DNA from: an uncultured Prevotellaceae bacterium
GTDB lineage: Bacteria; Bacteroidota; Bacteroidia; Bacteroidales; Bacteroidaceae
Length of the DNA stretch: 64,000 nucleotides
Direction: 5' to 3'
NCBI GenBank assembly: GCA_902767775.1
Contig: CACXIP010000005.1
Location: 124,001 to 188,000 of the forward strand
Positions 1 to 64,000 of this stretch are shown one piece after another. Positions within the stretch are counted from its first letter, which is position 1. Every line of letters starts with the position of its first letter. The notes under the pieces were generated by a model. It worked only from the letters and a program-made list of their open reading frames with translations. It made no database searches and was not told where the DNA came from. Both the position numbers and the translations under genes were made by a program.

Positions 1-775
1 CGCCTATGCCACCAAAGGAGATATCACCGACGAACTACAGCAGAAAGACGTGACGGTAGGAGACGGGGAGACCGACTTGGGAATCATCAGTTGGACGCCT
101 ACATGCTATGAGCAAAAACTATTTCAGATAGGCGAGAACAACAGGATGAGCGACGGGTTCCATCTGAGCGACACCTTGCGCAACTACGGGTTGTGGAACT
201 TGGTGCCTGCGTCACTCACCTATCGGGTGGGAGAAAGCAATCCGAAGACTGACTGGTGGTATGCACAGACACACAACGGCACTTGGACAATAGAGTTTGA
301 TTGTCCCCAGACATACACAGGTAATGCCTATTTCACCGTTTCCGTCGCTGGTGCAGCCAACAAGCCCAAGGTGGCGGTAAAGGTGAACGGGACGACAAGA
401 ACGACATGGAGTTTCCCCAACAACGATGCTGGCATTTACCGCAGTGCCGTTCTGGGTGGCAGACACCAAGTGAAGACTTGCACCTTCCCGGCTACCTTGC
501 TGAAAAAAGGCACCAACAAAATCGACCTGACCATGTCGGGAATCAGTAGCAACGGAGGAGTGATGTATGACTGTCTTAAACTGGAGGTGGGACCTAAAGT
601 CACCGATGGCATCTCTCCAATGGAAATTGCCGGCAACAACAGCATCACCACCATCTACACCCTCAGTGGCGTCTGCATAGGCACCTTCAACAATCAGTCA
701 CTCAGCGAACTGCCGCTGCCTAAAGGCATCTATATCTTCAAACAAGGAACGAAATCCGGAAAGTTCGCAAAGTAA
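1..775 (+). CDS. Rhamnogalacturonan lyase (PL4-like), C-terminal part
   Basis: The frame is open to the window edge, so the N-terminal catalytic part lies outside; the first in-frame start-like codon (GTG at 50) is probably internal. What remains reads IGENNRMSDGFHLSD, then YRVGESNPKTDWWYAQ and a beta-sandwich ending near residue 185. This matches the C-terminal fn3/CBM-like part of family 4 rhamnogalacturonan lyases, which cleave the rhamnose-galacturonate backbone of pectin by beta-elimination. The last ~50 residues (IYTLSGVCIG ... LPKGIYIFKQG) form the short C-terminal sorting-like tail of secreted Prevotella proteins, so the enzyme is probably exported. The family call rests on remembered motifs and lacks the catalytic domain. 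Confidence 0.7.
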   Translation, partial: AYATKGDITDELQQKDVTVGDGETDLGIISWTPTCYEQKLFQIGENNRMSDGFHLSDTLRNYGLWNLVPASLTYRVGESNPKTDWWYAQTHNGTWTIEFDCPQTYTGNAYFTVSVAGAANKPKVAVKVNGTTRTTWSFPNNDAGIYRSAVLGGRHQVKTCTFPATLLKKGTNKIDLTMSGISSNGGVMYDCLKLEVGPKVTDGISPMEIAGNNSITTIYTLSGVCIGTFNNQSLSELPLPKGIYIFKQGTKSGKFAK

Positions 776-922
776 ACATTTGCGACGACCATCCTTTTCC
801 CGCTTTCATCACCACCCTCTGCAGCGATGGGGTATGGTGAGCATTATATGTTTCGCTGGTTCTTTTTTACTTTTCTGGCATCTATTAGTGGATAAAGTGT
901 CCCGGACAGACTTATTGCTATC

Positions 923-1165
923 TTAAAACGGTGCATTAGTTATTTCAGCTAATCTACTCCCCAATACGGCATGGTTGTAATAGGCACGAACTTCTTTCAA
1001 TCCGCTGATGACATAGTATTCGGAGTTGTAACTTCGGCCAAAACCTTTCAATTGGGGGAAAATATACCACACCCAATGAGAACGTTTAAAACCATCATTT
1101 ACATCGTTATAAAAGAAATAAAAGAAATACTTATAATCCTTTGAAATGTCAAAATTCTGTAATTT
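923..1165 (-). pseudogene. DUF1810-family gene fragment
   Basis: On the minus strand this stretch encodes about 80 residues including SHWVWYIFPQLKGFG, then YYVISGLKEV and YYNHAVLGSRLAE, ending in TAA at 923-925. These are the conserved blocks of DUF1810 proteins (HWMWYIFPQ ... HPVLG.RL.E). No start codon is available: the frame runs back into the 3' end of the 743-residue membrane protein gene and meets a stop. The usual family length is about 140 residues, so both ends are incomplete. It looks like a remnant cut when the neighbouring gene was placed here. Nothing else was recognised in 776-922. Confidence 0.65.
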
Positions 1166-3380
1166 GGCGGCTGTCGCCCAAAATAATGAGTTGGATAAAT
1201 ATGCCTATGAACATGGCGATGAAAGAAAACATGATGAGAAAGTTGGGCAAGATAAAAAACTGCAAGCCCTTTTCAAAAGGCCCCCACACTGCTGCTATGG
1301 GTAATTTCTCATTATTATCTTTCAGATGACATACATTCACAAGATTATATACCTTACCACTCATTGTTGTTGTATCTTCTGTAACTTTTTCCATAATTAA
1401 GCCTCCATTATTTGGATTGTTAACGTACTCCGTATAAAAGTTATTGAGGACATCACTTCGTTCCATGTATTTTGCACCAAGGAAATCAATGATGAAAAAT
1501 CCAACTATCAACGAGATGGTGTAACTAATAATCAATGATTCAAGACTACGTAATACCTTTTTCCAAGTTGGGATAGATGGGGTAATACGATTGATTTCAT
1601 ACATGATGAATAAGAATACAATAACCGATATTAATATAGCATGGCGCCAACTGGGCATAGAATCAAAAAAGCTGGCATAAAGATCAAATCCCGCGGACAA
1701 AGTAAACCAAGCCAGAGTGATTGAAGCTACTGCACGTGGAAGAAGAAGGTGTAGTTTTGCCACAAAATCAAATTTTGGCAAATTAAAGAATTTAGAACAA
1801 TAATAATTCCATAAAAACAAGAAAATGAAGAAGACCAAACCAATTAAAATGAATCCCCAACCAACAGGAAAGAGTTTACTGAGAACAATGTAGCCTGCTA
1901 CCCCAGCTATACAAGTGCTAATAATCAAAAAAGAAAGGCGTTTTATTACAATTCTGTTACGAGCAGCTACCAATTCTCCCCATTCATCGTCTTTTTCTTG
2001 TTTAACTGTTTTCCATAATCGTAACACGGTTCTTAACAAAATAAGTAATACCACAAATATAACAATTTTGATCCAAACTGATAATTCAGACCACGAGACG
2101 TTTGATGGCATATAGATTATCCAACTAAGGATTAGAACCTGTAGAAAACTACTAATGGTATTTGACCCTCGGAAAAAATGCAGATGCAGCACATCATTAA
2201 AATCGTAGCGTTTGAGAAACCATTGGGATGCTTTTTCTCGAGAAAGATTTCGCAACATCACCATATCAATGGATTTTGGGTCGTCATTTTTCTCCAATTG
2301 TAAAAGATCAACCAAAGTATCTGAATTACAGATATGAGGCACAACGCTTTCTTTTTGATTATCTTCTGTCTTTCTATACTCTTCTGTCTTAAAACATACG
2401 CGTTTCATTTCTTCTTCTGGTTCAGCAAACCAAGATGGCCATGACTCGAATTGGTTTGTTCCCAAAAAGGAATTCTTCATTTTCTTGAGCATCCCTCTTA
2501 ATTTATAATAATCTTTTGGATGGTTTTTCACAAAAAAGACCTCGGCTTGGGGAGACATGATATCTTCCATCCATAGACTTTCTGCTTGGAATAATTCTTT
2601 CGCAGGAAATGTGGTTATGGATTGGAGAGCTTTATTACTAATATCTTCTTTTTTATTTTTTGCAGCCACAATGGCTTTTCGTGTCATTATGCGTAAATAG
2701 TAATATTCACATTTATGCATCAAGGCAGAAAAAAAGAAATCTGACATCAACCCTGAATACATCTGCTGATAATAAATGCTATTTTGAAACACGTCTGAGT
2801 GTTTAAGGTCAAACATAAAATCAAGAAACAGCTTACGAAGAAATATAACTACATTACTATCATCTTCCAAAAGTCGAATGCAACCTTTATTATCAATATC
2901 CATCAACCAAAGGGTTGAGAAAGAAGGAGATTGGTTGACGTCTTTGCTTTTTTCTCCATCAGCTTTTGGTGTGTTTTCTCCCTTCATTTTTATAAGGGAG
3001 TTATGCGCTTTAATCACTTTTTCTAAATCAATGCCTCCACAACTATTGTTTATTACTATATCATTACTATCTTGAGGGGTTGCATCATTACTTTTTGGGT
3101 ATTTGGGATAAGAATTGTAGATATTCTGTATGGTTGAAGACAAGTTATTAGTGGCATCATTAGTGTATGGCAATTCCATAATTACCCAAGGTGTGTTACC
3201 TTTGACATCCTTATTAGCATCATTATGCAAATAAAAACGCACTGAATTATTTGTAATGGCAACACTGATAGAAAAAATGCAGGAATCTTTGGCTGGAAGG
3301 TCCGTGTAGTCAAAGATGGAGATAACGTTTTCCACCTTTTTGTATAAAGAATTAAAACTAAAAAAACAACCTGGTTTCAT
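1149..3380 (-). CDS. Large multi-pass membrane protein, unknown function
   Basis: A 743-residue protein that I cannot assign to a family. The first ~400 residues are soluble, charged and Asn/Lys-rich with no signal peptide. From about residue 408 onward there are roughly eight hydrophobic segments; one pair is split by a charged linker (KQEKDDEWGELVAARNR), and the last, at about 708-735, ends in ILGDSRQITEF. The gene is strikingly A+T-rich compared with the flanking sugar-enzyme genes and lies between two truncated genes, which suggests horizontal arrival. It is transcribed away from the vWA/tubulin/calpain operon. Membership of that system is possible from proximity only. Confidence 0.75.
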   Translation of the reverse strand: MKPGCFFSFNSLYKKVENVISIFDYTDLPAKDSCIFSISVAITNNSVRFYLHNDANKDVKGNTPWVIMELPYTNDATNNLSSTIQNIYNSYPKYPKSNDATPQDSNDIVINNSCGGIDLEKVIKAHNSLIKMKGENTPKADGEKSKDVNQSPSFSTLWLMDIDNKGCIRLLEDDSNVVIFLRKLFLDFMFDLKHSDVFQNSIYYQQMYSGLMSDFFFSALMHKCEYYYLRIMTRKAIVAAKNKKEDISNKALQSITTFPAKELFQAESLWMEDIMSPQAEVFFVKNHPKDYYKLRGMLKKMKNSFLGTNQFESWPSWFAEPEEEMKRVCFKTEEYRKTEDNQKESVVPHICNSDTLVDLLQLEKNDDPKSIDMVMLRNLSREKASQWFLKRYDFNDVLHLHFFRGSNTISSFLQVLILSWIIYMPSNVSWSELSVWIKIVIFVVLLILLRTVLRLWKTVKQEKDDEWGELVAARNRIVIKRLSFLIISTCIAGVAGYIVLSKLFPVGWGFILIGLVFFIFLFLWNYYCSKFFNLPKFDFVAKLHLLLPRAVASITLAWFTLSAGFDLYASFFDSMPSWRHAILISVIVFLFIMYEINRITPSIPTWKKVLRSLESLIISYTISLIVGFFIIDFLGAKYMERSDVLNNFYTEYVNNPNNGGLIMEKVTEDTTTMSGKVYNLVNVCHLKDNNEKLPIAAVWGPFEKGLQFFILPNFLIMFSFIAMFIGIFIQLIILGDSRQITEF

Positions 3381-3479
3381 ATAAAAAAGTAATTTATTAG
3401 TTATTCTATAATTCTAAATCCCACAGTACTTTATCAAAATTGCACGCTCGTTGATGAGCGTGTACTTCTTTGGAGAAGA

Positions 3480-3644
3480 CTATATGGAGGATATGAAGAG
3501 CCAAAACATGTATGAAGAAAAAACATAGATGTCTGCTGCAATATGGAATATCCGAGTAGTATTATAGACCAAGGCAAAACCTATCCCCAACAGCGAATAA
3601 AGGATTCCTGTTATCAGTCCGTTGATGATGAATTGCCAAATCAT
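3480..3644 (-). pseudogene. LivH-like permease N-terminal fragment (54 codons)
   Basis: An ATG at 3644 opens 54 codons reading QFIINGLITGILYSLLGIG, then FALVYNTTRIFHIA, ending in TAG at 3480-3482. This resembles the first transmembrane segments of LivH-type branched-chain amino acid ABC permeases (INGL..G..YALIALG..LIY...), which are normally about 290 residues. The rest of the permease and its partners are absent. A good promoter box lies just upstream, so a short hydrophobic peptide could still be made. A truncated gene is more likely than a real small membrane protein. The rest of the gap 3381-3838 holds only promoters and A+T-rich sequence. Confidence 0.5.
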
Positions 3645-3670
3645 AGGTGTGTCGTTCAAATACTATGATG

Positions 3671-3678
3671 CAAATTTA
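3671..3678 (-). promoter_or_regulatory. Bacteroidetes -7 promoter box (TAAATTTG)
   Basis: The minus strand reads TAAATTTG, matching the TAnnTTTG element used by the primary sigma factor of Bacteroidetes, about 27 bases before the ATG of the LivH-like fragment. It suggests that the truncated permease gene kept its own promoter. Confidence 0.5.
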
Positions 3679-3807
3679 CAAAAAAATCACATTCGACAAG
3701 AATTTTTGAGTTTTTCTTTTTATCAACTATCTTTATTATATGCTGTTTTTTTTAATCCGACTGTGTTATATTTTTCATTATTTTTTCCTCTTTATATTAA
3801 AATTCAC

Positions 3808-3815
3808 TATATTTG
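3808..3815 (+). promoter_or_regulatory. Bacteroidetes -7 box (TATATTTG) for lipoprotein/patatin pair
   Basis: TATATTTG followed by CAAAC lies 23 bases before the ATG of the lipoprotein gene at 3839 and fits TAnnTTTG. It would drive the overlapping lipoprotein and patatin genes as one transcript. Confidence 0.6.
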
Positions 3816-3838
3816 CAAACAATTACCATTAAAAGATT

Positions 3839-4294
3839 ATGAAAAAGACTGCCCATGAAATTCACATTGTGTTCTGCATGTGTGTCTGCATGTTGTTAGT
3901 AGCCTGCGACAGCAACACCAACATCATTCCTTTTTTAAGCTCTGACGTCAAATCGGAAGAGTTCTATCAGCATATGCTGGAGCAGTTTTGCCAGGAGCAC
4001 TACGACAACCTTTACAAGGACTTTTGGGGAAAGAGGAAATACCAAGCCGGTTCTCTTAGAATTGACAGTGTCCGGCCTATCGGGGAGCGCGAGGTGAACA
4101 TATACGGTAAACATGATTTTGATGGACGAATCATTGGTTTGAAGCATCCTAACCGTGAGTTTAAGGCCAATATCCTTGAGACCAAGAATAACTCCCACGT
4201 ATACATCATTACTTTCGAGAAAGAAAGCAAGAAGATTATCTCAGGGAAACCATACTGGGAAGCACGAACAAAGAAATTTTATTATGAAGAATAA
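3839..4294 (+). CDS. Small lipoprotein, unknown function
   Basis: 151 residues beginning with a lipoprotein signal (hydrophobic stretch ending LLVACDS, lipobox Cys near residue 23). The mature part is mixed alpha/beta with no motif I recognise. The gene overlaps the following patatin gene by 11 bases and shares its promoter, so the two are translationally coupled and their products, both lipid-anchored, may work together in the envelope. Confidence 0.7.
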   Translation: MKKTAHEIHIVFCMCVCMLLVACDSNTNIIPFLSSDVKSEEFYQHMLEQFCQEHYDNLYKDFWGKRKYQAGSLRIDSVRPIGEREVNIYGKHDFDGRIIGLKHPNREFKANILETKNNSHVYIITFEKESKKIISGKPYWEARTKKFYYEE

Positions 4295-5174
4295 GTATGC
4301 ACATATCATCATAGGAGCATGTCTCCTGCTGACAATCATTGGCTGCACGACTCCGAAGATAGGCATAGTTTTTGGAGGAGGAGGTGCCAAGGGTGCTGCC
4401 GAGGTGGGAGTTCTGAAAGTGCTGGAGGAAGCTGGCATCAAGGCCGACTATATTGTGGGCAACAGTATGGGTGCGGTGATAGGAGGATTGTATGCGGCCG
4501 GATACACTGCCGATGAAATCGAGGAAATGCTGTTGAAGGAAGAATGGATGTGGGTGTTTGACGAGAAGAAACTATTCACTATCTTCAGCGACAAACGTTA
4601 TCCAACCGGTTTGGTCAGTGGTCCGTATTTCCGAGAACAATTGGACAAAGTCCTCACTGCCAAGGGCGCACATCTTTTTCACCATATCAAGACCCCATTT
4701 GTATGCGTGGCGACGGATTTGAGCAAGCATCCTTTCGAGGAGGTAGACATGTCGGAAGGTGTTGTGGCTGAGGCGATACGCATCTCCATGGCATATCCCG
4801 TTCCCGGCAATGCACCCATCAAAATGGACGGCAAGGAACTGGCAGACGGAGGCATCGTCAACAACCTGCCAGTGGATGTTGCCAGAAAGATGGGAGCCGA
4901 TATTGTCATCGCCATCGACTTAGAGCAAGGCGGCAACGATTTCAATATCGGAATACCAACCATAGAAGCCATCACAGAGTGGTTGAACACACGGCCCGAT
5001 ATTGAGAAACGCCTCAAGAACATCGATGATGCCGACATTTACATCCACCCCAACCTGACTGGATTCAGCATCAAGGATTATGCCCCCGACAGTATGTCCA
5101 AAATGATTGAAATCGGTATAAAAACAGCAAGAGAACAATTTGAGCAACTTGCTGAAATTGGAAGAAATCGGTAG
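4284..5174 (+). CDS. Patatin-like phospholipase, lipoprotein
   Basis: 296 residues from the ATG at 4284. This start is chosen because it gives a proper lipoprotein signal (LLLTIIGC, Cys21); the longer frame from 4155 does not. All patatin motifs are present: glycine-rich oxyanion loop GGGGAKG (31-37), nucleophile elbow GNSMG (Ser61) and the catalytic Asp188 in ADGG. The family hydrolyses acyl esters of membrane lipids; RssA/YlbK-type bacterial members have this size. It overlaps the upstream lipoprotein gene and lies just before the vWA/tubulin operon, which has its own promoter. An envelope housekeeping role is as likely as a role in the neighbouring system. Confidence 0.85.
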   Translation: MKNKYAHIIIGACLLLTIIGCTTPKIGIVFGGGGAKGAAEVGVLKVLEEAGIKADYIVGNSMGAVIGGLYAAGYTADEIEEMLLKEEWMWVFDEKKLFTIFSDKRYPTGLVSGPYFREQLDKVLTAKGAHLFHHIKTPFVCVATDLSKHPFEEVDMSEGVVAEAIRISMAYPVPGNAPIKMDGKELADGGIVNNLPVDVARKMGADIVIAIDLEQGGNDFNIGIPTIEAITEWLNTRPDIEKRLKNIDDADIYIHPNLTGFSIKDYAPDSMSKMIEIGIKTAREQFEQLAEIGRNR

Positions 5175-5209
5175 ATGAAGCAAAAAATAATCAAAAAGGA
5201 GAAATTTTA

Positions 5210-5241
5210 TTTGCATATAAAAAAAAAAGAATTTATATTTG
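5210..5241 (+). promoter_or_regulatory. Promoter of the vWA-adaptor-tubulin operon
   Basis: A TTTG at 5210-5213 and TATATTTG at 5234-5241 are separated by 20 bases, the spacing expected for Bacteroidetes -33/-7 elements. The region is very A/T-rich and leaves a leader of about 45-50 bases before the ATG at 5294. Confidence 0.7.
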
Positions 5242-5293
5242 CACAAATCCATATTGACAATCTAATTAAATACGTAAAAAACATAATCTTTCT

Positions 5294-6298
5294 ATGAGAA
5301 AATTTTTTCTTTTTTTTATTGGTTTGTTTATTTGTTTTGTTCAAAACCTAAAAGCAGAAGATGCTAACAATCCATATGTGCATTGTATTGTCCTTGACAA
5401 AACAATGTCGATGATTGGGCATGGAGGCACCAATATATGGTCTGATGTTCAGAATTATTGTTATGAATGGATAGATGGTATCCCAGAGTCTTCAACGGTC
5501 TTGTTTTTCACTTTCGACCAAAAACTAAATGGCCCTCAGAAGTTTGTCATTAATTCTGATAGCGACAAAAAAAAGTTCAAGGAGGCGGTGAAGAATGTCA
5601 AAGTTGATGGTCAGCGCACTTGGATTTCTTCAAACCTCAACGATGTGGTGAAACATATTCATGACAACTACCCTAAATCCAAATACAATTGTAGGATATA
5701 CTTGGTAACCGATGGAAAGGAGGAACAACCACAGGCTGACTTTGCTGGTGTGTTACGCAATTATGGTAGTTGGAGAGGTGATTACGATTATTTATATTAT
5801 GTAGACTTGCGTGACTTGGCTCCACAAGAGACAAAAGATGCCTTGGATAAGGCTTCTGGTGCAGATTATGGTAAAGGCTTCACCCAATTCTTGACCATTA
5901 ACCCTTTGTTTAAGGATATCTTTTTAACTTTGGGAAAAAAAACATTCGAACAACATTTCATAGTCCCCAATGAGAATATTTTCTCGGACATGCCGTTTGA
6001 TATCAAATTAGGATCAGTAAAAGCGATTGGGGGAAACACCACACCCAACGTTTCCATAACCCCTTCCAGGAACATCACCAAAAGTGATATGAAAAAGATG
6101 GAGGAAGGGAAGTTCAAGTTGACCTTCAATGTTGATTTCACCAACTCCACCCCGTGTGAATGTGACATTGTCGTAAAGTTGGAGGGACGTAATCAAAAAG
6201 ACAAAGTCGTCAATTTTGAACCAGGGGAATTCACCATCAAGGTCAGAAAGAAAAAGGCCCCCATGGTGACAGTCAAAAATGGCATAGGTTGGCATTAA
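5294..6298 (+). CDS. Secreted von Willebrand factor A domain protein
   Basis: 334 residues with an N-terminal signal peptide (cleavage near LKA-ED, residue 21). A vWA fold follows with a recognisable metal site: LDKTMS (Asp35-Ser39, DxTxS instead of the usual DxSxS), a downstream RTWISSNLNDV segment and VTDGKEE. The C-terminal third (about 215-334) looks like beta-sandwich. vWA domains bind protein partners through the metal. It is the first gene of the operon, 31 bases before the adaptor gene. A vWA protein next to a tubulin/FtsZ-like protein is a known association (predicted membrane-remodelling system with the second FtsZ-like family). Periplasmic sensing or scaffolding is inference. Confidence 0.8.
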   Translation: MRKFFLFFIGLFICFVQNLKAEDANNPYVHCIVLDKTMSMIGHGGTNIWSDVQNYCYEWIDGIPESSTVLFFTFDQKLNGPQKFVINSDSDKKKFKEAVKNVKVDGQRTWISSNLNDVVKHIHDNYPKSKYNCRIYLVTDGKEEQPQADFAGVLRNYGSWRGDYDYLYYVDLRDLAPQETKDALDKASGADYGKGFTQFLTINPLFKDIFLTLGKKTFEQHFIVPNENIFSDMPFDIKLGSVKAIGGNTTPNVSITPSRNITKSDMKKMEEGKFKLTFNVDFTNSTPCECDIVVKLEGRNQKDKVVNFEPGEFTIKVRKKKAPMVTVKNGIGWH

Positions 6299-6329
6299 AT
6301 CAAACAGCAATCAAAATACAGGAATAGGG

Positions 6330-7133
6330 ATGAAAAAGAGTTTTGTTTTTATAGTTCTAATGGCCTTTGCCTGCATGACTGTGACGGCCGAGGTGTTGAA
6401 TAAGGGAGAAGAATTTGTCAAACGGTTGGAATTGGAGTTCGATGAACAAGCCAAGGCCGACAATGTTTTCATCACATGGAAACTCAGTGGTGATTGGGAA
6501 AAATTTGATTATAGCTTTTCGCAAGGTACGCTGAAGGAAAACAAATATACCATTCGGGCGAAAGATTATAAGAACTTTGTCGATGGGAATGAAGGAATCA
6601 CCTTGATTGTCAATGGCAAGTCTGACACAAAAGCCGGTGACTACACGCTTTCCATGCGCGTTACTGACGTTACGGAAGATTTGATTTTCTCAAAGGATGT
6701 GCTGAATGCTGACTTCAAAATCAGTTATGTACTTCCGCCACCTCCACCATTGTGGAAGCGAATTCTCCCTTATGCCATAGCCCTGATAGCTTTGATAATT
6801 CTGACTTTACTTGTACTGCATTTTTCTGCCAAATTCCCCAATTGCATGTTGCAGTTAGGAAATGATGTGGTGGAACTCAAGGGGCGTAAGAAAATCTCGG
6901 TGAGAAAAGAACTGGAAAACCTGGGCAGAACAGTGGGCGCGGATATGGATGTGGTGTTGGTGAAAAAACGTTTCGTGTCTTACCAGGGACCGACGATTAA
7001 GGAGATAAAAGGTTGTGAGTTGAAACGTGCCGATGGTTCACCGCTTGAAATAGGTGATTCCATATATCCCGATGAGACCATATTCGGGTTGAAAGACTCC
7101 ATGGGTAATGATATCATCATTCGCCAATGTTAA
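6330..7133 (+). CDS. Single-pass membrane adaptor, unknown family
   Basis: 267 residues: signal peptide (1-20), a predicted periplasmic beta-rich domain (about 21-135), a Pro-rich linker (PPPPPLW), one transmembrane helix (about 146-166) and a ~100-residue cytoplasmic domain containing VRKELENLGRTVGADMDVV. The layout would link the periplasmic vWA protein to the cytosolic tubulin-like protein encoded next. No family was recognised; the cytoplasmic part lacks FHA motifs. Spacing in the operon (31 bases before, about 120 after) supports co-transcription. The bridging role is inferred from topology only. Confidence 0.7.
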   Translation: MKKSFVFIVLMAFACMTVTAEVLNKGEEFVKRLELEFDEQAKADNVFITWKLSGDWEKFDYSFSQGTLKENKYTIRAKDYKNFVDGNEGITLIVNGKSDTKAGDYTLSMRVTDVTEDLIFSKDVLNADFKISYVLPPPPPLWKRILPYAIALIALIILTLLVLHFSAKFPNCMLQLGNDVVELKGRKKISVRKELENLGRTVGADMDVVLVKKRFVSYQGPTIKEIKGCELKRADGSPLEIGDSIYPDETIFGLKDSMGNDIIIRQC

Positions 7134-7252
7134 AACAAATCTACAGATACCAAATGGGCACATCGGATAAGAATGCGTGTGAAATCATAAATGAGTGATT
7201 AACGAACAATATACAAAAATCAATAAAATAACAACAAAAAACCTATAAGATT

Positions 7253-10200
7253 ATGGCAAAAGACATTTCTAGAACATTGATTATCGGCCTCGGTGGTACT
7301 GGCCAGTCGGTCATTCGCGAAGTAAGGAAGAGGTTGTTCAGAAGATACGGATATGTGCCTGAGTTGGTGAAATTCCTTTCATTCGATACAGATCAGCTTG
7401 ATTATGAAGACACCCCTTTCAAATATTATTATAATGGAGAAAACCATGAGACTAAATTGTACAATATACAGGATGCAGAATTCAAGCAAATTGGACGTCC
7501 TAGACTAGCTGTGTTGAGGACTGACCCGGTTTGTCAGAATTTGAATTTCGACAAATTGGAAAGAATTTATGGCTTGACAAACGGAGTAGGCGCCAATGGT
7601 TACAGAATAATGGGAAGAGCTCATTTCTTGTTTAATTCTCAAGAAATAATGACTGTGCTTATTAATACAGTTAATGAGCTTAAGAATTCGCAACAATTGG
7701 CAGATGCGGCAGGCCGTAATGGCTTCAATGTTGTTCCCGGCGTAAACGTGTATATTGTTGCGTCACTTGCCGGCGGTACAGGAAGCAGTGCTTTTATGGA
7801 TCTTTCCAGAATGTTGCAACATGCAGGAATAACAGTTGTTGATAATAATGCGGATGCAATGTCCGATAGGATTTATGGCGTATTTTATCTGCCATCGTTT
7901 TTTAGAACCAAGCCTAACACTCCCAACATCATGGTAAATACTTACGTTGCACTTTCCGAATTAGACCATGCCCTTAATCTTTCTGGTATGGCCGAGGGCT
8001 CCGAAGAACGAGATAACGATAATAACAGTTATAATGGCGATACAGGCATCAATTACCCGGTAAGATTTTCCAATGTCTTTTTAGTGGATAAGACCACAAA
8101 AAAGGGTAATAAACATGAATTTAAAGAAGCTTCAAGTTATGTAGGCTCGTTCTTGGCAGCATGCATTGCTGCAGACGATCAAAAATTGGAATCCACCTTT
8201 TCCAATTCAACTCATGTATTAAGAGATTTAGATGGTAAAAAGCAGTTCTATAGTGGTATGGGGTACTGCGAAATCCGATTGAATCGCCAGAATTTGGTGA
8301 AGTATCTTCTCAATCGTCAACTTCGCGCGAGCTTGTTGAAATTCAAGGATGGAGATGCTGATTTCAGCATGGACGAAGTTGCAGACAAGTTTATAGAAGA
8401 CAATCAACTGAATGAAGGAATCAAACCACAAAACGAGGGGGAAGAAGATACTCGTCCTCAGCTGAATCAACTGATTGACTCGATATATAAAATTGAAGAC
8501 AAGAGGTTCGTGAATCAGGTGATGTCCATACCTGCGACAGGGAAAGATGCGAGTGCTGACATCGTGAGAAACCGTGACAACTTTTTGACTGCTATTAAAG
8601 CACAAGTCACGTCGGCCCTTGATAATTTTGCAGAAAGGAAGAGAACGATTTCCACCAATCTTAAGAACTTGCTTGATGAATACCAGGCAAAAGAATGCTT
8701 TGGCAGGTTCCCCGACCTTGCCAAACGGCTTCGTTTGTCATTTACATTGATGAAAGAAGGCCTTGAGGAGGAAATTGCCGAACACGAAAAGCAAGAGCAG
8801 AATGTATTAGAGAGTCTTCAGTCAGACTGGAATTTCATCAAAAATAACCATGGTAAGGGTTTTTGGGGGGGATTATTTGGCGACAGCAAAGAGGACGCTC
8901 AGAAACGAAGGATAGCTGTATACAGGAACAAAGTGCAAGGTCTTGGCACAGATGCCAATCCCACTCTCTGCCGATTGGCACTTGAGAAAGCCAGGAAGGA
9001 AGAGGCTGTCAAGGTTTATAAAAAGTTGATAGAAATCGTTACTTCTTACTACAAGGAGGATGAAGTGGAAAAGAAGGGAAAGAAAACTCTTGACGTTTCA
9101 GGCACCTTCTTGGACGTGATGAGCTCTTTCGACCAACTGAATAGGTTGATTCTTGCCGAAAACGAGGCATATAAACCCGCCAAGGAGGCAAAGAATGAGA
9201 CCATTTTGATTGATGCCTATTTCAAGGAATACTTTGAAAAAAACGACGGCAGAGCCTTCGAATTCACTGAAGCCTTATGTGCAAACTTGTATGGGCAATT
9301 CTCCAAGATCCTCTCCGATGAGAATCCGTTGGGCAATAACACAGTAGGGAACTTGAGAAATCACTTGATGGCAGCGTTGCCTGACACGGCGCTTATCAAG
9401 AAAATCCAAACTTATCAGATGTCTTTGGATCAATTATTCATCGAGTGTTTTGGCGTAGCAAGAGGGATTCAGGATTCAAGAGATTTCGACAGGTATCCTC
9501 ACCTGACTATTTTCAGCCAACTAAAAGCCTTGTTCGACCCGCTTTGGAATTATGGGGAATTTAGAGGAGGCAATTCTCTTCAACCAGAAATTGCATGCAT
9601 GGTGGGTGTTTATGATGACCAATTCCATATTTTGGACAAAAATAATGGCTACAATCGTTACCTTCCCAAAGCTCACAGTTTTGAATTTGTGAATGTGGGC
9701 GATCCAGATATGATACTCTTTATGCTACAAGAAGGAGCCATTCCAGGATTTACATTAAGAGATATTTCCATTTGGAAAGGAGACTATGATAGTAAAAAAC
9801 AGTTTATTTATTCCTTCTCAGATCAGCGCCTTGAAGGTATTGATATGTTAGTTCCTGAAGCTTTGGACGAGAATGGCGAAATCGCCTGGGCTTATGGTTG
9901 GCTGTTCGGCTTGATCAAATATGAACACGGTAGGGTAAGAGTTAAACCATCGGCTAAATATATGAGAAATAACCGTCTCGTAAAGGATAATTATGAATGT
10001 TATGATTATTTTGGAATCAAGATTCAAAATCCTTCAGATTTAGCCAAATGCCACCGCGAGTTTATCAGAGACAAGGAGTTGTTCCAAGACATCTACGATC
10101 AAGCTATGGTTTTACTGAAAAGTGATCCGAATAGAAACATTGTGAGGATTGCCCATTGGGTAAACGATGATGAAATGTGGGCGGTTGCCATTAGAGGAAA

Positions 10201-10435
10201 ACTCAGGGGCAGCATGAGGGAGGCCGAACGTCAAGTGGTAGAAGAGGAAGTAGTTTATCTCGCAAAGCGCTTCGACAGAGTAAGTACACCAAATCTTAGA
10301 TTAGAATATGACGAAACTTCAGGAAAAGTCAAATATTACGATTCTTTAGGCGTTCTCGATTCCCTCGAAGGTGAATATGCAGAACAAAAGAAAAATCAAG
10401 AAGAGAAATCGAAAAAGTCCGACGGGAAATCCTGA
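7253..10435 (+). CDS. Giant tubulin/FtsZ-like GTPase (Tubulin_2-like)
   Basis: 1060 residues, no signal peptide. The N-terminus carries the nucleotide-binding loop IIGLGGTGQSVIREV (Gly12-Ser19), and residues 170-180 read SLAGGTGSSAFMDL, the counterpart of the tubulin/FtsZ GGGTGSG signature (Gly174-Ser179). This is the pattern of the large 'tubulin-like' bacterial family (PF13809 type), far longer than FtsZ (~380). The middle, about 470-560, is charged and probably coiled coil; the rest is unassigned, ending in a Lys/Glu-rich tail. It presumably binds GTP and may form filaments at the membrane with the vWA and adaptor proteins. A strong hairpin terminator follows directly. Confidence 0.8.
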   Translation: MAKDISRTLIIGLGGTGQSVIREVRKRLFRRYGYVPELVKFLSFDTDQLDYEDTPFKYYYNGENHETKLYNIQDAEFKQIGRPRLAVLRTDPVCQNLNFDKLERIYGLTNGVGANGYRIMGRAHFLFNSQEIMTVLINTVNELKNSQQLADAAGRNGFNVVPGVNVYIVASLAGGTGSSAFMDLSRMLQHAGITVVDNNADAMSDRIYGVFYLPSFFRTKPNTPNIMVNTYVALSELDHALNLSGMAEGSEERDNDNNSYNGDTGINYPVRFSNVFLVDKTTKKGNKHEFKEASSYVGSFLAACIAADDQKLESTFSNSTHVLRDLDGKKQFYSGMGYCEIRLNRQNLVKYLLNRQLRASLLKFKDGDADFSMDEVADKFIEDNQLNEGIKPQNEGEEDTRPQLNQLIDSIYKIEDKRFVNQVMSIPATGKDASADIVRNRDNFLTAIKAQVTSALDNFAERKRTISTNLKNLLDEYQAKECFGRFPDLAKRLRLSFTLMKEGLEEEIAEHEKQEQNVLESLQSDWNFIKNNHGKGFWGGLFGDSKEDAQKRRIAVYRNKVQGLGTDANPTLCRLALEKARKEEAVKVYKKLIEIVTSYYKEDEVEKKGKKTLDVSGTFLDVMSSFDQLNRLILAENEAYKPAKEAKNETILIDAYFKEYFEKNDGRAFEFTEALCANLYGQFSKILSDENPLGNNTVGNLRNHLMAALPDTALIKKIQTYQMSLDQLFIECFGVARGIQDSRDFDRYPHLTIFSQLKALFDPLWNYGEFRGGNSLQPEIACMVGVYDDQFHILDKNNGYNRYLPKAHSFEFVNVGDPDMILFMLQEGAIPGFTLRDISIWKGDYDSKKQFIYSFSDQRLEGIDMLVPEALDENGEIAWAYGWLFGLIKYEHGRVRVKPSAKYMRNNRLVKDNYECYDYFGIKIQNPSDLAKCHREFIRDKELFQDIYDQAMVLLKSDPNRNIVRIAHWVNDDEMWAVAIRGKLRGSMREAERQVVEEEVVYLAKRFDRVSTPNLRLEYDETSGKVKYYDSLGVLDSLEGEYAEQKKNQEEKSKKSDGKS

Positions 10436-10450
10436 ATGACCTGAATGCAG

Positions 10451-10480
10451 AAAACGGCAGGTGACCACCTGCCGTTTTTT
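10451..10480 (+). terminator. Intrinsic terminator inside the operon
   Basis: A perfect 12-base-pair stem (AAAACGGCAGGT / ACCTGCCGTTTT) with a GACC loop and a T-run lies 16 bases after the tubulin gene stop and 39 bases before the calpain gene. No convincing TAnnTTTG box lies between hairpin and calpain start, so the protease may depend on read-through and be made at low level. Confidence 0.8.
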
Positions 10481-10518
10481 AGAATTAGCAATTTGTAATT
10501 AACAAAAAAGGTATTGAT

Positions 10519-13500
10519 ATGATGAACATTGGATACGTTTTTGACTTGAGTGGACTTCTGTGTGATAAGCATAATGGCATCCCTTATCTGCATGGACTTG
10601 CCATAGATTGTGCTGCATATAATAAAGGTAATGGCTTGACACTAACGGAAATAAAAGCTTGCAGAGACAGGATGATGATGAAGTATGCTAAAGAAAACAT
10701 CAAAAAACATTTCTTTTACTTCGTTTTTGACAACGATTTTGAAATACTGCCAAACCTCGCAAGATGTGTGGATACTATTCAAGGAGAACCTTTGTTTGAC
10801 CAGCAACACTATGTCATCCATTTACTATGCAATTTTACCAGAGAAGATGGTTTCGATATCGCCGGTTTTCAAAATGCCATGCCCGCGCTGCGTGATAACA
10901 GAAACAATGTCTATACATGGTTGTTGGACAAATATGACGACAATGGAGCAATGCCAATCCCCTCTTTGCGGAGGTCTCATGCTCTTTGGCGACTCATCGG
11001 AATGCTTAACAATCATGGCATTTCATTGCGGCAGATGGATAACCAAGGGAATCCTTTATATACTTTTTTTGGCGATGCAAGTATCTTCTTCGACGAGGAA
11101 CAACGAAATACGGATGCAAGAAATTATTTCTTTTTCAAGAACTTGCAGCACCTTTTGAATTTGTCTGACCTCAAAATTGAGGAGTTCATGCAAGGATACG
11201 TACGCCCCTTCTATAATAATGCCAAGGAAATGGAGAAGCGTTTAGACGCCCAGGCTGAAGGCTTCTTAGAGGAACAACGTGTTCCCATTCAGGCCCCAAT
11301 CATATGCGATGTAACACAAAACTTGCTCATCAAGGATGCTGAAGACGACCAAGAGTATCTTGTAGATGTCAAGGACGACAGTCTTGTCTTCATAGAAGAT
11401 TTGTCTCGTAAGCAAGACTGGAAGATGAAGGAAACAGATGCTTTGCTTCAAGAATTCTTCATAGCCGTTGAAAGGGGTGAGAGAGTTCAAGAATATTCTG
11501 GCGAGGAATATCAAGAAAATCTTTCCAGCGATTTCCTTGAAAGGTTGCAAGAGAAAGTAGATGTTCAGAAACGTATTTTAGAAAATGATATAACTAAAGA
11601 AATATCGCATAGCAGAGAAAGCCAAGTCGAGATGTTTAAAAATCATCTTGACAACCACTTACTAAAGTTTCTCAACAAGCAAGACGATTTAAACTACAAT
11701 TTTTTGAACGAAAAACTGCTTGAGGATGAAGTTAAGAAACATTGCTCAAACTTGGATTACGGCATATCCTTCCTTGAATACCTTGCTGAGGGCAGAAGCA
11801 ATTATCTTGTCGACCAAGAGGTTGCTGTTGGGGATGTCAATTTAGAGAAGATTCGTCGTCATGCATACGATTTGAAGGAAAAACGCGCCTATGACTTGGA
11901 TAAAAAGGAGAAGGAAATGACAGAAAAGAAAAGGCCTGGTGCCAATGGTGAGCCTTCAAGAATTAGGACAGCATTCAACATGATAGACCAACGCATTGAC
12001 AGCTTTATTGGAAAAATCAGAAGATTGAACTATCAAATAGAAAAATGGTGGGACGCGGATGAAGAGAAAAAACTTACGACCAAGTCGAAGATTGTCTTGG
12101 CGGTGCTGACAGGTGTCTTTCTCGCTCTCATCTGGTGGCTGGTTTCTGCCACATTCATTGCACCTCTCTTTGATGACCCAAAGGATTGGCAGAAGCAGCA
12201 GTGGACGATATTCGTCTTGTTGGTATTGGCAGGTGTTGTTGTCGGCTCATTGTTTTTTTGGCAATGGCACAACAACTTGAAGAATGCAAAATCTGACCTG
12301 AAAAGGGCAAAACAAGAAAAGAAGAATTTGATGTCTGATTGCGTAAAAGATGAGATAGCTTTGGTCGAGTTGCGCTATAACTACAAATTGGCCTACTATG
12401 CTTTGAAGACCATCGACGAACTGATAGAATTGGCACAGCTGAAAAAGAAGGACCTTGAAAACTATCGCAAGGAACTCTTCAAGCTAATGCTCAAATACAA
12501 GATTGCCTTGGAAAACCAGGGACAAAATCAGAAGAATGATTTCAATACGATTGAGCTGAAAGACCACGATGTGGCCAGAATCTTGTTTGGAGAAGAGGAC
12601 AATGGTCGGGAAATTCGCTATCGATTCGCCCAAGACGGAGTGGAGTTAGCTGCTACCTTTGCCCACTATAGAAACAGAAAGGCTCTGTTGGAGACCACAC
12701 GATTCAACTTTGACTACGTTCCAGCCAAGGATTTTGACAGGGAAGCCGTTGCCAAAGAGGTGATTCCTGCTTGTTCAAAGCATGCTAATGAGGGCTTGGA
12801 ATACTCGGCATTGCCCCAACTCTCGGTGCTGCCCCCTGTGGAAGGTGTTGAGATGGATGATGTTCATCAAGGTTCTTGCGGTGATTGCTATTTCTTAGCG
12901 ACCCTGGCCTCCATCGCAAACGTGAATCCAGATTTCATCATTGGTGAACGAGGATTGGTGGAAGAATTGGATGAAGAAGAGCATAAGTTCTTTAGAGTTA
13001 GGTTTTATGACAAAGATGGAAACCGCGTAAATATTGACATTAACAATAAGTTTTGGAACAAAAATGGCATACCATTTTATGCTGGAAAAGGCAAGTCGAC
13101 CGCCTCTGAAGGCAACACCTATGATCCATGGGTTATGGCCGTTGAGAAGGCTTGGGCCAAGGCTAATAACGCAGGCTATGATGGAATTGAAGCAGCAAGT
13201 GCCGATGGGGTCGAGAGGCATCGCAAGGTAGAATATAGTTTTGCTGTAACAGGTAAGAGTGCTTTCTACTGTATGACTAAAAACGTCCTCGACCCAGATA
13301 GACTCGCCGAAATGATTAGAAAACATTTTGCGAATGAGAAACCGGTTACTTTTTATTCAGCCAGTCCATCCGATTCTGACTTCTCCAATAAGGACCAATT
13401 CTTGGTAACCAATCATGCTTATGCCCTTCGTTCTGCAAATGAAGATGGCACTTTTGACATTTTCAACCCATGGAATTCTCATCCTGAGGGAGAACGAGGT

Positions 13501-14043
13501 CAGCACTACAAGAAAAAAGACATCATTTTTATCAAGGATAATTTTGACGTAGTTGTCTTCTTCGACATTAAAGAGTCAGATTTTGATTCTTTTGAGAGAG
13601 ATTTGACAGGAAATGTCCAACAAAAAGAGTTGACCGATGGCATTGAAAGATTATTGGCTGAGGGATTTGATGAGATTGGATTGCCTTTAAGAAATATTGG
13701 CGATTTATTGAACGATGAGGATTTGAGAAGAATGTGTACTTATTCGTCTTACCTGTATAATACCAATACATTAAGAGACAGAAGAGGCATTGATGGAGGA
13801 GAACATCATCGATTGTTTATTGAGGGAACAAGAGATTATGCAAAAGCCAACGAAAAGGTAGGCGACTTCGTGAAAAGTAATGGGGATGGCGATGTGGAGG
13901 AGTTGTCCAATAGGGTTGATGACAAGCAAAGCATCACCTTGTTGAAAGTTTCTTCTCATTACAGGCTTGACAACTTTTGTGAAGTACTAGGACAAGATGG
14001 TCAAGACAAAGATGGCCATGACCAAGATGATGATAGACATTGA
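10519..14043 (+). CDS. Membrane-anchored calpain-type cysteine protease
   Basis: 1174 residues. The first ~510 form a large unassigned cytoplasmic region with coiled-coil stretches. Two transmembrane helices (about 525-545 and 560-580) form a hairpin that keeps both ends in the cytosol. A second charged helical stretch follows. The C-terminal domain is calpain-like (peptidase C2): oxyanion Gln784 and nucleophile Cys790 in HQGSCGDCYFLA, His966 in TNHAYALR, Asn983 in IFNPWNSH. The triad is complete, so activity is expected. A ~170-residue tail follows, possibly inhibitory or substrate-recognising. The gene follows the vWA/adaptor/tubulin genes in the same direction behind a terminator. The role as protease effector or processing enzyme is inference. 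Confidence 0.85.
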   Translation: MMNIGYVFDLSGLLCDKHNGIPYLHGLAIDCAAYNKGNGLTLTEIKACRDRMMMKYAKENIKKHFFYFVFDNDFEILPNLARCVDTIQGEPLFDQQHYVIHLLCNFTREDGFDIAGFQNAMPALRDNRNNVYTWLLDKYDDNGAMPIPSLRRSHALWRLIGMLNNHGISLRQMDNQGNPLYTFFGDASIFFDEEQRNTDARNYFFFKNLQHLLNLSDLKIEEFMQGYVRPFYNNAKEMEKRLDAQAEGFLEEQRVPIQAPIICDVTQNLLIKDAEDDQEYLVDVKDDSLVFIEDLSRKQDWKMKETDALLQEFFIAVERGERVQEYSGEEYQENLSSDFLERLQEKVDVQKRILENDITKEISHSRESQVEMFKNHLDNHLLKFLNKQDDLNYNFLNEKLLEDEVKKHCSNLDYGISFLEYLAEGRSNYLVDQEVAVGDVNLEKIRRHAYDLKEKRAYDLDKKEKEMTEKKRPGANGEPSRIRTAFNMIDQRIDSFIGKIRRLNYQIEKWWDADEEKKLTTKSKIVLAVLTGVFLALIWWLVSATFIAPLFDDPKDWQKQQWTIFVLLVLAGVVVGSLFFWQWHNNLKNAKSDLKRAKQEKKNLMSDCVKDEIALVELRYNYKLAYYALKTIDELIELAQLKKKDLENYRKELFKLMLKYKIALENQGQNQKNDFNTIELKDHDVARILFGEEDNGREIRYRFAQDGVELAATFAHYRNRKALLETTRFNFDYVPAKDFDREAVAKEVIPACSKHANEGLEYSALPQLSVLPPVEGVEMDDVHQGSCGDCYFLATLASIANVNPDFIIGERGLVEELDEEEHKFFRVRFYDKDGNRVNIDINNKFWNKNGIPFYAGKGKSTASEGNTYDPWVMAVEKAWAKANNAGYDGIEAASADGVERHRKVEYSFAVTGKSAFYCMTKNVLDPDRLAEMIRKHFANEKPVTFYSASPSDSDFSNKDQFLVTNHAYALRSANEDGTFDIFNPWNSHPEGERGQHYKKKDIIFIKDNFDVVVFFDIKESDFDSFERDLTGNVQQKELTDGIERLLAEGFDEIGLPLRNIGDLLNDEDLRRMCTYSSYLYNTNTLRDRRGIDGGEHHRLFIEGTRDYAKANEKVGDFVKSNGDGDVEELSNRVDDKQSITLLKVSSHYRLDNFCEVLGQDGQDKDGHDQDDDRH

Positions 14044-14061
14044 TAATGCATGATATTCACT

Positions 14062-14303
14062 AAAAATATTAATAACAAGTTTTGAACAAAAATGGGAAAC
14101 CATTTTATGCAGGAAAGGGCAAGCCGACCGACCATGAGGGGAACACCTACGACCCATGGATTATGGCCGTTGAGAAGGCTTGGGCCAAGGCCAATAACGC
14201 AGGATATGATGGAATAGAAGCAGCAAGTGGCGATGGTGTTGAAAGGCATCGCAAAGTAGAATATAGTTTTGCGATAAATGGTAAGAATGCCTTCTACTGT
14301 TAG
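14062..14303 (+). pseudogene. Decayed partial copy of the calpain domain
   Basis: The stretch repeats the segment around 13035-13270 of the calpain gene with few changes: FYAGKGK ... TYDP, then AVEKAWAKANNAGYDGIEA and VERHRKVEYSFA. It lacks the part with the catalytic Cys, and at its start one G of TTTTGGAAC is missing, giving TTTTGAAC, a stop plus frameshift. It ends in TAG where the parent reads CMTKN. It is the remnant of a second calpain gene or a failed tandem duplication. The remaining gap to 14538 shows no gene. Confidence 0.8.
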
Positions 14304-14538
14304 CACATTGCTAAAACCTATACAATAGTGCAAATGGTGTAACAACAAGTCGGCAAATCTTATACCGACATGGCAAAGATAATATATAAAAAAGAATTTT
14401 CCAAAAATACAAATACATTAATATTAATAAGTTTTCAAAACATTCGACACCACATCAATTGATGGGGGATGACATCCATCTGCTTAGGGTACATCTGCAG
14501 AGGAAATACGTCTTTCATATGGAATCAACTCAATTGAT

Positions 14539-17500
14539 ATGAAAGCAAATGCCTACCTCATCATAGTGGTGTGCCTCATGCTCTGCGGGAGCGTCAGCGC
14601 ACAGAAGAAGCCAAGGAAAGAACTGTATGTGCCGATGGACTACTCCACCTGCGGCTACCACGCATCGGAATGCGTCATCCCCGATGTGCCGACCGTCATC
14701 ACCCTGTCATGGAAGGAAGGAGATGACACAGAGCGCATCCAGTGTGCCATTGATGAGGTGTCGCAGATGACACCCGATGCCAACGGCCACCGTGGCAGCA
14801 TCGTTCTCGATGAGGGCACATGGAACATCCGCCAACCCCTGCGCATCAGCGCCTCAGGCATCGTGCTGCGCGGCATGGGGCGCAACAAGACGACCTTGGT
14901 GGGGCACGGCGATGACCGTGGCGCCATCATCTATATTGAAGGCAGAAAAATACAGCAACCTGCTTCCTTTGGAAGAAGAAACATGCCGGGAGCTCCAAAC
15001 GCCGTTGACACCATCTGGCTCAGCGACAACAAAGTGACGGCAGGAAGCACACAACTCACCCTTTCCTCCCCCACCACCCAACTGCATACAGGCGACCGCA
15101 TCAGCATCATCAGGCCCTGCACGCGGCCTTGGATAGAGCATCTGAAAATGTATGAATTCGGCGGCGGACTCGACTTCACCGGATGGAAACCCACCGACAT
15201 CGACATCACCTGGGACCGCGCCATCACCGCCATCGAGGGCAATGTCATCTCCATCGATGCACCCATCACCACCACCCTCAGCAGCGAGTGGGGCAAGGCA
15301 TACATCCTCCGACAGTCACATGAAGGCGAACTGACCAAGTGCGGCATCGAGAACATGACGATAGAGAGTGCCGTCAACGACTGGAACCCCAAGGACGAGG
15401 ACCATCCGTGGGACGGCATCACAATGGACAATGCCCGCGACTGCTGGGTGCGCATGGTGAACTTCCGCCACCTCGCCGGCAGTGCCGTCCACCTGCAGAA
15501 AGTCACCAGCCGCATCACCGTGGAGGACTGCATCGCCACCGAACCCGTTTCCGAAGTGGGCGGATGGCGCCGCCAAGTGTTCCTCACCCGCGGACAGCAG
15601 ACCCTTTTCCAGCGCTGCGTCTCCCGCCAGGGTGTCCACGACTTCGCAGCAGGCTATTGCGCCGCCGGTCCCAACGCCTTTGTTCAATGCGAAGGTGAGG
15701 AGTCACTCGGTTTCAGCGGCAGCATCGGTTCATGGGCAGCCGGTCTCCTCTTCGATATCGTCAACATCGACGGCAGCGACCTGCGCTTCGCCAACCTCGA
15801 GCAGTTCCAGACCGGAACGGGTTGGAACACCGCCAATTCGATGTTCTGGCAATGCACCGCCTCCGGCATCTTCTGCTACTCGCCCGATGCCGACAACCGC
15901 AACAGCGCACATGGCTGCTGGGGCATGCTCACCGGCAACGGAGAGTGGACCAGCAGCAACGACCATGTCAGTCCCCGTTCACTGTTTTATGACCAACTTC
16001 AGCGCCGTCTCTCCGACCGCGCAGACTCAAAAGAACTGGTGAGCCGCCTTGCCCACATCCTTCCACGCTCTCTTGAAGCCACCACCTCCCCTACCGTGGA
16101 GCAGGCGATGGCAATGGCGAAGGAGTCGCTCACCCATCCACGCTTCACCCTGGAGATGTGGATTGACAGCATCGAGACAAAGAACTGGCAAGGCAAGGTT
16201 TTCAGCACAAGGAAGACATCCAATAAAACCAAAAAGACAAAGAAGGACAAGGTTACCAAAGATGCCAATCCATTCATCACCACCACAATAGTAGACGCCC
16301 ACCTCACTCTGGATAGGATGCTTATCACCGGCAGCGAGTACAGCATCCCCTGGTGGAACGGACGAGTGAAAGACAATTATGTGAGACGTGAGGGCAGACC
16401 CGCCATCACCCGTTTTGTGCCCGGTAGGGAGGGTACGGGATGGACCGACCGCATCGACAGTGTGGTCAACTTCCTCGACGCCCACCACCAGGCATCGCTC
16501 AACCACCATTACGGACTGTGGTACGACCTGCGCCGCACCGACCATGAGCGCATCCGCCGCGCCGACGGTGACGTATGGGCACCCTTCTATGAGCAGCCCT
16601 TCGCCCGCAGCGGACAAGGCACTGCCTGGGACGGTCTGTCACGCTACGACCTCACCCGTCCCAACCGATGGTATTGGAGACGACTGAAATCCTTCGCCTC
16701 CAAGGCTGAGCCAAAGGGCATCCTTCTCTTCCACCAGCACTATTTCCAGCACAACATCCTTGAGGCGGGGGCACACTGGGTAGACTGTCCGTGGCGGCCT
16801 GTGAACAACATCAACGGCACCGACTTCCCCGAACCCGTGCCTTTCGCCGGCGACAAGCGCATCTTCCTCGCCGAACAGTTCTACAACGAGCAGAGCGAGG
16901 TGCTACGACCCCTCCACCGCCAATATATCCGCATGTGTCTGGAGCAGATGAAAGAATATCCCAACGTGGTGCATCTCATCAGTGCCGAATACACGGGTCC
17001 GCTCCACTTCACCCGTTTCTGGGTGGAGACCATCGCCGAGTGGGAGGCAGAGACTGGATATCATCCATTGGTAGCACTGAGCTGCACCCGCGATGCGCAG
17101 GACAGCATCATGGCAGACCCAAGGCTTGCCAAAGTAATCGACATCATCGACATCCGCTACTGGCACTACAACACCAACGGACTGTGGGCACCTTTGGGCG
17201 GCCACAACATGGCTCCCCGTCAGTGGATGCGCAAGATGCCAGCAGGGAAGACCGGTTTCGACGAGGTCTACCGCGCTGTCAGCGAATGCCGTCAGCTATA
17301 TCCCGACAAAGCCGTCACCTACAACTCACCGTCAGCACCCGTCAGCGGATGGGCAGTTCTCTTCGCGGGCGGTTCACTGCCCAACATCCCCCTCCGTATT
17401 TCTGGCGCCACACCCTTGCAAAAGACTCTGCTTGCTGATCTCTGCCACATGAAGTCAATGTCCGGCGAGGGATGTCTTACGCTCGGCAATCCCAAATCAG

Positions 17501-17682
17501 GTTACCTCCTCTATACGCTTTCAGACAAGGCGAGCATAGCCGTTGAGCAGGGCACATATGAAATCTATTCTGTGGATGCCAGAAATGGTGACATCAACCC
17601 CATCAACCGTGCCACCGCCCTCAGCGGCAGATATTCCACAGAGGCAGGAAGCCATCAGATATTGTGGATAAAGAGGAAATAA
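14539..17682 (+). CDS. Secreted beta-helix protein with DUF6298-like domain
   Basis: 1047 residues with a signal peptide (CGSVSAQ, about 22). Residues ~45-470 look like a right-handed parallel beta-helix of pectate-lyase type (GSIVLDEGTWNIRQPLRIS, ASGIVLRGMGRNKTTLVG and repeated turns). The C-terminal half (about 590-1047) carries blocks such as NHHYGLWYDLRRTDHERI and ILLFHQHYFQHNILEAGAHW, which I associate with DUF6298 of Bacteroidales polysaccharide loci. A short Lys/Thr linker joins the halves. The paired His/Trp-rich motifs suggest a glycosidase-like TIM barrel, but the substrate is unknown; a pectin-derived sugar is inferred from the neighbours. Confidence 0.65.
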   Translation: MKANAYLIIVVCLMLCGSVSAQKKPRKELYVPMDYSTCGYHASECVIPDVPTVITLSWKEGDDTERIQCAIDEVSQMTPDANGHRGSIVLDEGTWNIRQPLRISASGIVLRGMGRNKTTLVGHGDDRGAIIYIEGRKIQQPASFGRRNMPGAPNAVDTIWLSDNKVTAGSTQLTLSSPTTQLHTGDRISIIRPCTRPWIEHLKMYEFGGGLDFTGWKPTDIDITWDRAITAIEGNVISIDAPITTTLSSEWGKAYILRQSHEGELTKCGIENMTIESAVNDWNPKDEDHPWDGITMDNARDCWVRMVNFRHLAGSAVHLQKVTSRITVEDCIATEPVSEVGGWRRQVFLTRGQQTLFQRCVSRQGVHDFAAGYCAAGPNAFVQCEGEESLGFSGSIGSWAAGLLFDIVNIDGSDLRFANLEQFQTGTGWNTANSMFWQCTASGIFCYSPDADNRNSAHGCWGMLTGNGEWTSSNDHVSPRSLFYDQLQRRLSDRADSKELVSRLAHILPRSLEATTSPTVEQAMAMAKESLTHPRFTLEMWIDSIETKNWQGKVFSTRKTSNKTKKTKKDKVTKDANPFITTTIVDAHLTLDRMLITGSEYSIPWWNGRVKDNYVRREGRPAITRFVPGREGTGWTDRIDSVVNFLDAHHQASLNHHYGLWYDLRRTDHERIRRADGDVWAPFYEQPFARSGQGTAWDGLSRYDLTRPNRWYWRRLKSFASKAEPKGILLFHQHYFQHNILEAGAHWVDCPWRPVNNINGTDFPEPVPFAGDKRIFLAEQFYNEQSEVLRPLHRQYIRMCLEQMKEYPNVVHLISAEYTGPLHFTRFWVETIAEWEAETGYHPLVALSCTRDAQDSIMADPRLAKVIDIIDIRYWHYNTNGLWAPLGGHNMAPRQWMRKMPAGKTGFDEVYRAVSECRQLYPDKAVTYNSPSAPVSGWAVLFAGGSLPNIPLRISGATPLQKTLLADLCHMKSMSGEGCLTLGNPKSGYLLYTLSDKASIAVEQGTYEIYSVDARNGDINPINRATALSGRYSTEAGSHQILWIKRK

Positions 17683-18401
17683 GTTGGTCGTATGGTCGTT
17701 TGGGGGGGAGTTTAGGAGGGGCAAGAATAGTTCATAGTTCATAATTCATAGTTCATAGTTATATGCAAATTAGGAGTTTAGACAATACTCCTACAAAAAT
17801 GGCGGTGTAACCGAAAACATTCGTGCCTTTTCGTGAATTTCGTGGTTGAAAGAGGAGATAATAAAAAAACGCTTCGCTTCAGAAAAAGAATAAAAAGTTA
17901 GAAAAAAAACTTGGCATACAAGGAAGCGAGAAAAAGTGCCAAGGCACTCGCAAAAAGGAAGAAAAAAATGATGACAAAAATTCATGAGTGATTGATGGTA
18001 ATTCATGTTTATCTTTCAACATATAATTGCCAAAAATTATTCATTAATCATTCAAGTTCAACTTATTACTATCTTCAACTTGAGAAGTCGTATCATAGTG
18101 CTTTCGTGCCTTTTCTTGCCTTTCATGGTTTTATCTATCCGTGCCTATCCGTGGTTCGTGCCTTTTCGTGAATTTCGTGGTTGAAATTGGTCAACGCCCC
18201 CTACCCCCTCTAATCTTAGAGGGGGAGTCCAGTTACATCCACCTATGCATATCCAACTTGGGGGAGTCCGTGACATCCGCCTATGCCATTTCCATCTTTG
18301 TTTGTTGAATAAATGTGGATAATCATGCAAAAAGGGTGGAAAAAAGTAGAATTTGGTCAAAAAATCGGCTGATTGCGAGTTGAAATGTCAAAAATTGATG
18401 T
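17683..18401. repeat. Intergenic repeat mosaic (A, F, microrepeats)
   Basis: No gene is seen. A copy of repeat A lies at about 17860-18040 (adenine-rich, with the hairpin core AGTGCCAAGGCACT near 17937 and the 'TGATTGATGGTAATTCATG' end). Degenerate 'TTTCGTGCCTTTCGTGG' repeats fill 18095-18185. Repeat F at 18204-18225 is a perfect 10-bp inverted repeat, CCCCCTCTAA-TC-TTAGAGGGGG. Confidence 0.75.
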
Positions 18402-18429
18402 TATATTTGCAATCGCAAAGCTATCTTTG
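18402..18429 (+). promoter_or_regulatory. Two tandem -7 boxes before the sigma factor gene
   Basis: TATATTTG (18402-18409) and TATCTTTG (18422-18429), each followed by C, lie 31-58 bases before the ATG at 18460. They argue against the longer reading frame that starts at 18373, because that start lies upstream of both boxes. Confidence 0.6.
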
Positions 18430-18459
18430 CAAAAAATCTACTTAAGCAACCTAACCTAC

Positions 18460-18981
18460 ATGATTGATTTTGGCCTTCTATACGACAAACACATCGACAA
18501 CCTATTTGCCTTTGGCTCACGGTTCACTACTGATCGTGAGTTGATTAAGGACTGCATCCACGATGTTTTTGTGAAATTCTACACCAAGCGCGAACTGCTG
18601 GCTGACGTGGCCAACCTTGAGAGCTATCTCTACACCTCCCTCCGCAACCGCATCAATGATGAGTTTCGCCGCAATGTACACATCTGCGACAATGAGATTA
18701 CCGACCTCACCATGCGCCCGATAGCCGAGGCTCAGGAGTACGACAAGCAACATCTGGAGAAGCTCAACACGCTTACCTGCAACATCAAGAAAGGCTTCGA
18801 CAAACTGTCCCCACGTCAGCGTCAAATCATCAACCTCTACTATTTGGAGCACCGCAAGTATGAGGACATCTGCAAAATCATGGGCATCAATTACCAAAGC
18901 GTGCGCAACCTGATGCACCGCAGCATCAGCCGCCTCCGCGAATTTGCAGCGCAGAATCAGTTCATCGTTCATAATTCATAG
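18460..18981 (+). CDS. ECF-type RNA polymerase sigma factor
   Basis: 173 residues from the ATG at 18460. Region 2 is seen in LYDKHIDNLFAFGSRF ... IKDCIHDVFVKFY and region 4 in FDKLSPRQRQIINLYYLEH followed by a helix-turn-helix (YEDICKIMGINYQSVRNLMH). ECF factors redirect RNA polymerase to specific promoters; in Bacteroidales they often control polysaccharide loci with an anti-sigma FecR and a TonB transporter. Here neither partner is adjacent, so this is an orphan factor among carbohydrate genes. It may control the flanking secreted enzymes, but no shared operator was found. Confidence 0.85.
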   Translation: MIDFGLLYDKHIDNLFAFGSRFTTDRELIKDCIHDVFVKFYTKRELLADVANLESYLYTSLRNRINDEFRRNVHICDNEITDLTMRPIAEAQEYDKQHLEKLNTLTCNIKKGFDKLSPRQRQIINLYYLEHRKYEDICKIMGINYQSVRNLMHRSISRLREFAAQNQFIVHNS

Positions 18982-19579
18982 ATTTTTGTTGGTCGTTTGG
19001 GGAGTTGGTCGTTTGGTCGTTTGGGAAACTGTCTTTTTTGAGGAGTTTAGGAGTTTAGACGATACCCCTACAAAAATGGCGGTGCATCCAGTAGGGACGC
19101 GATGTATCGCGTCCGCTTGAGATGCTTGCCGTGAGCCGAATGGGGAGAAATAATAAAAAAACGCTTCGCTTCAGAAAAAGAATAAAAAGATAGAAAAAAA
19201 ACTTGGCATACAGGGAAGCGAGAAAAAGTGCCAAGGCACTCGCAAAAAGGAAGAAAAAATTGATGATAAAATTCATGAGTGATTGATGGTAATTCATGTT
19301 TTTCTTTCAACATATAATTACCACAAATTATTCATTAATCATTCAAGTTCAACTTATAACTATCTTCAACTTGAGAAAGTCGTATCATTTGTGTGCTTTC
19401 GTGCCTTTTCGTGCCTTTCGTGGTTCCATTACCATCCGTGCTCATCTGTGCTATCCGTGGTTCGTGTCCTTTCGTGAATTTCGTGGTTGATAATTGTTCA
19501 GAGTTGTTTTTATAGTTGAGTAAAAACACCCTGTTGATTTGGTTACAATCTTGCCTATTTATTGTCTTATATATAAATA
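18982..19579. repeat. Intergenic repeat mosaic (GGTCGTTT repeats, B1, A)
   Basis: The gap holds 'GGTCGTTTGG' microrepeats (about 18990-19022), repeat B1 with the perfect inverted repeat GGACGCGAT-GT-ATCGCGTCC at 19095-19114, repeat A at about 19150-19330, and 'TTTCGTGCC/ATCCGTG' microrepeats at about 19390-19490. No gene is recognised. Confidence 0.75.
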
Positions 19580-19729
19580 ATGGGCAAGATGAGCAAGAGA
19601 GAGAAATACACCTACCAAGATGAACCCAACATGCAGACCTACGTTTGCATGGTGTGCCCTCTTTCTATTCAGGAAAAGGAAGCCCTGAAAACACGCATCA
19701 AACTTGCCATCGGACAAACTGCAGAATAA
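19580..19729 (+). CDS. Small 49-residue ORF, hypothetical
   Basis: ATG at 19580, TAA at 19727-19729. The product is charged (MGKMSKREKYTYQDE ... VCMVCPLSIQEKEALKTRI) with two Cys spaced CMVC and no signal peptide. It sits 26 bases before the secreted TIM-barrel/DUF3826 gene in a different frame. It is more codon-like than the surrounding repeats, but expression is unproven. No family recognised. Confidence 0.35.
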   Translation: MGKMSKREKYTYQDEPNMQTYVCMVCPLSIQEKEALKTRIKLAIGQTAE

Positions 19730-19755
19730 TTTATTTTTGCCTGATGGATAACACA

Positions 19756-21207
19756 ATGAAAACATTACATCTATTATTATTAGCTTGGCTGTTGCCTCTT
19801 GGCTCTTTGATGCCTGATACAGCCGTAGCGCAGGAACGCTATCAAGTGGGTGTTTGCGACTGGATGATTCTCAAACGCCAGAAACTCGGAGAATTTGACT
19901 TGGCCAAGCAACTTGGCTGCGATGGTGTGGAACTTGACATGGGCGGACTGGGCAACCGCGAGGCCTTTGACAACGTGCTGCGCGACCCGAAGCAAGCCGA
20001 GTTGTTCAAGCGCACTGCCGACAGTCTCGGCATCAAGGTTGGTGCCGTGGCGATGAGCGGTTTCTACGCACAGGACCTCGCCAAGAAAGACACCTATCTG
20101 GATTTGGTCGCCGACTGCTTCGACACCATGGACAAGATGGGCGGTGCAACCGTGGCATTCCTCCCCCTCGGGGGTTGCGGCAACGACTGGTCGACCGACC
20201 GTGCCAAGCGCGCCATCATCACCAAGCGTCTGCATGAGATAGGAGAGGCCGCCAAGGCACGTGGCAAACGCGTAGGCATCGACACCCCGCTCGACGCCAA
20301 GGGCAACCTGCGCCTGCTGCGCGAGATAGGCAGCGACGGCATCGCCATCTTCTACAAATGGCAGACCATCGTGGAGAGCGGATGGGACATCTGCAAGGAT
20401 ATGAAGAAACTGGGCGCCAAGAACATCTGCGCCATCCACGCCAGCAGCACCGACAGTGTGTGGCTGCGCAATGACCCTGCCATCGACATGCCTGCCATCA
20501 AGAAGACACTCGATGATATGGGTTGGAGCGGTTGGCTCTTCGTGGAGCGCAGCCGCGATGTGAGCATGGTGCGCAATGTGAAGATGAACTTCGGCAGCAA
20601 CGTGCGCTATCTGAAGGAGTTTTTCAACTCCTATCCCGCCGCCGAGATACCCCTCGACAGTGCCGGTCGCGAGGCAGCCTACGTGAACACCATCTTGGGC
20701 CGTGCGCAAAAGGCCACCGATGCGCTGAGCATCACCTGGACACCCATGGGACAGAATGTCGCCAACATCATCTCCAACCGGTATTTCAAGCTCAACGACA
20801 TCTACGCTGAGCGCGACTCTCTGAAGAAGACCGACAAGAAGTTGGCTGAAGCCTTGTGTGACTCCCGTCTTTACCGCTCACACTTTGACTTCGACGCCGA
20901 CCTCGCCCGCTATCTCAAGCCCAATGAGATTGAGAAGGTGAAAGATGTGATGACCTACGATGTGGTCAATGTCACCTACAAGGCCTATCTCGACATGATT
21001 CCCACCCTCAAGGATGTGGAGAAAAAACAAATCATGATATGGCTCAGGGAAGCCCGCGAACTTGCCATCGATGCTGAGAGTTCCAACAAGAAGCATGAGA
21101 CGTTCAAGAAATTCAAGGGGCGCATCAACAACTACCTCTCTGCCCGCGGCTATGACATCCAGAAGGAGCGCGAGGCATGGGGAGAGAGACAAAAGAGTAA
21201 AAATTGA
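19756..21207 (+). CDS. Secreted TIM-barrel epimerase-like protein fused to DUF3826
   Basis: 483 residues from the ATG at 19756, chosen because it begins a clean signal peptide (LLLLAWLLPLGS ... AVAQ). Residues ~28-305 form an AP-endonuclease-2/xylose-isomerase-like TIM barrel (VGVCDWMILKR, GCDGVELDMGG, VGIDTPLDAKG, AIHASSTDSVW, GWLFVERSRDVS). Residues ~320-483 (YVNTILGRAQKATDALSIT, NRYFKLNDIYAERD, KKHETFKKFKGRINNYLSARGYD) match DUF3826, a secreted Bacteroidales domain of unknown function. The two parts are more usually separate genes. Many barrel residues that bind metal in true isomerases cannot be confirmed by eye, so a binding rather than catalytic role is possible. Confidence 0.7.
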   Translation: MKTLHLLLLAWLLPLGSLMPDTAVAQERYQVGVCDWMILKRQKLGEFDLAKQLGCDGVELDMGGLGNREAFDNVLRDPKQAELFKRTADSLGIKVGAVAMSGFYAQDLAKKDTYLDLVADCFDTMDKMGGATVAFLPLGGCGNDWSTDRAKRAIITKRLHEIGEAAKARGKRVGIDTPLDAKGNLRLLREIGSDGIAIFYKWQTIVESGWDICKDMKKLGAKNICAIHASSTDSVWLRNDPAIDMPAIKKTLDDMGWSGWLFVERSRDVSMVRNVKMNFGSNVRYLKEFFNSYPAAEIPLDSAGREAAYVNTILGRAQKATDALSITWTPMGQNVANIISNRYFKLNDIYAERDSLKKTDKKLAEALCDSRLYRSHFDFDADLARYLKPNEIEKVKDVMTYDVVNVTYKAYLDMIPTLKDVEKKQIMIWLREARELAIDAESSNKKHETFKKFKGRINNYLSARGYDIQKEREAWGERQKSKN

Positions 21208-22083
21208 GAATTGCCAAGGCAAGACAAAGCATTCACGGGGATTCTATAATAAGGAGTATAATTCTATAATAAGGAGTTTAGAAGTTTAGGAGATTAGGAG
21301 TTTAGACAATACTCCTACAAGAATGATGGTGCAACTTGTAGGGACGCGATGTATCGCGTCCGCTTAAGATGCACAGTTCATCGGGATTTGAAATCCCGAT
21401 GTCCTAAATATCAGGATTTGTAATCCGAGACTCCTCCGGCCTACGGTCACCTCCCTCAGGAACGGGAAGCTGGTTACACCTGCGAAACATGCCATTCGTG
21501 AGGATTCGCGGAGATGCGTGGTGGAAGAAAAGATAATAAAAAAACGCTTCGCTTAAGAAAAAGCAATAAAAATATAGAAAAATCCTGGGCGTACAGGGAA
21601 GTCTGAAAAAGTGCCAAGGCACTCACAAAAATGAAGAAAAAAACAGTCCCAAAAGGCTGTCATTCGTGGGGATTCGTGGGAAAAAGTCAACGCCCTCTAC
21701 CCCCTCTAATCTTAGAGGGGGAGTAAGTTACCACTGCGAAGGTGGAGATTCGTGAGGATTTCTGGAGATTCGTGAGGATTCGTGAATTTCGTGGTGGAAA
21801 ACTGATTACAACAATAAAAAGAGGCGCATTGCAAATGCTTATACTCAAAGCGGTCGGATTCTTTAGACCCTTCGGGTAAAAGCGGCAAAGCCGAGCGGCA
21901 AATCCGCCCGAACTGGGGCGCAAGAAGTAAGAGGTAAGAGGTGAGAGGTGAGAGGTGAGAAGTAAGAAGTAAGAAGTGAGAGTCCCTAATCAATAAGGGC
22001 TAATGTCTAAACTCCGAGACTCCTAAACTCCTAAACTCCCCAAAAAACGACCAAACGACCAAACGACCAAACGACCAAATAAA
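21208..22083. repeat. Intergenic repeat mosaic (B1, C, A, F, J, tandem heptads)
   Basis: An 876-base gap without a gene. It contains repeat B1 near 21340-21362, repeat C as a perfect inverted repeat CATCGGGATTT-G-AAATCCCGATG (21379-21401), a short copy of A (about 21530-21650), F (21701-21720), J (about 21825-21905, containing GACCCTTCGGGTAAAAGCGG), imperfect 'GTGAGAG/GTAAGAA' heptads (about 21926-21980) and four 'AAACGACC' units just before the GH127 start. J recurs at about 28795-28870. Confidence 0.75.
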
Positions 22084-24165
22084 ATGAGAAGGAAAATCAA
22101 TATTTTGATGTCGGCAGCACTGCTGATGATAAGCCAGACAAGTATGGCTCAACCGAGAGGTGGCATCACCGACACCTTCGGCAGCGAATACGCCGTGATG
22201 AACTCCGTGCCACTGAACGCAGTGACGTGGAACGGTGGTTTCTGGGGCGAGCGCTTCGATGTCTTCAGCAAGACCTCGCTGCAGAGCATGTGGGCGACGT
22301 GGCAGACCGACGAGGGCAAGGGTTTCAACAACTTCCTCATCGCCTCAGGTGAGAAGCGCGGCGTGCATCACGGCCCTCCCTTCCACGATGGCGACATGTA
22401 CAAGTGGTTGGAGGCGGTGGCAGCCATCTATGCCGTCAACCACGACCCCGAACTCGACCGCATCATGGACCGTTTCATCGGTTGTGTGGTGAAATCGCAG
22501 CGTGCCGACGGCTATATCCACACTCCCGTCATCATCGCCGAACTCAACAAGCGGTTGGCCGCTGAGGAGAGCGACAAAGACAACACCGTGGTGGGCACTG
22601 CCGTAGGCACCAAAAACGATGACGCCTTCGTCAACCGGCTCAACTTCGAGACCTACAACCTCGGCCATCTCATCACCGCAGGCATCATCCACAAGCGTGC
22701 CACGGGCAAGACCACACTTTTCGGCGCCGCTGTCAAAGCCGCCGACTTCCTCTACAACTTCTGCAAGACAGCACCCGAGGAACTCGCCGGCAATGCCATC
22801 TGTCCCTCACACTATATGGCCATCGCCGAACTCTACCGCGAGACCGGCGACCCCAAGTATCTGGAACTCTCCAAGCAGTTCATCGACATCCGCGGCATGG
22901 TGAAGAACGGCACCGACGACAACCAGGACCGCATCCCCTTCCGTGAGCAGTACAACGCCATGGGACATGCCGTCAGGGCCAACTACCTGTATGCCGGCGT
23001 GACCGACCTGTTCATCGAGGCAGGTGAGGAACAGCTCATGCGCAACCTCACCTCCATCTGGGACGACATCGTCACCCGCAAGATGTATATCAATGGAGCC
23101 TGCGGTGCCCTTTACGACGGCACCTCGCCCGACGGCACCGACTACAAGCCCGACAACATCCAAAAGGTACACCAAAGCTATGGTCGTCCCTACCAGTTGC
23201 CCCAGTCGACCGCCCACAACGAGACCTGCGCCAACATCGGCAATATGCTGTTCAACTGGCGCATGCTGCTCGCCACCGGCGACGGCAAATATGCCGACAT
23301 CATGGAGAACTGCTACTACAACAGCATCCTCAGCGGCATCTCACTCGACGGCGAGAACTATTTCTACACCAATCCCCTGCGCCTGAGCGACGAACTTCCC
23401 TACACCCTGCGCTGGCCGAAGGAGCGTAAGAAATACATCAGCTGTTTCTGTTGTCCCCCCAACACCCTGCGCACCCTCTGTGAGGTGCAGGACTACGCCT
23501 ACTCGGTGGGCAAGAATGAGATTTCCGTCAACCTCTACGGTGCCAACACACTCACCACCACCGTCGATGGCGTGGGAGCCATCACCCTCGTTCAGGAGAC
23601 CGACTATCCCTGGGATGGCAAGGTGACATTGCGCATCAGTAAGATGAAAGGCAAGAAGACCATCTGTTTCCGTCTGCGCCACCCCGGTTGGTGCAAGACC
23701 ATGCAGGGAACAGCCAGCAACGGAGCCACCATAAAAGAAGAAAACGGTTACCTGACCATTGGAGGCACCTGGCGCCAAGGCGACTTCATCACCCTCGACA
23801 TGCCGATGGAGACTCGTATCATAGAAGCCAACCCACTCGTCGAGGAAGCCCGTGGCCAGGTGGCTGTCCAGCGCGGTCCGATAGTCTACTGCGCTGAGAG
23901 TCAGGATCTCGGAGGAGCCGACATCGACAACATCGCCATCCCTATCGATGCCCGTTTCACACCTGTTGAGACACGCATCGCCAACAGTCGCATGATGGCG
24001 CTCGAAGGAGAAGTGTTCATTCGCAACGAGGCCTCATGGAAAGGTTCGCTCTACCGTGATGCCGCCACCGCCAAGCAACGCAAAACCATCCGCTTGATAC
24101 CCTACTATGCGTGGGGCAACCGCGGTAAAAGTGAGATGACCATATGGATGCCCGCCGCCTACTAA
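22084..24165 (+). CDS. GH127 family glycoside hydrolase (beta-L-arabinofuranosidase-like)
   Basis: 693 residues, signal peptide (QTSMAQ, about 22). The (alpha/alpha)6 barrel of GH127 (DUF1680) is indicated by PFHDGDMYKWLEAVAAIYA, NETCANIGN and YISCFCCPPNTLRT. By comparison with HypBA1, the zinc site would be Glu380, Cys382, Cys456 and Cys457, with Cys456 as nucleophile, so the site is complete. Family members remove beta-L-arabinofuranose; a GH127 member also acts on aceric acid in rhamnogalacturonan II breakdown. The stop overlaps the next gene by 22 bases, so they are co-transcribed. A pectin side-chain substrate fits the neighbourhood. Confidence 0.88.
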   Translation: MRRKINILMSAALLMISQTSMAQPRGGITDTFGSEYAVMNSVPLNAVTWNGGFWGERFDVFSKTSLQSMWATWQTDEGKGFNNFLIASGEKRGVHHGPPFHDGDMYKWLEAVAAIYAVNHDPELDRIMDRFIGCVVKSQRADGYIHTPVIIAELNKRLAAEESDKDNTVVGTAVGTKNDDAFVNRLNFETYNLGHLITAGIIHKRATGKTTLFGAAVKAADFLYNFCKTAPEELAGNAICPSHYMAIAELYRETGDPKYLELSKQFIDIRGMVKNGTDDNQDRIPFREQYNAMGHAVRANYLYAGVTDLFIEAGEEQLMRNLTSIWDDIVTRKMYINGACGALYDGTSPDGTDYKPDNIQKVHQSYGRPYQLPQSTAHNETCANIGNMLFNWRMLLATGDGKYADIMENCYYNSILSGISLDGENYFYTNPLRLSDELPYTLRWPKERKKYISCFCCPPNTLRTLCEVQDYAYSVGKNEISVNLYGANTLTTTVDGVGAITLVQETDYPWDGKVTLRISKMKGKKTICFRLRHPGWCKTMQGTASNGATIKEENGYLTIGGTWRQGDFITLDMPMETRIIEANPLVEEARGQVAVQRGPIVYCAESQDLGGADIDNIAIPIDARFTPVETRIANSRMMALEGEVFIRNEASWKGSLYRDAATAKQRKTIRLIPYYAWGNRGKSEMTIWMPAAY

Positions 24166-25904
24166 TTGTCGCCGCCCTGTCGCTCTCGCTGACAGCCACC
24201 GCCGCCGACTCCCTTGTCATCGAGGTGCAACCCGGAGAGTTCACCATCGAGCAGGCTTTGCAGAAAGCCCGCCTTGCCCGTCTGCACCAAGAGGGAGACA
24301 ATCCCACCCTACGGTTGCACGCCGGCACTTATCGCCTGTCGCAACCCGTCGTTCTCCGTCCTGAGGACAGCCACACCCGCATCATTGCCGAGGAAGGCAC
24401 CGTGCTCAATGGCGGTGTGAGCATCACGGGATGGCGCCGGCAGGGAAAATTGTGGGTGGCCGACGTACCCCAATGGAACGGCCGTCCGTTGGAGTTCCGC
24501 CAGATGTGGGTCAACGGCCAGAAAGCCATCCGCGCCCGCGATGTAGAAGACTTCGAAAAGATGTGGCGCATCCGTGCAGTCGACAAGGTCAGCGAGACCA
24601 TCTATGTGCCCGCCGCTGCCGTCAAAAAAATCCTTCATGAGCGCCATGCCGAGATGGTGCTCCATGAGATGTGGTGCATCGCCTACCTCCGCATCAAGGA
24701 CATCCGGGTGGCCGGCGACAGCGCCGCCATCACTTTCCACAACCCGGAGAGTCATGTGCACTTCATGCATCCCTGGCCCTCGCCCATGGTGACCACCGAC
24801 GGACACAACTCCGCATTTTATCTCACCAATGCCAAGACACTGCTCGACCAACCCGGAGAATGGTATCTTGACACCAAGGAGGAGCGGCTCTACTATATGC
24901 CCCGCCAAGGCGAGGACATGCGCACCGCCGAGGTCGAGGTGCCCGCTTTGGAGACCCTGCTCAGGGTGGAAGGCACCCCCGACCGTCCCGTCACCGACGT
25001 GACGCTCAGCGGCATCACCTTCCGCCATGCCACCTGGCTGCGCCCCAGCGTGATGGGCCATGCCCCGTTGCAAGCCGGCATGTATATGACCGAAGCCTAC
25101 AAGATACGTCCCCAAATCAGTCGTCCGAATGGAGACCACAAACTCGACAACCAAGGATGGGTAGGCCGTCCTGCTGCCGCTGTTGCCGTCAGCGGAGCCA
25201 CCGACGTGGTGTTTGAGCACTGCACGTTTGAGCACTGCGCCTCCACCGCCCTCGACTGCCACACCTTCATCAGCGGAGGAGCCGTCCGTCGCTGCACCTT
25301 CAGCGACATCGGCGGCACCGCCATCCTCGCCGGCACCTTCGGTTCGGAGGCACAGGAGGCCCATCTCCCCTACCGCGTGTCCGACATGCGCGAAATCTGC
25401 ACCGGTCTGACCATCGCCGACAACCGCATCGATGACGCCGCCAATGAAGACTGGGGCTGCATCGGCATCGCCGCCGGTTTTGTCCGCGACATCCTCATCG
25501 AGCACAACGAAATCTCCAACGTGTCGTATACCGGCATCAGCATGGGATGGGGATGGAACCAGCAGACCTGCGTGATGGCCAACAACACCATCCGCGGCAA
25601 CTACATCCACCACTACGCCCGCCATATGTACGACACGGCCGGCATCTACACCCTCGGTTCGCAGCCTCACACCTTCATCGAGGAGAACGTGGTGAGCGAC
25701 ATCTATACTCCCGGCTATGTGCACGACCCCAACCACTGGTTCTACCTCTATACCGACGAGGGGTCGTCATACATCACGGTAAGGAACAACTGGACACCAT
25801 CGGAGAAATTTCTCAAGAATGCCAACGGTCCCGGCAACACCTGGGAGAACAATGGTCCGATGGTTGCCGACAGCATCAAAATAAAGGCAGGAACTAGACA
25901 ATAA
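24144..25904 (+). CDS. GH141-like secreted beta-helix glycosidase
   Basis: 586 residues, signal peptide (LSLTATAAD, about 21). It has the layout of GH141-type beta-helix enzymes: N-terminal PTLRLHAGTYRLSQPVVL and GGVSITGWRRQGKLWVAD, a beta-sandwich insertion (about 100-260), then helix coils with VTLSGITFRHATW, VVFEHCTFEHCASTALDC and SYTGISMGWGWNQQ. GH141 was described for an alpha-L-fucosidase of rhamnogalacturonan II degradation and a xylanase. It overlaps the GH127 gene and lies 14 bases before the aldolase gene. Family level is likely, substrate is inferred. Confidence 0.7.
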   Translation: MDARRLLIVAALSLSLTATAADSLVIEVQPGEFTIEQALQKARLARLHQEGDNPTLRLHAGTYRLSQPVVLRPEDSHTRIIAEEGTVLNGGVSITGWRRQGKLWVADVPQWNGRPLEFRQMWVNGQKAIRARDVEDFEKMWRIRAVDKVSETIYVPAAAVKKILHERHAEMVLHEMWCIAYLRIKDIRVAGDSAAITFHNPESHVHFMHPWPSPMVTTDGHNSAFYLTNAKTLLDQPGEWYLDTKEERLYYMPRQGEDMRTAEVEVPALETLLRVEGTPDRPVTDVTLSGITFRHATWLRPSVMGHAPLQAGMYMTEAYKIRPQISRPNGDHKLDNQGWVGRPAAAVAVSGATDVVFEHCTFEHCASTALDCHTFISGGAVRRCTFSDIGGTAILAGTFGSEAQEAHLPYRVSDMREICTGLTIADNRIDDAANEDWGCIGIAAGFVRDILIEHNEISNVSYTGISMGWGWNQQTCVMANNTIRGNYIHHYARHMYDTAGIYTLGSQPHTFIEENVVSDIYTPGYVHDPNHWFYLYTDEGSSYITVRNNWTPSEKFLKNANGPGNTWENNGPMVADSIKIKAGTRQ

Positions 25905-25918
25905 AATAAAAAAGCATC

Positions 25919-26851
25919 ATGATTACTTCACATCCACTGAGCGGCATCATTCCACCGCTGGTCACCCCACTGAAAGACAACGAGACCCTCGACACGGAGA
26001 GTCTTGAGAACCTCATAGAGCACCTCATCGCAGGCGGTGTGCACGGCCTCTTCATCCTCGGCACCACCGGTGAGGAACAAAGCCTGAGTTACAAGATGCG
26101 GGCAGAGATGATACGCCAGTCAGCCCGCATCAACCACGGACGGCTCCCCCTGTTGGTCTGCGTCACCGACACCTCCATCATCGAGAGCATCCGCCTCGCC
26201 CGCATCGCCGCCGACTGCGGTGCCGACGGCGTGGTGTCCGCCCCACCCTATTACTTCGCTCCCGGCCAACCCGAACTGGCACAGTTTTATGAGGAACTCG
26301 TTCCGCAGCTTCCCCTGCCCGTCTTTCTCTACAATATGCCCTCGCATGTAAAAGTGAGTTTTGCCCCCGACACGGTGCGCCGCATCGCCCGCAATCCCCA
26401 GGTGGTGGGATTCAAAGACTCCTCTGCCAACACCGTATACTTCCAGTCGGTGCTTTACAAGATGCGTGAGCGTCCCGACTTCGCCATGCTTGTGGGTCCT
26501 GAGGAGATTACCGGAGAGAGCGTGCTCTTAGGAGCCCATGGCGGCATCAACGGCGGTGCCAACATGTTCCCCGAACTCTATGTGTCGATGTATGAAGCAG
26601 CCAAGGCAGGCAATCTTGCCCGCGTGGTGCAGTTGCAGCAACTCATCATGCAGATTTCCACCACCATCTACACGGTGGGCAAGCACGGGTCAAGTTATCT
26701 CAAGGGTTTGAAATGCGCCCTCTCGCTGCTCGGCATCATCAAAGACGACTTCGTCGCCTCACCTTTCTACAAGTTCGACCCACCCGAGCGTGAGAAAATC
26801 AGCCAAGCCCTCGCCGCCCTACCCATTGAGAACGGAAAGCTGAAGTTATGA
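25919..26851 (+). CDS. DHDPS/N-acetylneuraminate lyase-family aldolase
   Basis: 310 residues, cytoplasmic. Class I aldolase features of the DapA/NanA family are clear: LGTTGEEQSL (GTTGE, 48-52), catalytic Tyr138 in FLYNMPS and Schiff-base Lys166 in VVGFKDSS. The family cleaves or condenses pyruvate with an aldehyde. Here it is translationally coupled (ATGA overlap at 26848) to a sugar-acid-type symporter and follows secreted pectin-type enzymes, so catabolism of a 2-keto-3-deoxy sugar (for example Kdo, Dha or a 2-keto-3-deoxy aldonate) is more likely than lysine synthesis. The exact substrate cannot be read from sequence. Confidence 0.85.
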   Translation: MITSHPLSGIIPPLVTPLKDNETLDTESLENLIEHLIAGGVHGLFILGTTGEEQSLSYKMRAEMIRQSARINHGRLPLLVCVTDTSIIESIRLARIAADCGADGVVSAPPYYFAPGQPELAQFYEELVPQLPLPVFLYNMPSHVKVSFAPDTVRRIARNPQVVGFKDSSANTVYFQSVLYKMRERPDFAMLVGPEEITGESVLLGAHGGINGGANMFPELYVSMYEAAKAGNLARVVQLQQLIMQISTTIYTVGKHGSSYLKGLKCALSLLGIIKDDFVASPFYKFDPPEREKISQALAALPIENGKLKL

Positions 26852-28308
26852 ACACCATCGACCTCATCATCTTCTTTGTCTTCACTTTGGGTGTGGTCGT
26901 CTTTGGCTGTTCGTTCTACAAGAAAGACAACACCTCTGCCGAGTTCACCCAAGCGGGACGCTCACTGCCCGGATGGGTGGTGGGCATGAGCATTTTCGCC
27001 ACCTATGTCTCGAGCATCAGCTACATCGGCTACCCCGGCAAGGCATTCGCCTCCAACTGGAATGCGTTTGTTTTCTCCCTCTCCATCCCCATCGCCAGCT
27101 ATTTCGCCGCCCGCTATTTCGTGCCATTCTACAGAAAGGGAGGCAGTGTCTCTGCCTACACCTTCCTGGAAGAGAAATTTGGCCGCTGGGCGCGCCTCTA
27201 TGCCTCTGCCTGTTACCTGCTCACCCAGATAGCCCGCATGGGCAGCATCCTCTACCTGCTCGCCGTGCCGATGCACATCCTCATGGGCTGGAACCTCCAC
27301 ATGGTCATCATCGCCACATCGGTCGCCATCATCATCTACTCGATGCTGGGCGGTCTGAAGGCAGTCATCTGGGCAGATGCCATCCAGGGCATCATCCTCA
27401 TCGGCGGAGCAGTGCTGTGCCTCGCCATCCTCTGTTTCTCCATGCCCGAGGGACCCGGTCAGGTGTTCGACCTCGCCATCCATTCCCCCGAGGGCAACAA
27501 ATTCTCATTGGGAGCGTTCACCTCCGACCTCACCACGTCGACGTTCTGGGTATGCCTCATCTACGGCATCTTCATCAACCTTCAGAACTATGGCATCGAC
27601 CAGAACTACGTGCAGCGCTATCATGCAGCGAAGACCGACCGCGACGCACGCTTCTCCGCCTTGTTTGGCGGTTACCTGTTCATCCCCGTCTCCGCGCTGT
27701 TTTTCCTCATCGGTTCGGCACTCTACAGCTACTACACGGCGCATACGGGTTTGCTGCCTGATGACATTGCCGCCAAGCCCGACTACGTGTTCCCGTTCTT
27801 CATCGTCAACGGTCTCCCGGTGGGTCTGCGCGGTCTGCTCATCGCCTCCATCTTCGCCGCCGGCATGAGCACGGTGTCCACCAGTGTCACCTCCGCCGCC
27901 ACCATCATCCTCACCGACTACTACAAGCCGTTGGTCAAACGCTCCTCTGAGCGCCGCGACGTGATGGTGCTCCGTCTGTCGAGTTGCATCGTCGGCGTTA
28001 TCGGCATTATCGTCGCCATTGCCATGCTCAGTGTGGAGAGCATCATCGATGCGTGGTGGAAACTGTCGTCCATCTTCTCTGGCGGTATGCTCGGCCTCTT
28101 CCTGTTGGGCATTCTCCCCCGTCGCATCGGTCGGTGGGCTGCCCTCATCGGCTGTGTGGCAGGCATCGCCGTCATCGCATGGATTTCCTTGGCGGGACTC
28201 TACGACCTCCCCGGCATCCACCTGCATGAGTATCTTGCCATCGTGCTCGGCACCACCACCATCTTCATCGTGGGCTTCCTGCTCTCGCTGCTGGTACATA
28301 AGGATTAG
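26848..28308 (+). CDS. Sodium:solute symporter (SSS family)
   Basis: 486 residues with about 13 transmembrane helices and SSS features: DLIIFFVFTLGVVVFG at the start, EFTQAGRSLPGWVVGMSIFA (TM1 loop), SYIGYPGKAFASNW, GGLKAVIWADAIQGIILIGG and FAAGMSTVSTSVTSAATII (sodium-site helix). The start overlaps the aldolase stop (ATGA), implying coupled translation and a shared substrate. It would import a sugar or sugar acid across the inner membrane with Na+. Confidence 0.9.
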   Translation: MNTIDLIIFFVFTLGVVVFGCSFYKKDNTSAEFTQAGRSLPGWVVGMSIFATYVSSISYIGYPGKAFASNWNAFVFSLSIPIASYFAARYFVPFYRKGGSVSAYTFLEEKFGRWARLYASACYLLTQIARMGSILYLLAVPMHILMGWNLHMVIIATSVAIIIYSMLGGLKAVIWADAIQGIILIGGAVLCLAILCFSMPEGPGQVFDLAIHSPEGNKFSLGAFTSDLTTSTFWVCLIYGIFINLQNYGIDQNYVQRYHAAKTDRDARFSALFGGYLFIPVSALFFLIGSALYSYYTAHTGLLPDDIAAKPDYVFPFFIVNGLPVGLRGLLIASIFAAGMSTVSTSVTSAATIILTDYYKPLVKRSSERRDVMVLRLSSCIVGVIGIIVAIAMLSVESIIDAWWKLSSIFSGGMLGLFLLGILPRRIGRWAALIGCVAGIAVIAWISLAGLYDLPGIHLHEYLAIVLGTTTIFIVGFLLSLLVHKD

Positions 28309-28972
28309 TCGTTTGGGGGGTTGGTCGTTTGGTCGTTTAGTCGTTTGGGAGTTTAGGAGTTTAGACGATACTCCTACAACAATGGCAGTGCGACGTAGTA
28401 GAGACGTCCATATATGGCGTCTCTCCGCCATGCCCGCCGTGAGCATATTATTAAGGAGTTTAGGAGTTTTGGAGTTTAGACAATACTCCTACAAGAATGG
28501 CGGTGCGACCTGTAGGGACGCGATGTATCGCGTCCGCAGTTCATCGGGATTTGAAATCCCGATGTCTTAAATATCAGGATTTGTAATCCGAGATGGTAGA
28601 TAGAAGAGACAATAAAAAAACGCTTCGCTTAAGAAAAAGTAATAAAAATATTGAAAAATCCTGGGCGTACAGGAAAGTCTGAAAAAGTGCCTAGGCACTC
28701 ACAAAAAGGAAGAAAAAACAGCTCCAAAAGGCTGTCATTCGTGGAGATTCGTGAATTTCGTGGTTGAAACTGTTTATAGCAGACATAAGAGTCGCATTGC
28801 AAATGCTTATACTCTATGCGGTCGGATTCTTTAGACCCTTCGGGTAAAAGCGGCAAATCCGCCCGAACTGTTTGATAGCAGAAATGAACTGTTCGAGCAG
28901 TGACATCTTTCAATCTTTCAATCTTTCAATCTTAATCTTTAATTTTTAATTTTTAATCTTTAATCTTTTCAC
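28309..28972. repeat. Intergenic repeat mosaic (B2 then B1, C, A, J, T-rich microrepeats)
   Basis: No gene in 664 bases. In order: 'GGTCGTTT' units (28310-28347), repeat B2 (CCATATATGG core near 28409-28418), a second flank plus B1 (near 28514-28535), repeat C (near 28548-28566), A (about 28612-28720), J (about 28795-28870) and 'CAATCTTT/TTTTTAATC' microrepeats to 28970. B1 and B2 stand side by side with the same left flank. Confidence 0.75.
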
Positions 28973-31054
28973 ATGCCTACTTGGATTTGGTATCCCGGCG
29001 ACTTTGAGATTTGGCTGGGCAATCGCTTCAACAACAGGCGCACCGAACGAGGCGCGATGTTTCCACCATTCTGGAAACAGGACTCACATTGGCCCACCGT
29101 GGAGTTCACCAAGACCGTCGTACTTGAGGAGGACGAGCAAATCACCATCTCGGCAGAGGGACAGTTCAATTTCTCCGTCGACGGCAAGTTGCGCTACCCC
29201 CACTCCCAGCAGATGATTCTCAAGGGCGAGCACAAGCTGAGTGTCAAGGTGTGGAACCAGGCCACTCCGCCCGCATTGTTCATCGAGGGAAGGACCATAG
29301 TGACCGACTCCTCCTGGCTGGTCACCTACGAAGACAAGATTTGGATTGACGAGAATGGTGTCGCCCATGGTTCCGGCATCTATGTCCCTGTCGGTGAATG
29401 GCATTTCAACAGTCCCAGCACCCCACCCTCATCCTTCCACCTGCCCCGGAAGGAACTCCTCCCTGTGAGCAAGGAACAAATCTTTGACGAGGATAAGAAT
29501 CTGTGTGGCACACTCTACGACTTCGGCAGAGAGACCTTCGGATATCTGAAGGTCATCCGTCTCGGGGAAGGCACCGTCAGCATCTATTACGGTGAAAGCC
29601 GCGAGGAAGCCCTCGACACGGAACATTGCGAGACACTCGACATGCTGAGTTCTGCAGACGTGCAGCGGCGGACCGACACCTCGCCAGACAACTGGCACTA
29701 TCTGCTGGACAGCAAGGCATTCCGATATGTCTTCATCATGTCCAACGGCACGCCATATGACGAGGTGGCCATGGACTATGAATACGCATCTTTCAATGAG
29801 GAGCGCAGCGGTACCTTCCGCTGTTCCGACGAGGAGTTGAACCGCATCTGGGATGTTGCCGCCTACACCATGGACCTCACCACCCGTGAGTTTTTTGTCG
29901 ACGGCATCAAGCGCGACCGCTGGACCTGGAGCGGCGATGCCATCCAGAGTTACCTGATGAACTACTACCTGCGCTTCGACACCGAGTGCGTGAAGCGCAC
30001 CATCCGTCAGTTGCGCGGCAAGGACCCTGTCACGGCGCATGTCAACACCATCATGGACTACACGTTCTATTGGTTCAAGTCCATCCTCGATTTCTACCTC
30101 TACACCGGCGACCTTGCCTTTGTCCGTGAGATGTGGCCCAAGATGGTGTCGCTGATGGACTATGTGTTGCGCCGCACCAACACCGACGGTATGGCAGAGG
30201 GACAGCCTGACGACTGGATTTTCGTCGACTGGGTCGACTTCCCCATGCACAAGCGCGGCACGCTGTGCTTTGAGCAGCTGCTCTTCTGCAAGGCTTTGGA
30301 AACCATGCACACCTGCGCCACGCTGTTGGGCATCGACAGTCCTTATGGTGTGCTCGCCGCCGACCTGCTGGAGAAGATAAAAGCCACCTTCTGGAGCGAG
30401 GAGCGCCATGCCTTCCTCCACGCCATCGAGGAGGGTGAGATGAACGAGATGGTGACGAAATTCCCCAATATGTTCGCCATCATCTACGGCTATGCGTCCC
30501 TTGAGGAGCAAGCGTCCATTCTCCGCCATGTGCTGCTCAACGAACAGGTGGAAGCCATCACCACCCCCTACATGCGTTTCTATGAGTTGGAAGCCCTCTG
30601 CACGATGGGCATGCAGACGTCAGTACTCCCCGAGATGAAAGCCTACTGGGGCGGTATGTTGCGTGAGGGAGCCACCACCTTTTGGGAGAAATACATCCCC
30701 TCGGAGCATGGCACGCAGCATCTCGCCATGTATGGCCGTCCCTACGGCAAGAGTCTATGCCACGCCTGGGGAGCGAGTCCCATCTACATCCTCGGCAAGT
30801 ATTTCCTCGGCGTGACGCCCACCAAGGCAGGCTACGAGGAGTATGAGGTGCGGCCCTGTCTCGGTGGTCTCGAGTGGATGGAAGGCAGCGTCCCCACTCC
30901 CTTCGGCAAGATAGAGGTTTCCGTCCGTCCCGGTTCCATTACCGTCCACAGTGATGGTGGCCACGGCACCCTCGTCCTCGGCGACCGCCGCATTCCCATC
31001 GAGGGAGAGTTGAGGCTCTTAGGAGTTGAACTTGATAGGAGTTTAGGAGTCTAG
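28973..31054 (+). CDS. GH78-like alpha-L-rhamnosidase family protein
   Basis: 693 residues. An N-terminal jelly-roll region (1-280) precedes an (alpha/alpha)6 barrel with DGIKRDRWTWSGD (310-322), DWIFVDWVDFPMHKRG, TTFWEKY (Glu572, candidate base) and the SLCHAWGASPIYILGKYFLG block typical of GH78. Canonical rhamnosidases have RDER.GW.GD with a catalytic acid Glu; here the equivalent reads RDRWTWSGD without that Glu. A variant mechanism or binding-type paralogue is possible. No signal peptide is visible from this start, so it may act on imported oligosaccharides in the cytosol. Confidence 0.75.
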   Translation: MPTWIWYPGDFEIWLGNRFNNRRTERGAMFPPFWKQDSHWPTVEFTKTVVLEEDEQITISAEGQFNFSVDGKLRYPHSQQMILKGEHKLSVKVWNQATPPALFIEGRTIVTDSSWLVTYEDKIWIDENGVAHGSGIYVPVGEWHFNSPSTPPSSFHLPRKELLPVSKEQIFDEDKNLCGTLYDFGRETFGYLKVIRLGEGTVSIYYGESREEALDTEHCETLDMLSSADVQRRTDTSPDNWHYLLDSKAFRYVFIMSNGTPYDEVAMDYEYASFNEERSGTFRCSDEELNRIWDVAAYTMDLTTREFFVDGIKRDRWTWSGDAIQSYLMNYYLRFDTECVKRTIRQLRGKDPVTAHVNTIMDYTFYWFKSILDFYLYTGDLAFVREMWPKMVSLMDYVLRRTNTDGMAEGQPDDWIFVDWVDFPMHKRGTLCFEQLLFCKALETMHTCATLLGIDSPYGVLAADLLEKIKATFWSEERHAFLHAIEEGEMNEMVTKFPNMFAIIYGYASLEEQASILRHVLLNEQVEAITTPYMRFYELEALCTMGMQTSVLPEMKAYWGGMLREGATTFWEKYIPSEHGTQHLAMYGRPYGKSLCHAWGASPIYILGKYFLGVTPTKAGYEEYEVRPCLGGLEWMEGSVPTPFGKIEVSVRPGSITVHSDGGHGTLVLGDRRIPIEGELRLLGVELDRSLGV

Positions 31055-31723
31055 GAATTTAGACATATGCTCTTTTCTCAGGAGTCTAGGAGTTTAGGAG
31101 TCTAGGAGTTTAGACGATACCCCTACAAGAATGGCGGTGCAACGTGGTAGAGACGTCCATATATGGCGTCTCCCAGCCATGCCTGCCATAAGACGAATGG
31201 GAAGTGAGATAATAAAATAACGCTCCGCTCCGAAAAAAGAATAAAAAGATAGAAAAAACTTGGCATACAGCGAAGCGAGAAAAAGTGCCAAGGCACTCGC
31301 AAAAAGGAAGAAAAAATTGATGATAAAATTCATGAGTGATTGATGGTAATTCATGTTTTTTCAACATATAATTGCCATGAATTATTCATTAATCATTCAA
31401 GTTCAACTTATTATCACCTTCAACTTGAGAAAGTCGTATCATTAGTGTGCTTTCGTGTCCTTTCGTGAGTTTCATGGTTGAAAAACTTTCGTGAGTTTCG
31501 TGGTTCATGAGTGATTGATGGTAATTCATGTTTTTTTCAACATATAATTGCCATCAATTATTCATTAATTCAACTTCTGCAAGTTGAAGGTAGTTATAAA
31601 AGTTTCGCTCAATCCGAAGTGATAGATTGTCCATCAGACCGTAATCTTTAATATAAAGACCTAACTGTTTGACGGTTGGTCATATACGAAACTTAAATAC
31701 ACAACCCCTAAATTCGAATCATT
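31055..31723. repeat. Intergenic repeat mosaic (B2, A, extra A end)
   Basis: Contains 'GGAGTCTAGGAGTTTA' units (31040-31112), repeat B2 at 31150-31172 (GAGACG-T-CCATATATGG-CGTCTC), A at about 31205-31400, and a second copy of the A right end at about 31505-31580. The last 120 bases before the gene are unique sequence with no convincing promoter. Confidence 0.7.
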
Positions 31724-32143
31724 ATGTTGGTGAAAGTAGCTGTTTGCAAAGACGCTTTCGAGGGAGAAGTCGTAAAGGGTCTGCTTGCTGCCAATGACAT
31801 AGACTGCCATTTGCAGAACGAGACGATGTCGCAAATCTATGGAGGTATCCCGGCATTTGCCATCAACGTGTTGGTGAAAGAGGAAGATGCCGAGAAAGCC
31901 AAACAACTCCTTGATGCACGCAATGAGACGGGGCAGGACAAGGATGAGCCTCAGATGAAGCAAAAACCGTTGAAGCGGATTATTCTTGAGTCTCTGATGT
32001 TTGCCGTCATCGTATTGGTATTGATGATTGTTGCCCACTTGTTGGGCAAGAACCTGCAGCCTGCCATGTTTTATTTCACCTATGGCATTGGAGCCTTCTT
32101 GGGATGGTTCCTCACACAACTGTTGTTCTGGAAGACCTTCTAA
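31724..32143 (+). CDS. DUF2007-type protein with two membrane helices
   Basis: 139 residues. The first ~70 (VKVAVCKDAFEGEVVKGLLA ... AFAINVLVKEEDAEKAKQLL) resemble DUF2007, a small ferredoxin-like domain called a putative signal-transducing protein. A charged linker leads to two transmembrane helices (about 86-106 and 113-135). Function unknown; it stands alone, ending about 190 bases before the tracrRNA terminator. Confidence 0.7.
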   Translation: MLVKVAVCKDAFEGEVVKGLLAANDIDCHLQNETMSQIYGGIPAFAINVLVKEEDAEKAKQLLDARNETGQDKDEPQMKQKPLKRIILESLMFAVIVLVLMIVAHLLGKNLQPAMFYFTYGIGAFLGWFLTQLLFWKTF

Positions 32144-32331
32144 TCATCAATGATGGTGATTCTTCCTTGTGGCTCTCTATAAGTGTTGCCCAGTTGCCCC
32201 ACCTGGCTTTTCGCTGCATATATATGACTTTTTTCGAACAGCTATACGGCACAAGGTCTGAAGACAGGAATGAGGTGATGACATTGATAGATTTCCTTTT
32301 CTAAGGAGGTATTTAGTCTATCATTCTAAAT

Positions 32332-32413
32332 AAAAAACTCCCACCGAGGCGGGAGTATAGGTTTTACCCTTCGGCCATGAAGGCCTTATTGTGATAAGAT
32401 GTAGGAATCTTAT
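32332..32413 (-). ncRNA. tracrRNA of the type II-C CRISPR system
   Basis: Read on the minus strand, the stretch starts just after a promoter and shows the anti-repeat TTCCTACATC-TTA-TCACAAT, which pairs with the first 20 bases of the CRISPR repeat (10 pairs, a small internal loop, then 6-7 pairs with G-U wobbles). It continues through a short hairpin (CCTTC/GAAGG) and ends in an intrinsic terminator (CTCCCGC-CTCG-GTGGGAG then six T). Position (upstream of and divergent from cas9) and structure fit type II-C tracrRNA. It also fixes the direction of crRNA transcription as plus. Confidence 0.88.
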
Positions 32414-32417
32414 GATG

Positions 32418-32465
32418 CAAATTTATCAAATAATTTTGTACCAAACAAATTAATTTGTAACTTTA
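32418..32465. promoter_or_regulatory. Divergent promoters for tracrRNA and cas9
   Basis: Minus strand: TTTG (complement of 32446-32449) and TAAATTTG (complement of 32418-32425), 20 bases apart, drive the tracrRNA. Plus strand: TTTG (32435-32438) and TAACTTTA (32458-32465, one change from TAnnTTTG), 19 bases apart, would drive cas9 with a short leader. The two overlap, so they may compete for polymerase. Confidence 0.65.
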
Positions 32466-32493
32466 CGGAAATTTTTAACTTATATTTATTATT

Positions 32494-35400
32494 ATGGAAA
32501 AAATATTGGGTATCGATACTGGCACTAATAGTCTTGGATGGGCTATTGTTGAGAAAAATGGAGAAGAATGCAGACTTTTAGCAAAAGGTACAAATATCTT
32601 TTCTGAAGGTGTGAAGATAGAAAAAGGAATAGAGTCATCAAAAGCATCAGAAAGGACGATACATCGTTCTGTTCGCAAACATTATTGGCGTCGAAAAATA
32701 AGGAAAATCAGATTGTTGTCTATTTTGTCTGATAATAACTTGTGTCCTCCATTAAGAAAAGGAGAACTGAGAGAATGGAGATTGAAGAAGATTTACCCTG
32801 TAAACGATGCTTTTTTGGCATGGCAACGCACGGAGGATAAAGACAATATCAATCCTTATAGATATAGATATTTGTGTCTCACTCAAAAGTTAGATTTGAC
32901 TGATATCACTCAAAGATATATTCTGGGAAGGGCTATTTACCACTTAAATCAACGACGTGGTTTTTTGAGTAATCGAAAAGAATCTACAAAAAGTTCAGAG
33001 GGACAGGTTCTTGAAGGAATAAAAGACCTTAGCGTTGAAATGGCTGAAGCTGGTTGCATGTATTTGGGTGAGTATTTTTATCATTTATATCAAGAAGGGA
33101 AAAGAATACGGAATCATTATACAGATAGGAAAGAACATTATTTTAAAGAATTCCATGCCATTTGTTCCAAACAGGAATTGTCTGCTGAATTGGTTTCAAA
33201 ATTGGAGAAAGCCATTTTTGATCAACGACCTTTGAAATCGCAAAAAGGACAAGTAGGAACATGTACTTTTGAGAAAGGCAAACCAAGATGTTCTTCTTCA
33301 CATCCATTATATGAAGATTTTAGGATGTATAGCTTCTTGAACAATATTAAAATAAAGACGCCAAAGGATGATGAGATGCGGTATTTAACTCGGGATGAAA
33401 AAGCAAGCATCATACCTTTGTTTAAACGCAAATCAAAACGAACATTCAATTTTGAAGATATTGCAAAGAAGCTGGCAGGAAAGAAAAACTATTGCTATTA
33501 TAAAGATAAAGAAGATTTGCCCTACAAGTTTAATTATCAGATGGATACACAAGTATCTGGTAGTATAGTGAATGCACAACTTGAGGATATTTTTGGAGAG
33601 AATTGGATAGATGGAGTTTGCGAAGTGTATGCACTAGCCAACAACAAAACAAAATTTCAAATCATAAATGATGTGTGGCATGCCCTTTTCTTTTATGATG
33701 ATGAAGATAAACTCAAAGAGTTTGCAAAAAACAGATTGCAGTTGGACGAAGAACAGGCAGAGAAATTTAGTCAGATTGTTTTGCCGAATGATTATGCTTC
33801 TCTTAGTTTGAAGGCAATTAGGAAAATTCTCCCTTATTTGCGTGATTATGGATTCATCTATTCTCAAGCAGTATTTCTTGCGAATATGAAAGAAGTGTTG
33901 CCAGAACATATTTGGGGGATCAAAGAAGTTCGTGATGGTGCCATTGAAAACGTCATAGATTTAATTTGTTCATATGATAAATCTTGTGATGACAGAACTT
34001 TGGAATTTTGTATCAAGGATTTCTTGCGTGATAGATATCAGGTAGAAGTTGACAAGCTTAATAAACTTTACCATCCATCGATGATGGAATTATATCCACG
34101 AGCAACTCCAGATAATGATGGTATCTATCAATTGGGCTCTCCCCGGATAAGCAGCGTAAAAAATCCTATGGCGATGCATTCTCTTTTTCGTTTGAGAAAA
34201 GTGATTAATATGCTATTAAGAGAAGGATTGGTCGATACTGATACAATTATTAATATAGAATTTTCTCGTGATTTAAATGATGCAAACAAGCGGTGGGCAA
34301 TTCAAACTTGGCAACGTGAAAACAATAAGGCCAGAGAGGAATGTCGTAAGAAAATGGGTGAAATAAAAGAATTGCATCTAACGTCCATTTCGGAAAGAGA
34401 TATATTAAAGTATCAACTTTGGGAGGAACAAAACCACAAATGCATATATACAGGCGAAGAAATAGGTTTGACAGATTTCTTGGGAGAAAATCCTAAATAT
34501 GATATTGAACATACAATTCCTCGTAGTGCAGGTGGTGACAGTACAAAGATGAATCTCACATTGTGCAACAGCAGATACAATAGAGATGTGAAGAAGGTCA
34601 AACTACCTTCCCAATTGTCGGAACATGAAGAAATACTTGAGAGAATTAAATCATGGAAGGAAAAGTATGAAGAATTGAATAGTCGTATCCGCCGTATCAG
34701 TACTAAAGGCGCATCTTCAAAAGAAGAGAAAGATATGAGAATACGGAGACGCCATCTTCTTTCCCTTGAGCGTGATTATTGGAGAGGAAAATACCAAAGG
34801 TTTGAAATGACAGAAGTTCCTGAAGGCTTTTCTCGTCGTCAAGGAACTGATGCTAGCGTAATATCTCGTTATGCAAGGTTGTACTTAAAATCCGTTTTTA
34901 AGCATGTTTATATAGTCAAGGGTATTGCCACCGCTGATTTCCGTAAGATGTGGGGCATTCAGGATGAATACACTAAAAAGGAGCGTGTTAATCATGTACA
35001 TCATTGTATAGATGCTATTATTATAGCTTGTATTGGAAAAAATGAATATAACAAGTTGGCTCAATACTACCATGATGCTGATGCATATAAGTATAATAAA
35101 GGCCAAAAACCTCATTTCGATATGCCTTGGCCAACATTTGTATCTGATATGAAACAGATGCAGGACCAGCTAATAATAACACATTATTCAAAAGACATCA
35201 TGCCCAAACAATCAAGACGATATGTAAGAGATTCGAGAGGGCGCAAATTGTTGACACAAGGTGATGCGGCTAGAGCATCTTTGCATAATGATACTTATTA
35301 TGGTGCAATAAATGTAGATGGTGAGATTAAATATGTTGTTCGTAAGAGTCTCGATTCATTGGAACCTAAAGATGTTGCCCTTATTGTTGACGAGGCGGTT

Positions 35401-36099
35401 AGAAAAAAAGTTGAGGAAGCGATTAGGGAACATGAGTCTTTGAAGAAAGCATTGGAAAAAGGGATTTGGATGAACGAAGAGAGAGGAATTCCAATAAAGA
35501 AAGTGCGTATCTTCACCGGAAGTGTTACACGTCCTATCAATATAAGAAATCATCGTGACAAATCTCGCCATGATTACAAACGGCAATTCCATGTTCAGAA
35601 TGATAGAAATTATATGATGGCTATCTATAGAGGAAAAGATAAAAAGGGAAAAGATAGAAGTGAGTTTGAACTCATCAATAATTTGGACGCAGCTCTTTAT
35701 TATAGGAGAAGTAATAATAACAAATATTCCTTGGTTCCAGAAAGAAGTAAAAGTGGATATCCTTTATTGTTTTGTTTGAAGATAGGAACAATGGTTCTGC
35801 TTTATGAAAGTTCGTCCGATGAAATATGGGATCTTGACCCAAAGAATTTGGCAAAGAGACTGTATAAGGTAACAGGATTGTCTTCTATGGTGGTGGATTC
35901 GAGAAATTATGGTAAGATAGCTCTTGTGCATCATCAAGAAGCAAGACCAAGTTCAGAAGTGAAATTAAAAAATGGAAAATTTGTATCAGGCGAAGACTTT
36001 AGACCTGGAATATTGATGTTACATGGCCAGATAAAAGCATTAGTTCAAGGAGTTGACTTTGAAATCAATGAATTAGGAGAAATTAAAAGGTTGATATGA
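32494..36099 (+). CDS. cas9: Cas9 endonuclease, type II-C size
   Basis: 1201 residues. RuvC-I: ILGIDTGTNSLGWAI (Asp8); Arg-rich bridge helix RTIHRSVRKHYWRRKIRKIR; RuvC-II: INIEFSRDLND (Glu589); HNH: YDIEHTIPRSAGG (His673) with NLTLCNSRYNRDVKK; RuvC-III: VNHVHHCIDAI (His837, Asp840). All catalytic residues expected of both nuclease domains are present, so cleavage of target DNA guided by crRNA:tracrRNA is expected. The gene is much more A+T-rich than flanking sugar genes. Its TGA overlaps the next ATG (ATGA, 36096-36099), the usual cas9-cas1 junction, but cas1 itself is missing. Confidence 0.96.
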   Translation: MEKILGIDTGTNSLGWAIVEKNGEECRLLAKGTNIFSEGVKIEKGIESSKASERTIHRSVRKHYWRRKIRKIRLLSILSDNNLCPPLRKGELREWRLKKIYPVNDAFLAWQRTEDKDNINPYRYRYLCLTQKLDLTDITQRYILGRAIYHLNQRRGFLSNRKESTKSSEGQVLEGIKDLSVEMAEAGCMYLGEYFYHLYQEGKRIRNHYTDRKEHYFKEFHAICSKQELSAELVSKLEKAIFDQRPLKSQKGQVGTCTFEKGKPRCSSSHPLYEDFRMYSFLNNIKIKTPKDDEMRYLTRDEKASIIPLFKRKSKRTFNFEDIAKKLAGKKNYCYYKDKEDLPYKFNYQMDTQVSGSIVNAQLEDIFGENWIDGVCEVYALANNKTKFQIINDVWHALFFYDDEDKLKEFAKNRLQLDEEQAEKFSQIVLPNDYASLSLKAIRKILPYLRDYGFIYSQAVFLANMKEVLPEHIWGIKEVRDGAIENVIDLICSYDKSCDDRTLEFCIKDFLRDRYQVEVDKLNKLYHPSMMELYPRATPDNDGIYQLGSPRISSVKNPMAMHSLFRLRKVINMLLREGLVDTDTIINIEFSRDLNDANKRWAIQTWQRENNKAREECRKKMGEIKELHLTSISERDILKYQLWEEQNHKCIYTGEEIGLTDFLGENPKYDIEHTIPRSAGGDSTKMNLTLCNSRYNRDVKKVKLPSQLSEHEEILERIKSWKEKYEELNSRIRRISTKGASSKEEKDMRIRRRHLLSLERDYWRGKYQRFEMTEVPEGFSRRQGTDASVISRYARLYLKSVFKHVYIVKGIATADFRKMWGIQDEYTKKERVNHVHHCIDAIIIACIGKNEYNKLAQYYHDADAYKYNKGQKPHFDMPWPTFVSDMKQMQDQLIITHYSKDIMPKQSRRYVRDSRGRKLLTQGDAARASLHNDTYYGAINVDGEIKYVVRKSLDSLEPKDVALIVDEAVRKKVEEAIREHESLKKALEKGIWMNEERGIPIKKVRIFTGSVTRPINIRNHRDKSRHDYKRQFHVQNDRNYMMAIYRGKDKKGKDRSEFELINNLDAALYYRRSNNNKYSLVPERSKSGYPLLFCLKIGTMVLLYESSSDEIWDLDPKNLAKRLYKVTGLSSMVVDSRNYGKIALVHHQEARPSSEVKLKNGKFVSGEDFRPGILMLHGQIKALVQGVDFEINELGEIKRLI

Positions 36100-36302
36100 T
36101 AAAACAAACATTGACATTTGTGTCTCCTTCATATGAAAGTATGAATGTTCATAAAAGACGTGTGAAATCATTTGTTCCAGATAAAGGTATGGTAAGTATT
36201 TTGAGTGTAACAGATAAGCAATATTCAGATATTATGAATTTTTGGGGAATAGAAAAGAAGAAAAAAACAATCACCAACCCTTTGCAATTAGAATTTTTTT
36301 AG
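36096..36302 (+). pseudogene. Chimeric Cas1-start/Cas2-end remnant
   Basis: A 68-codon frame. The first ~8 residues, MIKQTLTF, look like the start of type II-C Cas1 (MIK[KR]TL.F). From about residue 10 on it reads SPSYESMNVHKRRVKSF, then VSILSVTDKQYSDI and NPLQLEFF, the C-terminal half of type II-C Cas2. The Cas2 N-terminus with its catalytic Asp (FFDLP) and all of the Cas1 active site are gone. The simplest reading is one in-frame deletion of about 1.1 kb from the start of cas1 to the middle of cas2. Spacer acquisition should be lost. Confidence 0.8.
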
Positions 36303-36310
36303 TAGCTTTG
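36281..36310 (+). promoter_or_regulatory. Promoter of the CRISPR array
   Basis: TTTG (36281-36284) and TAGCTTTG (36303-36310), 18 bases apart, overlap the end of the Cas2 remnant and point into the array. The following A+T-rich stretch to 36393 would be the leader. Confidence 0.6.
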
Positions 36311-36393
36311 TGAGAACAATTTAAATCATCAACCATTTCTTATTGGTAAATGTATGATTATATGTCTAAATGTCAATTAATTATATCCCATAG

Positions 36394-37482
36394 GTTGTGG
36401 TTTGATGTAGGAAGAGAATAAGATACAACATGGCTGTGCAAATCGCCTACGAGCAGATGGTTGTGGTTTGATGTAGGAAGAGAATAAGATACAACTTCTA
36501 TTGTTATCCGTGAATTGGGGCATACGTTGTGGTTTGATGTAGGAAGAGAATAAGATACAACGAGTATTTTTGATGCATAAGACATATCAGAGTTGTGGTT
36601 TGATGTAGGAAGAGAATAAGATACAACTATGCGGAGGATTTGTCATTCTTCGTCGCTGTTGTGGTTTGATGTAGGAAGAGAATAAGATACAACGAAGTCA
36701 GTTAAAACATCCAATGCGGTAGAGTTGTGGTTTGATGTAGGAAGAGAATAAGATACAACCACATACATTGCCTGTAATATACGATGCAAGTTGTGGTTTG
36801 ATGTAGGAAGAGAATAAGATACAACATGATAGCATTTACCGTGACGAGCGTCAAAGTTGTGGTTTGATGTAGGAAGAGAATAAGATACAACCATTGCTAT
36901 TAACGTAACTCGATACGTAAGGTTGTGGTTTGATGTAGGAAGAGAATAAGATACAACGCTGCACCTCATAGAGACTGGAGCCCTTAGTTGTGGTTTGATG
37001 TAGGAAGAGAATAAGATACAACATATATAACAAGAATATATAGTTTTGCCAGTTGTGGTTTGATGTAGGAAGAGAATAAGATACAACTATGGGCTTAAAG
37101 ATTTGTCTGTGCAGGTGGTTGTGGTTTGATGTAGGAAGAGAATAAGATACAACTGCCCAATGGCGTAATTAAGGCACAATCAGTTGTGGTTTGATGTAGG
37201 AAGAGAATAAGATACAACCGGTTGCGTTCTCAGTGGCTACCGTATCTGGTTGTGGTTTGATGTAGGAAGAGAATAAGATACAACAAGGTGGTTCAGGAGG
37301 CCATCAAGGCGGCTGTTGTGGTTTGATGTAGGAAGAGAATAAGATACAACGAGGCGGAACATCGGTGTGCGGAGAAGAAGGTTGTGGTTTGATGTAGGAA
37401 GAGAATAAGATACAACAGGGAGGACGGCATCTATGAACTTGACAAGGTTGTGGTTTGATGTAGGAAGAGAATAAGATACAAC
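36394..37482 (+). CRISPR. CRISPR array, 17 repeats of 36 bp, 16 spacers
   Basis: The 36-bp repeat starts GTTGTGGTTTGATGTAGGAA and ends AAGATACAAC; all 17 copies look identical. Repeats begin at 36394, 36460, 36526, 36592, 36658, 36724, 36790, 36856, 36922, 36987, 37052, 37118, 37183, 37249, 37315, 37381 and 37447. Spacers are 29 or 30 bp, all different. The GTTGT/ACAAC ends are complementary. The tracrRNA anti-repeat pairs with the repeat's 5' part, so crRNAs are read on the plus strand and the leader-proximal end is at 36394. Beyond 37482 only ~20 unique bases separate the last repeat from an interspersed repeat. Confidence 0.98.
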
Positions 37483-37953
37483 CACTGAAAGACTGGCAAG
37501 CAAGGGATAGAAAAATCCTTGGCGTACAGCGAAGCAAGAAAAAGTGCCAAGGCACTCGCAAAAAGGAAGAAAAAATTCATGATAAAATTCATGAGTGATT
37601 GATGGTAATTCATGTTTTTTCAACATATAATTGCCACAAATTATTCATTAATCATTCAAGTTCAACTTACAACTACCTTCAACTTGAGAAAGTCGTATCA
37701 TTAGTGTGCTTTCATGCCCTTTCGTGCCTTTCGTGGTTTTATCTATCCGTGCCCATCCGTGCTATCCGTGGTTTGTGCCTTTTCGTGATTTTCGTGGTTG
37801 ATATTGGTCAACGCCCCCTACCCCCTCTAATCTTAGAGGGGGAGATAGTTACATCCGCCAATTAGGGGATTCGTGTCCTTTCGTGTATTTCGTGGTTGAA
37901 AAATTTTCGTGAGTTTCGTGGTTGAAAAACTTCGTGTATTTCGTGGTTAAGGC
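37483..37953. repeat. Intergenic repeat mosaic behind the CRISPR array (A, F)
   Basis: Repeat A starts at about 37507 right after the array and runs to about 37650. 'TTTCGTGCC/ATCCGTG' microrepeats follow at 37700-37800, repeat F (CCCCCTCTAA-TC-TTAGAGGGGG) near 37820-37841, and more 'TTTCGTGGTTGAAAA' units to 37945. No gene. Confidence 0.75.
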
Positions 37954-37993
37954 AAAAAATGCTGCCCGGCTGTTGGAGCCAGGCAGCATTTTT
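37954..37993 (-). terminator. Terminator of the C10 protease gene
   Basis: The inverted repeat AAAAATGCTGCC ... GGCAGCATTTTT with inner GGCT/AGCC pairs lies 25 bases past the stop of the minus-strand protease gene. The T-run on the minus strand makes it an intrinsic terminator; the A/T symmetry would let it work both ways. Confidence 0.75.
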
Positions 37994-38017
37994 ATTGATG
38001 ACTGTTTAAGAATTGCA

Positions 38018-41000
38018 TCACTTAATCACGACCTTTCTACCACCACGGATGTAAAGGCCACGTTGGGGATGGAGGACGCGTTGACCGCTGAGGTTATAGT
38101 AGGGTTGCGAGTCGTCGCTGGCCTCGTGGCGTGGGACGTCAATGTCAGTATAGGTGGTGGTGTCGATGGTGAGACTCTCGAAACCGGTGGGCATGCCAAT
38201 GGCCTGGAAGCAGGCGCGGAAGGGTGAGCAAGAGGTGGCCTTTGGAACGACACTGCCACCCTGACCATCAGCAAAGGCAAAGGTCTCGGCACTGGGATGT
38301 TGCAGCTTTGTGAAGGAGCCGGCCATGTTGTAACGGCCTGCCGTCTGGAAGTAGATGCTGTCGCAGACATAGGCATCGGCAGCCGAGAAGGTGACGGGAT
38401 TGGTCAGTGCCTTGTCGGCCTTCAGACGGACGATGTAGGGTATGCCGAAGGAGGGCATGTCGGGGGTGTTGGTGAAGTAGACCTTGCCTGCCTGGTCGCC
38501 AACGAGCAGCATCTTCTCGAGGGTGAACGGCTCGCCTCCTGCTTCGCATTTCTGTGCCGTGAAAGGCAGGAGGAGGGTGGTGAATGCGTTGCGCTCGGAC
38601 TCGGTAAAGGTGCGCTTGTACTCAATCTGCTTGGCTGTAAACCAGCGGGGCGTCATGAAGTCGTAGCCGTCAGTCAGTTTGATGGTCTCGGCCTTGAATT
38701 CGGCATTGGCATACACCACCACGTTGCGACCCTCCAAGGAAGCGGGCTTGGGGTCGGTGTCGTCCAGGAAATACAGGCAGTTGGGATTGCTGTTGGGCGT
38801 CAGCGTCTTGACACCGGCGCCGTTCAGCTCTACGGCAAGGGCATCCTCAGGGATGGTGAAATCATCTTGGGGTGCGAAGGATGCTACCTTGCCGTCCTTT
38901 TTGAACACATTGATGCCAGGCACTGCAAGGATGTACGAATAAACGGATTTCGTGTCGTTGCCGATATTGTTTTTATATTCGCTTCGCAGCCAAAAGGCGT
39001 AAGTGTTGGATAACTCGAGCTTATCGTAATAGAACTTGACATCGGTGCTTGCTCCCGGGGCGATGGTCACATCCTCTTCGGTCAGTTCGTTGATGACATT
39101 GTAAGCGTAGCCTTCTTCAACAGGCTCCTCCCTGTAGATGACCATTGAGACCTTGCCTCTGTATGACTTGCTGGCATCAGGATTGCGCAAGGTAAGCGTG
39201 ACGTCCAGTTCATTTCCCATGATATCGTATTGCTTGTTGCCCTCATCATTGTTGGCTTCTTTCTTCACATTCTTCAGCTTCACCGTCTTTTCCAGGACGA
39301 TGTCGTCGTAATAGAAAAAGCCGTCGTAGGGGCCGATGACCAGCGGTACGAGGTCGCCCAAGACAAAGGCCTCAAAAAGAAGGCCTGTCTGGTAGGTTCT
39401 TTCTTCGCCAGCCGTGAATTTGAAAACGGCATCGACAGTCTTTCCTGCCGGGATGCTGCCAAAAATCTCCTTGAGTGGCTCTGCACTGATCATGGTGCCA
39501 TCCTTGGTTTCGCAGAGGATGAGTACACCGTCGTAGTCGAAGGCACTGCCGTTGGTGATGTTCATCACGGCAGTCACCTCACCGCCCTCTTTCAGGTCAC
39601 CCGAGTATTTGATGCTGTTGACCTTCAGGCGCAAATCGCGAGGATGGGGAGTCATCGTCAGCTGATTGCCACTGATGTCGACATCGATGAAGTTGTCGCT
39701 CACATCTTCGTTCTTCTCCCACTTCTCCGAGCCTTGCACACGGCTGACGGGATAGAGTTCGTAATGCCCATCGGCAAGTCCTTTCCCGAAAGTGATGGAA
39801 GCCTGTACGTTTTCCATGTAGGCTTTATATTTCAACGGCTTTCCCATGGCTGCCTCTACGACCTTCACCTGTTTTTTGTCCTGATAGAGTGCCAGGCCTA
39901 TGTCGTAGGTGTAGTCCTTCGACTGCTTGCTCAGATTTTGGAGTACCATGAGTGTCTTCACGGCAGGGAAATCGGTGTCGCCGGTGCGTTGCAGCTGTAA
40001 CGGCGTGTCCATCGACAACATGAATCCCATAGTACGCAGTGCCTCGCCCCAGGAATAGTTATTGTCAGTGGGTACGATGCCCGTTGTGACCTCGTAGGGG
40101 AAGTGGGGCAAGGCATTCTTGGCGTTGGCACTGGCAGACAGTTGGAAGAATCCGTCTCTGCTGCCGTCCCATCCCCAGTTGATGTGGAAGAAGTCGCCAA
40201 ACTTATAGCCGTCGATGATGAACTGATGTCCGTCGCCACCACAGATGATGGGGCGTTTCTTCTCCAGTTCGTTGTAAATCATGTTCTGCCACTCCCATTC
40301 CGTCACAAAGGAGCGCCGCGTCACTTCAATGCTGTCGCTGTTGTAGCCGAAAAAACGGACAAAACCAAGAGCCATCCTGTAGGAGTTCGACTGCGATGCA
40401 TCGCTGTAATATTCCATTTGGCTGGCTGCACCACAGTATTGCATCAACGTAGCCACGGCATCGCACGACTCCTTCGACGACTGGTCGGTGTAAGTATCGG
40501 TCATTGCCGCCCAGTTGAAGGTGACGGGGGGCAGTTCGGAGGTGTACTGAGTGGCTGGGAGGGTCGGCGTCTGAGCCTTAGGCCACTGGTGGTATTTCAT
40601 GACCATGGCCATCGCCGTAGCCACACAGCCTGTAGCACCATGTATATCCTTGTCTTCCGGGCCCTTGACAATCGGCGTCTGGTTGTTGTAGGGCTTGTCT
40701 TGTCCCCACTTCTGACTGATAAGCGGTGCTATCTCATTCTTCACCGGATAATCATTGACGGCATCATCTTGCTCGGCATCATCACCGCTCTGCTCTGCCT
40801 CTTCAATCTGCGAGGCATAGCTTTTCAGCAGTTCCATCATCGCGGGAGGCATCTGGTCGTCGAGCGACCCCTGGGGTGCATAGGCTAATATTTCCTTTGT
40901 ACGATTGCTGGCTGAGACGATGACGTAGCCGCCTCCTTCCAAATTGAAGGCATGCAGTTGGCGGAGACCCGTAGCTACCGTTTGCAACTTCTTGTCAGCA

Positions 41001-41134
41001 GCAACACGTCGTGCACCTGGCTGTTGTGACAGAAAGGCCTTGGCTTTCGCCATGGCTTGTTGTCGGTTGATATCAACAGCCTGAATGGTCATGCTTGCGG
41101 CTAAAACGAGAAGAGATAAGATGATTTTCTTCAT
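38018..41134 (-). CDS. Secreted C10 (streptopain/interpain-like) cysteine protease
   Basis: 1038 residues: signal peptide (about 1-19), a Spi-like propeptide (to ~130; FNLEGGGYVIVSASN is typical), then a C10 catalytic domain with Cys170 in HGATGCVATAMAMVM and His303 in GGDGHQFIIDGYK, followed by FHINWGWDGSRDGFFQL. A long beta-rich extension (about 340-960) precedes a C-terminal sorting-like tail (YYNLSGQRVLHP ... GLYIRGGRKVVIK). Relatives include interpain A of Prevotella intermedia and SpeB. Likely role: degradation of host, dietary or competitor proteins at the cell surface. The domain set is long for the family because of the extension. Confidence 0.9.
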   Translation of the reverse strand: MKKIILSLLVLAASMTIQAVDINRQQAMAKAKAFLSQQPGARRVAADKKLQTVATGLRQLHAFNLEGGGYVIVSASNRTKEILAYAPQGSLDDQMPPAMMELLKSYASQIEEAEQSGDDAEQDDAVNDYPVKNEIAPLISQKWGQDKPYNNQTPIVKGPEDKDIHGATGCVATAMAMVMKYHQWPKAQTPTLPATQYTSELPPVTFNWAAMTDTYTDQSSKESCDAVATLMQYCGAASQMEYYSDASQSNSYRMALGFVRFFGYNSDSIEVTRRSFVTEWEWQNMIYNELEKKRPIICGGDGHQFIIDGYKFGDFFHINWGWDGSRDGFFQLSASANAKNALPHFPYEVTTGIVPTDNNYSWGEALRTMGFMLSMDTPLQLQRTGDTDFPAVKTLMVLQNLSKQSKDYTYDIGLALYQDKKQVKVVEAAMGKPLKYKAYMENVQASITFGKGLADGHYELYPVSRVQGSEKWEKNEDVSDNFIDVDISGNQLTMTPHPRDLRLKVNSIKYSGDLKEGGEVTAVMNITNGSAFDYDGVLILCETKDGTMISAEPLKEIFGSIPAGKTVDAVFKFTAGEERTYQTGLLFEAFVLGDLVPLVIGPYDGFFYYDDIVLEKTVKLKNVKKEANNDEGNKQYDIMGNELDVTLTLRNPDASKSYRGKVSMVIYREEPVEEGYAYNVINELTEEDVTIAPGASTDVKFYYDKLELSNTYAFWLRSEYKNNIGNDTKSVYSYILAVPGINVFKKDGKVASFAPQDDFTIPEDALAVELNGAGVKTLTPNSNPNCLYFLDDTDPKPASLEGRNVVVYANAEFKAETIKLTDGYDFMTPRWFTAKQIEYKRTFTESERNAFTTLLLPFTAQKCEAGGEPFTLEKMLLVGDQAGKVYFTNTPDMPSFGIPYIVRLKADKALTNPVTFSAADAYVCDSIYFQTAGRYNMAGSFTKLQHPSAETFAFADGQGGSVVPKATSCSPFRACFQAIGMPTGFESLTIDTTTYTDIDVPRHEASDDSQPYYNLSGQRVLHPQRGLYIRGGRKVVIK

Positions 41135-41699
41135 TGTTGTAGTTTAGTTTGTTATTTGGTGTTTCCTTGGCTGCAAAGGTACACATTTCTCGCAAATTAC
41201 CACCAATTATATGTTAAAGAAAAACATGAATTACCAGGAATCACTCATGAATTATTTCATCAATTTTTTCTTCCTTTTTGCGAGTGCCTTGGCACTTTTT
41301 CAGACTTTCCTGTACGCCCAGGATTTTTCAAATTTTTATTACTTTTTCTTAAGCGAAGCGTTTTTTTATTTTCTTACTCCCCATTCGGCTCACGGCAGGC
41401 ATGGCTGAGAGACGCCATATATGGTCGTCTCTACCACGTTGCACCGCCATTCTTGTAGGGGTATCGTCTAAACTCCTAATTTGCATATAACTATGAACTA
41501 TGAATTATGAACTATGAACTATTCTTGCCCCTCCTAAACTCCAAAACTCCCCCCAAACGACCAAACGACTAACCCCCAAAACAACCAAACTGCGACAAAA
41601 GAAAAGGGTCTTTTTCGCGTCTGTCGCAGATGAGGTGGCCTGTCGCACACAGTGAGGGAAAAATAAAGGAAAAAACATTGCGGGCGCTCAAAACCGCCC
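41135..41699. repeat. Intergenic repeat mosaic (A inverted, B2)
   Basis: Upstream of the C10 gene lies repeat A in reverse orientation (about 41207-41385), then B2 (CCATATATGG core near 41418-41427), and 'AACTATGAATTATG' and 'AACGACCAAACGACT' microrepeats to about 41590. The remainder to 41699 is unique, with no gene. Confidence 0.7.
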
Positions 41700-41707
41700 T
41701 ATCTTTG
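41700..41707 (+). promoter_or_regulatory. -7 box (TATCTTTG) for the two small genes
   Basis: TATCTTTG followed by C fits TAnnTTTG and lies 120 bases before the ATG at 41827. The leader includes five 'AAAATTA' units (about 41737-41770), giving an unusually long A-rich 5' region. Confidence 0.5.
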
Positions 41708-41826
41708 CATCAGAAACAACGAAGACAGGGAAAATAAAATTAAAAATTAAAAATTAAAAATTAAAAATTGAAAACCTGTCGGAGGAAAGAAAAAGAAAAT
41801 AATAATAACAAAAAAAAGATACGATT

Positions 41827-42006
41827 ATGAAGACAATGGAATTAACCCCGACAACAGTTGCCAACTACAACAGCATGGCAATGACAACACGAGTGAGCAA
41901 CTTCAAAAAGGCTGCAAAGAAATTCTTCAAGGCCACGTACAGATTCTTTATGGTAATCAGCCCGGTCTACCCGCAGTATGTTGAGAGCCAGAAAAGAATG
42001 GCATAG
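41827..42006 (+). CDS. Small basic protein (59 residues), hypothetical
   Basis: ATG at 41827, TAG at 42004-42006. The product is rich in Lys/Phe (NFKKAAKKFFKATYRFF), with an amphipathic central helix and no signal peptide. It is preceded by an A-rich leader and followed at 62 bases by the PepSY-like gene; the stretches before both ATGs (AATAATAACA ...) resemble each other. Function unknown; a short regulatory or membrane-active peptide is possible. Confidence 0.5.
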   Translation: MKTMELTPTTVANYNSMAMTTRVSNFKKAAKKFFKATYRFFMVISPVYPQYVESQKRMA

Positions 42007-42068
42007 AATTCTTTTAAGAACCTGTAGGAAACAAGAAAACAATAATAACAATTAAAAAAGCAACAATT

Positions 42069-42419
42069 ATGAAATCAATGAAATATTTTTTGGCAGCACT
42101 CCTGTGCTTGATGGTGTCCACCGCATGTTTTGCAGGCGACCGTATCATTTCTCCCAATCAGCTCCCCAAGGCAGCTAAACTCTACATCCAAAAGAATTAC
42201 AAGGGCCAGGATATCGTCTATGCCGAGGTTGACTACGACTATGGCCACAAAAAGTATGAGGTGAAACTCATGAATGGAGTAGAACTGAAGTTCGATGCTC
42301 GCGGCAACTGCTATGAAATCGACCACGACGGCGATTACTACCGTGCCAGGACCCCGTACACCAGAGGGAAAGCCCATGTGAGAATCCATTACGATGACGA
42401 TGATGATTACGATGATTGA
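42069..42419 (+). CDS. Secreted PepSY-like (PF11396-type) protein
   Basis: 116 residues with a signal peptide ending CFAGD (about 23). The mature part has one PepSY-like repeat (LPKAAKLYIQKNYKGQDIVYAE and YEVKLMNGVELKFDARGNCYEID) as in the 'putative beta-lactamase-inhibitor-like' family of Bacteroidetes. It ends in an acidic run (YDDDDDYDD) that might bind calcium. Start at 42069 gives the signal; a second ATG at 42078 is equally possible. Confidence 0.75.
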   Translation: MKSMKYFLAALLCLMVSTACFAGDRIISPNQLPKAAKLYIQKNYKGQDIVYAEVDYDYGHKKYEVKLMNGVELKFDARGNCYEIDHDGDYYRARTPYTRGKAHVRIHYDDDDDYDD

Positions 42420-43012
42420 TAACGACGATTGATTACGACATTCTCTCACTAATTAATTGAACAGGGGTGTGTCAAAAAAAAATGACACGCCCCTATTCAT
42501 GCATAATTACATGGCAATGATATGTTGAAAGAAAAACATGAATTACCATCAATCACTCATGAATTTTGTCATCAATTTTTTCTTCCTTTTTTTGAGTGCC
42601 TTGGCACTTTTTCTTGCTTCGCTGTATGCCAAGTTTTTTTCTATCTTTTTATTCTTTTTCTGAAGCGGAGCGTTTTTTTATTTTCTCACTCATCTCTCTA
42701 ATCAGACTACTCCAATCAACGCCCCCTGACCCCTTCTAATCAGACTCCTCCGGCCTACGGCCACCTCCCCTTGGACAGGGGAGGAGTGGGGAGTGCCATT
42801 CGGCTCACGGCAGGCATGGCGGGGAGACGCCATATATGGACGTCTCTACCACGTTGCACCGCCATTCTTGTAGGGGTATCGTCTAAACTCCTAGACTCCT
42901 AAACTCCTCAAAAGATTCATATGCCCAAACAACCCAAACGACTAAACGACTAAACCACCAAACGACTAAACTATTTTTTGCCCATATGCAATCAAAATTG
43001 ATATTTTTTTAT
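42420..43012. repeat. Hairpin plus repeat mosaic (A inverted, B2)
   Basis: A 12-bp inverted repeat (AGGGGTGTGTCA / TGACACGCCCCT, 42463-42494, with an A-run loop) may end the upstream transcript. Repeat A in reverse orientation follows at about 42522-42695, then pieces of the F/CTCCTCCGG block (42715-42795), B2 (core near 42832-42841) and 'AACGACTAAACG' microrepeats to about 42970. No gene. Confidence 0.7.
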
Positions 43013-43020
43013 TAAGTTTG
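43013..43020 (+). promoter_or_regulatory. -7 box (TAAGTTTG)
   Basis: TAAGTTTG followed by C, 43 bases before the ATG at 43063, matches TAnnTTTG. No clear TTTG is seen at the -33 position. Confidence 0.5.
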
Positions 43021-43062
43021 CAAACAGAAGAATAATTTTCACACCTAAACACCTATACAACA

Positions 43063-43821
43063 ATGAAGATAATCAGAATTTTAATGATGCTCTTGTCACT
43101 GTTTGGATTGCAACAGGCTGATGCACAAGGTAACCGCAGCAGGGCAAGGCAAAGCAGGAAAAACATCAAGACAAACCTCCAAAATAATAAAGAAATGACT
43201 TTTAATTACGGACAACACACCTATACCATGCGTGGGACGCTGAGTATAGAAAGCTACGACCAACAGGCCACCGGTGAGGTTACCTTCACCCATGTGCCAG
43301 CCGATTTCGCAGAGTTTGAGGCAGTCTACAAACAGTTTCTCGGCAAGACACCGCATGGCACGGCAGCCATGATGCCCATGGCCATGGAACTGTACGGGCG
43401 CGACCGCGCGCTGGGCCTGCAATGTCTGGAACTGATTTGCTACCCATCGAACGTTCACTCTGTCACCTCCATCCTCGACACGAAATACAAGGCATCGTCG
43501 CAGTCGCCCGACAACGACCCGTACATACAGCGCTACCTGCCTGCTGCCGTGCTGAAGGGCGCCACACCCGACAACGCCTACAGTCCGCAGGAGCCTTACA
43601 CCGTGGAGATGAGGGCCAGTGTTAACTCGCATAAGCAGATGCAGTTTATGGGCAGCGGCACGGTGATGTACATATATGTCATGGGCAAGGGATGGGACAC
43701 CGAAAAGCGTCAGGTGGAGATTGTTCAAGAGCCTGGCAGCGAACTGCATCAGATGTTCAATTGCCCCTCGCTCTATACGCAGTGCAAGAACATCAAAGGG
43801 AAGTGGCAAGGACTGAAATAG
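43063..43821 (+). CDS. Secreted protein of unknown function (DUF6935-like)
   Basis: 252 residues, signal peptide ending QQADAQ (about 21). The core reads PADFAEFEAVYKQFLGKTPHG then AAMMPMAMELYGRDRALG, which I weakly associate with DUF6935 of Bacteroidales. A beta-rich end (VMYIYVMGKGWDTEKRQVEIV) follows. It stands alone between repeat mosaics with its own promoter. Function unknown. Confidence 0.6.
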   Translation: MKIIRILMMLLSLFGLQQADAQGNRSRARQSRKNIKTNLQNNKEMTFNYGQHTYTMRGTLSIESYDQQATGEVTFTHVPADFAEFEAVYKQFLGKTPHGTAAMMPMAMELYGRDRALGLQCLELICYPSNVHSVTSILDTKYKASSQSPDNDPYIQRYLPAAVLKGATPDNAYSPQEPYTVEMRASVNSHKQMQFMGSGTVMYIYVMGKGWDTEKRQVEIVQEPGSELHQMFNCPSLYTQCKNIKGKWQGLK

Positions 43822-44218
43822 AATGCACCACAGAAGGGCCGCGAAAGGTACCCTGACCCCTCCTAATCGGACTACTCCTGTCAACGCCCCCTGGCCCCCT
43901 CTAATCAGACTCCTCCGGCCTACGGCCACCTCCCCTCGGACAGGGGAGGAGTGGGGAGTGCCATTCGGACCACGGCAGGTATGGCTGAGAGACGCCATAT
44001 ATGGACGTCTCTACTACGCTGCACACGACATCTCAAGCGGACGCGATACATCGCGTCCCTACAGGTTACACCGCCATCCTTGAAGGGGTATGTCTAAACT
44101 CCTAATTTGCATATAACTATGAACTATGAATTATGAACTATGAACTATTCTTGCCCCTCCTAATCTCCTAAACTCCTTAAAACCTAAACCCCCAAACAAC
44201 CAAACCACCAAACCTAAA
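43822..44218. repeat. Intergenic repeat mosaic (B2 and inverted B1)
   Basis: Contains the 'CCCCTCTAATCAGACTCC' block, repeat B2 (core near 43997-44006) directly followed by B1 in reverse (GGACGCGAT-AC-ATCGCGTCC near 44038-44058), then 'AACTATGAATTATG' and 'AACCACCAAACC' microrepeats up to the next ATG. No gene. Confidence 0.7.
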
Positions 44219-46912
44219 ATGATCAAAAGAAGCAAATCTAATCACCACCTGACGACGACACTGATGAGGACACTGCTGTTGGTCCTTCTGATGATGACGG
44301 CAGTGGCGGTGGAGGGAAAGGTGAAAGTGAAGAATGTCACCCCCCAGACCACCTATGCCGCATCACGGCTGAGCACAGTGGACCCACGGTTGAGCATCAC
44401 CATCACCGTCAGCGGCAAGGGAGAAGCGGAAGGATTCACCCTCATCCGAAAAGGCAAGAAAATCAGCATCACCGGCAACGACGGCAACGGAGCCATCTAC
44501 GGAGCCAACCGATTGTTGGAACTCTATCAGGCCGACCCCACCCTCAGCACGCTATCCATCGTCAGGGAGGTGCCCGAGATGAAACTCCGCGGCGCCTGCG
44601 TGGGGTTGCAGAAGACGGAATACCTGCCCGGTCACCGCGTGTATGAGTATCCCTACACCCCCGAGAACTTCCCCTGGTTTTACGACAAGGAGCTGTGGAC
44701 CCGTTACCTCGACATGCTGGCGGAGAACAACATGAACGCCGTCTATCTGTGGAACGGCCATCCCTTTGCCTCACTCGTCAAGCTCGACGACTATCCCTTC
44801 GCCCCTGAGGTGGACGATACCACGATGCAGAAAAACCAGGATATGTTTGCCTTCCTCACCACCGAGGGCAACCGCCGCGGCATCCGCATCATCCAGATGT
44901 TCTACAACATCATCGTCTCCAAACCCTTCGCCGACCACTACGGCATCAAGACACAGGACCGCAACCGGCCCATCACGCCGCTCATCGCCGACTACACCAG
45001 GAAGTCCATCGCTGCCTTCGTGCAGAAATACCCAGACGTGGGTTTCCTCGTATGTCTGGGCGAGGCGATGTCGGGCATCGACAACGACATCAAATGGATG
45101 ACGGAGACCATCATCCCCGGCATCAAGGACGGACTGGCTGCCTCGGGGCGCACCGACACACCACCCATCATCCTGAGGTCGCACGACACCGACGGACCGA
45201 CAGTGCTTGGGAAGTCGCTGCCCCTCTACCCCAACATCTACACGATGAGCAAATACACGGGAGAGAGCCTGACCACCTACGAGCCTGGCGGACCGTGGGG
45301 CGAGACACACAGAAAACTGGCTGCCGCCGCTCCCATACACATCGACAACGTGCATATCCTCGCCAACCTGGAACCCTGGCGGTGGTCTTCGCCCGCTTTC
45401 GTGCAGAAGACGGTGACCGCCATGCACCGCGTACACCACTCAAAAGGTCTGCACCTCTATCCGCAGGCCTCCTACTGGGACTGGCCCTACACCGCCGACC
45501 GACTGCCCGACGGACAGCGACTGCTGCAGATTGACCGCGACTGGATGTGGTACAAGGCATGGGGCCGCTACGCATGGAACTGCCATCAGGACAAAGACAT
45601 CAGCTTCTGGCAACGACAGTTGGCCGACCATTTCGGCATCGACATGGATGCTGCCGCCCACTTGCTCAAGGCATACGACGAGGTGGGCGAGATAGCACCC
45701 AAACTCATCCGAAGGTTCGGCATCACCGAGGGCAACCGCCAGACCCTGCTCCTGGGCATGAGGATGAGCCAGTTGGTCAACCCCTACAAATACACCATCT
45801 ATCCAGGCTTCTATGAGAGCTGCGGTCCGCAGGGAGAGAAACTCATCGAATATGTGGAGAAGGAATGGAAGCACCAGGCACACCAGGGTGAGATGCCCCT
45901 CGACATCGTGGCAGAGTGCGTAGCACATGGGAAAGCCGCCTCGGAGGCGTTTGAGAAGGTGGCCAACGCACACCCCACCCGCAATGCCGATGAACTGCGC
46001 CGCATCGGACAGGACATCGCCAACTATGCGCTCTTCGCCATGTCGTTCCAGCAGAAAGTGCTGGCAGCACAGCAGGTGCTCAACTACAAATGGACAAAAG
46101 ACATCAGCTATCTCGACAAGGCGGTGCAGCCCTTGGAGAACAGCCTCAACCTGTGGAAGATGCTCGCCTCCCTGACCGACGAGACCTATCTCTACGCCAA
46201 CTCGATGCAGACCGGACAGCGACGCATCCCCATAGGGGGAAACAACGGACGTTACAAGACATGGCGCGAGATGGTGCCCGTCTATGAGGAGGAACTCACC
46301 AACCTCAAGAAGCACATCGCAGAACTCAAAAGTCCAAGAGACGACAGCAAGGCACAGACAATCAGTCCTGCCAAGCCTGCCACCGTCAACCTGATGTATG
46401 CCGGGGCACCTGTCACGGAGAAAGACATCCAAGGACGTTCGCTGTCTAAGCCACAAACAACGGCGCTCACCCGAGGTGCCCTGCTCTATGAGAAGCGCAA
46501 CGAGCGCATCGACTCCATCGCCCCCGAACTGGAGGGACTGCAGGGCATCATCCTCAACCGCGACACCACCCGCACCGAGGGCACCACCATTGTCTTCAGC
46601 TGCGCTCAACCCGTGAATATGCTGGTAGGCTTCTTTGTCGACGATGACTCGAAATATGCCAAACCTCCGAAGTTGGAGACCGACGCCACCGGCAACGAAT
46701 ACGGTCAGGCGGAGCCAATCATCACCAATGCCGTCAACATGACGGGCATGCCCAAGGTGAACATCCATGGCTATCATCTCGGGGCTGGCACACATACCAT
46801 CCATCTGCCAAAGGGCATCATCATGGTGGCCGGCTTCACTACCGACACCCTCCGTCCACGTGACGCAGGTCTGCTTGGTGCGGGCGACGAGGTGGACTGG
46901 CTGTTTAATTGA
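44219..46912 (+). CDS. Secreted alpha-uronidase-like glycoside hydrolase
   Basis: 897 residues with a signal region (LLLVLLMMTAVAVEG, cleavage near 35; an alternative start is at 44264). The N-terminus resembles the alpha-glucuronidase N-domain (TLIRKGKKISITGNDGNGAI, YGANRLLELYQ). It is followed by a TIM barrel with LRGACVGLQKTEYLPGHRVY, NMNAVYLWNGHPFASL, GFLVCLGEAMSGID and LHLYPQASYWDWPY. I associate this with Bacteroidales proteins annotated as alpha-galacturonidase (GH138 is a candidate family). The last ~150 residues are a separate beta-rich module. The substrate, perhaps a galacturonic or glucuronic acid side chain, is inferred. Confidence 0.65.
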   Translation: MIKRSKSNHHLTTTLMRTLLLVLLMMTAVAVEGKVKVKNVTPQTTYAASRLSTVDPRLSITITVSGKGEAEGFTLIRKGKKISITGNDGNGAIYGANRLLELYQADPTLSTLSIVREVPEMKLRGACVGLQKTEYLPGHRVYEYPYTPENFPWFYDKELWTRYLDMLAENNMNAVYLWNGHPFASLVKLDDYPFAPEVDDTTMQKNQDMFAFLTTEGNRRGIRIIQMFYNIIVSKPFADHYGIKTQDRNRPITPLIADYTRKSIAAFVQKYPDVGFLVCLGEAMSGIDNDIKWMTETIIPGIKDGLAASGRTDTPPIILRSHDTDGPTVLGKSLPLYPNIYTMSKYTGESLTTYEPGGPWGETHRKLAAAAPIHIDNVHILANLEPWRWSSPAFVQKTVTAMHRVHHSKGLHLYPQASYWDWPYTADRLPDGQRLLQIDRDWMWYKAWGRYAWNCHQDKDISFWQRQLADHFGIDMDAAAHLLKAYDEVGEIAPKLIRRFGITEGNRQTLLLGMRMSQLVNPYKYTIYPGFYESCGPQGEKLIEYVEKEWKHQAHQGEMPLDIVAECVAHGKAASEAFEKVANAHPTRNADELRRIGQDIANYALFAMSFQQKVLAAQQVLNYKWTKDISYLDKAVQPLENSLNLWKMLASLTDETYLYANSMQTGQRRIPIGGNNGRYKTWREMVPVYEEELTNLKKHIAELKSPRDDSKAQTISPAKPATVNLMYAGAPVTEKDIQGRSLSKPQTTALTRGALLYEKRNERIDSIAPELEGLQGIILNRDTTRTEGTTIVFSCAQPVNMLVGFFVDDDSKYAKPPKLETDATGNEYGQAEPIITNAVNMTGMPKVNIHGYHLGAGTHTIHLPKGIIMVAGFTTDTLRPRDAGLLGAGDEVDWLFN

Positions 46913-47370
46913 ACTGGGAGTTGAGGAGACTGGTTTTCAACCACGAAACTCACGAAAGGGCACGAACCACGGATAGCACGGATGGACACGGATGACAGAC
47001 CTGTGGTCTGGTGATGATAAAAGAGATAATAAAAAAACGCTCCGCTTAGGAAAAAGATAGAAAAAGGCAATCTTGGCGTTTAGTAAAACGAGAAAAGTGC
47101 CAAGGCACTCACAAAAAGGATGAAAAAATTGATGACAAAATTCGTGAGCAATTCTTGATTATTCGTGTGAATATAAAACATAAAATTATCATGTAATTGA
47201 ACACAAATTACATTCATATCACTGCAGGCATGGCGGAGAGACGCCATATATGGACGTCTCTACTACGCCGCACCGCCATTCTTGAAGGGGTATCGTCTAA
47301 ACTCCTAGTCTCCTAGACTCCTAAACTCCTACCCCCAAAAAATCTCAAATCTCAAATCTCAAAATAAATA
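46913..47370. repeat. Intergenic repeat mosaic (variant A, B2, CTCAAAT units)
   Basis: Holds 'CACGAAAC' microrepeats, a divergent copy of A (about 47022-47165, still with AGTGCCAAGGCACT), B2 (core near 47246-47255), 'CTAGACTCCTAAACTCC' units and finally three 'TCTCAAA' units (47342-47365) directly before the next ATG. No gene. Confidence 0.7.
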
Positions 47371-50300
47371 ATGAAGCTTTCTTCCCTCACAGCAACAATA
47401 CTCCTTCTTGGCTGTCTTGCCACAATGGCGCAGACGGTGCCACAGGAGCGTATGCAAGAGATTTATGAGGCATCAGTCACCCCCTACAAATATGGGATGG
47501 TGGTCGCGCCAGAGAGCAATTATTGCAAATACGACTGTCCGACGGTGTTCCGACAAGACGACACATGGTATATGACCTTTGTGTGCTATGACGGAAAGGA
47601 CGGTCAGGACGGGCGGGGCTATGAGACATGGCTCGCCAAGAGTGAAGACTTGCTGCATTGGGAAGTGAAAGGGAAAGTTTTAACCCCCCCCCCTGCCCTC
47701 TCCCAAGGAGGGACGGGAGCATGGGACCAAAACCAAAGGGGTGGTTTTCCTGCGTTGATTGACTACGAGTGGGGCGGCAGCTATGAGATGCAGGCATATA
47801 AGAACAGGCACTGGATGACCTATATCGGCGGACCAGGCACCGGATATGAGGCGGTGAACGCCCCGCTGAGCATCGGCATCGCATCAACAGCCAACGACAT
47901 CACCCTACCCCATCAATGGGACACACAACCGTCGCCGCTGATGAGCTATGATGACACCGACGCACAATGGTGGGAGCAACTGACACAATACAAGAGCACC
48001 ATCTACTGGATTAAGGACAAACGGCTGCGCATCAAGGGCGAGGAGAAATATCCCTTCGTGATGTACTACAATGCAGGGGGCAAGGACGACACCCATCCCA
48101 AGGGGGAGCGCATCGGCATCGCCCTCTCCAAGGACATGAAGCGGTGGAAGCGCTACAGCGGCAACCCCGTCTTCGCCCACGACAGCGACGGCACCATCAC
48201 GGGCGACGCACAACTCGTGCGCATGGGCGACGTGTGGGTGATGTACTACTTCTCTGCCTACAACCCCACACGCGAATACAACGCCTACAACACTTTCGCA
48301 GCCAGTTACGACCTCGTACACTGGCAGGACTGGACGGGACCCGACCTCATCATCCCCTCCAAACCCTACGACGAGATGTTCGCCCACAAGAGTTGTGTGG
48401 TGAGGCACGACGGCGTGGTCTATCACTTCTACTGCGCCGTCAACAACGCCGGACAGCGGGGCATCGCCGTGGCCACCTCGCAGCATCTCGGTGCAAGCGA
48501 GGTGCATTTCCCCGCACCCGAGCCCACCGGACACCGCTATGTGCAATCGCTCAACGATGACTGGGAGGTGACGCATGAAGGCAAGACCTTCCGCTCCGAC
48601 ATCCCCCTCAACCTCGACGACTACTATGGAGCCATCCAACTGGAGCATGGCAACCTGCACGGCAAGGCGACATTTGAAAAAACCTTCCGTGTGCCCGACC
48701 TCAAGGACAAGCATTTTTTCATCCGTTTCGAGGGCGTAGGCACCTATGCCGACATCACGCTCAACGGGCAGTCGCTGGGACGCCATGACATCGGGCGCAC
48801 CACACTGACGCTCGACGTGTCGCCCTATATCCACCCTGGCAGCGACAACCGACTGACTGTGATGGCAGACCATCCCAAGGGCATCACCGACATGCCGTGG
48901 GTGTGCGGCGGATGCAGCAGCGAGTGGGGATTCAGCGAGGGCAGCCAACCCTTCGGCATCTTCCGTCCCGTGGTGCTGGAGGCGACCGACCATGTGCGTG
49001 TGGAACCCTTTGGCGTGCATGTGTGGAACAACTTAGCGTGCGACAGTCTGTTTATCGAGACAGAGGTGCGCAACTACGCCGCCACCCCTATCGCCTTCGA
49101 CCTCGTCAACCGCCTCTGCGAGAAGAGCGGCAAACAGGTCATCCGCCTTACCGAGCATCTTACCCTCGCCGCCGGTGAGACACGCACCATACGGCAACAG
49201 GCAGTATTGGAACAGCCCAAACTATGGAGTCAGGAAAAGCCTTACCTCTACAACGTCAGTACCCTCGTGAAGCGCGACGGCAAGACCACGGAAAGCACCA
49301 GCACGCCCTATGGCATCTGCAGCACGTCGTGGCCGCTGACACGAAACGACGGCGACCAGCGGTTCATGCTCAACGGACAACCTGTCTTCATCAACGGCAC
49401 CTGCGAGTATGAGCATGAGTTCGGCCAGAGCCACGCCTTTTCTCCCGAACAGATAGAGGCACGCATCAAACTGGTGAAGGAGGCCGGATTCAACGCCTTC
49501 CGCGACGCACACCAGCCACACAACCTCTATTACCAGACACTGATTGACCGCGAGGGCATCCTCTGGTGGCCGCAGTTCTCCGCCCACATCTGGTATGACA
49601 CACCGGAGTTCCGCGAGTCGTTCAAACGCCACCTGCGCCAGTGGGTGAAGGAGCGCCGCAACTCCCCCTCCATCATCCTCTGGGGACTGCAGAACGAGAG
49701 TACGCTGCCCCGTGACTTCGCCGAGGAGTGCTGCGCCATCATCCGCGAGATGGACCCACGCTGCGGCACCCAACGTCTCATCACCACCTGCAACGGCGGT
49801 GAGGGCACAGACTGGGACGTGGTGCAGAACTGGAGCGGCACCTATGGCGGTGACCCCGACAACTACGGCAATGAACTGAAACGGAAGGAGCAGCTGCTCA
49901 ACGGCGAATATGGTGCATGGCGCACCCTCGGCAACCACACCGGAGAGGGCTACACCGAGGAGAAGGCTGCCGACCTGTTGCTGAAAAAGGCGCTGTTGGC
50001 AGAGAGTGCCGCCGACAGCGTATGCGGTCATTTCCAGTGGCTGCTCGTGAGCCACGACAACCCCGGACGGCGGCAGCCCGACGAGGGGTTGCGCCGCATC
50101 GACAAGGTGGGACCATTCAACTACAAAGGATTATTTACCATCTGGGAACAGCCATCGGATGCCTACTACCGTTATATGGCACACTACAACCCGCAGCCCA
50201 TCGCTCCCATGACAGCCAAGGTGGATGAGCATATCCTCCAACCAGCAGAGGGCTACACGTATCTCTACCGGCTCAACTGCGGCGGCGACCTCTACAACGA

Positions 50301-51195
50301 CCAATATGGCAACACATGGATGCAGGACGGCAACCAGTGGTCGCACTCCTGGAGCGAGCGGTTTGAAGGGCTCTCACCCTATCAGACCTCGCAGACCCGC
50401 AACGACTCCATCTCATCGCTGCTGTTCCAGACCTCACGTTTCGGCCGACATGCCCTCAGCTATCATTTCCCAGCCGAGGCAGGGAAATACCGCGTGGAAC
50501 TCTTCTTCATCGAGCCCTGGTACCGGCAGCACGACGCAGAGGGACTGCGCCGCTTCGACATCGCCATCAACGGCAAGACCGTTGTCCGCGACCTTGACAT
50601 CTGGGCACAGGCTCACTACGGCAAGCCCTACAAGCGTGTGGTCGATATCAATCATGATGGTGGTGACATCACCATCTCCTTCCCCAAAGTGAGGGCAGGA
50701 CAGGCCATCATCTCTGCGATAGCCATCGCCACTCCCGATGCCCATCAGTCACCAACCTCAAATCTCAAATCTCAAACCTCAAATCTCCAACCTCAAACCT
50801 CAACGATGTGGGCAGACTTTGACAAGGACATCTTGACCAAGACTCCCGACTCACTGTTGCCGCCACGCAGCAACAGCGCCATCGAGGTGGAGGGACGCAA
50901 GGTGAGAGACCGTCTGGAGTGGGATTTCACCGTTGGAGTCGCCAAGGTATATGCCCTGCGCTGGAAATACCACAACGCCATGAAGTCGCGTGTGCTGCAT
51001 GTACGCATCACCGACAACAAGGGAACAGTCTACAAGGATGACGACATCACCTTCCTTCAGACACAGGAGAAGAAGACCAAGCGCAAGATGACAAGCATCA
51101 CCACCGGTTCACAAATCAATGCAGGCACCTATCATGTGGTACTCACCGGCGATGGTATCAGCGACATGCTCTTCGACCCCCTGACGGTGGAGTGA
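47371..51195 (+). CDS. Multi-domain hydrolase: beta-propeller + GH2 + malectin
   Basis: 1274 residues, signal peptide (LATMAQT, about 20). Residues ~35-385 look like a five-bladed GH43/GH32-type propeller (SNYCKYDCPTVFRQDDTWYM, FAHKSCVVRHDGVVYHFYCA). Then a GH2 sugar-binding domain (FEGVGTYADITLNGQSLG), immunoglobulin-like domain and TIM barrel: acid/base Glu776 in LWGLQNES and nucleophile Glu846 in LLNGEYGAW. A malectin domain (LNCGGDLYND ... MQDGNQW) and a C-terminal beta domain follow. Two catalytic units in one secreted chain suggest stepwise removal of neighbouring sugars. Odd features: a run of ten C at 47684-47693 and an in-frame microrepeat at 50752-50804. Confidence 0.8.
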   Translation: MKLSSLTATILLLGCLATMAQTVPQERMQEIYEASVTPYKYGMVVAPESNYCKYDCPTVFRQDDTWYMTFVCYDGKDGQDGRGYETWLAKSEDLLHWEVKGKVLTPPPALSQGGTGAWDQNQRGGFPALIDYEWGGSYEMQAYKNRHWMTYIGGPGTGYEAVNAPLSIGIASTANDITLPHQWDTQPSPLMSYDDTDAQWWEQLTQYKSTIYWIKDKRLRIKGEEKYPFVMYYNAGGKDDTHPKGERIGIALSKDMKRWKRYSGNPVFAHDSDGTITGDAQLVRMGDVWVMYYFSAYNPTREYNAYNTFAASYDLVHWQDWTGPDLIIPSKPYDEMFAHKSCVVRHDGVVYHFYCAVNNAGQRGIAVATSQHLGASEVHFPAPEPTGHRYVQSLNDDWEVTHEGKTFRSDIPLNLDDYYGAIQLEHGNLHGKATFEKTFRVPDLKDKHFFIRFEGVGTYADITLNGQSLGRHDIGRTTLTLDVSPYIHPGSDNRLTVMADHPKGITDMPWVCGGCSSEWGFSEGSQPFGIFRPVVLEATDHVRVEPFGVHVWNNLACDSLFIETEVRNYAATPIAFDLVNRLCEKSGKQVIRLTEHLTLAAGETRTIRQQAVLEQPKLWSQEKPYLYNVSTLVKRDGKTTESTSTPYGICSTSWPLTRNDGDQRFMLNGQPVFINGTCEYEHEFGQSHAFSPEQIEARIKLVKEAGFNAFRDAHQPHNLYYQTLIDREGILWWPQFSAHIWYDTPEFRESFKRHLRQWVKERRNSPSIILWGLQNESTLPRDFAEECCAIIREMDPRCGTQRLITTCNGGEGTDWDVVQNWSGTYGGDPDNYGNELKRKEQLLNGEYGAWRTLGNHTGEGYTEEKAADLLLKKALLAESAADSVCGHFQWLLVSHDNPGRRQPDEGLRRIDKVGPFNYKGLFTIWEQPSDAYYRYMAHYNPQPIAPMTAKVDEHILQPAEGYTYLYRLNCGGDLYNDQYGNTWMQDGNQWSHSWSERFEGLSPYQTSQTRNDSISSLLFQTSRFGRHALSYHFPAEAGKYRVELFFIEPWYRQHDAEGLRRFDIAINGKTVVRDLDIWAQAHYGKPYKRVVDINHDGGDITISFPKVRAGQAIISAIAIATPDAHQSPTSNLKSQTSNLQPQTSTMWADFDKDILTKTPDSLLPPRSNSAIEVEGRKVRDRLEWDFTVGVAKVYALRWKYHNAMKSRVLHVRITDNKGTVYKDDDITFLQTQEKKTKRKMTSITTGSQINAGTYHVVLTGDGISDMLFDPLTVE

Positions 51196-51222
51196 ACCAA
51201 ACGGTTCATTTGAAATACTCCG

Positions 51223-51642
51223 TCACTCCTTCTTCAGGTAGTCAAATAAGTTAATGGTTCCAGCGTCTTCCTCTATATCCATCCCAGGAACACTCTCCAC
51301 CATACGTGTGGCGCCACTTTCTTTATTGACATAGAAATATGTCAATGCTCCTGTATAACTGCGGAATATCACTTGGTATGCGGAATCGGTTTCCTCGCCC
51401 ATCTCCACATACATGGGGATGCTATCCTCTTCGGCTGGAGTCCAGTCAAACTCACTATGGCAATAGTTATTAATGCCTTCGTAAGCCATGTCTGCCGTTA
51501 TTTCACTCTTTGGGGCATTGCCGTGGCACGAGCACAGCATCAATGCTATCAAAAAGAATGGAAGAACCAGATGTTTGGTCCATGCTTTGAAACCGTCCCT
51601 CATCAGGGGATTCAAGATTTTGTCAGTCAATTTGTTTGTCAT
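51223..51642 (-). CDS. Small lipoprotein, hypothetical
   Basis: 139 residues with a hydrophobic segment and lipobox (LIALMLCSC) preceded by a rather long charged N-region; a start 13 codons further in (ATG at 51603) would give a more typical lipoprotein signal. The mature part is acidic (WTPAEEDSIPMYVEMGEETD) and unassigned. It converges with the hydrolase gene, only 27 bases between stops. Confidence 0.65.
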   Translation of the reverse strand: MTNKLTDKILNPLMRDGFKAWTKHLVLPFFLIALMLCSCHGNAPKSEITADMAYEGINNYCHSEFDWTPAEEDSIPMYVEMGEETDSAYQVIFRSYTGALTYFYVNKESGATRMVESVPGMDIEEDAGTINLFDYLKKE

Positions 51643-52580
51643 AATTCATTTTATTAGGAGTTTAGGAGTTTAGGAGTCTAGGAGTTTAGACATATGCTCT
51701 TTTCTCAGGAGTTTAGAAGTTTGGAGTCTAGGAGTTTAGACGATACCCCTTCAAGAATGGCGGTGCAACGTGGTAGAGACGTCCATATATGGCGTCTCTC
51801 AGTCGTTTGGGGGGTTGGTCGTTTGGGCATATGAATCTTTTGAGGAGTTTAGGAGGGCAATAATAGTTCATAGTTCATAATTCATAGTTCATAGTTCATA
51901 GTTAAATATTAATTATATGCTGCTTTTTTCACACGAATAATCAAGAATTGCTCACGAATTTTTCAAAATTTTTTCATCCTTTTTGTGAGTGCCTTGGCAC
52001 TTTTTCTCGCTTCCCCATACGCCAAGATTGCCTTTTTCTATCTTTTTCCTAAGCGAAGCGTTTTTTTTATTCTCTCTTTCATCACCAGACCACTGGTCTG
52101 TCATCCGTGCTATCCGTGGTTCGTGTCCTTTCATGTTTTTTCTTTCAACATATCATTGCCACAAATTATTCATTAATCATTCAAGTTCAACTTTCATGTT
52201 GTCATGTAGTTAAAGAAGTTATCGCTTCGCTCTGATGTTATCGTATCCATCTTTGTTCCTCAAATGCAAAGCTATGAAAACTTTTTGAATATACAAATAA
52301 AAACATCAAATTCATGAAGAAAACTAAATATCCGAATCATTTTCACCCGCCCTTTTTTCTGCCATCAGCCGTAACGGTCAGGTCGTCATCAACACCAGAA
52401 ACCAGTTCAACACAAAGGCACAGAGATACAGAGTTTTATGACTCTCTGTATCTCTGTTGGGAGTTTGGGAGTTTAGGAGTTTAGACGTATGATTCGCATG
52501 TAGGGGCTTTATCCTTTTGGCATTGTCTCCATGCTATCAGGGGTAATGGCTGAGCAAATGCGAAACTCGAATATTTTGAT
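51643..52580. repeat. Long intergenic repeat mosaic (B2, inverted A, hairpin)
   Basis: No gene in about 940 bases. It starts with 'GGAGTTTAGGAGTCTA' units, B2 (core near 51785-51794), 'GTTCATAGTTCATA' units (51865-51902), a divergent A in reverse (about 51920-52085) and 'ATCCGTG' units. 52200-52400 is unique. An inverted repeat CAGAGATACAGAG / CTCTGTATCTCTG (52421-52456, 10-base loop) lies before another 'GGAGTTTA' unit. Confidence 0.65.
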
Positions 52581-53099
52581 TTACTGCCCCGTTGCCTGCT
52601 TCATCCCATCAAGGAACTGCTGCTGCAACTGTTTGGCGAGTTGGTTGTTGGGGTTGAGTTTCAGGGCCTTCTCGTAGTATTGCATCACATCGAGGTAGTA
52701 GCGCTGCCCATTGTTGGCGGGATCCTGCACGATGCGCACCATGTAGAGAAAGCCGCGGAGGGTGCAGATGTCCGACGGGTCGGCGTTTTTCATCTTCTCC
52801 ATCTGTGAGATGGCCTGCTCCGCCTCAGCCAGCATATTCTCGGCCTGTGGTGCATGGGGATTCATCACCGAGAAGTTAAGGCTCTGCACCGCCATGAGAT
52901 ATTTGGGCTGAATACTGTCGGGAAACATCGCGTCGATGCGCTTCAGTTCTGCCACGCAGTTGAGGACTGCCTCCGGGGTGGGCTGCTCGATTTTGGAGAG
53001 CGACTGGCGGATGAGCGACTGCATGGACGGTTCCTGTGCATGGATGGATAACGATGCCATCAGGAAGAGGACGATGGCTTTAAAAGTTTGAGATGTCAT
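52581..53099 (-). CDS. Periplasmic TPR-like protein
   Basis: 172 residues with a signal peptide (LSIHAQE, about 21) and alpha-helical repeats of TPR type, clearest at the end (YYLDVMQYYEKALKLNPNNQLAKQL). Its start overlaps the 3' end of the TonB-dependent receptor gene by 20 bases, so the two are translationally coupled and probably work at the same outer-membrane site. Confidence 0.75.
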   Translation of the reverse strand: MTSQTFKAIVLFLMASLSIHAQEPSMQSLIRQSLSKIEQPTPEAVLNCVAELKRIDAMFPDSIQPKYLMAVQSLNFSVMNPHAPQAENMLAEAEQAISQMEKMKNADPSDICTLRGFLYMVRIVQDPANNGQRYYLDVMQYYEKALKLNPNNQLAKQLQQQFLDGMKQATGQ

Positions 53100-55131
53100 A
53101 AGCTTTATTATTTTTTAGTGAAACAAATATTCCGATGTAAAAGAATCTGTCGCGGGTAGCCGTGACGGGACTGCCCATCTCGTCAAAACGGAAGATGTTG
53201 GTGCGCCCCAAGATGTTGTTCAGCGAGGTATAGACAATGACCTTCGGACTCATCAGGTAGGTGAGGTTAGCATCCACGCTGTTGTAGGCAGGTGTCTTGC
53301 CCTGTGGGAAATGCCGACTGCTGGTGCAGGACTCCGCCAAACCGATGATGACCTTGCCGATACCGTATTTGGCAGTCAGACGCAGGTTGTGGCGAGACGC
53401 GAAATCTGGCATACGCATGGAGGTATAGTCGAGATAGCGTCTTTCGGAGTCGTTGTACGAGTAAGACAGCGTGGTCGTCAGGTTCTTGAAGAGCGAGTTG
53501 TTCTCCACATACACATCCACTCCCCTACTCAAGCCATTGCCATGAGGCAGGTATATGCCGTTTTCCAACAAAGGCAGATGGTGGTATTTCTTCCAATAAG
53601 GTTCTACTCGGAGAAGTGTCGACGGAGTCTTGTATTGCAGGGAGAGGATGGCATGGTCGGCAGTGCTCTGGCCCAGTGACTTCCCGCTCTTTGCCAGGTA
53701 GTCATCCTCTGCGGTCTGACTGTAACGTCCGAGCACCAGAGACGCCTGCAGACGTTTGTTGGGAACATAACTCAGGGTGGTTCTCGGCAAGAGCAACCAT
53801 TGGGTGTCCATCATCTCCGCCCGCGCCGACATATTGACAAACAGACGGGGGATGATGCGCCACTGGGCATCGACATGTGCGGCAAGGATATTGTAGTTGA
53901 GATGGTATTGGTAAGGCTCATACCTCAGCACGCTGTTGCGGATATAGTCCTCCACACCTGCCGACATCTTCAACACGTCGGAACAGACCTTCCGCACCTC
54001 AGCCTTCAGATGCACCTCGTTGCGGAAATTGTGGTAATGGTCGCCGGCAGTCACCGCATCGTCGATATCACTAAACACAGATGAGTTGGCGATGCCAGTG
54101 AATAGAGAGAAGCCATGGCCGAAGGGCATCCTGTGTGTGATGTTGGCGTAGATGTTGTGCTCTTTGAGCGAGAGGTCGCGCCCGTCGACATGCAGTCCCA
54201 CGGATGTCAGGTCGTAACCGACGTATGACTTCATCACTCCAGCAGTCTTGAACTCCTTCTTATACTGTGCCTCGCCCGACAATTTGCGGTAGGGACGGGT
54301 GAAGTCAAAGCGTTGTGAGAACAGGCGGTCGTAGAGACCCATACTCGTCAGGGCGGCATTGAACGACAGGCTGCTGTTGGCGAATGCCTTCGTCCCGCCG
54401 ACGTTCCAGTCCACCAGCGATGCGCTCACGCCATATTTGTCGCTTGTGGCCATATCGGTGGTCTCCATCGGGAGCACGGCAGAGAGCGCCTGTCCGTACT
54501 CACCGCCATATCCGCCTAAGGAGAAGTTGATGCCTTTGAACAAGAAGGGAGAGAAGCGTCCGCGGACGGCGGAGTTCTCCGTGTTGGTGGAATATGGCAC
54601 CAGCACGTGCATCCCGTTGACGAAGGTCTGGCACTCTTCACTCTCACCGCCCCTAACGTAGAGTTTGCCGTTCTCCCCCACCTTCTGCGTACCGGGCAGT
54701 GTCTGCAATGCTGCCACGATGTCGCCGCATGAGTTGCCAGCCATCACTACGTCGTGGGCATCCATCGTCTTGAAGTTGTCGCTCTTGCCGAAACTGAATG
54801 TGCTGGCGGTGACGACCACCTCGCTGATGGTGGTGGCCTGTTCTTTCATCTGAACAGTGAGATGCGTCATCTGGCTGACGTCGGCAGTGTATGAGTAGTC
54901 CTCATACCCCATGTAGGTGACCTTGAGTGTTGCCTCTCCTGCCTTCGATGTTGGGAAAGCAAACCGTCCGAGAGAGTCGGTCAGGCATCCGTCAATCGTA
55001 CCTATTATAAAAACGTTGGCCCCCGCGAGCCGTTCCTTGCCGTCGGTGACGATGCCCGTCACGGTGGTCTGCGCAACCAGTTGGAAGGTGGTTGCCAGCA
55101 TGATGATGATATGTGTCAGTCGATGTTTCAT
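53080..55131 (-). CDS. TonB-dependent receptor with carboxypeptidase-like domain
   Basis: 683 residues from the ATG at 55131, which opens a proper signal peptide (IIIMLATTFQLVAQT); the longer frame does not. An N-terminal carboxypeptidase-regulatory-like domain (VTGIVTDGKERLAGANVFII, VTYMGYEDYSYTADV) is followed by a plug (SEVVVTASTFSFGKSD, LPGTQKVGENGKLYVRGGES) and a beta-barrel. There is no SusD neighbour, so it is more like a metal/siderophore or peptide receptor than a SusC. The overlapping TPR gene and the upstream LytTR regulator suggest a small functional unit. Confidence 0.85.
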   Translation of the reverse strand: MKHRLTHIIIMLATTFQLVAQTTVTGIVTDGKERLAGANVFIIGTIDGCLTDSLGRFAFPTSKAGEATLKVTYMGYEDYSYTADVSQMTHLTVQMKEQATTISEVVVTASTFSFGKSDNFKTMDAHDVVMAGNSCGDIVAALQTLPGTQKVGENGKLYVRGGESEECQTFVNGMHVLVPYSTNTENSAVRGRFSPFLFKGINFSLGGYGGEYGQALSAVLPMETTDMATSDKYGVSASLVDWNVGGTKAFANSSLSFNAALTSMGLYDRLFSQRFDFTRPYRKLSGEAQYKKEFKTAGVMKSYVGYDLTSVGLHVDGRDLSLKEHNIYANITHRMPFGHGFSLFTGIANSSVFSDIDDAVTAGDHYHNFRNEVHLKAEVRKVCSDVLKMSAGVEDYIRNSVLRYEPYQYHLNYNILAAHVDAQWRIIPRLFVNMSARAEMMDTQWLLLPRTTLSYVPNKRLQASLVLGRYSQTAEDDYLAKSGKSLGQSTADHAILSLQYKTPSTLLRVEPYWKKYHHLPLLENGIYLPHGNGLSRGVDVYVENNSLFKNLTTTLSYSYNDSERRYLDYTSMRMPDFASRHNLRLTAKYGIGKVIIGLAESCTSSRHFPQGKTPAYNSVDANLTYLMSPKVIVYTSLNNILGRTNIFRFDEMGSPVTATRDRFFYIGIFVSLKNNKAYDISNF

Positions 55132-55243
55132 GCCGCAAAAATACGGCAAGAATCCGAAGCCTCCAAATTCCCGTGACAGACGGCTAAAACCGCTGACACA
55201 CAACTAAGTCGGATGACCAATGACTAAGAAAAAGGACGAATGA

Positions 55244-56068
55244 CTAAGCGATGAAAGCCTTCAACTGAGGCACATACGAGCGTGATACCGGGATGCTGTC
55301 GGTGCATGTGCCGAGTGTCAGTTGATAGCCGTTGGAGTTGCCCCGTGCAGAGGTGATGTTGTTGACATTGACAACAAACGAGCGGTGGCATTGGAAGATG
55401 TTCTCATAGTCTTTCAACTCCCCGACGACAGCCGACAGCGTGGTGTGGATTTCCACGTATGTCGGTTTCCCCTCTTTCAGGCAGCAAACCGACACATTGT
55501 TTTTCTTTGCCTCAACATAAAGGAGACTGTTGATGGGAATGCACAGGTCGTTTCCCCTCACATTGGTGTCGTGGATGGTGATGCTGATGTCTTTCTGCTC
55601 CTCCGTCGTATTGCTCAGCAGGGACTCCATCTTCTCCCTCAAAAACTGGTTGTACTGGATGCTGATGGAAACGGCCGAAATGAAGATGCCTATGATGACC
55701 GTCCAATACAAAAACATGAGGAATAACCGCAAAGTAATCGGATAATGGAAGATGAAGGAGAACAGGATGAAATTGCTGACTGCGATAAAGAGTATCAGTC
55801 CGATAATGGCACATCCCTGGTGCCAGATGCGCCAAGGCCTGACACGCTGCGTCAGGCGGCCGAGGAATCCCCATCCATACAAGGCATAGCAACACGAGGT
55901 GATAAGGCCGAAAATGCCCGCCACCAAGAACTTGTTGCCATGGTACATGCTGAATCCGAACGGCTGCAACATATAGAGTATCGCCCAAATGACCACACCA
56001 TAAAAGATGCAGTCTCTCAGCCAGTGCTCACTCTGCCTAAAGGGGTATGTACGAGTCAGAAAAGACAT
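55244..56068 (-). CDS. LytTR-family DNA-binding regulator with membrane domain
   Basis: 274 residues from the ATG at 56068 (a GTG at 56080 is possible). Four transmembrane helices (about 20-145: WAILYMLQPFGFSMY, FLVAGIFGLITSCCYALYG, IIGLILFIAVSNFILFSF, LFLMFLYWTVIIGIFI) precede a LytTR domain (about 175-274: LLYVEAKKNNVSVCCL, YENIFQCHRSFVVNVNNI, IPVSRSYVPQLKAF). There is no receiver domain, so the membrane part would sense the signal. It may control the receptor/TPR genes directly downstream (about 110 bases away). Confidence 0.85.
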   Translation of the reverse strand: MSFLTRTYPFRQSEHWLRDCIFYGVVIWAILYMLQPFGFSMYHGNKFLVAGIFGLITSCCYALYGWGFLGRLTQRVRPWRIWHQGCAIIGLILFIAVSNFILFSFIFHYPITLRLFLMFLYWTVIIGIFISAVSISIQYNQFLREKMESLLSNTTEEQKDISITIHDTNVRGNDLCIPINSLLYVEAKKNNVSVCCLKEGKPTYVEIHTTLSAVVGELKDYENIFQCHRSFVVNVNNITSARGNSNGYQLTLGTCTDSIPVSRSYVPQLKAFIA

Positions 56069-56076
56069 GGCTTGAA

Positions 56077-56847
56077 TCACAATTCTATGGTTAGGCCGTC
56101 GTAGGCGAGGAAAACGCCGTCGGGCAAAATGTGCGACGTCTCGGCATGGAGTCCTATCTGATGGGTGAAATGGGTGAGATAGGTGCGCCTTGCCCCCACT
56201 CTCCGGGCAAAGGCGATGGCATCGCCGAGAAGTTGGTGTGAGTGGTGCTCTTTCTCTATGCGCAGCGCATTGATGACAAGGGTGTTGACACCCTCCAGAT
56301 AAGGCATCTCCGCCTCGTCGATGGTCTTCATGTCGGTGATATAGGCCAACTGACCGATGCGGAAGGCGAGGATGGGCAATTTGCCGTGCATCACTATAAA
56401 CGGCATCACCTCCAGGTCGCCCACCCGGATAGGCTTATGGGGAGCGGCGATGTGGAGATTCAGCAAAGGGACGCCCGGATAGAGATGTTCGCCGAAACAA
56501 TAGGGCATGGTGATGCGCAGCGCCCTTTCGGTTGCCTCGTTGGCATAGATATTGACGGGACCGAAAGTGCAGAAAGGGCGTATGTCGTCGATGCCCGCCA
56601 CATGGTCGTAGTGGATATGGGTGAGCAGCACGGCATCGAAGGGTTTGAAATCAAGAGGAAGGATTTGCTGGCGGAAGTCGGGACCGCAGTCGAGGAGCAC
56701 CCGTGTGGTGTCCGTCTCCAGCAGGGCGGAGGTGCGCAACCGCTTGTCGCGGGGGTCACTGCTTCGGCACACCTCACAATGGCATCCGATGCTCGGCACT
56801 CCGCCGGATGTGCCCGTCCCCAGGAAAGTCAGTCGCATATCACTCAT
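56077..56847 (-). CDS. Metallo-beta-lactamase-fold hydrolase (PhnP-like)
   Basis: 256 residues from the ATG at 56847, chosen because MSDMRLTFLGTGTSGGVPS starts like other family members. A Cys-rich loop (CHCEVCRSSDPRDKRLR) and the metal motif LTHIHYDHVAGID are as in PhnP-type phosphodiesterases. Further ligands: MHGKLP, ITDMKT, HFTHQIG. It probably hydrolyses a cyclic phosphodiester or similar. Its reading frame abuts the end of murB and the start of the LytTR gene; all three probably share a transcript. Confidence 0.82.
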   Translation of the reverse strand: MSDMRLTFLGTGTSGGVPSIGCHCEVCRSSDPRDKRLRTSALLETDTTRVLLDCGPDFRQQILPLDFKPFDAVLLTHIHYDHVAGIDDIRPFCTFGPVNIYANEATERALRITMPYCFGEHLYPGVPLLNLHIAAPHKPIRVGDLEVMPFIVMHGKLPILAFRIGQLAYITDMKTIDEAEMPYLEGVNTLVINALRIEKEHHSHQLLGDAIAFARRVGARRTYLTHFTHQIGLHAETSHILPDGVFLAYDGLTIEL

Positions 56848-56870
56848 TCTCTCTCCACGCATGAAACCGT

Positions 56871-57884
56871 TCACACAATATTCACCTCAGACTGTATCTC
56901 AATGCCGAAGCGCGCCATGACATCCGCCTTGATGGCCTTGCTGAGCGCCAGCACTTCCTGACCTGTCGCCCCGCCTTTGTTGACCAGCACCAGAGCCTGT
57001 TTGTCGTGCACACCGGCATTGCCCATGGAGCGTCCTTTCCATCCGCACCGCTCGATGAGCCATCCTGCCGGTATCTTCTCATGCTCCTCGTCGATGGTGT
57101 AGTGGGGCATCTGCGGATAATCTGTCAGCAACTGAAGATATTTCTCACGGGATATGACGGGGTTGACGAAGAAACTGCCTGCGTTGCCCTCCACCTTGAC
57201 ATCCGGCAGTTTGGCATTTCGGATGTCGATGATGACCTGCCGCAACTGTGCCGCAGTGGGCTTCGGTATCTCAAGACGGGCGAGTTCGCTGCGTATATTG
57301 CCGTAGTCGAGTTTGGGTTCAAAGGTCTCAGAGAGCCGGTAGGTGACAGCAGTAATGAAATACTTGTTTTTCCATTCATGCTTGAAACGGCTGTCGCGGT
57401 AGGCATATTCGCACACCTTGGGGTCGATGGTCTCCTGCAGTCCGGTGACCATATCCACCGCCTCGATGCTCCAGATGAGATTGCATACCTCGGCGCCATA
57501 AGCCCCGATGTTCTGCACGGCCGTTGCCCCCACGTCGCCCGGGATGAGCGACAGGTTCTCTGCCCCATACCATCCATGGTCGACGCAATGGCTGACGATG
57601 TCGTCCCATGTCTCGCCCGAGCCGCAGCGCAGCAACACACATCCGTCCTCGCTCGACGACTCCACACCCTTGATGGCCGACTTGAGCACAGTGCCGTCGA
57701 AGTCGCCTGTCAGCAGCAGGTTGCTCCCGCCGCCGATGATGAGCAATGGCAGGTCTTCGCTGGTGAGCGAGCATACGAGTGGCGTCACCTCATCGGCTTT
57801 CTCTATCTCGATGAAGCGCCGGCAAACAGCGTCGATGCCAAACGTGTTGTACTCTTTCAGGTTGAAATCTCTGATGTCTCTCAT
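56871..57884 (-). CDS. murB: UDP-N-acetylenolpyruvoylglucosamine reductase
   Basis: 337 residues, cytoplasmic. FAD-binding features: NTFGIDAVCRRF, LLIIGGGSNLLL and SLIPGDVGATAVQNIGAYGAE. Catalytic residues: Arg in YRDSRFKHEW, Ser in GNAGSFFVNPV and the C-terminal Glu in SEVNIV. MurB reduces the enolpyruvyl group to make UDP-MurNAc in peptidoglycan synthesis. The length fits the longer E. coli-type (type I) MurB. Downstream genes follow without a gap. Confidence 0.95.
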   Translation of the reverse strand: MRDIRDFNLKEYNTFGIDAVCRRFIEIEKADEVTPLVCSLTSEDLPLLIIGGGSNLLLTGDFDGTVLKSAIKGVESSSEDGCVLLRCGSGETWDDIVSHCVDHGWYGAENLSLIPGDVGATAVQNIGAYGAEVCNLIWSIEAVDMVTGLQETIDPKVCEYAYRDSRFKHEWKNKYFITAVTYRLSETFEPKLDYGNIRSELARLEIPKPTAAQLRQVIIDIRNAKLPDVKVEGNAGSFFVNPVISREKYLQLLTDYPQMPHYTIDEEHEKIPAGWLIERCGWKGRSMGNAGVHDKQALVLVNKGGATGQEVLALSKAIKADVMARFGIEIQSEVNIV

Positions 57885-57896
57885 AGGCTTGAAGGG

Positions 57897-58784
57897 TCAG
57901 TTGATAAGTTTGACGAGTTTCCACCGCCCGTCAATCTGCTTGAAAGTCATCTCTGCTTCCAGTCCGTTGGAGATGCCCCTGAGCACGAAGAGTTTCTGGC
58001 GGCTCTTGCGGTACTGCTGTCCATAGAGGATATTGTAGATGACATCAGAAGGAAAATCAAGAGGTTTGAAATCTGGCCACTGCTCCGGGTAGAAATCACC
58101 CTCTATCATGGTATAGTCATCATCAGGGTCGGGCAGGACGGTGCTCACCGGCTCATTCATGCTCTGTATCTGGAAGAGCGAGTCGGAGGCGAATTTCTCG
58201 TAGAAGTCGAGGAACGACCTGTTGGGAGTCTGATAGGTGTTGTTGCGCACAATCTCGGTGAGCATCCACTGTCCGTTGATACGGTTGAACACATGCTGCT
58301 CCACCGACTTGGCATGGAGGTTGATTCTCTCGATGACGATGCTGTCGAGTTTGGTGTTTTTCGCCAGGTCAAGTTGGCTCTCGTCGTCGAAGATGAGCGT
58401 ATAGAACTCCTGTTTCATGAAGTAGCGCTCATGGTTCCAGTCGGCGCGGTCAATGGTCGACACGCTGTCGCCGTCGGTCACCAACAAGGGGAACTTGACA
58501 CGCTCATACTGCAGTTTTTTGTTGGCAGTGAAGTTGAAGAGGAAATCATCAAACAATTCGTCTGCCGTGACGGGCATGGGTGTAGCCGAAATGAGGCTGT
58601 CCATGGCATCCTCCGGAACGGTGTCTATTGCCGCGGTGTCGACCGTATCGTTCACAGCCGCCGTATCACCAGACAAGGAATCCGTCAGCACCTCAGGTTT
58701 CTTGTCCTTGCAACTTATGGTCATGCCAAGCATCAGGCAGACCATACAGAAAAAGAACATCGCGCTTTTTCTCATAATTCTCAT
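57897..58784 (-). CDS. Lipoprotein, DUF4348-like
   Basis: 295 residues with a lipoprotein signal (LMLGMTISC, Cys25) and an acidic low-complexity linker rich in Asp/Thr (GDTAAVNDTVDTAAIDTVPED). The folded part (about 75-295: TADELFDDFLFNFTANKKLQ, DFYEKFASDSLFQIQSM, FPSDVIYNILYGQQY) resembles DUF4348 of Bacteroidales. It lies 12 bases before murB on the same strand and is probably the first gene of that transcript. Function unknown. Confidence 0.7.
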   Translation of the reverse strand: MRIMRKSAMFFFCMVCLMLGMTISCKDKKPEVLTDSLSGDTAAVNDTVDTAAIDTVPEDAMDSLISATPMPVTADELFDDFLFNFTANKKLQYERVKFPLLVTDGDSVSTIDRADWNHERYFMKQEFYTLIFDDESQLDLAKNTKLDSIVIERINLHAKSVEQHVFNRINGQWMLTEIVRNNTYQTPNRSFLDFYEKFASDSLFQIQSMNEPVSTVLPDPDDDYTMIEGDFYPEQWPDFKPLDFPSDVIYNILYGQQYRKSRQKLFVLRGISNGLEAEMTFKQIDGRWKLVKLIN

Positions 58785-58899
58785 TTAATCCCTTGCATAC
58801 CTCAACCGACAGGACAGAGGCGTTCACAATATTTAGATGATATTAGGGGCAAAAGTACAACTTTATTTCGATATATTTCCTATTTTATCTGAAAAATAT

Positions 58900-58907
58900 T
58901 ACCTTTG
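58900..58907 (+). promoter_or_regulatory. -7 box (TACCTTTG) of pheS
   Basis: TACCTTTG followed by C lies 24 bases before the pheS ATG and fits TAnnTTTG. The box sits in the divergent gap between the lipoprotein/murB transcript and pheS. Confidence 0.6.
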
Positions 58908-58930
58908 CACCGTTTTTAAACCAAAGGAAA

Positions 58931-59968
58931 ATGTTACTTGAGAAAATAGAGGCACTTCTGAAGGAAGTGCAGGAGCTCCAAGCCTCGAATGCAGAGGAGA
59001 TAGAGCAACTTCGTGTAAGATATCTGAGCAAGAAGGGTGAGATAGCCGCCCTGATGACCGATTTCCGTACGGTAGCCGCCGAAGAGAAGCGCACTATCGG
59101 CATGAAAGTCAATGAGTTGAAGCAGACCGCCCTTGAGCGTATCAATGCTTTGCGGGAGTCTCTCGCCTCAGCAGACAATCAGGATGACGACCTCGACCTG
59201 ACACGCACCGCCTACCCCATCAGTCTGGGCACGCGCCATCCCATCTCCATCGTGACCAACGAGATTATCGACATCTTCTCACGCATGGGCTTCACCCTTG
59301 CCGATGGTCCCGAGGTGGAGGACGACCTTCATGTGTTCACCAAGATGAACTTCGCCGCCGACCATCCCGCACGCGACATGCAGGACACCTTCTTTGTGGA
59401 GACCAATCCCGATGACGTGGCCAAGAACATCATCCTCAGAAGCCACACCAGTTCGGTGCAGGCCCGTGTGATGGACACCACACAGCCTCCCATCCGCGTG
59501 ATTTGTCCGGGACGCGTCTATCGCAACGAGGCCATCACTGCCCGTGCCCACTGCTTCTTCCATCAGGTGGAAGGTCTGTATATCGACAAGAACGTGTCGT
59601 TCACCGACCTGAAGCAGGTGCTGCTCACCTTCGCCCAGGAGTTGTTTGGCGCCGACACGAAGATACGTCTGCGCCCCAGCTTCTTCCCCTTCACCGAGCC
59701 CAGTGCCGAGATGGACATCTCCTGTCACATCTGCGGCGGCGAGGGCTGCGGCTTCTGCAAGCACACCGGATGGGTGGAGATATTGGGCTGCGGCATGGTC
59801 GACCCCAATGTGCTCGAGCTTTGCGGCATCGACAGCAAGGTGTACAGTGGCTATGCTTTCGGCGTGGGTGTGGAGCGCATCACCAACCTGAAATACCGTG
59901 TGAGCGACCTGCGTATGTTCTCCGAGAACGACACCCGTTTCCTCCGCGAGTTTGAGGCTGCTCACTGA
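58931..59968 (+). CDS. pheS: Phenylalanyl-tRNA synthetase alpha subunit
   Basis: 345 residues. N-terminal coiled coil (LLEKIEALLKEVQEL), then the class II core: HPISIVTNEIIDIFSRMGF, GPEVEDDLHVFTKMNF, PARDMQDTFFVE, LRSHTSSVQARVMD, CPGRVYRNEAITARAHCFFH and motif 3 AFGVGVERITNLKY. A Cys-rich insertion SCHICGGEGCGFCKHTGW is common in this phylum. It charges tRNA-Phe together with PheT, which is not adjacent here, as is usual in Bacteroidetes. Confidence 0.97.
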   Translation: MLLEKIEALLKEVQELQASNAEEIEQLRVRYLSKKGEIAALMTDFRTVAAEEKRTIGMKVNELKQTALERINALRESLASADNQDDDLDLTRTAYPISLGTRHPISIVTNEIIDIFSRMGFTLADGPEVEDDLHVFTKMNFAADHPARDMQDTFFVETNPDDVAKNIILRSHTSSVQARVMDTTQPPIRVICPGRVYRNEAITARAHCFFHQVEGLYIDKNVSFTDLKQVLLTFAQELFGADTKIRLRPSFFPFTEPSAEMDISCHICGGEGCGFCKHTGWVEILGCGMVDPNVLELCGIDSKVYSGYAFGVGVERITNLKYRVSDLRMFSENDTRFLREFEAAH

Positions 59969-60519
59969 ATTTATTATAAGGAGTTTAGGAGTTTAGACGA
60001 TACCCCTACAAGAATGGCGATTACAACATAGAAGAGGCGCCCATATATGGCGTCTCTTTTCTATGTCTGCCGTGAGCATATTATTATTAAGGAGTTTAGG
60101 AGTCTAGGAGTTTAGGAGTTTAGGAGTCTAGGAGTTTAGACGATACCCCTACAAGAATGGCGGCGCAACCTGTAGGGACGCGATGTATCGCGTCCGCAGT
60201 TCATTGGGATTTGTAATCCCGATGTCTTAAATATCAGGATTTGTAATCCGAGATGGTAGAGAGAAAATAAAAAAACGCTTCGCTTCGGAAAAAGAATAAA
60301 AAGATTGAAAAAACTTGGCATACAAGGAAGCAAGAAAAAGTGCCAAGGCACTCGCAAAAAGAAAGAAAAAACAAAGAAGCATCTGGCGCCTATGGTGATA
60401 ACCAATGGTCGTCGACCGTTGGTTCTGCCCGTTAGGGCATACATCGTCAACGGAAGAAAAATCTTGCTGGGCATACATACACATCATTAATCATTAATTT
60501 AGCAATAGGCAATTATCCC
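59969..60519. repeat. Intergenic repeat mosaic (B2 then B1, A)
   Basis: B2 (CCATATATGG core near 60042-60051), 'GGAGTCTAGGAGTTTA' units (60090-60140), B1 (near 60174-60196), C-like palindrome (60200-60230), A (about 60265-60370). Between 60373 and 60490 a frame reads NGRRPLVLPVRAYIVNGRKI, which could be the leftover end of a secreted protein gene, but this is weak. Confidence 0.65.
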
Positions 60520-60972
60520 ATGAAGAAAATTCTCCTTTTCTCCATTCCATTCGTCTTTTTGGCGGCATTTTTAAGCCTTGGCTTCCTGCCATTCCTGTTG
60601 TTGCCTTTCATCATCCTCGCCGTGAATTATATCGTTAAGAGGAAAGAGAACAACCCTGTGGTGCAAGAGATGAAAGGAAGGCTTTTCCACAGTGTGGAAG
60701 AGGTGGAGCTGGAATATGGGAAACCTGACAGCGTGGTGGTGCTCAATGCCGCGAAGGCAAACGACATCTCCGATGTGGTCCTTTCATACCCCGAGCGTGG
60801 CATCCTCGTCATGGCAGGCAGAGAGATTCCCATGGATGACATTACAAGCATCGCCCCAAAGAACATGGCTATAATACCCTATGTCGTTGACGAGTACGCC
60901 GTGGTCATCAACACGAAGAATCCCGCAGAACCGGTCATTTACCTCCGTGTGGGATACGACATGGGATATTAA
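60520..60972 (+). CDS. Small membrane protein, hypothetical
   Basis: 150 residues. Two hydrophobic segments at the start (about 4-40: LLFSIPFVFLAAFLSLGFLP, LLLPFIILAVNYIV) anchor a soluble domain (about 50-150: LFHSVEEVELEYGKPDSVVV, GILVMAGREIPMDDITSIAP). No family recognised. It stands alone. Confidence 0.65.
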   Translation: MKKILLFSIPFVFLAAFLSLGFLPFLLLPFIILAVNYIVKRKENNPVVQEMKGRLFHSVEEVELEYGKPDSVVVLNAAKANDISDVVLSYPERGILVMAGREIPMDDITSIAPKNMAIIPYVVDEYAVVINTKNPAEPVIYLRVGYDMGY

Positions 60973-61036
60973 GCCAATCGGTGATTTGAATTGCGTTAAT
61001 TTTTCATAATGGCAACGCGCTTAGTAAGAAAATAGT

Positions 61037-61044
61037 TACTTTTG
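61037..61044 (+). promoter_or_regulatory. -7 box (TACTTTTG)
   Basis: TACTTTTG followed by C, 29 bases before the ATG at 61073, fits TAnnTTTG. Confidence 0.6.
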
Positions 61045-61072
61045 CAGTTCCAAACCTTTTGATTGACAAAAA

Positions 61073-62479
61073 ATGAAGAAGATTTATTTGTTGCTGATGG
61101 CTATGCTCATGGCCACAGCCATCAATGCACAGACAACAGGATACAACCGTCTGAAGAACGTGTCGACAGGACATTATGCCAATTTAGCCTCGTCGGGCAG
61201 TTTCGCACCCAATGCAGACAAGGAAAGTGCCAACGGACTTGCTGGGACGATAGCATATATGGCTTTTGCCGACAACCAGGTCACCCAACTCAGAATGCAG
61301 GGCCTCGATGTCATCAACGTGGCGATTCCCATGATGAAGGCATTGGTCCTGACCACCATCGATGAGGAACAGTTCATCTCCATGCGCACCACCATGGTCG
61401 AGATGATTAAGAAACAGATGAGTGGCGCTATGGGCAGCATGGTGGCAAGGATGATGGAAGACTACACCTATGAGGAGTTTCTGGAGTGGTTCGACAAAAT
61501 CGACACCAACCTGTATTTCGAGAAAGTGGAGAAAGGTGACGGCTACCGCCTCTTCATGGTCACTCCCGACTTTCCGCTCAATGGCGGCACCTTCAACGAC
61601 TATCTCATCGAGAAGGCCAACCAGTTTATGAAAGCCTATACCGGCACACTGCAGGAGAAAGCCGACGAGTATCTCGTAGGTGACTTGGAGGGCCTGCGCC
61701 CCATGGCCTATGTGTTTATCTCACACATGAGGTTTGGCAATAGGATGTACCTCACAGAGCAGACCGGCGAATATGCGTTGAATTTCGGCTTTGCCAATAA
61801 GGAGGATGTGGCCAAGGCAAAATCCATTTGGGATTTTGAACTGGTGGATAATGACACCAACTATTTCGGACTCACACCGCAGGTGGTGGATGCTGAGGGC
61901 AACTACTACACCTCGTTTGTCGCAGATTTCCCCATCACTCTGGCAGAGGGAATGAAGGCTTATTATGTGACCGACGAAATGGAACCCGCCGAATCACAGG
62001 TCAAGTGGCAGGCAATAGAAAGTGAGTCTATCCCAGGACTGACACCCGTCATCATCCAACTCAAAGGCAGCAGTGCCAGTGACAACAAGGTGCAACTGCC
62101 CGAGAACGAACCTGATGCGTTGTACTTGGACGGAAACCAGCTCCTGCCTGTCGCCAATGATTTGGGCTTCCTGCTGGGCAGAACTCTCGAGGAACCCGAC
62201 CCCAACATCTATGTGCTTGATGTGAAAGAGGGCAAGGTGTGCCTTGCCAGCAATATGGAGCAGACGATGAAGTCCAACACGGTTTATCTTTATCTCGACG
62301 AGACAAGAAAGGGAGAAAACACTTCCTCCTACCTCTTCTTGGTAGACAAGGTGACCGGCATCACTGAAGTGGCTGCCCAGACCAAAGGCTCCAACGTCTT
62401 CTACGACCTGCAGGGCCGCCGCGTCAGCCATCCCTCAAAAGGCATCTACATCGTCAACGGCAAGAAAGTCGCCTATTGA
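61073..62479 (+). CDS. Secreted protein with C-terminal sorting-like tail
   Basis: 468 residues, signal peptide ending AINAQT (about 19). The mature N-terminus reads TGYNRLKNVSTGHYANLASS, similar to secreted Bacteroidales proteins that start with a beta-trefoil-like strand. The central part is helical, the C-terminal part beta-rich, ending in VFYDLQGRRVSHPSKGIYIV, the sorting-like tail also seen at 1-775 and in the C10 protease. No enzyme motif found. Confidence 0.65.
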   Translation: MKKIYLLLMAMLMATAINAQTTGYNRLKNVSTGHYANLASSGSFAPNADKESANGLAGTIAYMAFADNQVTQLRMQGLDVINVAIPMMKALVLTTIDEEQFISMRTTMVEMIKKQMSGAMGSMVARMMEDYTYEEFLEWFDKIDTNLYFEKVEKGDGYRLFMVTPDFPLNGGTFNDYLIEKANQFMKAYTGTLQEKADEYLVGDLEGLRPMAYVFISHMRFGNRMYLTEQTGEYALNFGFANKEDVAKAKSIWDFELVDNDTNYFGLTPQVVDAEGNYYTSFVADFPITLAEGMKAYYVTDEMEPAESQVKWQAIESESIPGLTPVIIQLKGSSASDNKVQLPENEPDALYLDGNQLLPVANDLGFLLGRTLEEPDPNIYVLDVKEGKVCLASNMEQTMKSNTVYLYLDETRKGENTSSYLFLVDKVTGITEVAAQTKGSNVFYDLQGRRVSHPSKGIYIVNGKKVAY

Positions 62480-62523
62480 CAACAGGCCGCAAGACGTCAA
62501 AAGGAATGTCGCTCTGACATCAT

Positions 62524-62558
62524 AAAAAATGGGACGGTTTTTCCGCCCCATTTTTTTT
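62524..62558 (+). terminator. Intrinsic terminator
   Basis: AAAAATGGG-A-CGG / CCG-C-CCCATTTTT forms a stem with a T5 loop (one internal mismatch) followed by a T-run, about 45 bases after the upstream stop. It also faces the end of the convergent SusD-like gene and could serve both. Confidence 0.8.
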
Positions 62559-62670
62559 GTAAATACAGACTATAAGACCCCAAAGGTCAAAATGAATATC
62601 TGTACAGTAATGAGCAGTCGTGATTTTCAAATGCCCAAACGACTAAACGACCAACCCTCAAAACGACCAA

Positions 62671-64000
62671 CTAATATCCCGGATTTTGAACAAGATTGAC
62701 ATTAGCATCCATGACTCCGCCGGGGATGGGGAAGACGATGGTGTGGTGGTCGGACTCATCGACGGCATCCGGCCCGGTGTACTCGCTGCGGTAGCGGTCG
62801 AAGCGAATCATGTCGTTGCGCCGCCATCCCTCCCAAGCAAGTTCAATAAGCCGCTCGTTGTAGATATTGTCGAGAGTGGCAGGTATGGAAGGCATTTTGG
62901 CACGTTTTCTCACCATATCAAACTCTGCCTGTCCGTCCTCACCGTTTCTCACCTTTGCCTCCGCCCACATGAGCAGCACATCGGCATAGCGGAACAGCAC
63001 GATATCGTTGTCCATCACTCTGCCACCCTGCGCAGCATCGGGGTCTACCTCATATTTTCTCATCCTGGCACCTGCCGTCTCCATGTGTGGTGTACCCGTT
63101 AGGTTCATCGACACTTCCCACGGATAATAGTTAAGTGCCTCTCCTTCCTTGTCGTACACTATAATACCCTTTTGGTTAAGAACCAGTCCCGGCCAGTAAT
63201 TGTAGGCGAAACGCTTGTCTTCGTTTTTTTCACCAAAATGGTTCACCCGCAGTGTGGTGAGCGAAGCCGACGTACCGTTTTCTCCGTCAAAGCCGTAGGC
63301 GGCAGCATGGCGCCAATGGTGCGACCGGCACATATTTTGTTGCTGGTTGAAGAAAAGCACCCTGTCCATGGGAATGGTCCAGATATTCTCCTTGCTTTGG
63401 TCGTTGTCGATGGCGAAATTGTCTTTGTATTCTGTTTCCAGCCTGTATCCCAAATCTTTCAGCAGTTCGCAGTAATGTATACATGCCTCCCAGGCGTTCA
63501 TCTTCACATCATTGATGGTGAATACCATGTTCTTACCGCTTTTTCTGGGCTGCTGTGTCCAATCGTCATTGGTATAAACCTCCGCATTGAGATAGAGTTT
63601 GGCAAGCATGAAAGCCACCACGGCCTGCGTCACCCTTCCATAATATTCCGTATTATTCTCCACACTCCTGCGGTCGGGCAGCCACGTCAAGCAGTCTTCG
63701 AGTTCGATTCTGACAAACTCAAACGCCTCCGAGCGTTTGAACTGCCTCACCTCATTCATTGGCACATCTGGGCTCAAAACGACAGGCACATTTCCAAAAA
63801 GGTCGAGCAAATACCAATAATAGATGGCTCTCAGAGCCCTTGCCTCCATATAGTATTCCATTGACTCACGCTCTGAGAGAATGCTATAGTGGTCCAAGAT
63901 GGTCTGTATGGACTTGTTGCACATGACGATGACCTTATAGAGATACAGCCAAGAATTATTGATGACCTCATGTCCCGGTTGCCACGAGTGCTTGTATAAG
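62671..64000 (-). CDS. SusD/RagB-family outer-membrane lipoprotein, partial
   Basis: The frame is open through the window end (WQPGHEVINNSWLYLYKVIV upstream of the first internal Met), so the signal peptide and first part are missing. At least 443 residues are seen. SusD features: YKVIVMCNKSIQTI, MEARALRAIYYWYLLDLFGNVP, RVTQAVVAFMLAKLYLNAEVY, VLFRYADVLLMWAEAKVRNG, IYNERLIELAWEGWRRNDMIRF and the end FPIPGGVMDANVNLVQNPGY. SusD proteins bind glycans on the cell surface with a SusC transporter, whose gene should lie just outside the window on the minus strand. The substrate is unknown. Confidence 0.93.
   Translation of the reverse strand, partial: LYKHSWQPGHEVINNSWLYLYKVIVMCNKSIQTILDHYSILSERESMEYYMEARALRAIYYWYLLDLFGNVPVVLSPDVPMNEVRQFKRSEAFEFVRIELEDCLTWLPDRRSVENNTEYYGRVTQAVVAFMLAKLYLNAEVYTNDDWTQQPRKSGKNMVFTINDVKMNAWEACIHYCELLKDLGYRLETEYKDNFAIDNDQSKENIWTIPMDRVLFFNQQQNMCRSHHWRHAAAYGFDGENGTSASLTTLRVNHFGEKNEDKRFAYNYWPGLVLNQKGIIVYDKEGEALNYYPWEVSMNLTGTPHMETAGARMRKYEVDPDAAQGGRVMDNDIVLFRYADVLLMWAEAKVRNGEDGQAEFDMVRKRAKMPSIPATLDNIYNERLIELAWEGWRRNDMIRFDRYRSEYTGPDAVDESDHHTIVFPIPGGVMDANVNLVQNPGY

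What the first reader, a model, noticed from the sequence alone, without database searches (positions are those of the whole stretch)
5294..14043. vWA - membrane adaptor - giant tubulin - calpain operon: candidate new envelope-spanning system
Seen: four same-strand genes behind one promoter encode a secreted vWA protein with a metal site, a protein with periplasmic domain/one helix/cytosolic domain, a 1060-residue tubulin/FtsZ-like GTPase, and a 1174-residue protease with a membrane hairpin and complete calpain triad. Known: a second FtsZ-like family was predicted to form a membrane-remodelling system with vWA proteins. A calpain partner is not part of that description as I know it. Inference: an envelope signal passes vWA to adaptor to tubulin polymer, which gathers or activates the protease; this could be defence, cell-death or envelope repair.
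Basis: partly seen in the sequence, partly recalled or inferred. Interest (0 to 1): 0.85.

Follow-up and report, generated by a model that had tools for sequence, protein, structure and literature searches.

The report
Tubulin-linked membrane protease module, Bacteroidota
Four neighbouring bacterial genes look like one portable device that senses something outside the inner membrane and passes the signal through a tubulin-like protein to a calpain-type protease, and sister devices carry a papain-type protease in the same slot.

Summary
The four genes are real and form one conserved cassette: secreted vWA, single-helix adaptor, Tubulin_2 (FtsZl1-like) GTPase, membrane-hairpin calpain. Order and strand are the same in two other genomes (42-59% identity, catalytic triad invariant), with different flanks; a near relative of one of them (G910) has the corresponding site without the cassette (10.1 kb difference). 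Five sister loci have vWA + adaptor + Tubulin_2 followed by a large papain-family protease; in three of these vWA and adaptor are fused. In a same-genus genome a papain-type module lies beside the same lipoprotein-patatin pair that precedes the calpain module here. On three Thermales plasmids a related vWA-Tubulin_2-partner trio lies next to brxL (in one across an IS element), and a fourth holds a remnant beside brxL. Best reading: an envelope-spanning sensor with a tubulin-like scaffold and an exchangeable cysteine-protease output, probably for defence or regulated cell death. The module is well supported; signal path, polymer and purpose are inferred; the three calpain loci themselves show no defence neighbours. 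Both structure predictions failed. FtsZl1-vWA operons and predicted tubulin-vWA conflict systems were already in print; a calpain or papain output was not found in what I read.

The parts
3839..4294 (+). small lipoprotein, possible accessory component
   Evidence: Homologue in the gene pair beside a papain-type module in G1112 (E 7e-50); no family
4284..5174 (+). patatin-like phospholipase lipoprotein, possible accessory effector
   Evidence: Pfam Patatin E 5e-32; GGGAKG, GNSMG, DGG motifs; closest relative found lies near a papain-type module in G1112
5210..5241 (+). Bacteroidota-type promoter motif, TTTG-N20-TATATTTG, 52 nt before the vWA start
   Evidence: in L076 and L077 only the -7 element is found upstream
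5294..6298 (+). secreted vWA-domain protein with MIDAS-type residues (DxTxS..T..D); vWA match about 5387-5728
6330..7133 (+). adaptor: signal, periplasmic region, one helix (aa 145-163), cytosolic region
   Evidence: hydropathy; conserved in three genomes; AF2 mean pLDDT 41, not usable
7253..10435 (+). Tubulin_2 / FtsZl1-like GTPase, 1060 aa; Tubulin_2 match about 7277-8329
   Evidence: Pfam E 7e-43; GLGGTG and AGGTGSS motifs
10519..14043 (+). 1174-aa partner protein with membrane hairpin and C-terminal calpain protease
   Evidence: Pfam C2 E 8e-13; profile of three homologues matches a solved Calpain-8 chain, E 1e-4
12091..12258 (+). codons of the transmembrane hairpin (aa 525-580)
12838..13443 (+). 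Pfam Peptidase_C2 match (aa 774-975); Cys790 codon 12886-12888, His966 13414-13416; Asn983 13465-13467 lies just beyond it
14068..14300 (+). diverged relic copy of part of the calpain domain, 87% nt identity, no intact frame

Best explanation
The four genes are one accessory module, probably moved between genomes. Shown by sequence: same order in three genomes; a relative of one of them with the corresponding site empty; sister modules with a papain protease in the same slot; three fusions of vWA to adaptor; a TM hairpin in the protease protein. Inferred: the vWA protein, with its metal site, binds a signal in the periplasm and docks on the adaptor; the adaptor passes this through its single helix; its cytosolic end nucleates or re-arranges the GTP-dependent tubulin-like protein under the inner membrane; this clusters the hairpin-anchored calpain, which turns on by proximity and cuts cytosolic or inner-membrane targets, giving dormancy, death or repair. 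Most likely purpose: defence against phage or another envelope attack, with the adjacent patatin lipoprotein as a possible second output.
For: Cassette conserved. Different flanks at the three loci. Corresponding site without the cassette in G910. Papain-type sister loci, 5 found; papain Gln, Cys, His, Asn invariant in the 4 aligned (roles recalled). vWA profiles of calpain and papain systems match, prob 98.6, E 7e-16, against 0.2 and 0.8 for two control pairs. vWA-adaptor fusions in L056, L102, L136. Same lipoprotein-patatin pair near a calpain module here and a papain module in G1112. Defence context of relatives: brxL next to the trio on three Thermales plasmids and beside a remnant on a fourth, PADLOC BrxL E <= 1e-97 in all four and HmaC in one; two TIR genes in G1112.
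Against: Flanks of the calpain loci are not defence islands: of 10 flank proteins scanned, 8 gave no PADLOC match and 2 gave matches of a general kind (a class-V aminotransferase to SspA/DndA, an RNase Y to Cas3). PADLOC has no model for the four proteins. No match in 50,697 phage records for tubulin or calpain, none for calpain in plasmids, none confirmed in viral contigs. Adaptors and partner proteins of calpain and papain systems show no significant similarity (adaptor prob 7, partners at most 21), so equivalence there is by position and layout. Of 11 Tubulin_2 plasmid loci opened, 7 list no brxL. Three members of the same tubulin group have a partner with no known protease (L089, L091, L103). 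The vWA call in L101 is weak (E 0.042). No expression or protein data.
Confidence: 0.55

Rival explanations
1. Envelope maintenance or membrane remodelling: the tubulin-like protein shapes or patrols the inner membrane, and the calpain removes damaged or surplus envelope proteins. No conflict function.
For: This is the published prediction for FtsZl1 operons (PMC2875224). Secreted vWA, TM adaptor, TM protease and a patatin lipoprotein all point to the envelope. Four Deinococcus plasmid relatives sit with OmpA genes, one also with a MotA/TolQ gene. Calpain-locus flanks are not defence genes.
Against: Rarity, the unoccupied site in G910, protease exchange, and brxL or TIR neighbours in relatives fit an accessory conflict system better.
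Confidence: 0.25
2. Regulated-proteolysis signalling: the protease cuts a specific regulator to switch gene expression on an extracellular cue; neither death nor defence.
For: Sensor-adaptor-scaffold-protease layout would suit it; the protease is membrane-anchored with both ends probably cytosolic (weak charge bias). A sigma-70-type gene lies 4.3 kb downstream in the window (18373-18981).
Against: That sigma gene is separated by a 1047-aa DUF6298 gene, and I recognised no regulator gene in the flanks of the other two loci that I scanned or listed; not every flank ORF was scanned.
Confidence: 0.12
3. Chance neighbours: the calpain gene is an unrelated gene that landed next to an FtsZl1 operon once.
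For: 13 of 15 Peptidase_C2 genes in 201 family genomes lie in genomes without a Tubulin_2 match.
Against: Same order in three genomes at 42-59% identity with different flanks; papain proteases in the same position in five more loci.
Confidence: 0.03
4. A secretion or processing machine for surface proteins, with the protease as its maturation enzyme.
For: Envelope topology only.
Against: I recognised no shared cargo or outer-membrane gene beside the three cassettes (not all ORFs scanned); the calpain protein has no signal-like N-terminus by hydropathy.
Confidence: 0.05

Closest known systems
FtsZl1-vWA operons (Makarova and Koonin 2010, PMC2875224; parts 1-2 of 5 read, plus a word search of the main text)
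   Same: Large FtsZ-like protein with N-terminal GTPase domain; operon with a vWA gene, some of them secreted or membrane-bound
   Different: Paper names GTPase, kinase and OmpA partners; the words calpain, protease, peptidase are absent from its main text (supplements not seen); here the operon ends in a calpain and sister operons in a papain protease
GAP1-N2 GTPase-centred conflict systems with tubulin and extracellular vWA (Kaur et al. 2020, PMC7159879; passages only)
   Same: Tubulin protein with C-terminal helical or coiled-coil part, vWA outside the membrane, conflict prediction
   Different: Those have a GAP1-type GTPase and FNIII proteins, tubulin versions in Firmicutes and Actinobacteria; no such family among the 7 window proteins scanned; calpain not mentioned in the main text
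Bacterial calpains (Rawlings 2015, PMC4631099; abstract, outline and passages)
   Same: Peptidase C2 domain with Cys/His/Asn; rare and patchy in bacteria; a few with TM helices
   Different: Tubulin, von Willebrand and operon do not occur in the main text; this subgroup is about 1147-1174 aa and tubulin-linked in the 3 of 3 found
BrxL- and Hma-bearing islands of Thermales plasmids
   Same: A related vWA-Tubulin_2-partner trio lies next to brxL
   Different: Partner of about 680 aa has no protease family; no BREX match among the window proteins scanned

Membership tests
FtsZl1 / vWA system | FtsZ-like N-terminal GTPase domain with GGTG(S) loop in a protein of about 1000 aa | tested here: met
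   PF13809 E 7e-43; AGGTGSS. That PF13809 equals FtsZl1 is my inference from size, layout and vWA linkage
FtsZl1 / vWA system | vWA gene in the operon | tested here: met
   PF00092 at the cut-off; profile match to vWA proteins of sister operons
FtsZl1 / vWA system | extended coiled coil and helical C-terminal domain | not tested
   tubulin not modelled; no coiled-coil program run
GAP1-N2 GTPase conflict system | GAP1-type GTPase in the operon | tested here: not met
   no GTPase family other than the tubulin among the 7 window proteins of 1149-14043
Calpain (Peptidase C2) | Cys/His/Asn catalytic residues | tested here: met
   C790, H966, N983 invariant in three
Calpain (Peptidase C2) | calcium-binding domains of classical eukaryotic calpains | tested here: not met
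   no other Pfam domain over cut-off; bacterial homologues lack calcium sites too (PMC4631099 abstract)
BREX | BREX core genes in the locus | tested here: not met
   no PADLOC BREX match among 7 window proteins of 1149-14043 nor 2 downstream ones
Anti-phage defence system | protection against phage | not testable with these tools
   needs a phage challenge

The most novel reading that the evidence does not exclude
A bacterial counterpart of supramolecular protease signalling: a periplasmic sensor triggers a tubulin-family scaffold that activates an exchangeable membrane-anchored cysteine protease (calpain or papain), with a patatin phospholipase alongside, as a defence or cell-death system.
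Probability: 0.3. Interest if true: 0.9.

Novelty: new variant of a known kind. Interest (0 to 1): 0.74.

Why it matters
I found no paper with a tested function for FtsZl1 proteins, described in 2010 (searches; open-licence papers only). A subset with a protease whose active-site cysteine can be knocked out makes the question testable. If the tubulin protein scaffolds and activates the protease, it would be a tubulin-based signalling assembly in bacteria, and it would link calpain and papain proteases, vWA sensors and tubulins in one prokaryotic pathway.

Tried and rejected
Chance adjacency: rejected by conserved order in three genomes. Strain-only linkage: rejected. Homology of the calpain partner's N-terminus with papain-type or protease-less partners: not significant; a likeness seen by eye is not counted. 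Adaptor homology between the two types: weak (prob 7). More distant patatin relatives (41-47% identity) as general partners: 8 loci opened, no Tubulin_2 profile match; one ORF in L144 gave a weak hit to the L136 papain protein (E 4e-7), not followed. Carriage on phages, viral contigs or plasmids: calpain none; tubulin only 3 distant Thermales plasmid records from the window query. The Tubulin_2 cluster most frequent (c0, 23 loci) showed no vWA or protease family over cut-off in the one representative scanned, L039, 8 proteins. A search for an empty site at the window's own locus gave the G1112 papain locus instead.

Full report
OBSERVATION. Pfam gives vWA (E 6e-5, at the curated cut-off), nothing over cut-off for the adaptor, Tubulin_2 PF13809 (E 7e-43) and Peptidase_C2 (E 8e-13). 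NCBIfam and PADLOC have no match over cut-off for the four; NCBIfam lists only weak ones (E 0.018 or worse). Hydropathy gives the described topology. C790, H966 and N983 are intact. A Bacteroidota-type promoter motif lies 52 nt before the vWA gene.

CONSERVATION. The closest full relatives are in L049/L076 (the same contig, Bacteroidaceae bacterium RGIG6404, sheep rectum) and L077 (Prevotella sp. Tb.RUG.323). Both carry vWA, adaptor, tubulin, calpain in the same order and strand. Identities to the window are 42 and 59% (vWA), 47 and 54% (adaptor), 52 and 43% (tubulin), 45 and 44% (calpain). The genome-contig scan used two short patterns and returned 2 loci, so it cannot show how rare the cassette is. 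Other searches: the calpain pair-alignment in 393 order genomes matched 5, the window and 4 with weak C2 hits; the tubulin pair-alignment in 296 phylum genomes matched 5, the window and 4 weak, and in 44 genomes of G200's genus matched 3 (G200 in full, G884 and G891 weakly). A six-tubulin alignment in 399 family genomes matched 48, 7 of them at E below 1e-70: five are genomes whose tubulins are rows of that alignment, the other two are G939 (papain type) and G1009 (no protease). By type the seven are two calpain, four papain, one neither.

MODULE BORDERS. Flanks differ at the three loci: L076 has a PHO4 transporter and an RNase Y next to the cassette, L077 a DUF5675 gene and a TPP enzyme upstream, the window a patatin upstream and a DUF6298 gene downstream. 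In the genus of L076's genome, G910 has RNase Y at 100% aa (as printed) and the same two flank genes without the cassette: L117 matches L076 6541-7180 at 93% and 17284-18749 at 97%, leaving 10,103 bp extra in L076. The stretch between the flank genes in L076 is 41% GC, L117 as a whole 51%. G886 (L118) shows the same arrangement at 77-84%. Of 8 relatives fetched, these two show the transporter next to RNase Y; six have no transporter match in the stretch fetched, one of them only 3.3 kb. Insertion in G200 or loss in the others cannot be told apart.

CALPAIN CONTROL. In 201 family genomes there are 15 C2 genes in 14 genomes. Two, in the window genome and G200, adjoin Tubulin_2 and have frames of 1184 and 1149 aa. 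The other 13 have frames of 450-666 aa and lie in 12 genomes that are not among the 32 Tubulin_2-positive genomes (same handles).

SISTER SYSTEMS. Five further loci have vWA, adaptor and Tubulin_2 followed by a 1143-1290 aa protein with a papain domain: L044, L056, L101, L102, L136. The vWA call is weak in L101 (E 0.042) and in L136 rests on similarity to L102 and L044, as Pfam found none. Papain-type Gln, Cys, His and Asn are invariant in the four aligned, L136 not included. In 7 genomes searched for PF00112, the best match in each of the four papain genomes among them is the tubulin-adjacent gene. In L056, L102 and L136 vWA and adaptor are one ORF with an internal helix; in L044 and L101 they are separate. 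The vWA profiles of the two types match with probability 98.6 and E 7e-16; two control pairs gave 0.8 or less. Adaptors match weakly (7%); partner proteins do not match significantly (best 21%, over the coiled-coil and hairpin stretch). Three members of the same tubulin group (L089, L091, L103) have a partner with no protease family. In a 24-row tree the calpain tubulins are one clade (100/100) and group with four papain-type and these three at 88/90, below the star threshold; with Thermales rows added, the order of these groups is unresolved. L136 is in neither tree.

SAME NEIGHBOUR PAIR. In G1112, same genus as the window, homologues of the window's small lipoprotein and patatin genes (patatin 70% aa) lie beside a papain-type module, in convergent orientation, with one 132-aa gene between. 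Beyond the pair and a 362-aa and a 344-aa gene lie two TIR-domain genes. Among 34 genus genomes sampled these two hold the only patatin matches over 50% identity along most of the protein. Eight of the weaker relatives opened have no Tubulin_2 profile match nearby. So the pair is either a component of the system or marks a shared site; n is 2.

DEFENCE CONTEXT. The window tubulin matches 3 plasmid records, all Thermales. In T. oshimai and M. taiwanensis the order is vWA, tubulin, partner, brxL; in A. silvanus a transposase gene lies between partner and brxL. A fourth record, T. thermophilus, has a tubulin remnant after a transposase gene, no vWA gene listed, a 689-aa gene in the partner position and brxL, near a type I-C CRISPR locus. 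PADLOC confirms BrxL in all four and HmaC in M. taiwanensis. Of 15 plasmid records matched by the T. oshimai tubulin I opened 11; the other 7 list no brxL within about 7 kb (the gene table is incomplete): four Deinococcus with OmpA genes, Azospirillum TSA2s with two caspase-family genes, and two others. For the calpain loci, 10 flank proteins were scanned: 8 have no PADLOC match at E 0.001; a class-V aminotransferase matches SspA/DndA and RNase Y matches Cas3, which their Pfam families explain.

LITERATURE. PMC2875224 predicts FtsZl1-vWA membrane remodelling (parts 1-2 of 5 read, and a word search). PMC7159879 (passages) predicts GTPase-tubulin-vWA conflict systems. PMC4631099 (abstract, outline, passages) treats bacterial calpains. 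PMC12839542 (one passage) treats BREX and has no word beginning with tubulin in its main text. None of what I saw links a tubulin-vWA operon to calpain or papain; supplements and subscription papers were not seen.

MECHANISM. Shown: parts, order, topology by hydropathy, catalytic residues, exchange of the protease type, vWA-adaptor fusion. Inferred: ligand sensing, signal direction, polymer, activation by clustering, targets and purpose.

Noticed in passing
window 14068-14300: Diverged copy (87% nt) of part of the calpain domain right after the gene, without an intact frame; recalls orphan cassettes of exchangeable effectors.
   Followed up: partly
L136 14527-18000: Two TIR-domain genes and a 344-aa gene of unknown family near the papain-type module of G1112.
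   Followed up: no
L130 (Azospirillum TSA2s plasmid) 10684-13914: Two caspase-family genes beside a Tubulin_2 gene, on the opposite strand: a third cysteine-protease kind near this family.
   Followed up: no
L135 (Deinococcus QL22 plasmid) 10241-12092: MotA/TolQ and OmpA genes after Tubulin_2, with weak PADLOC ZorA and ZorB matches.
   Followed up: no
L057 3673-6702: Partner protein with a membrane hairpin and a second, weak vWA match (E 2e-4) in place of a protease.
   Followed up: no
L039 7480-12915: Common Bacteroidaceae Tubulin_2 operon with two Tubulin_2 genes in tandem; the first matches only profile positions 139-355.
   Followed up: no
L056 3454-7326: Papain partner that also carries a lipase-like C-terminal stretch (Mbeg1-like E 9e-5).
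   Followed up: no
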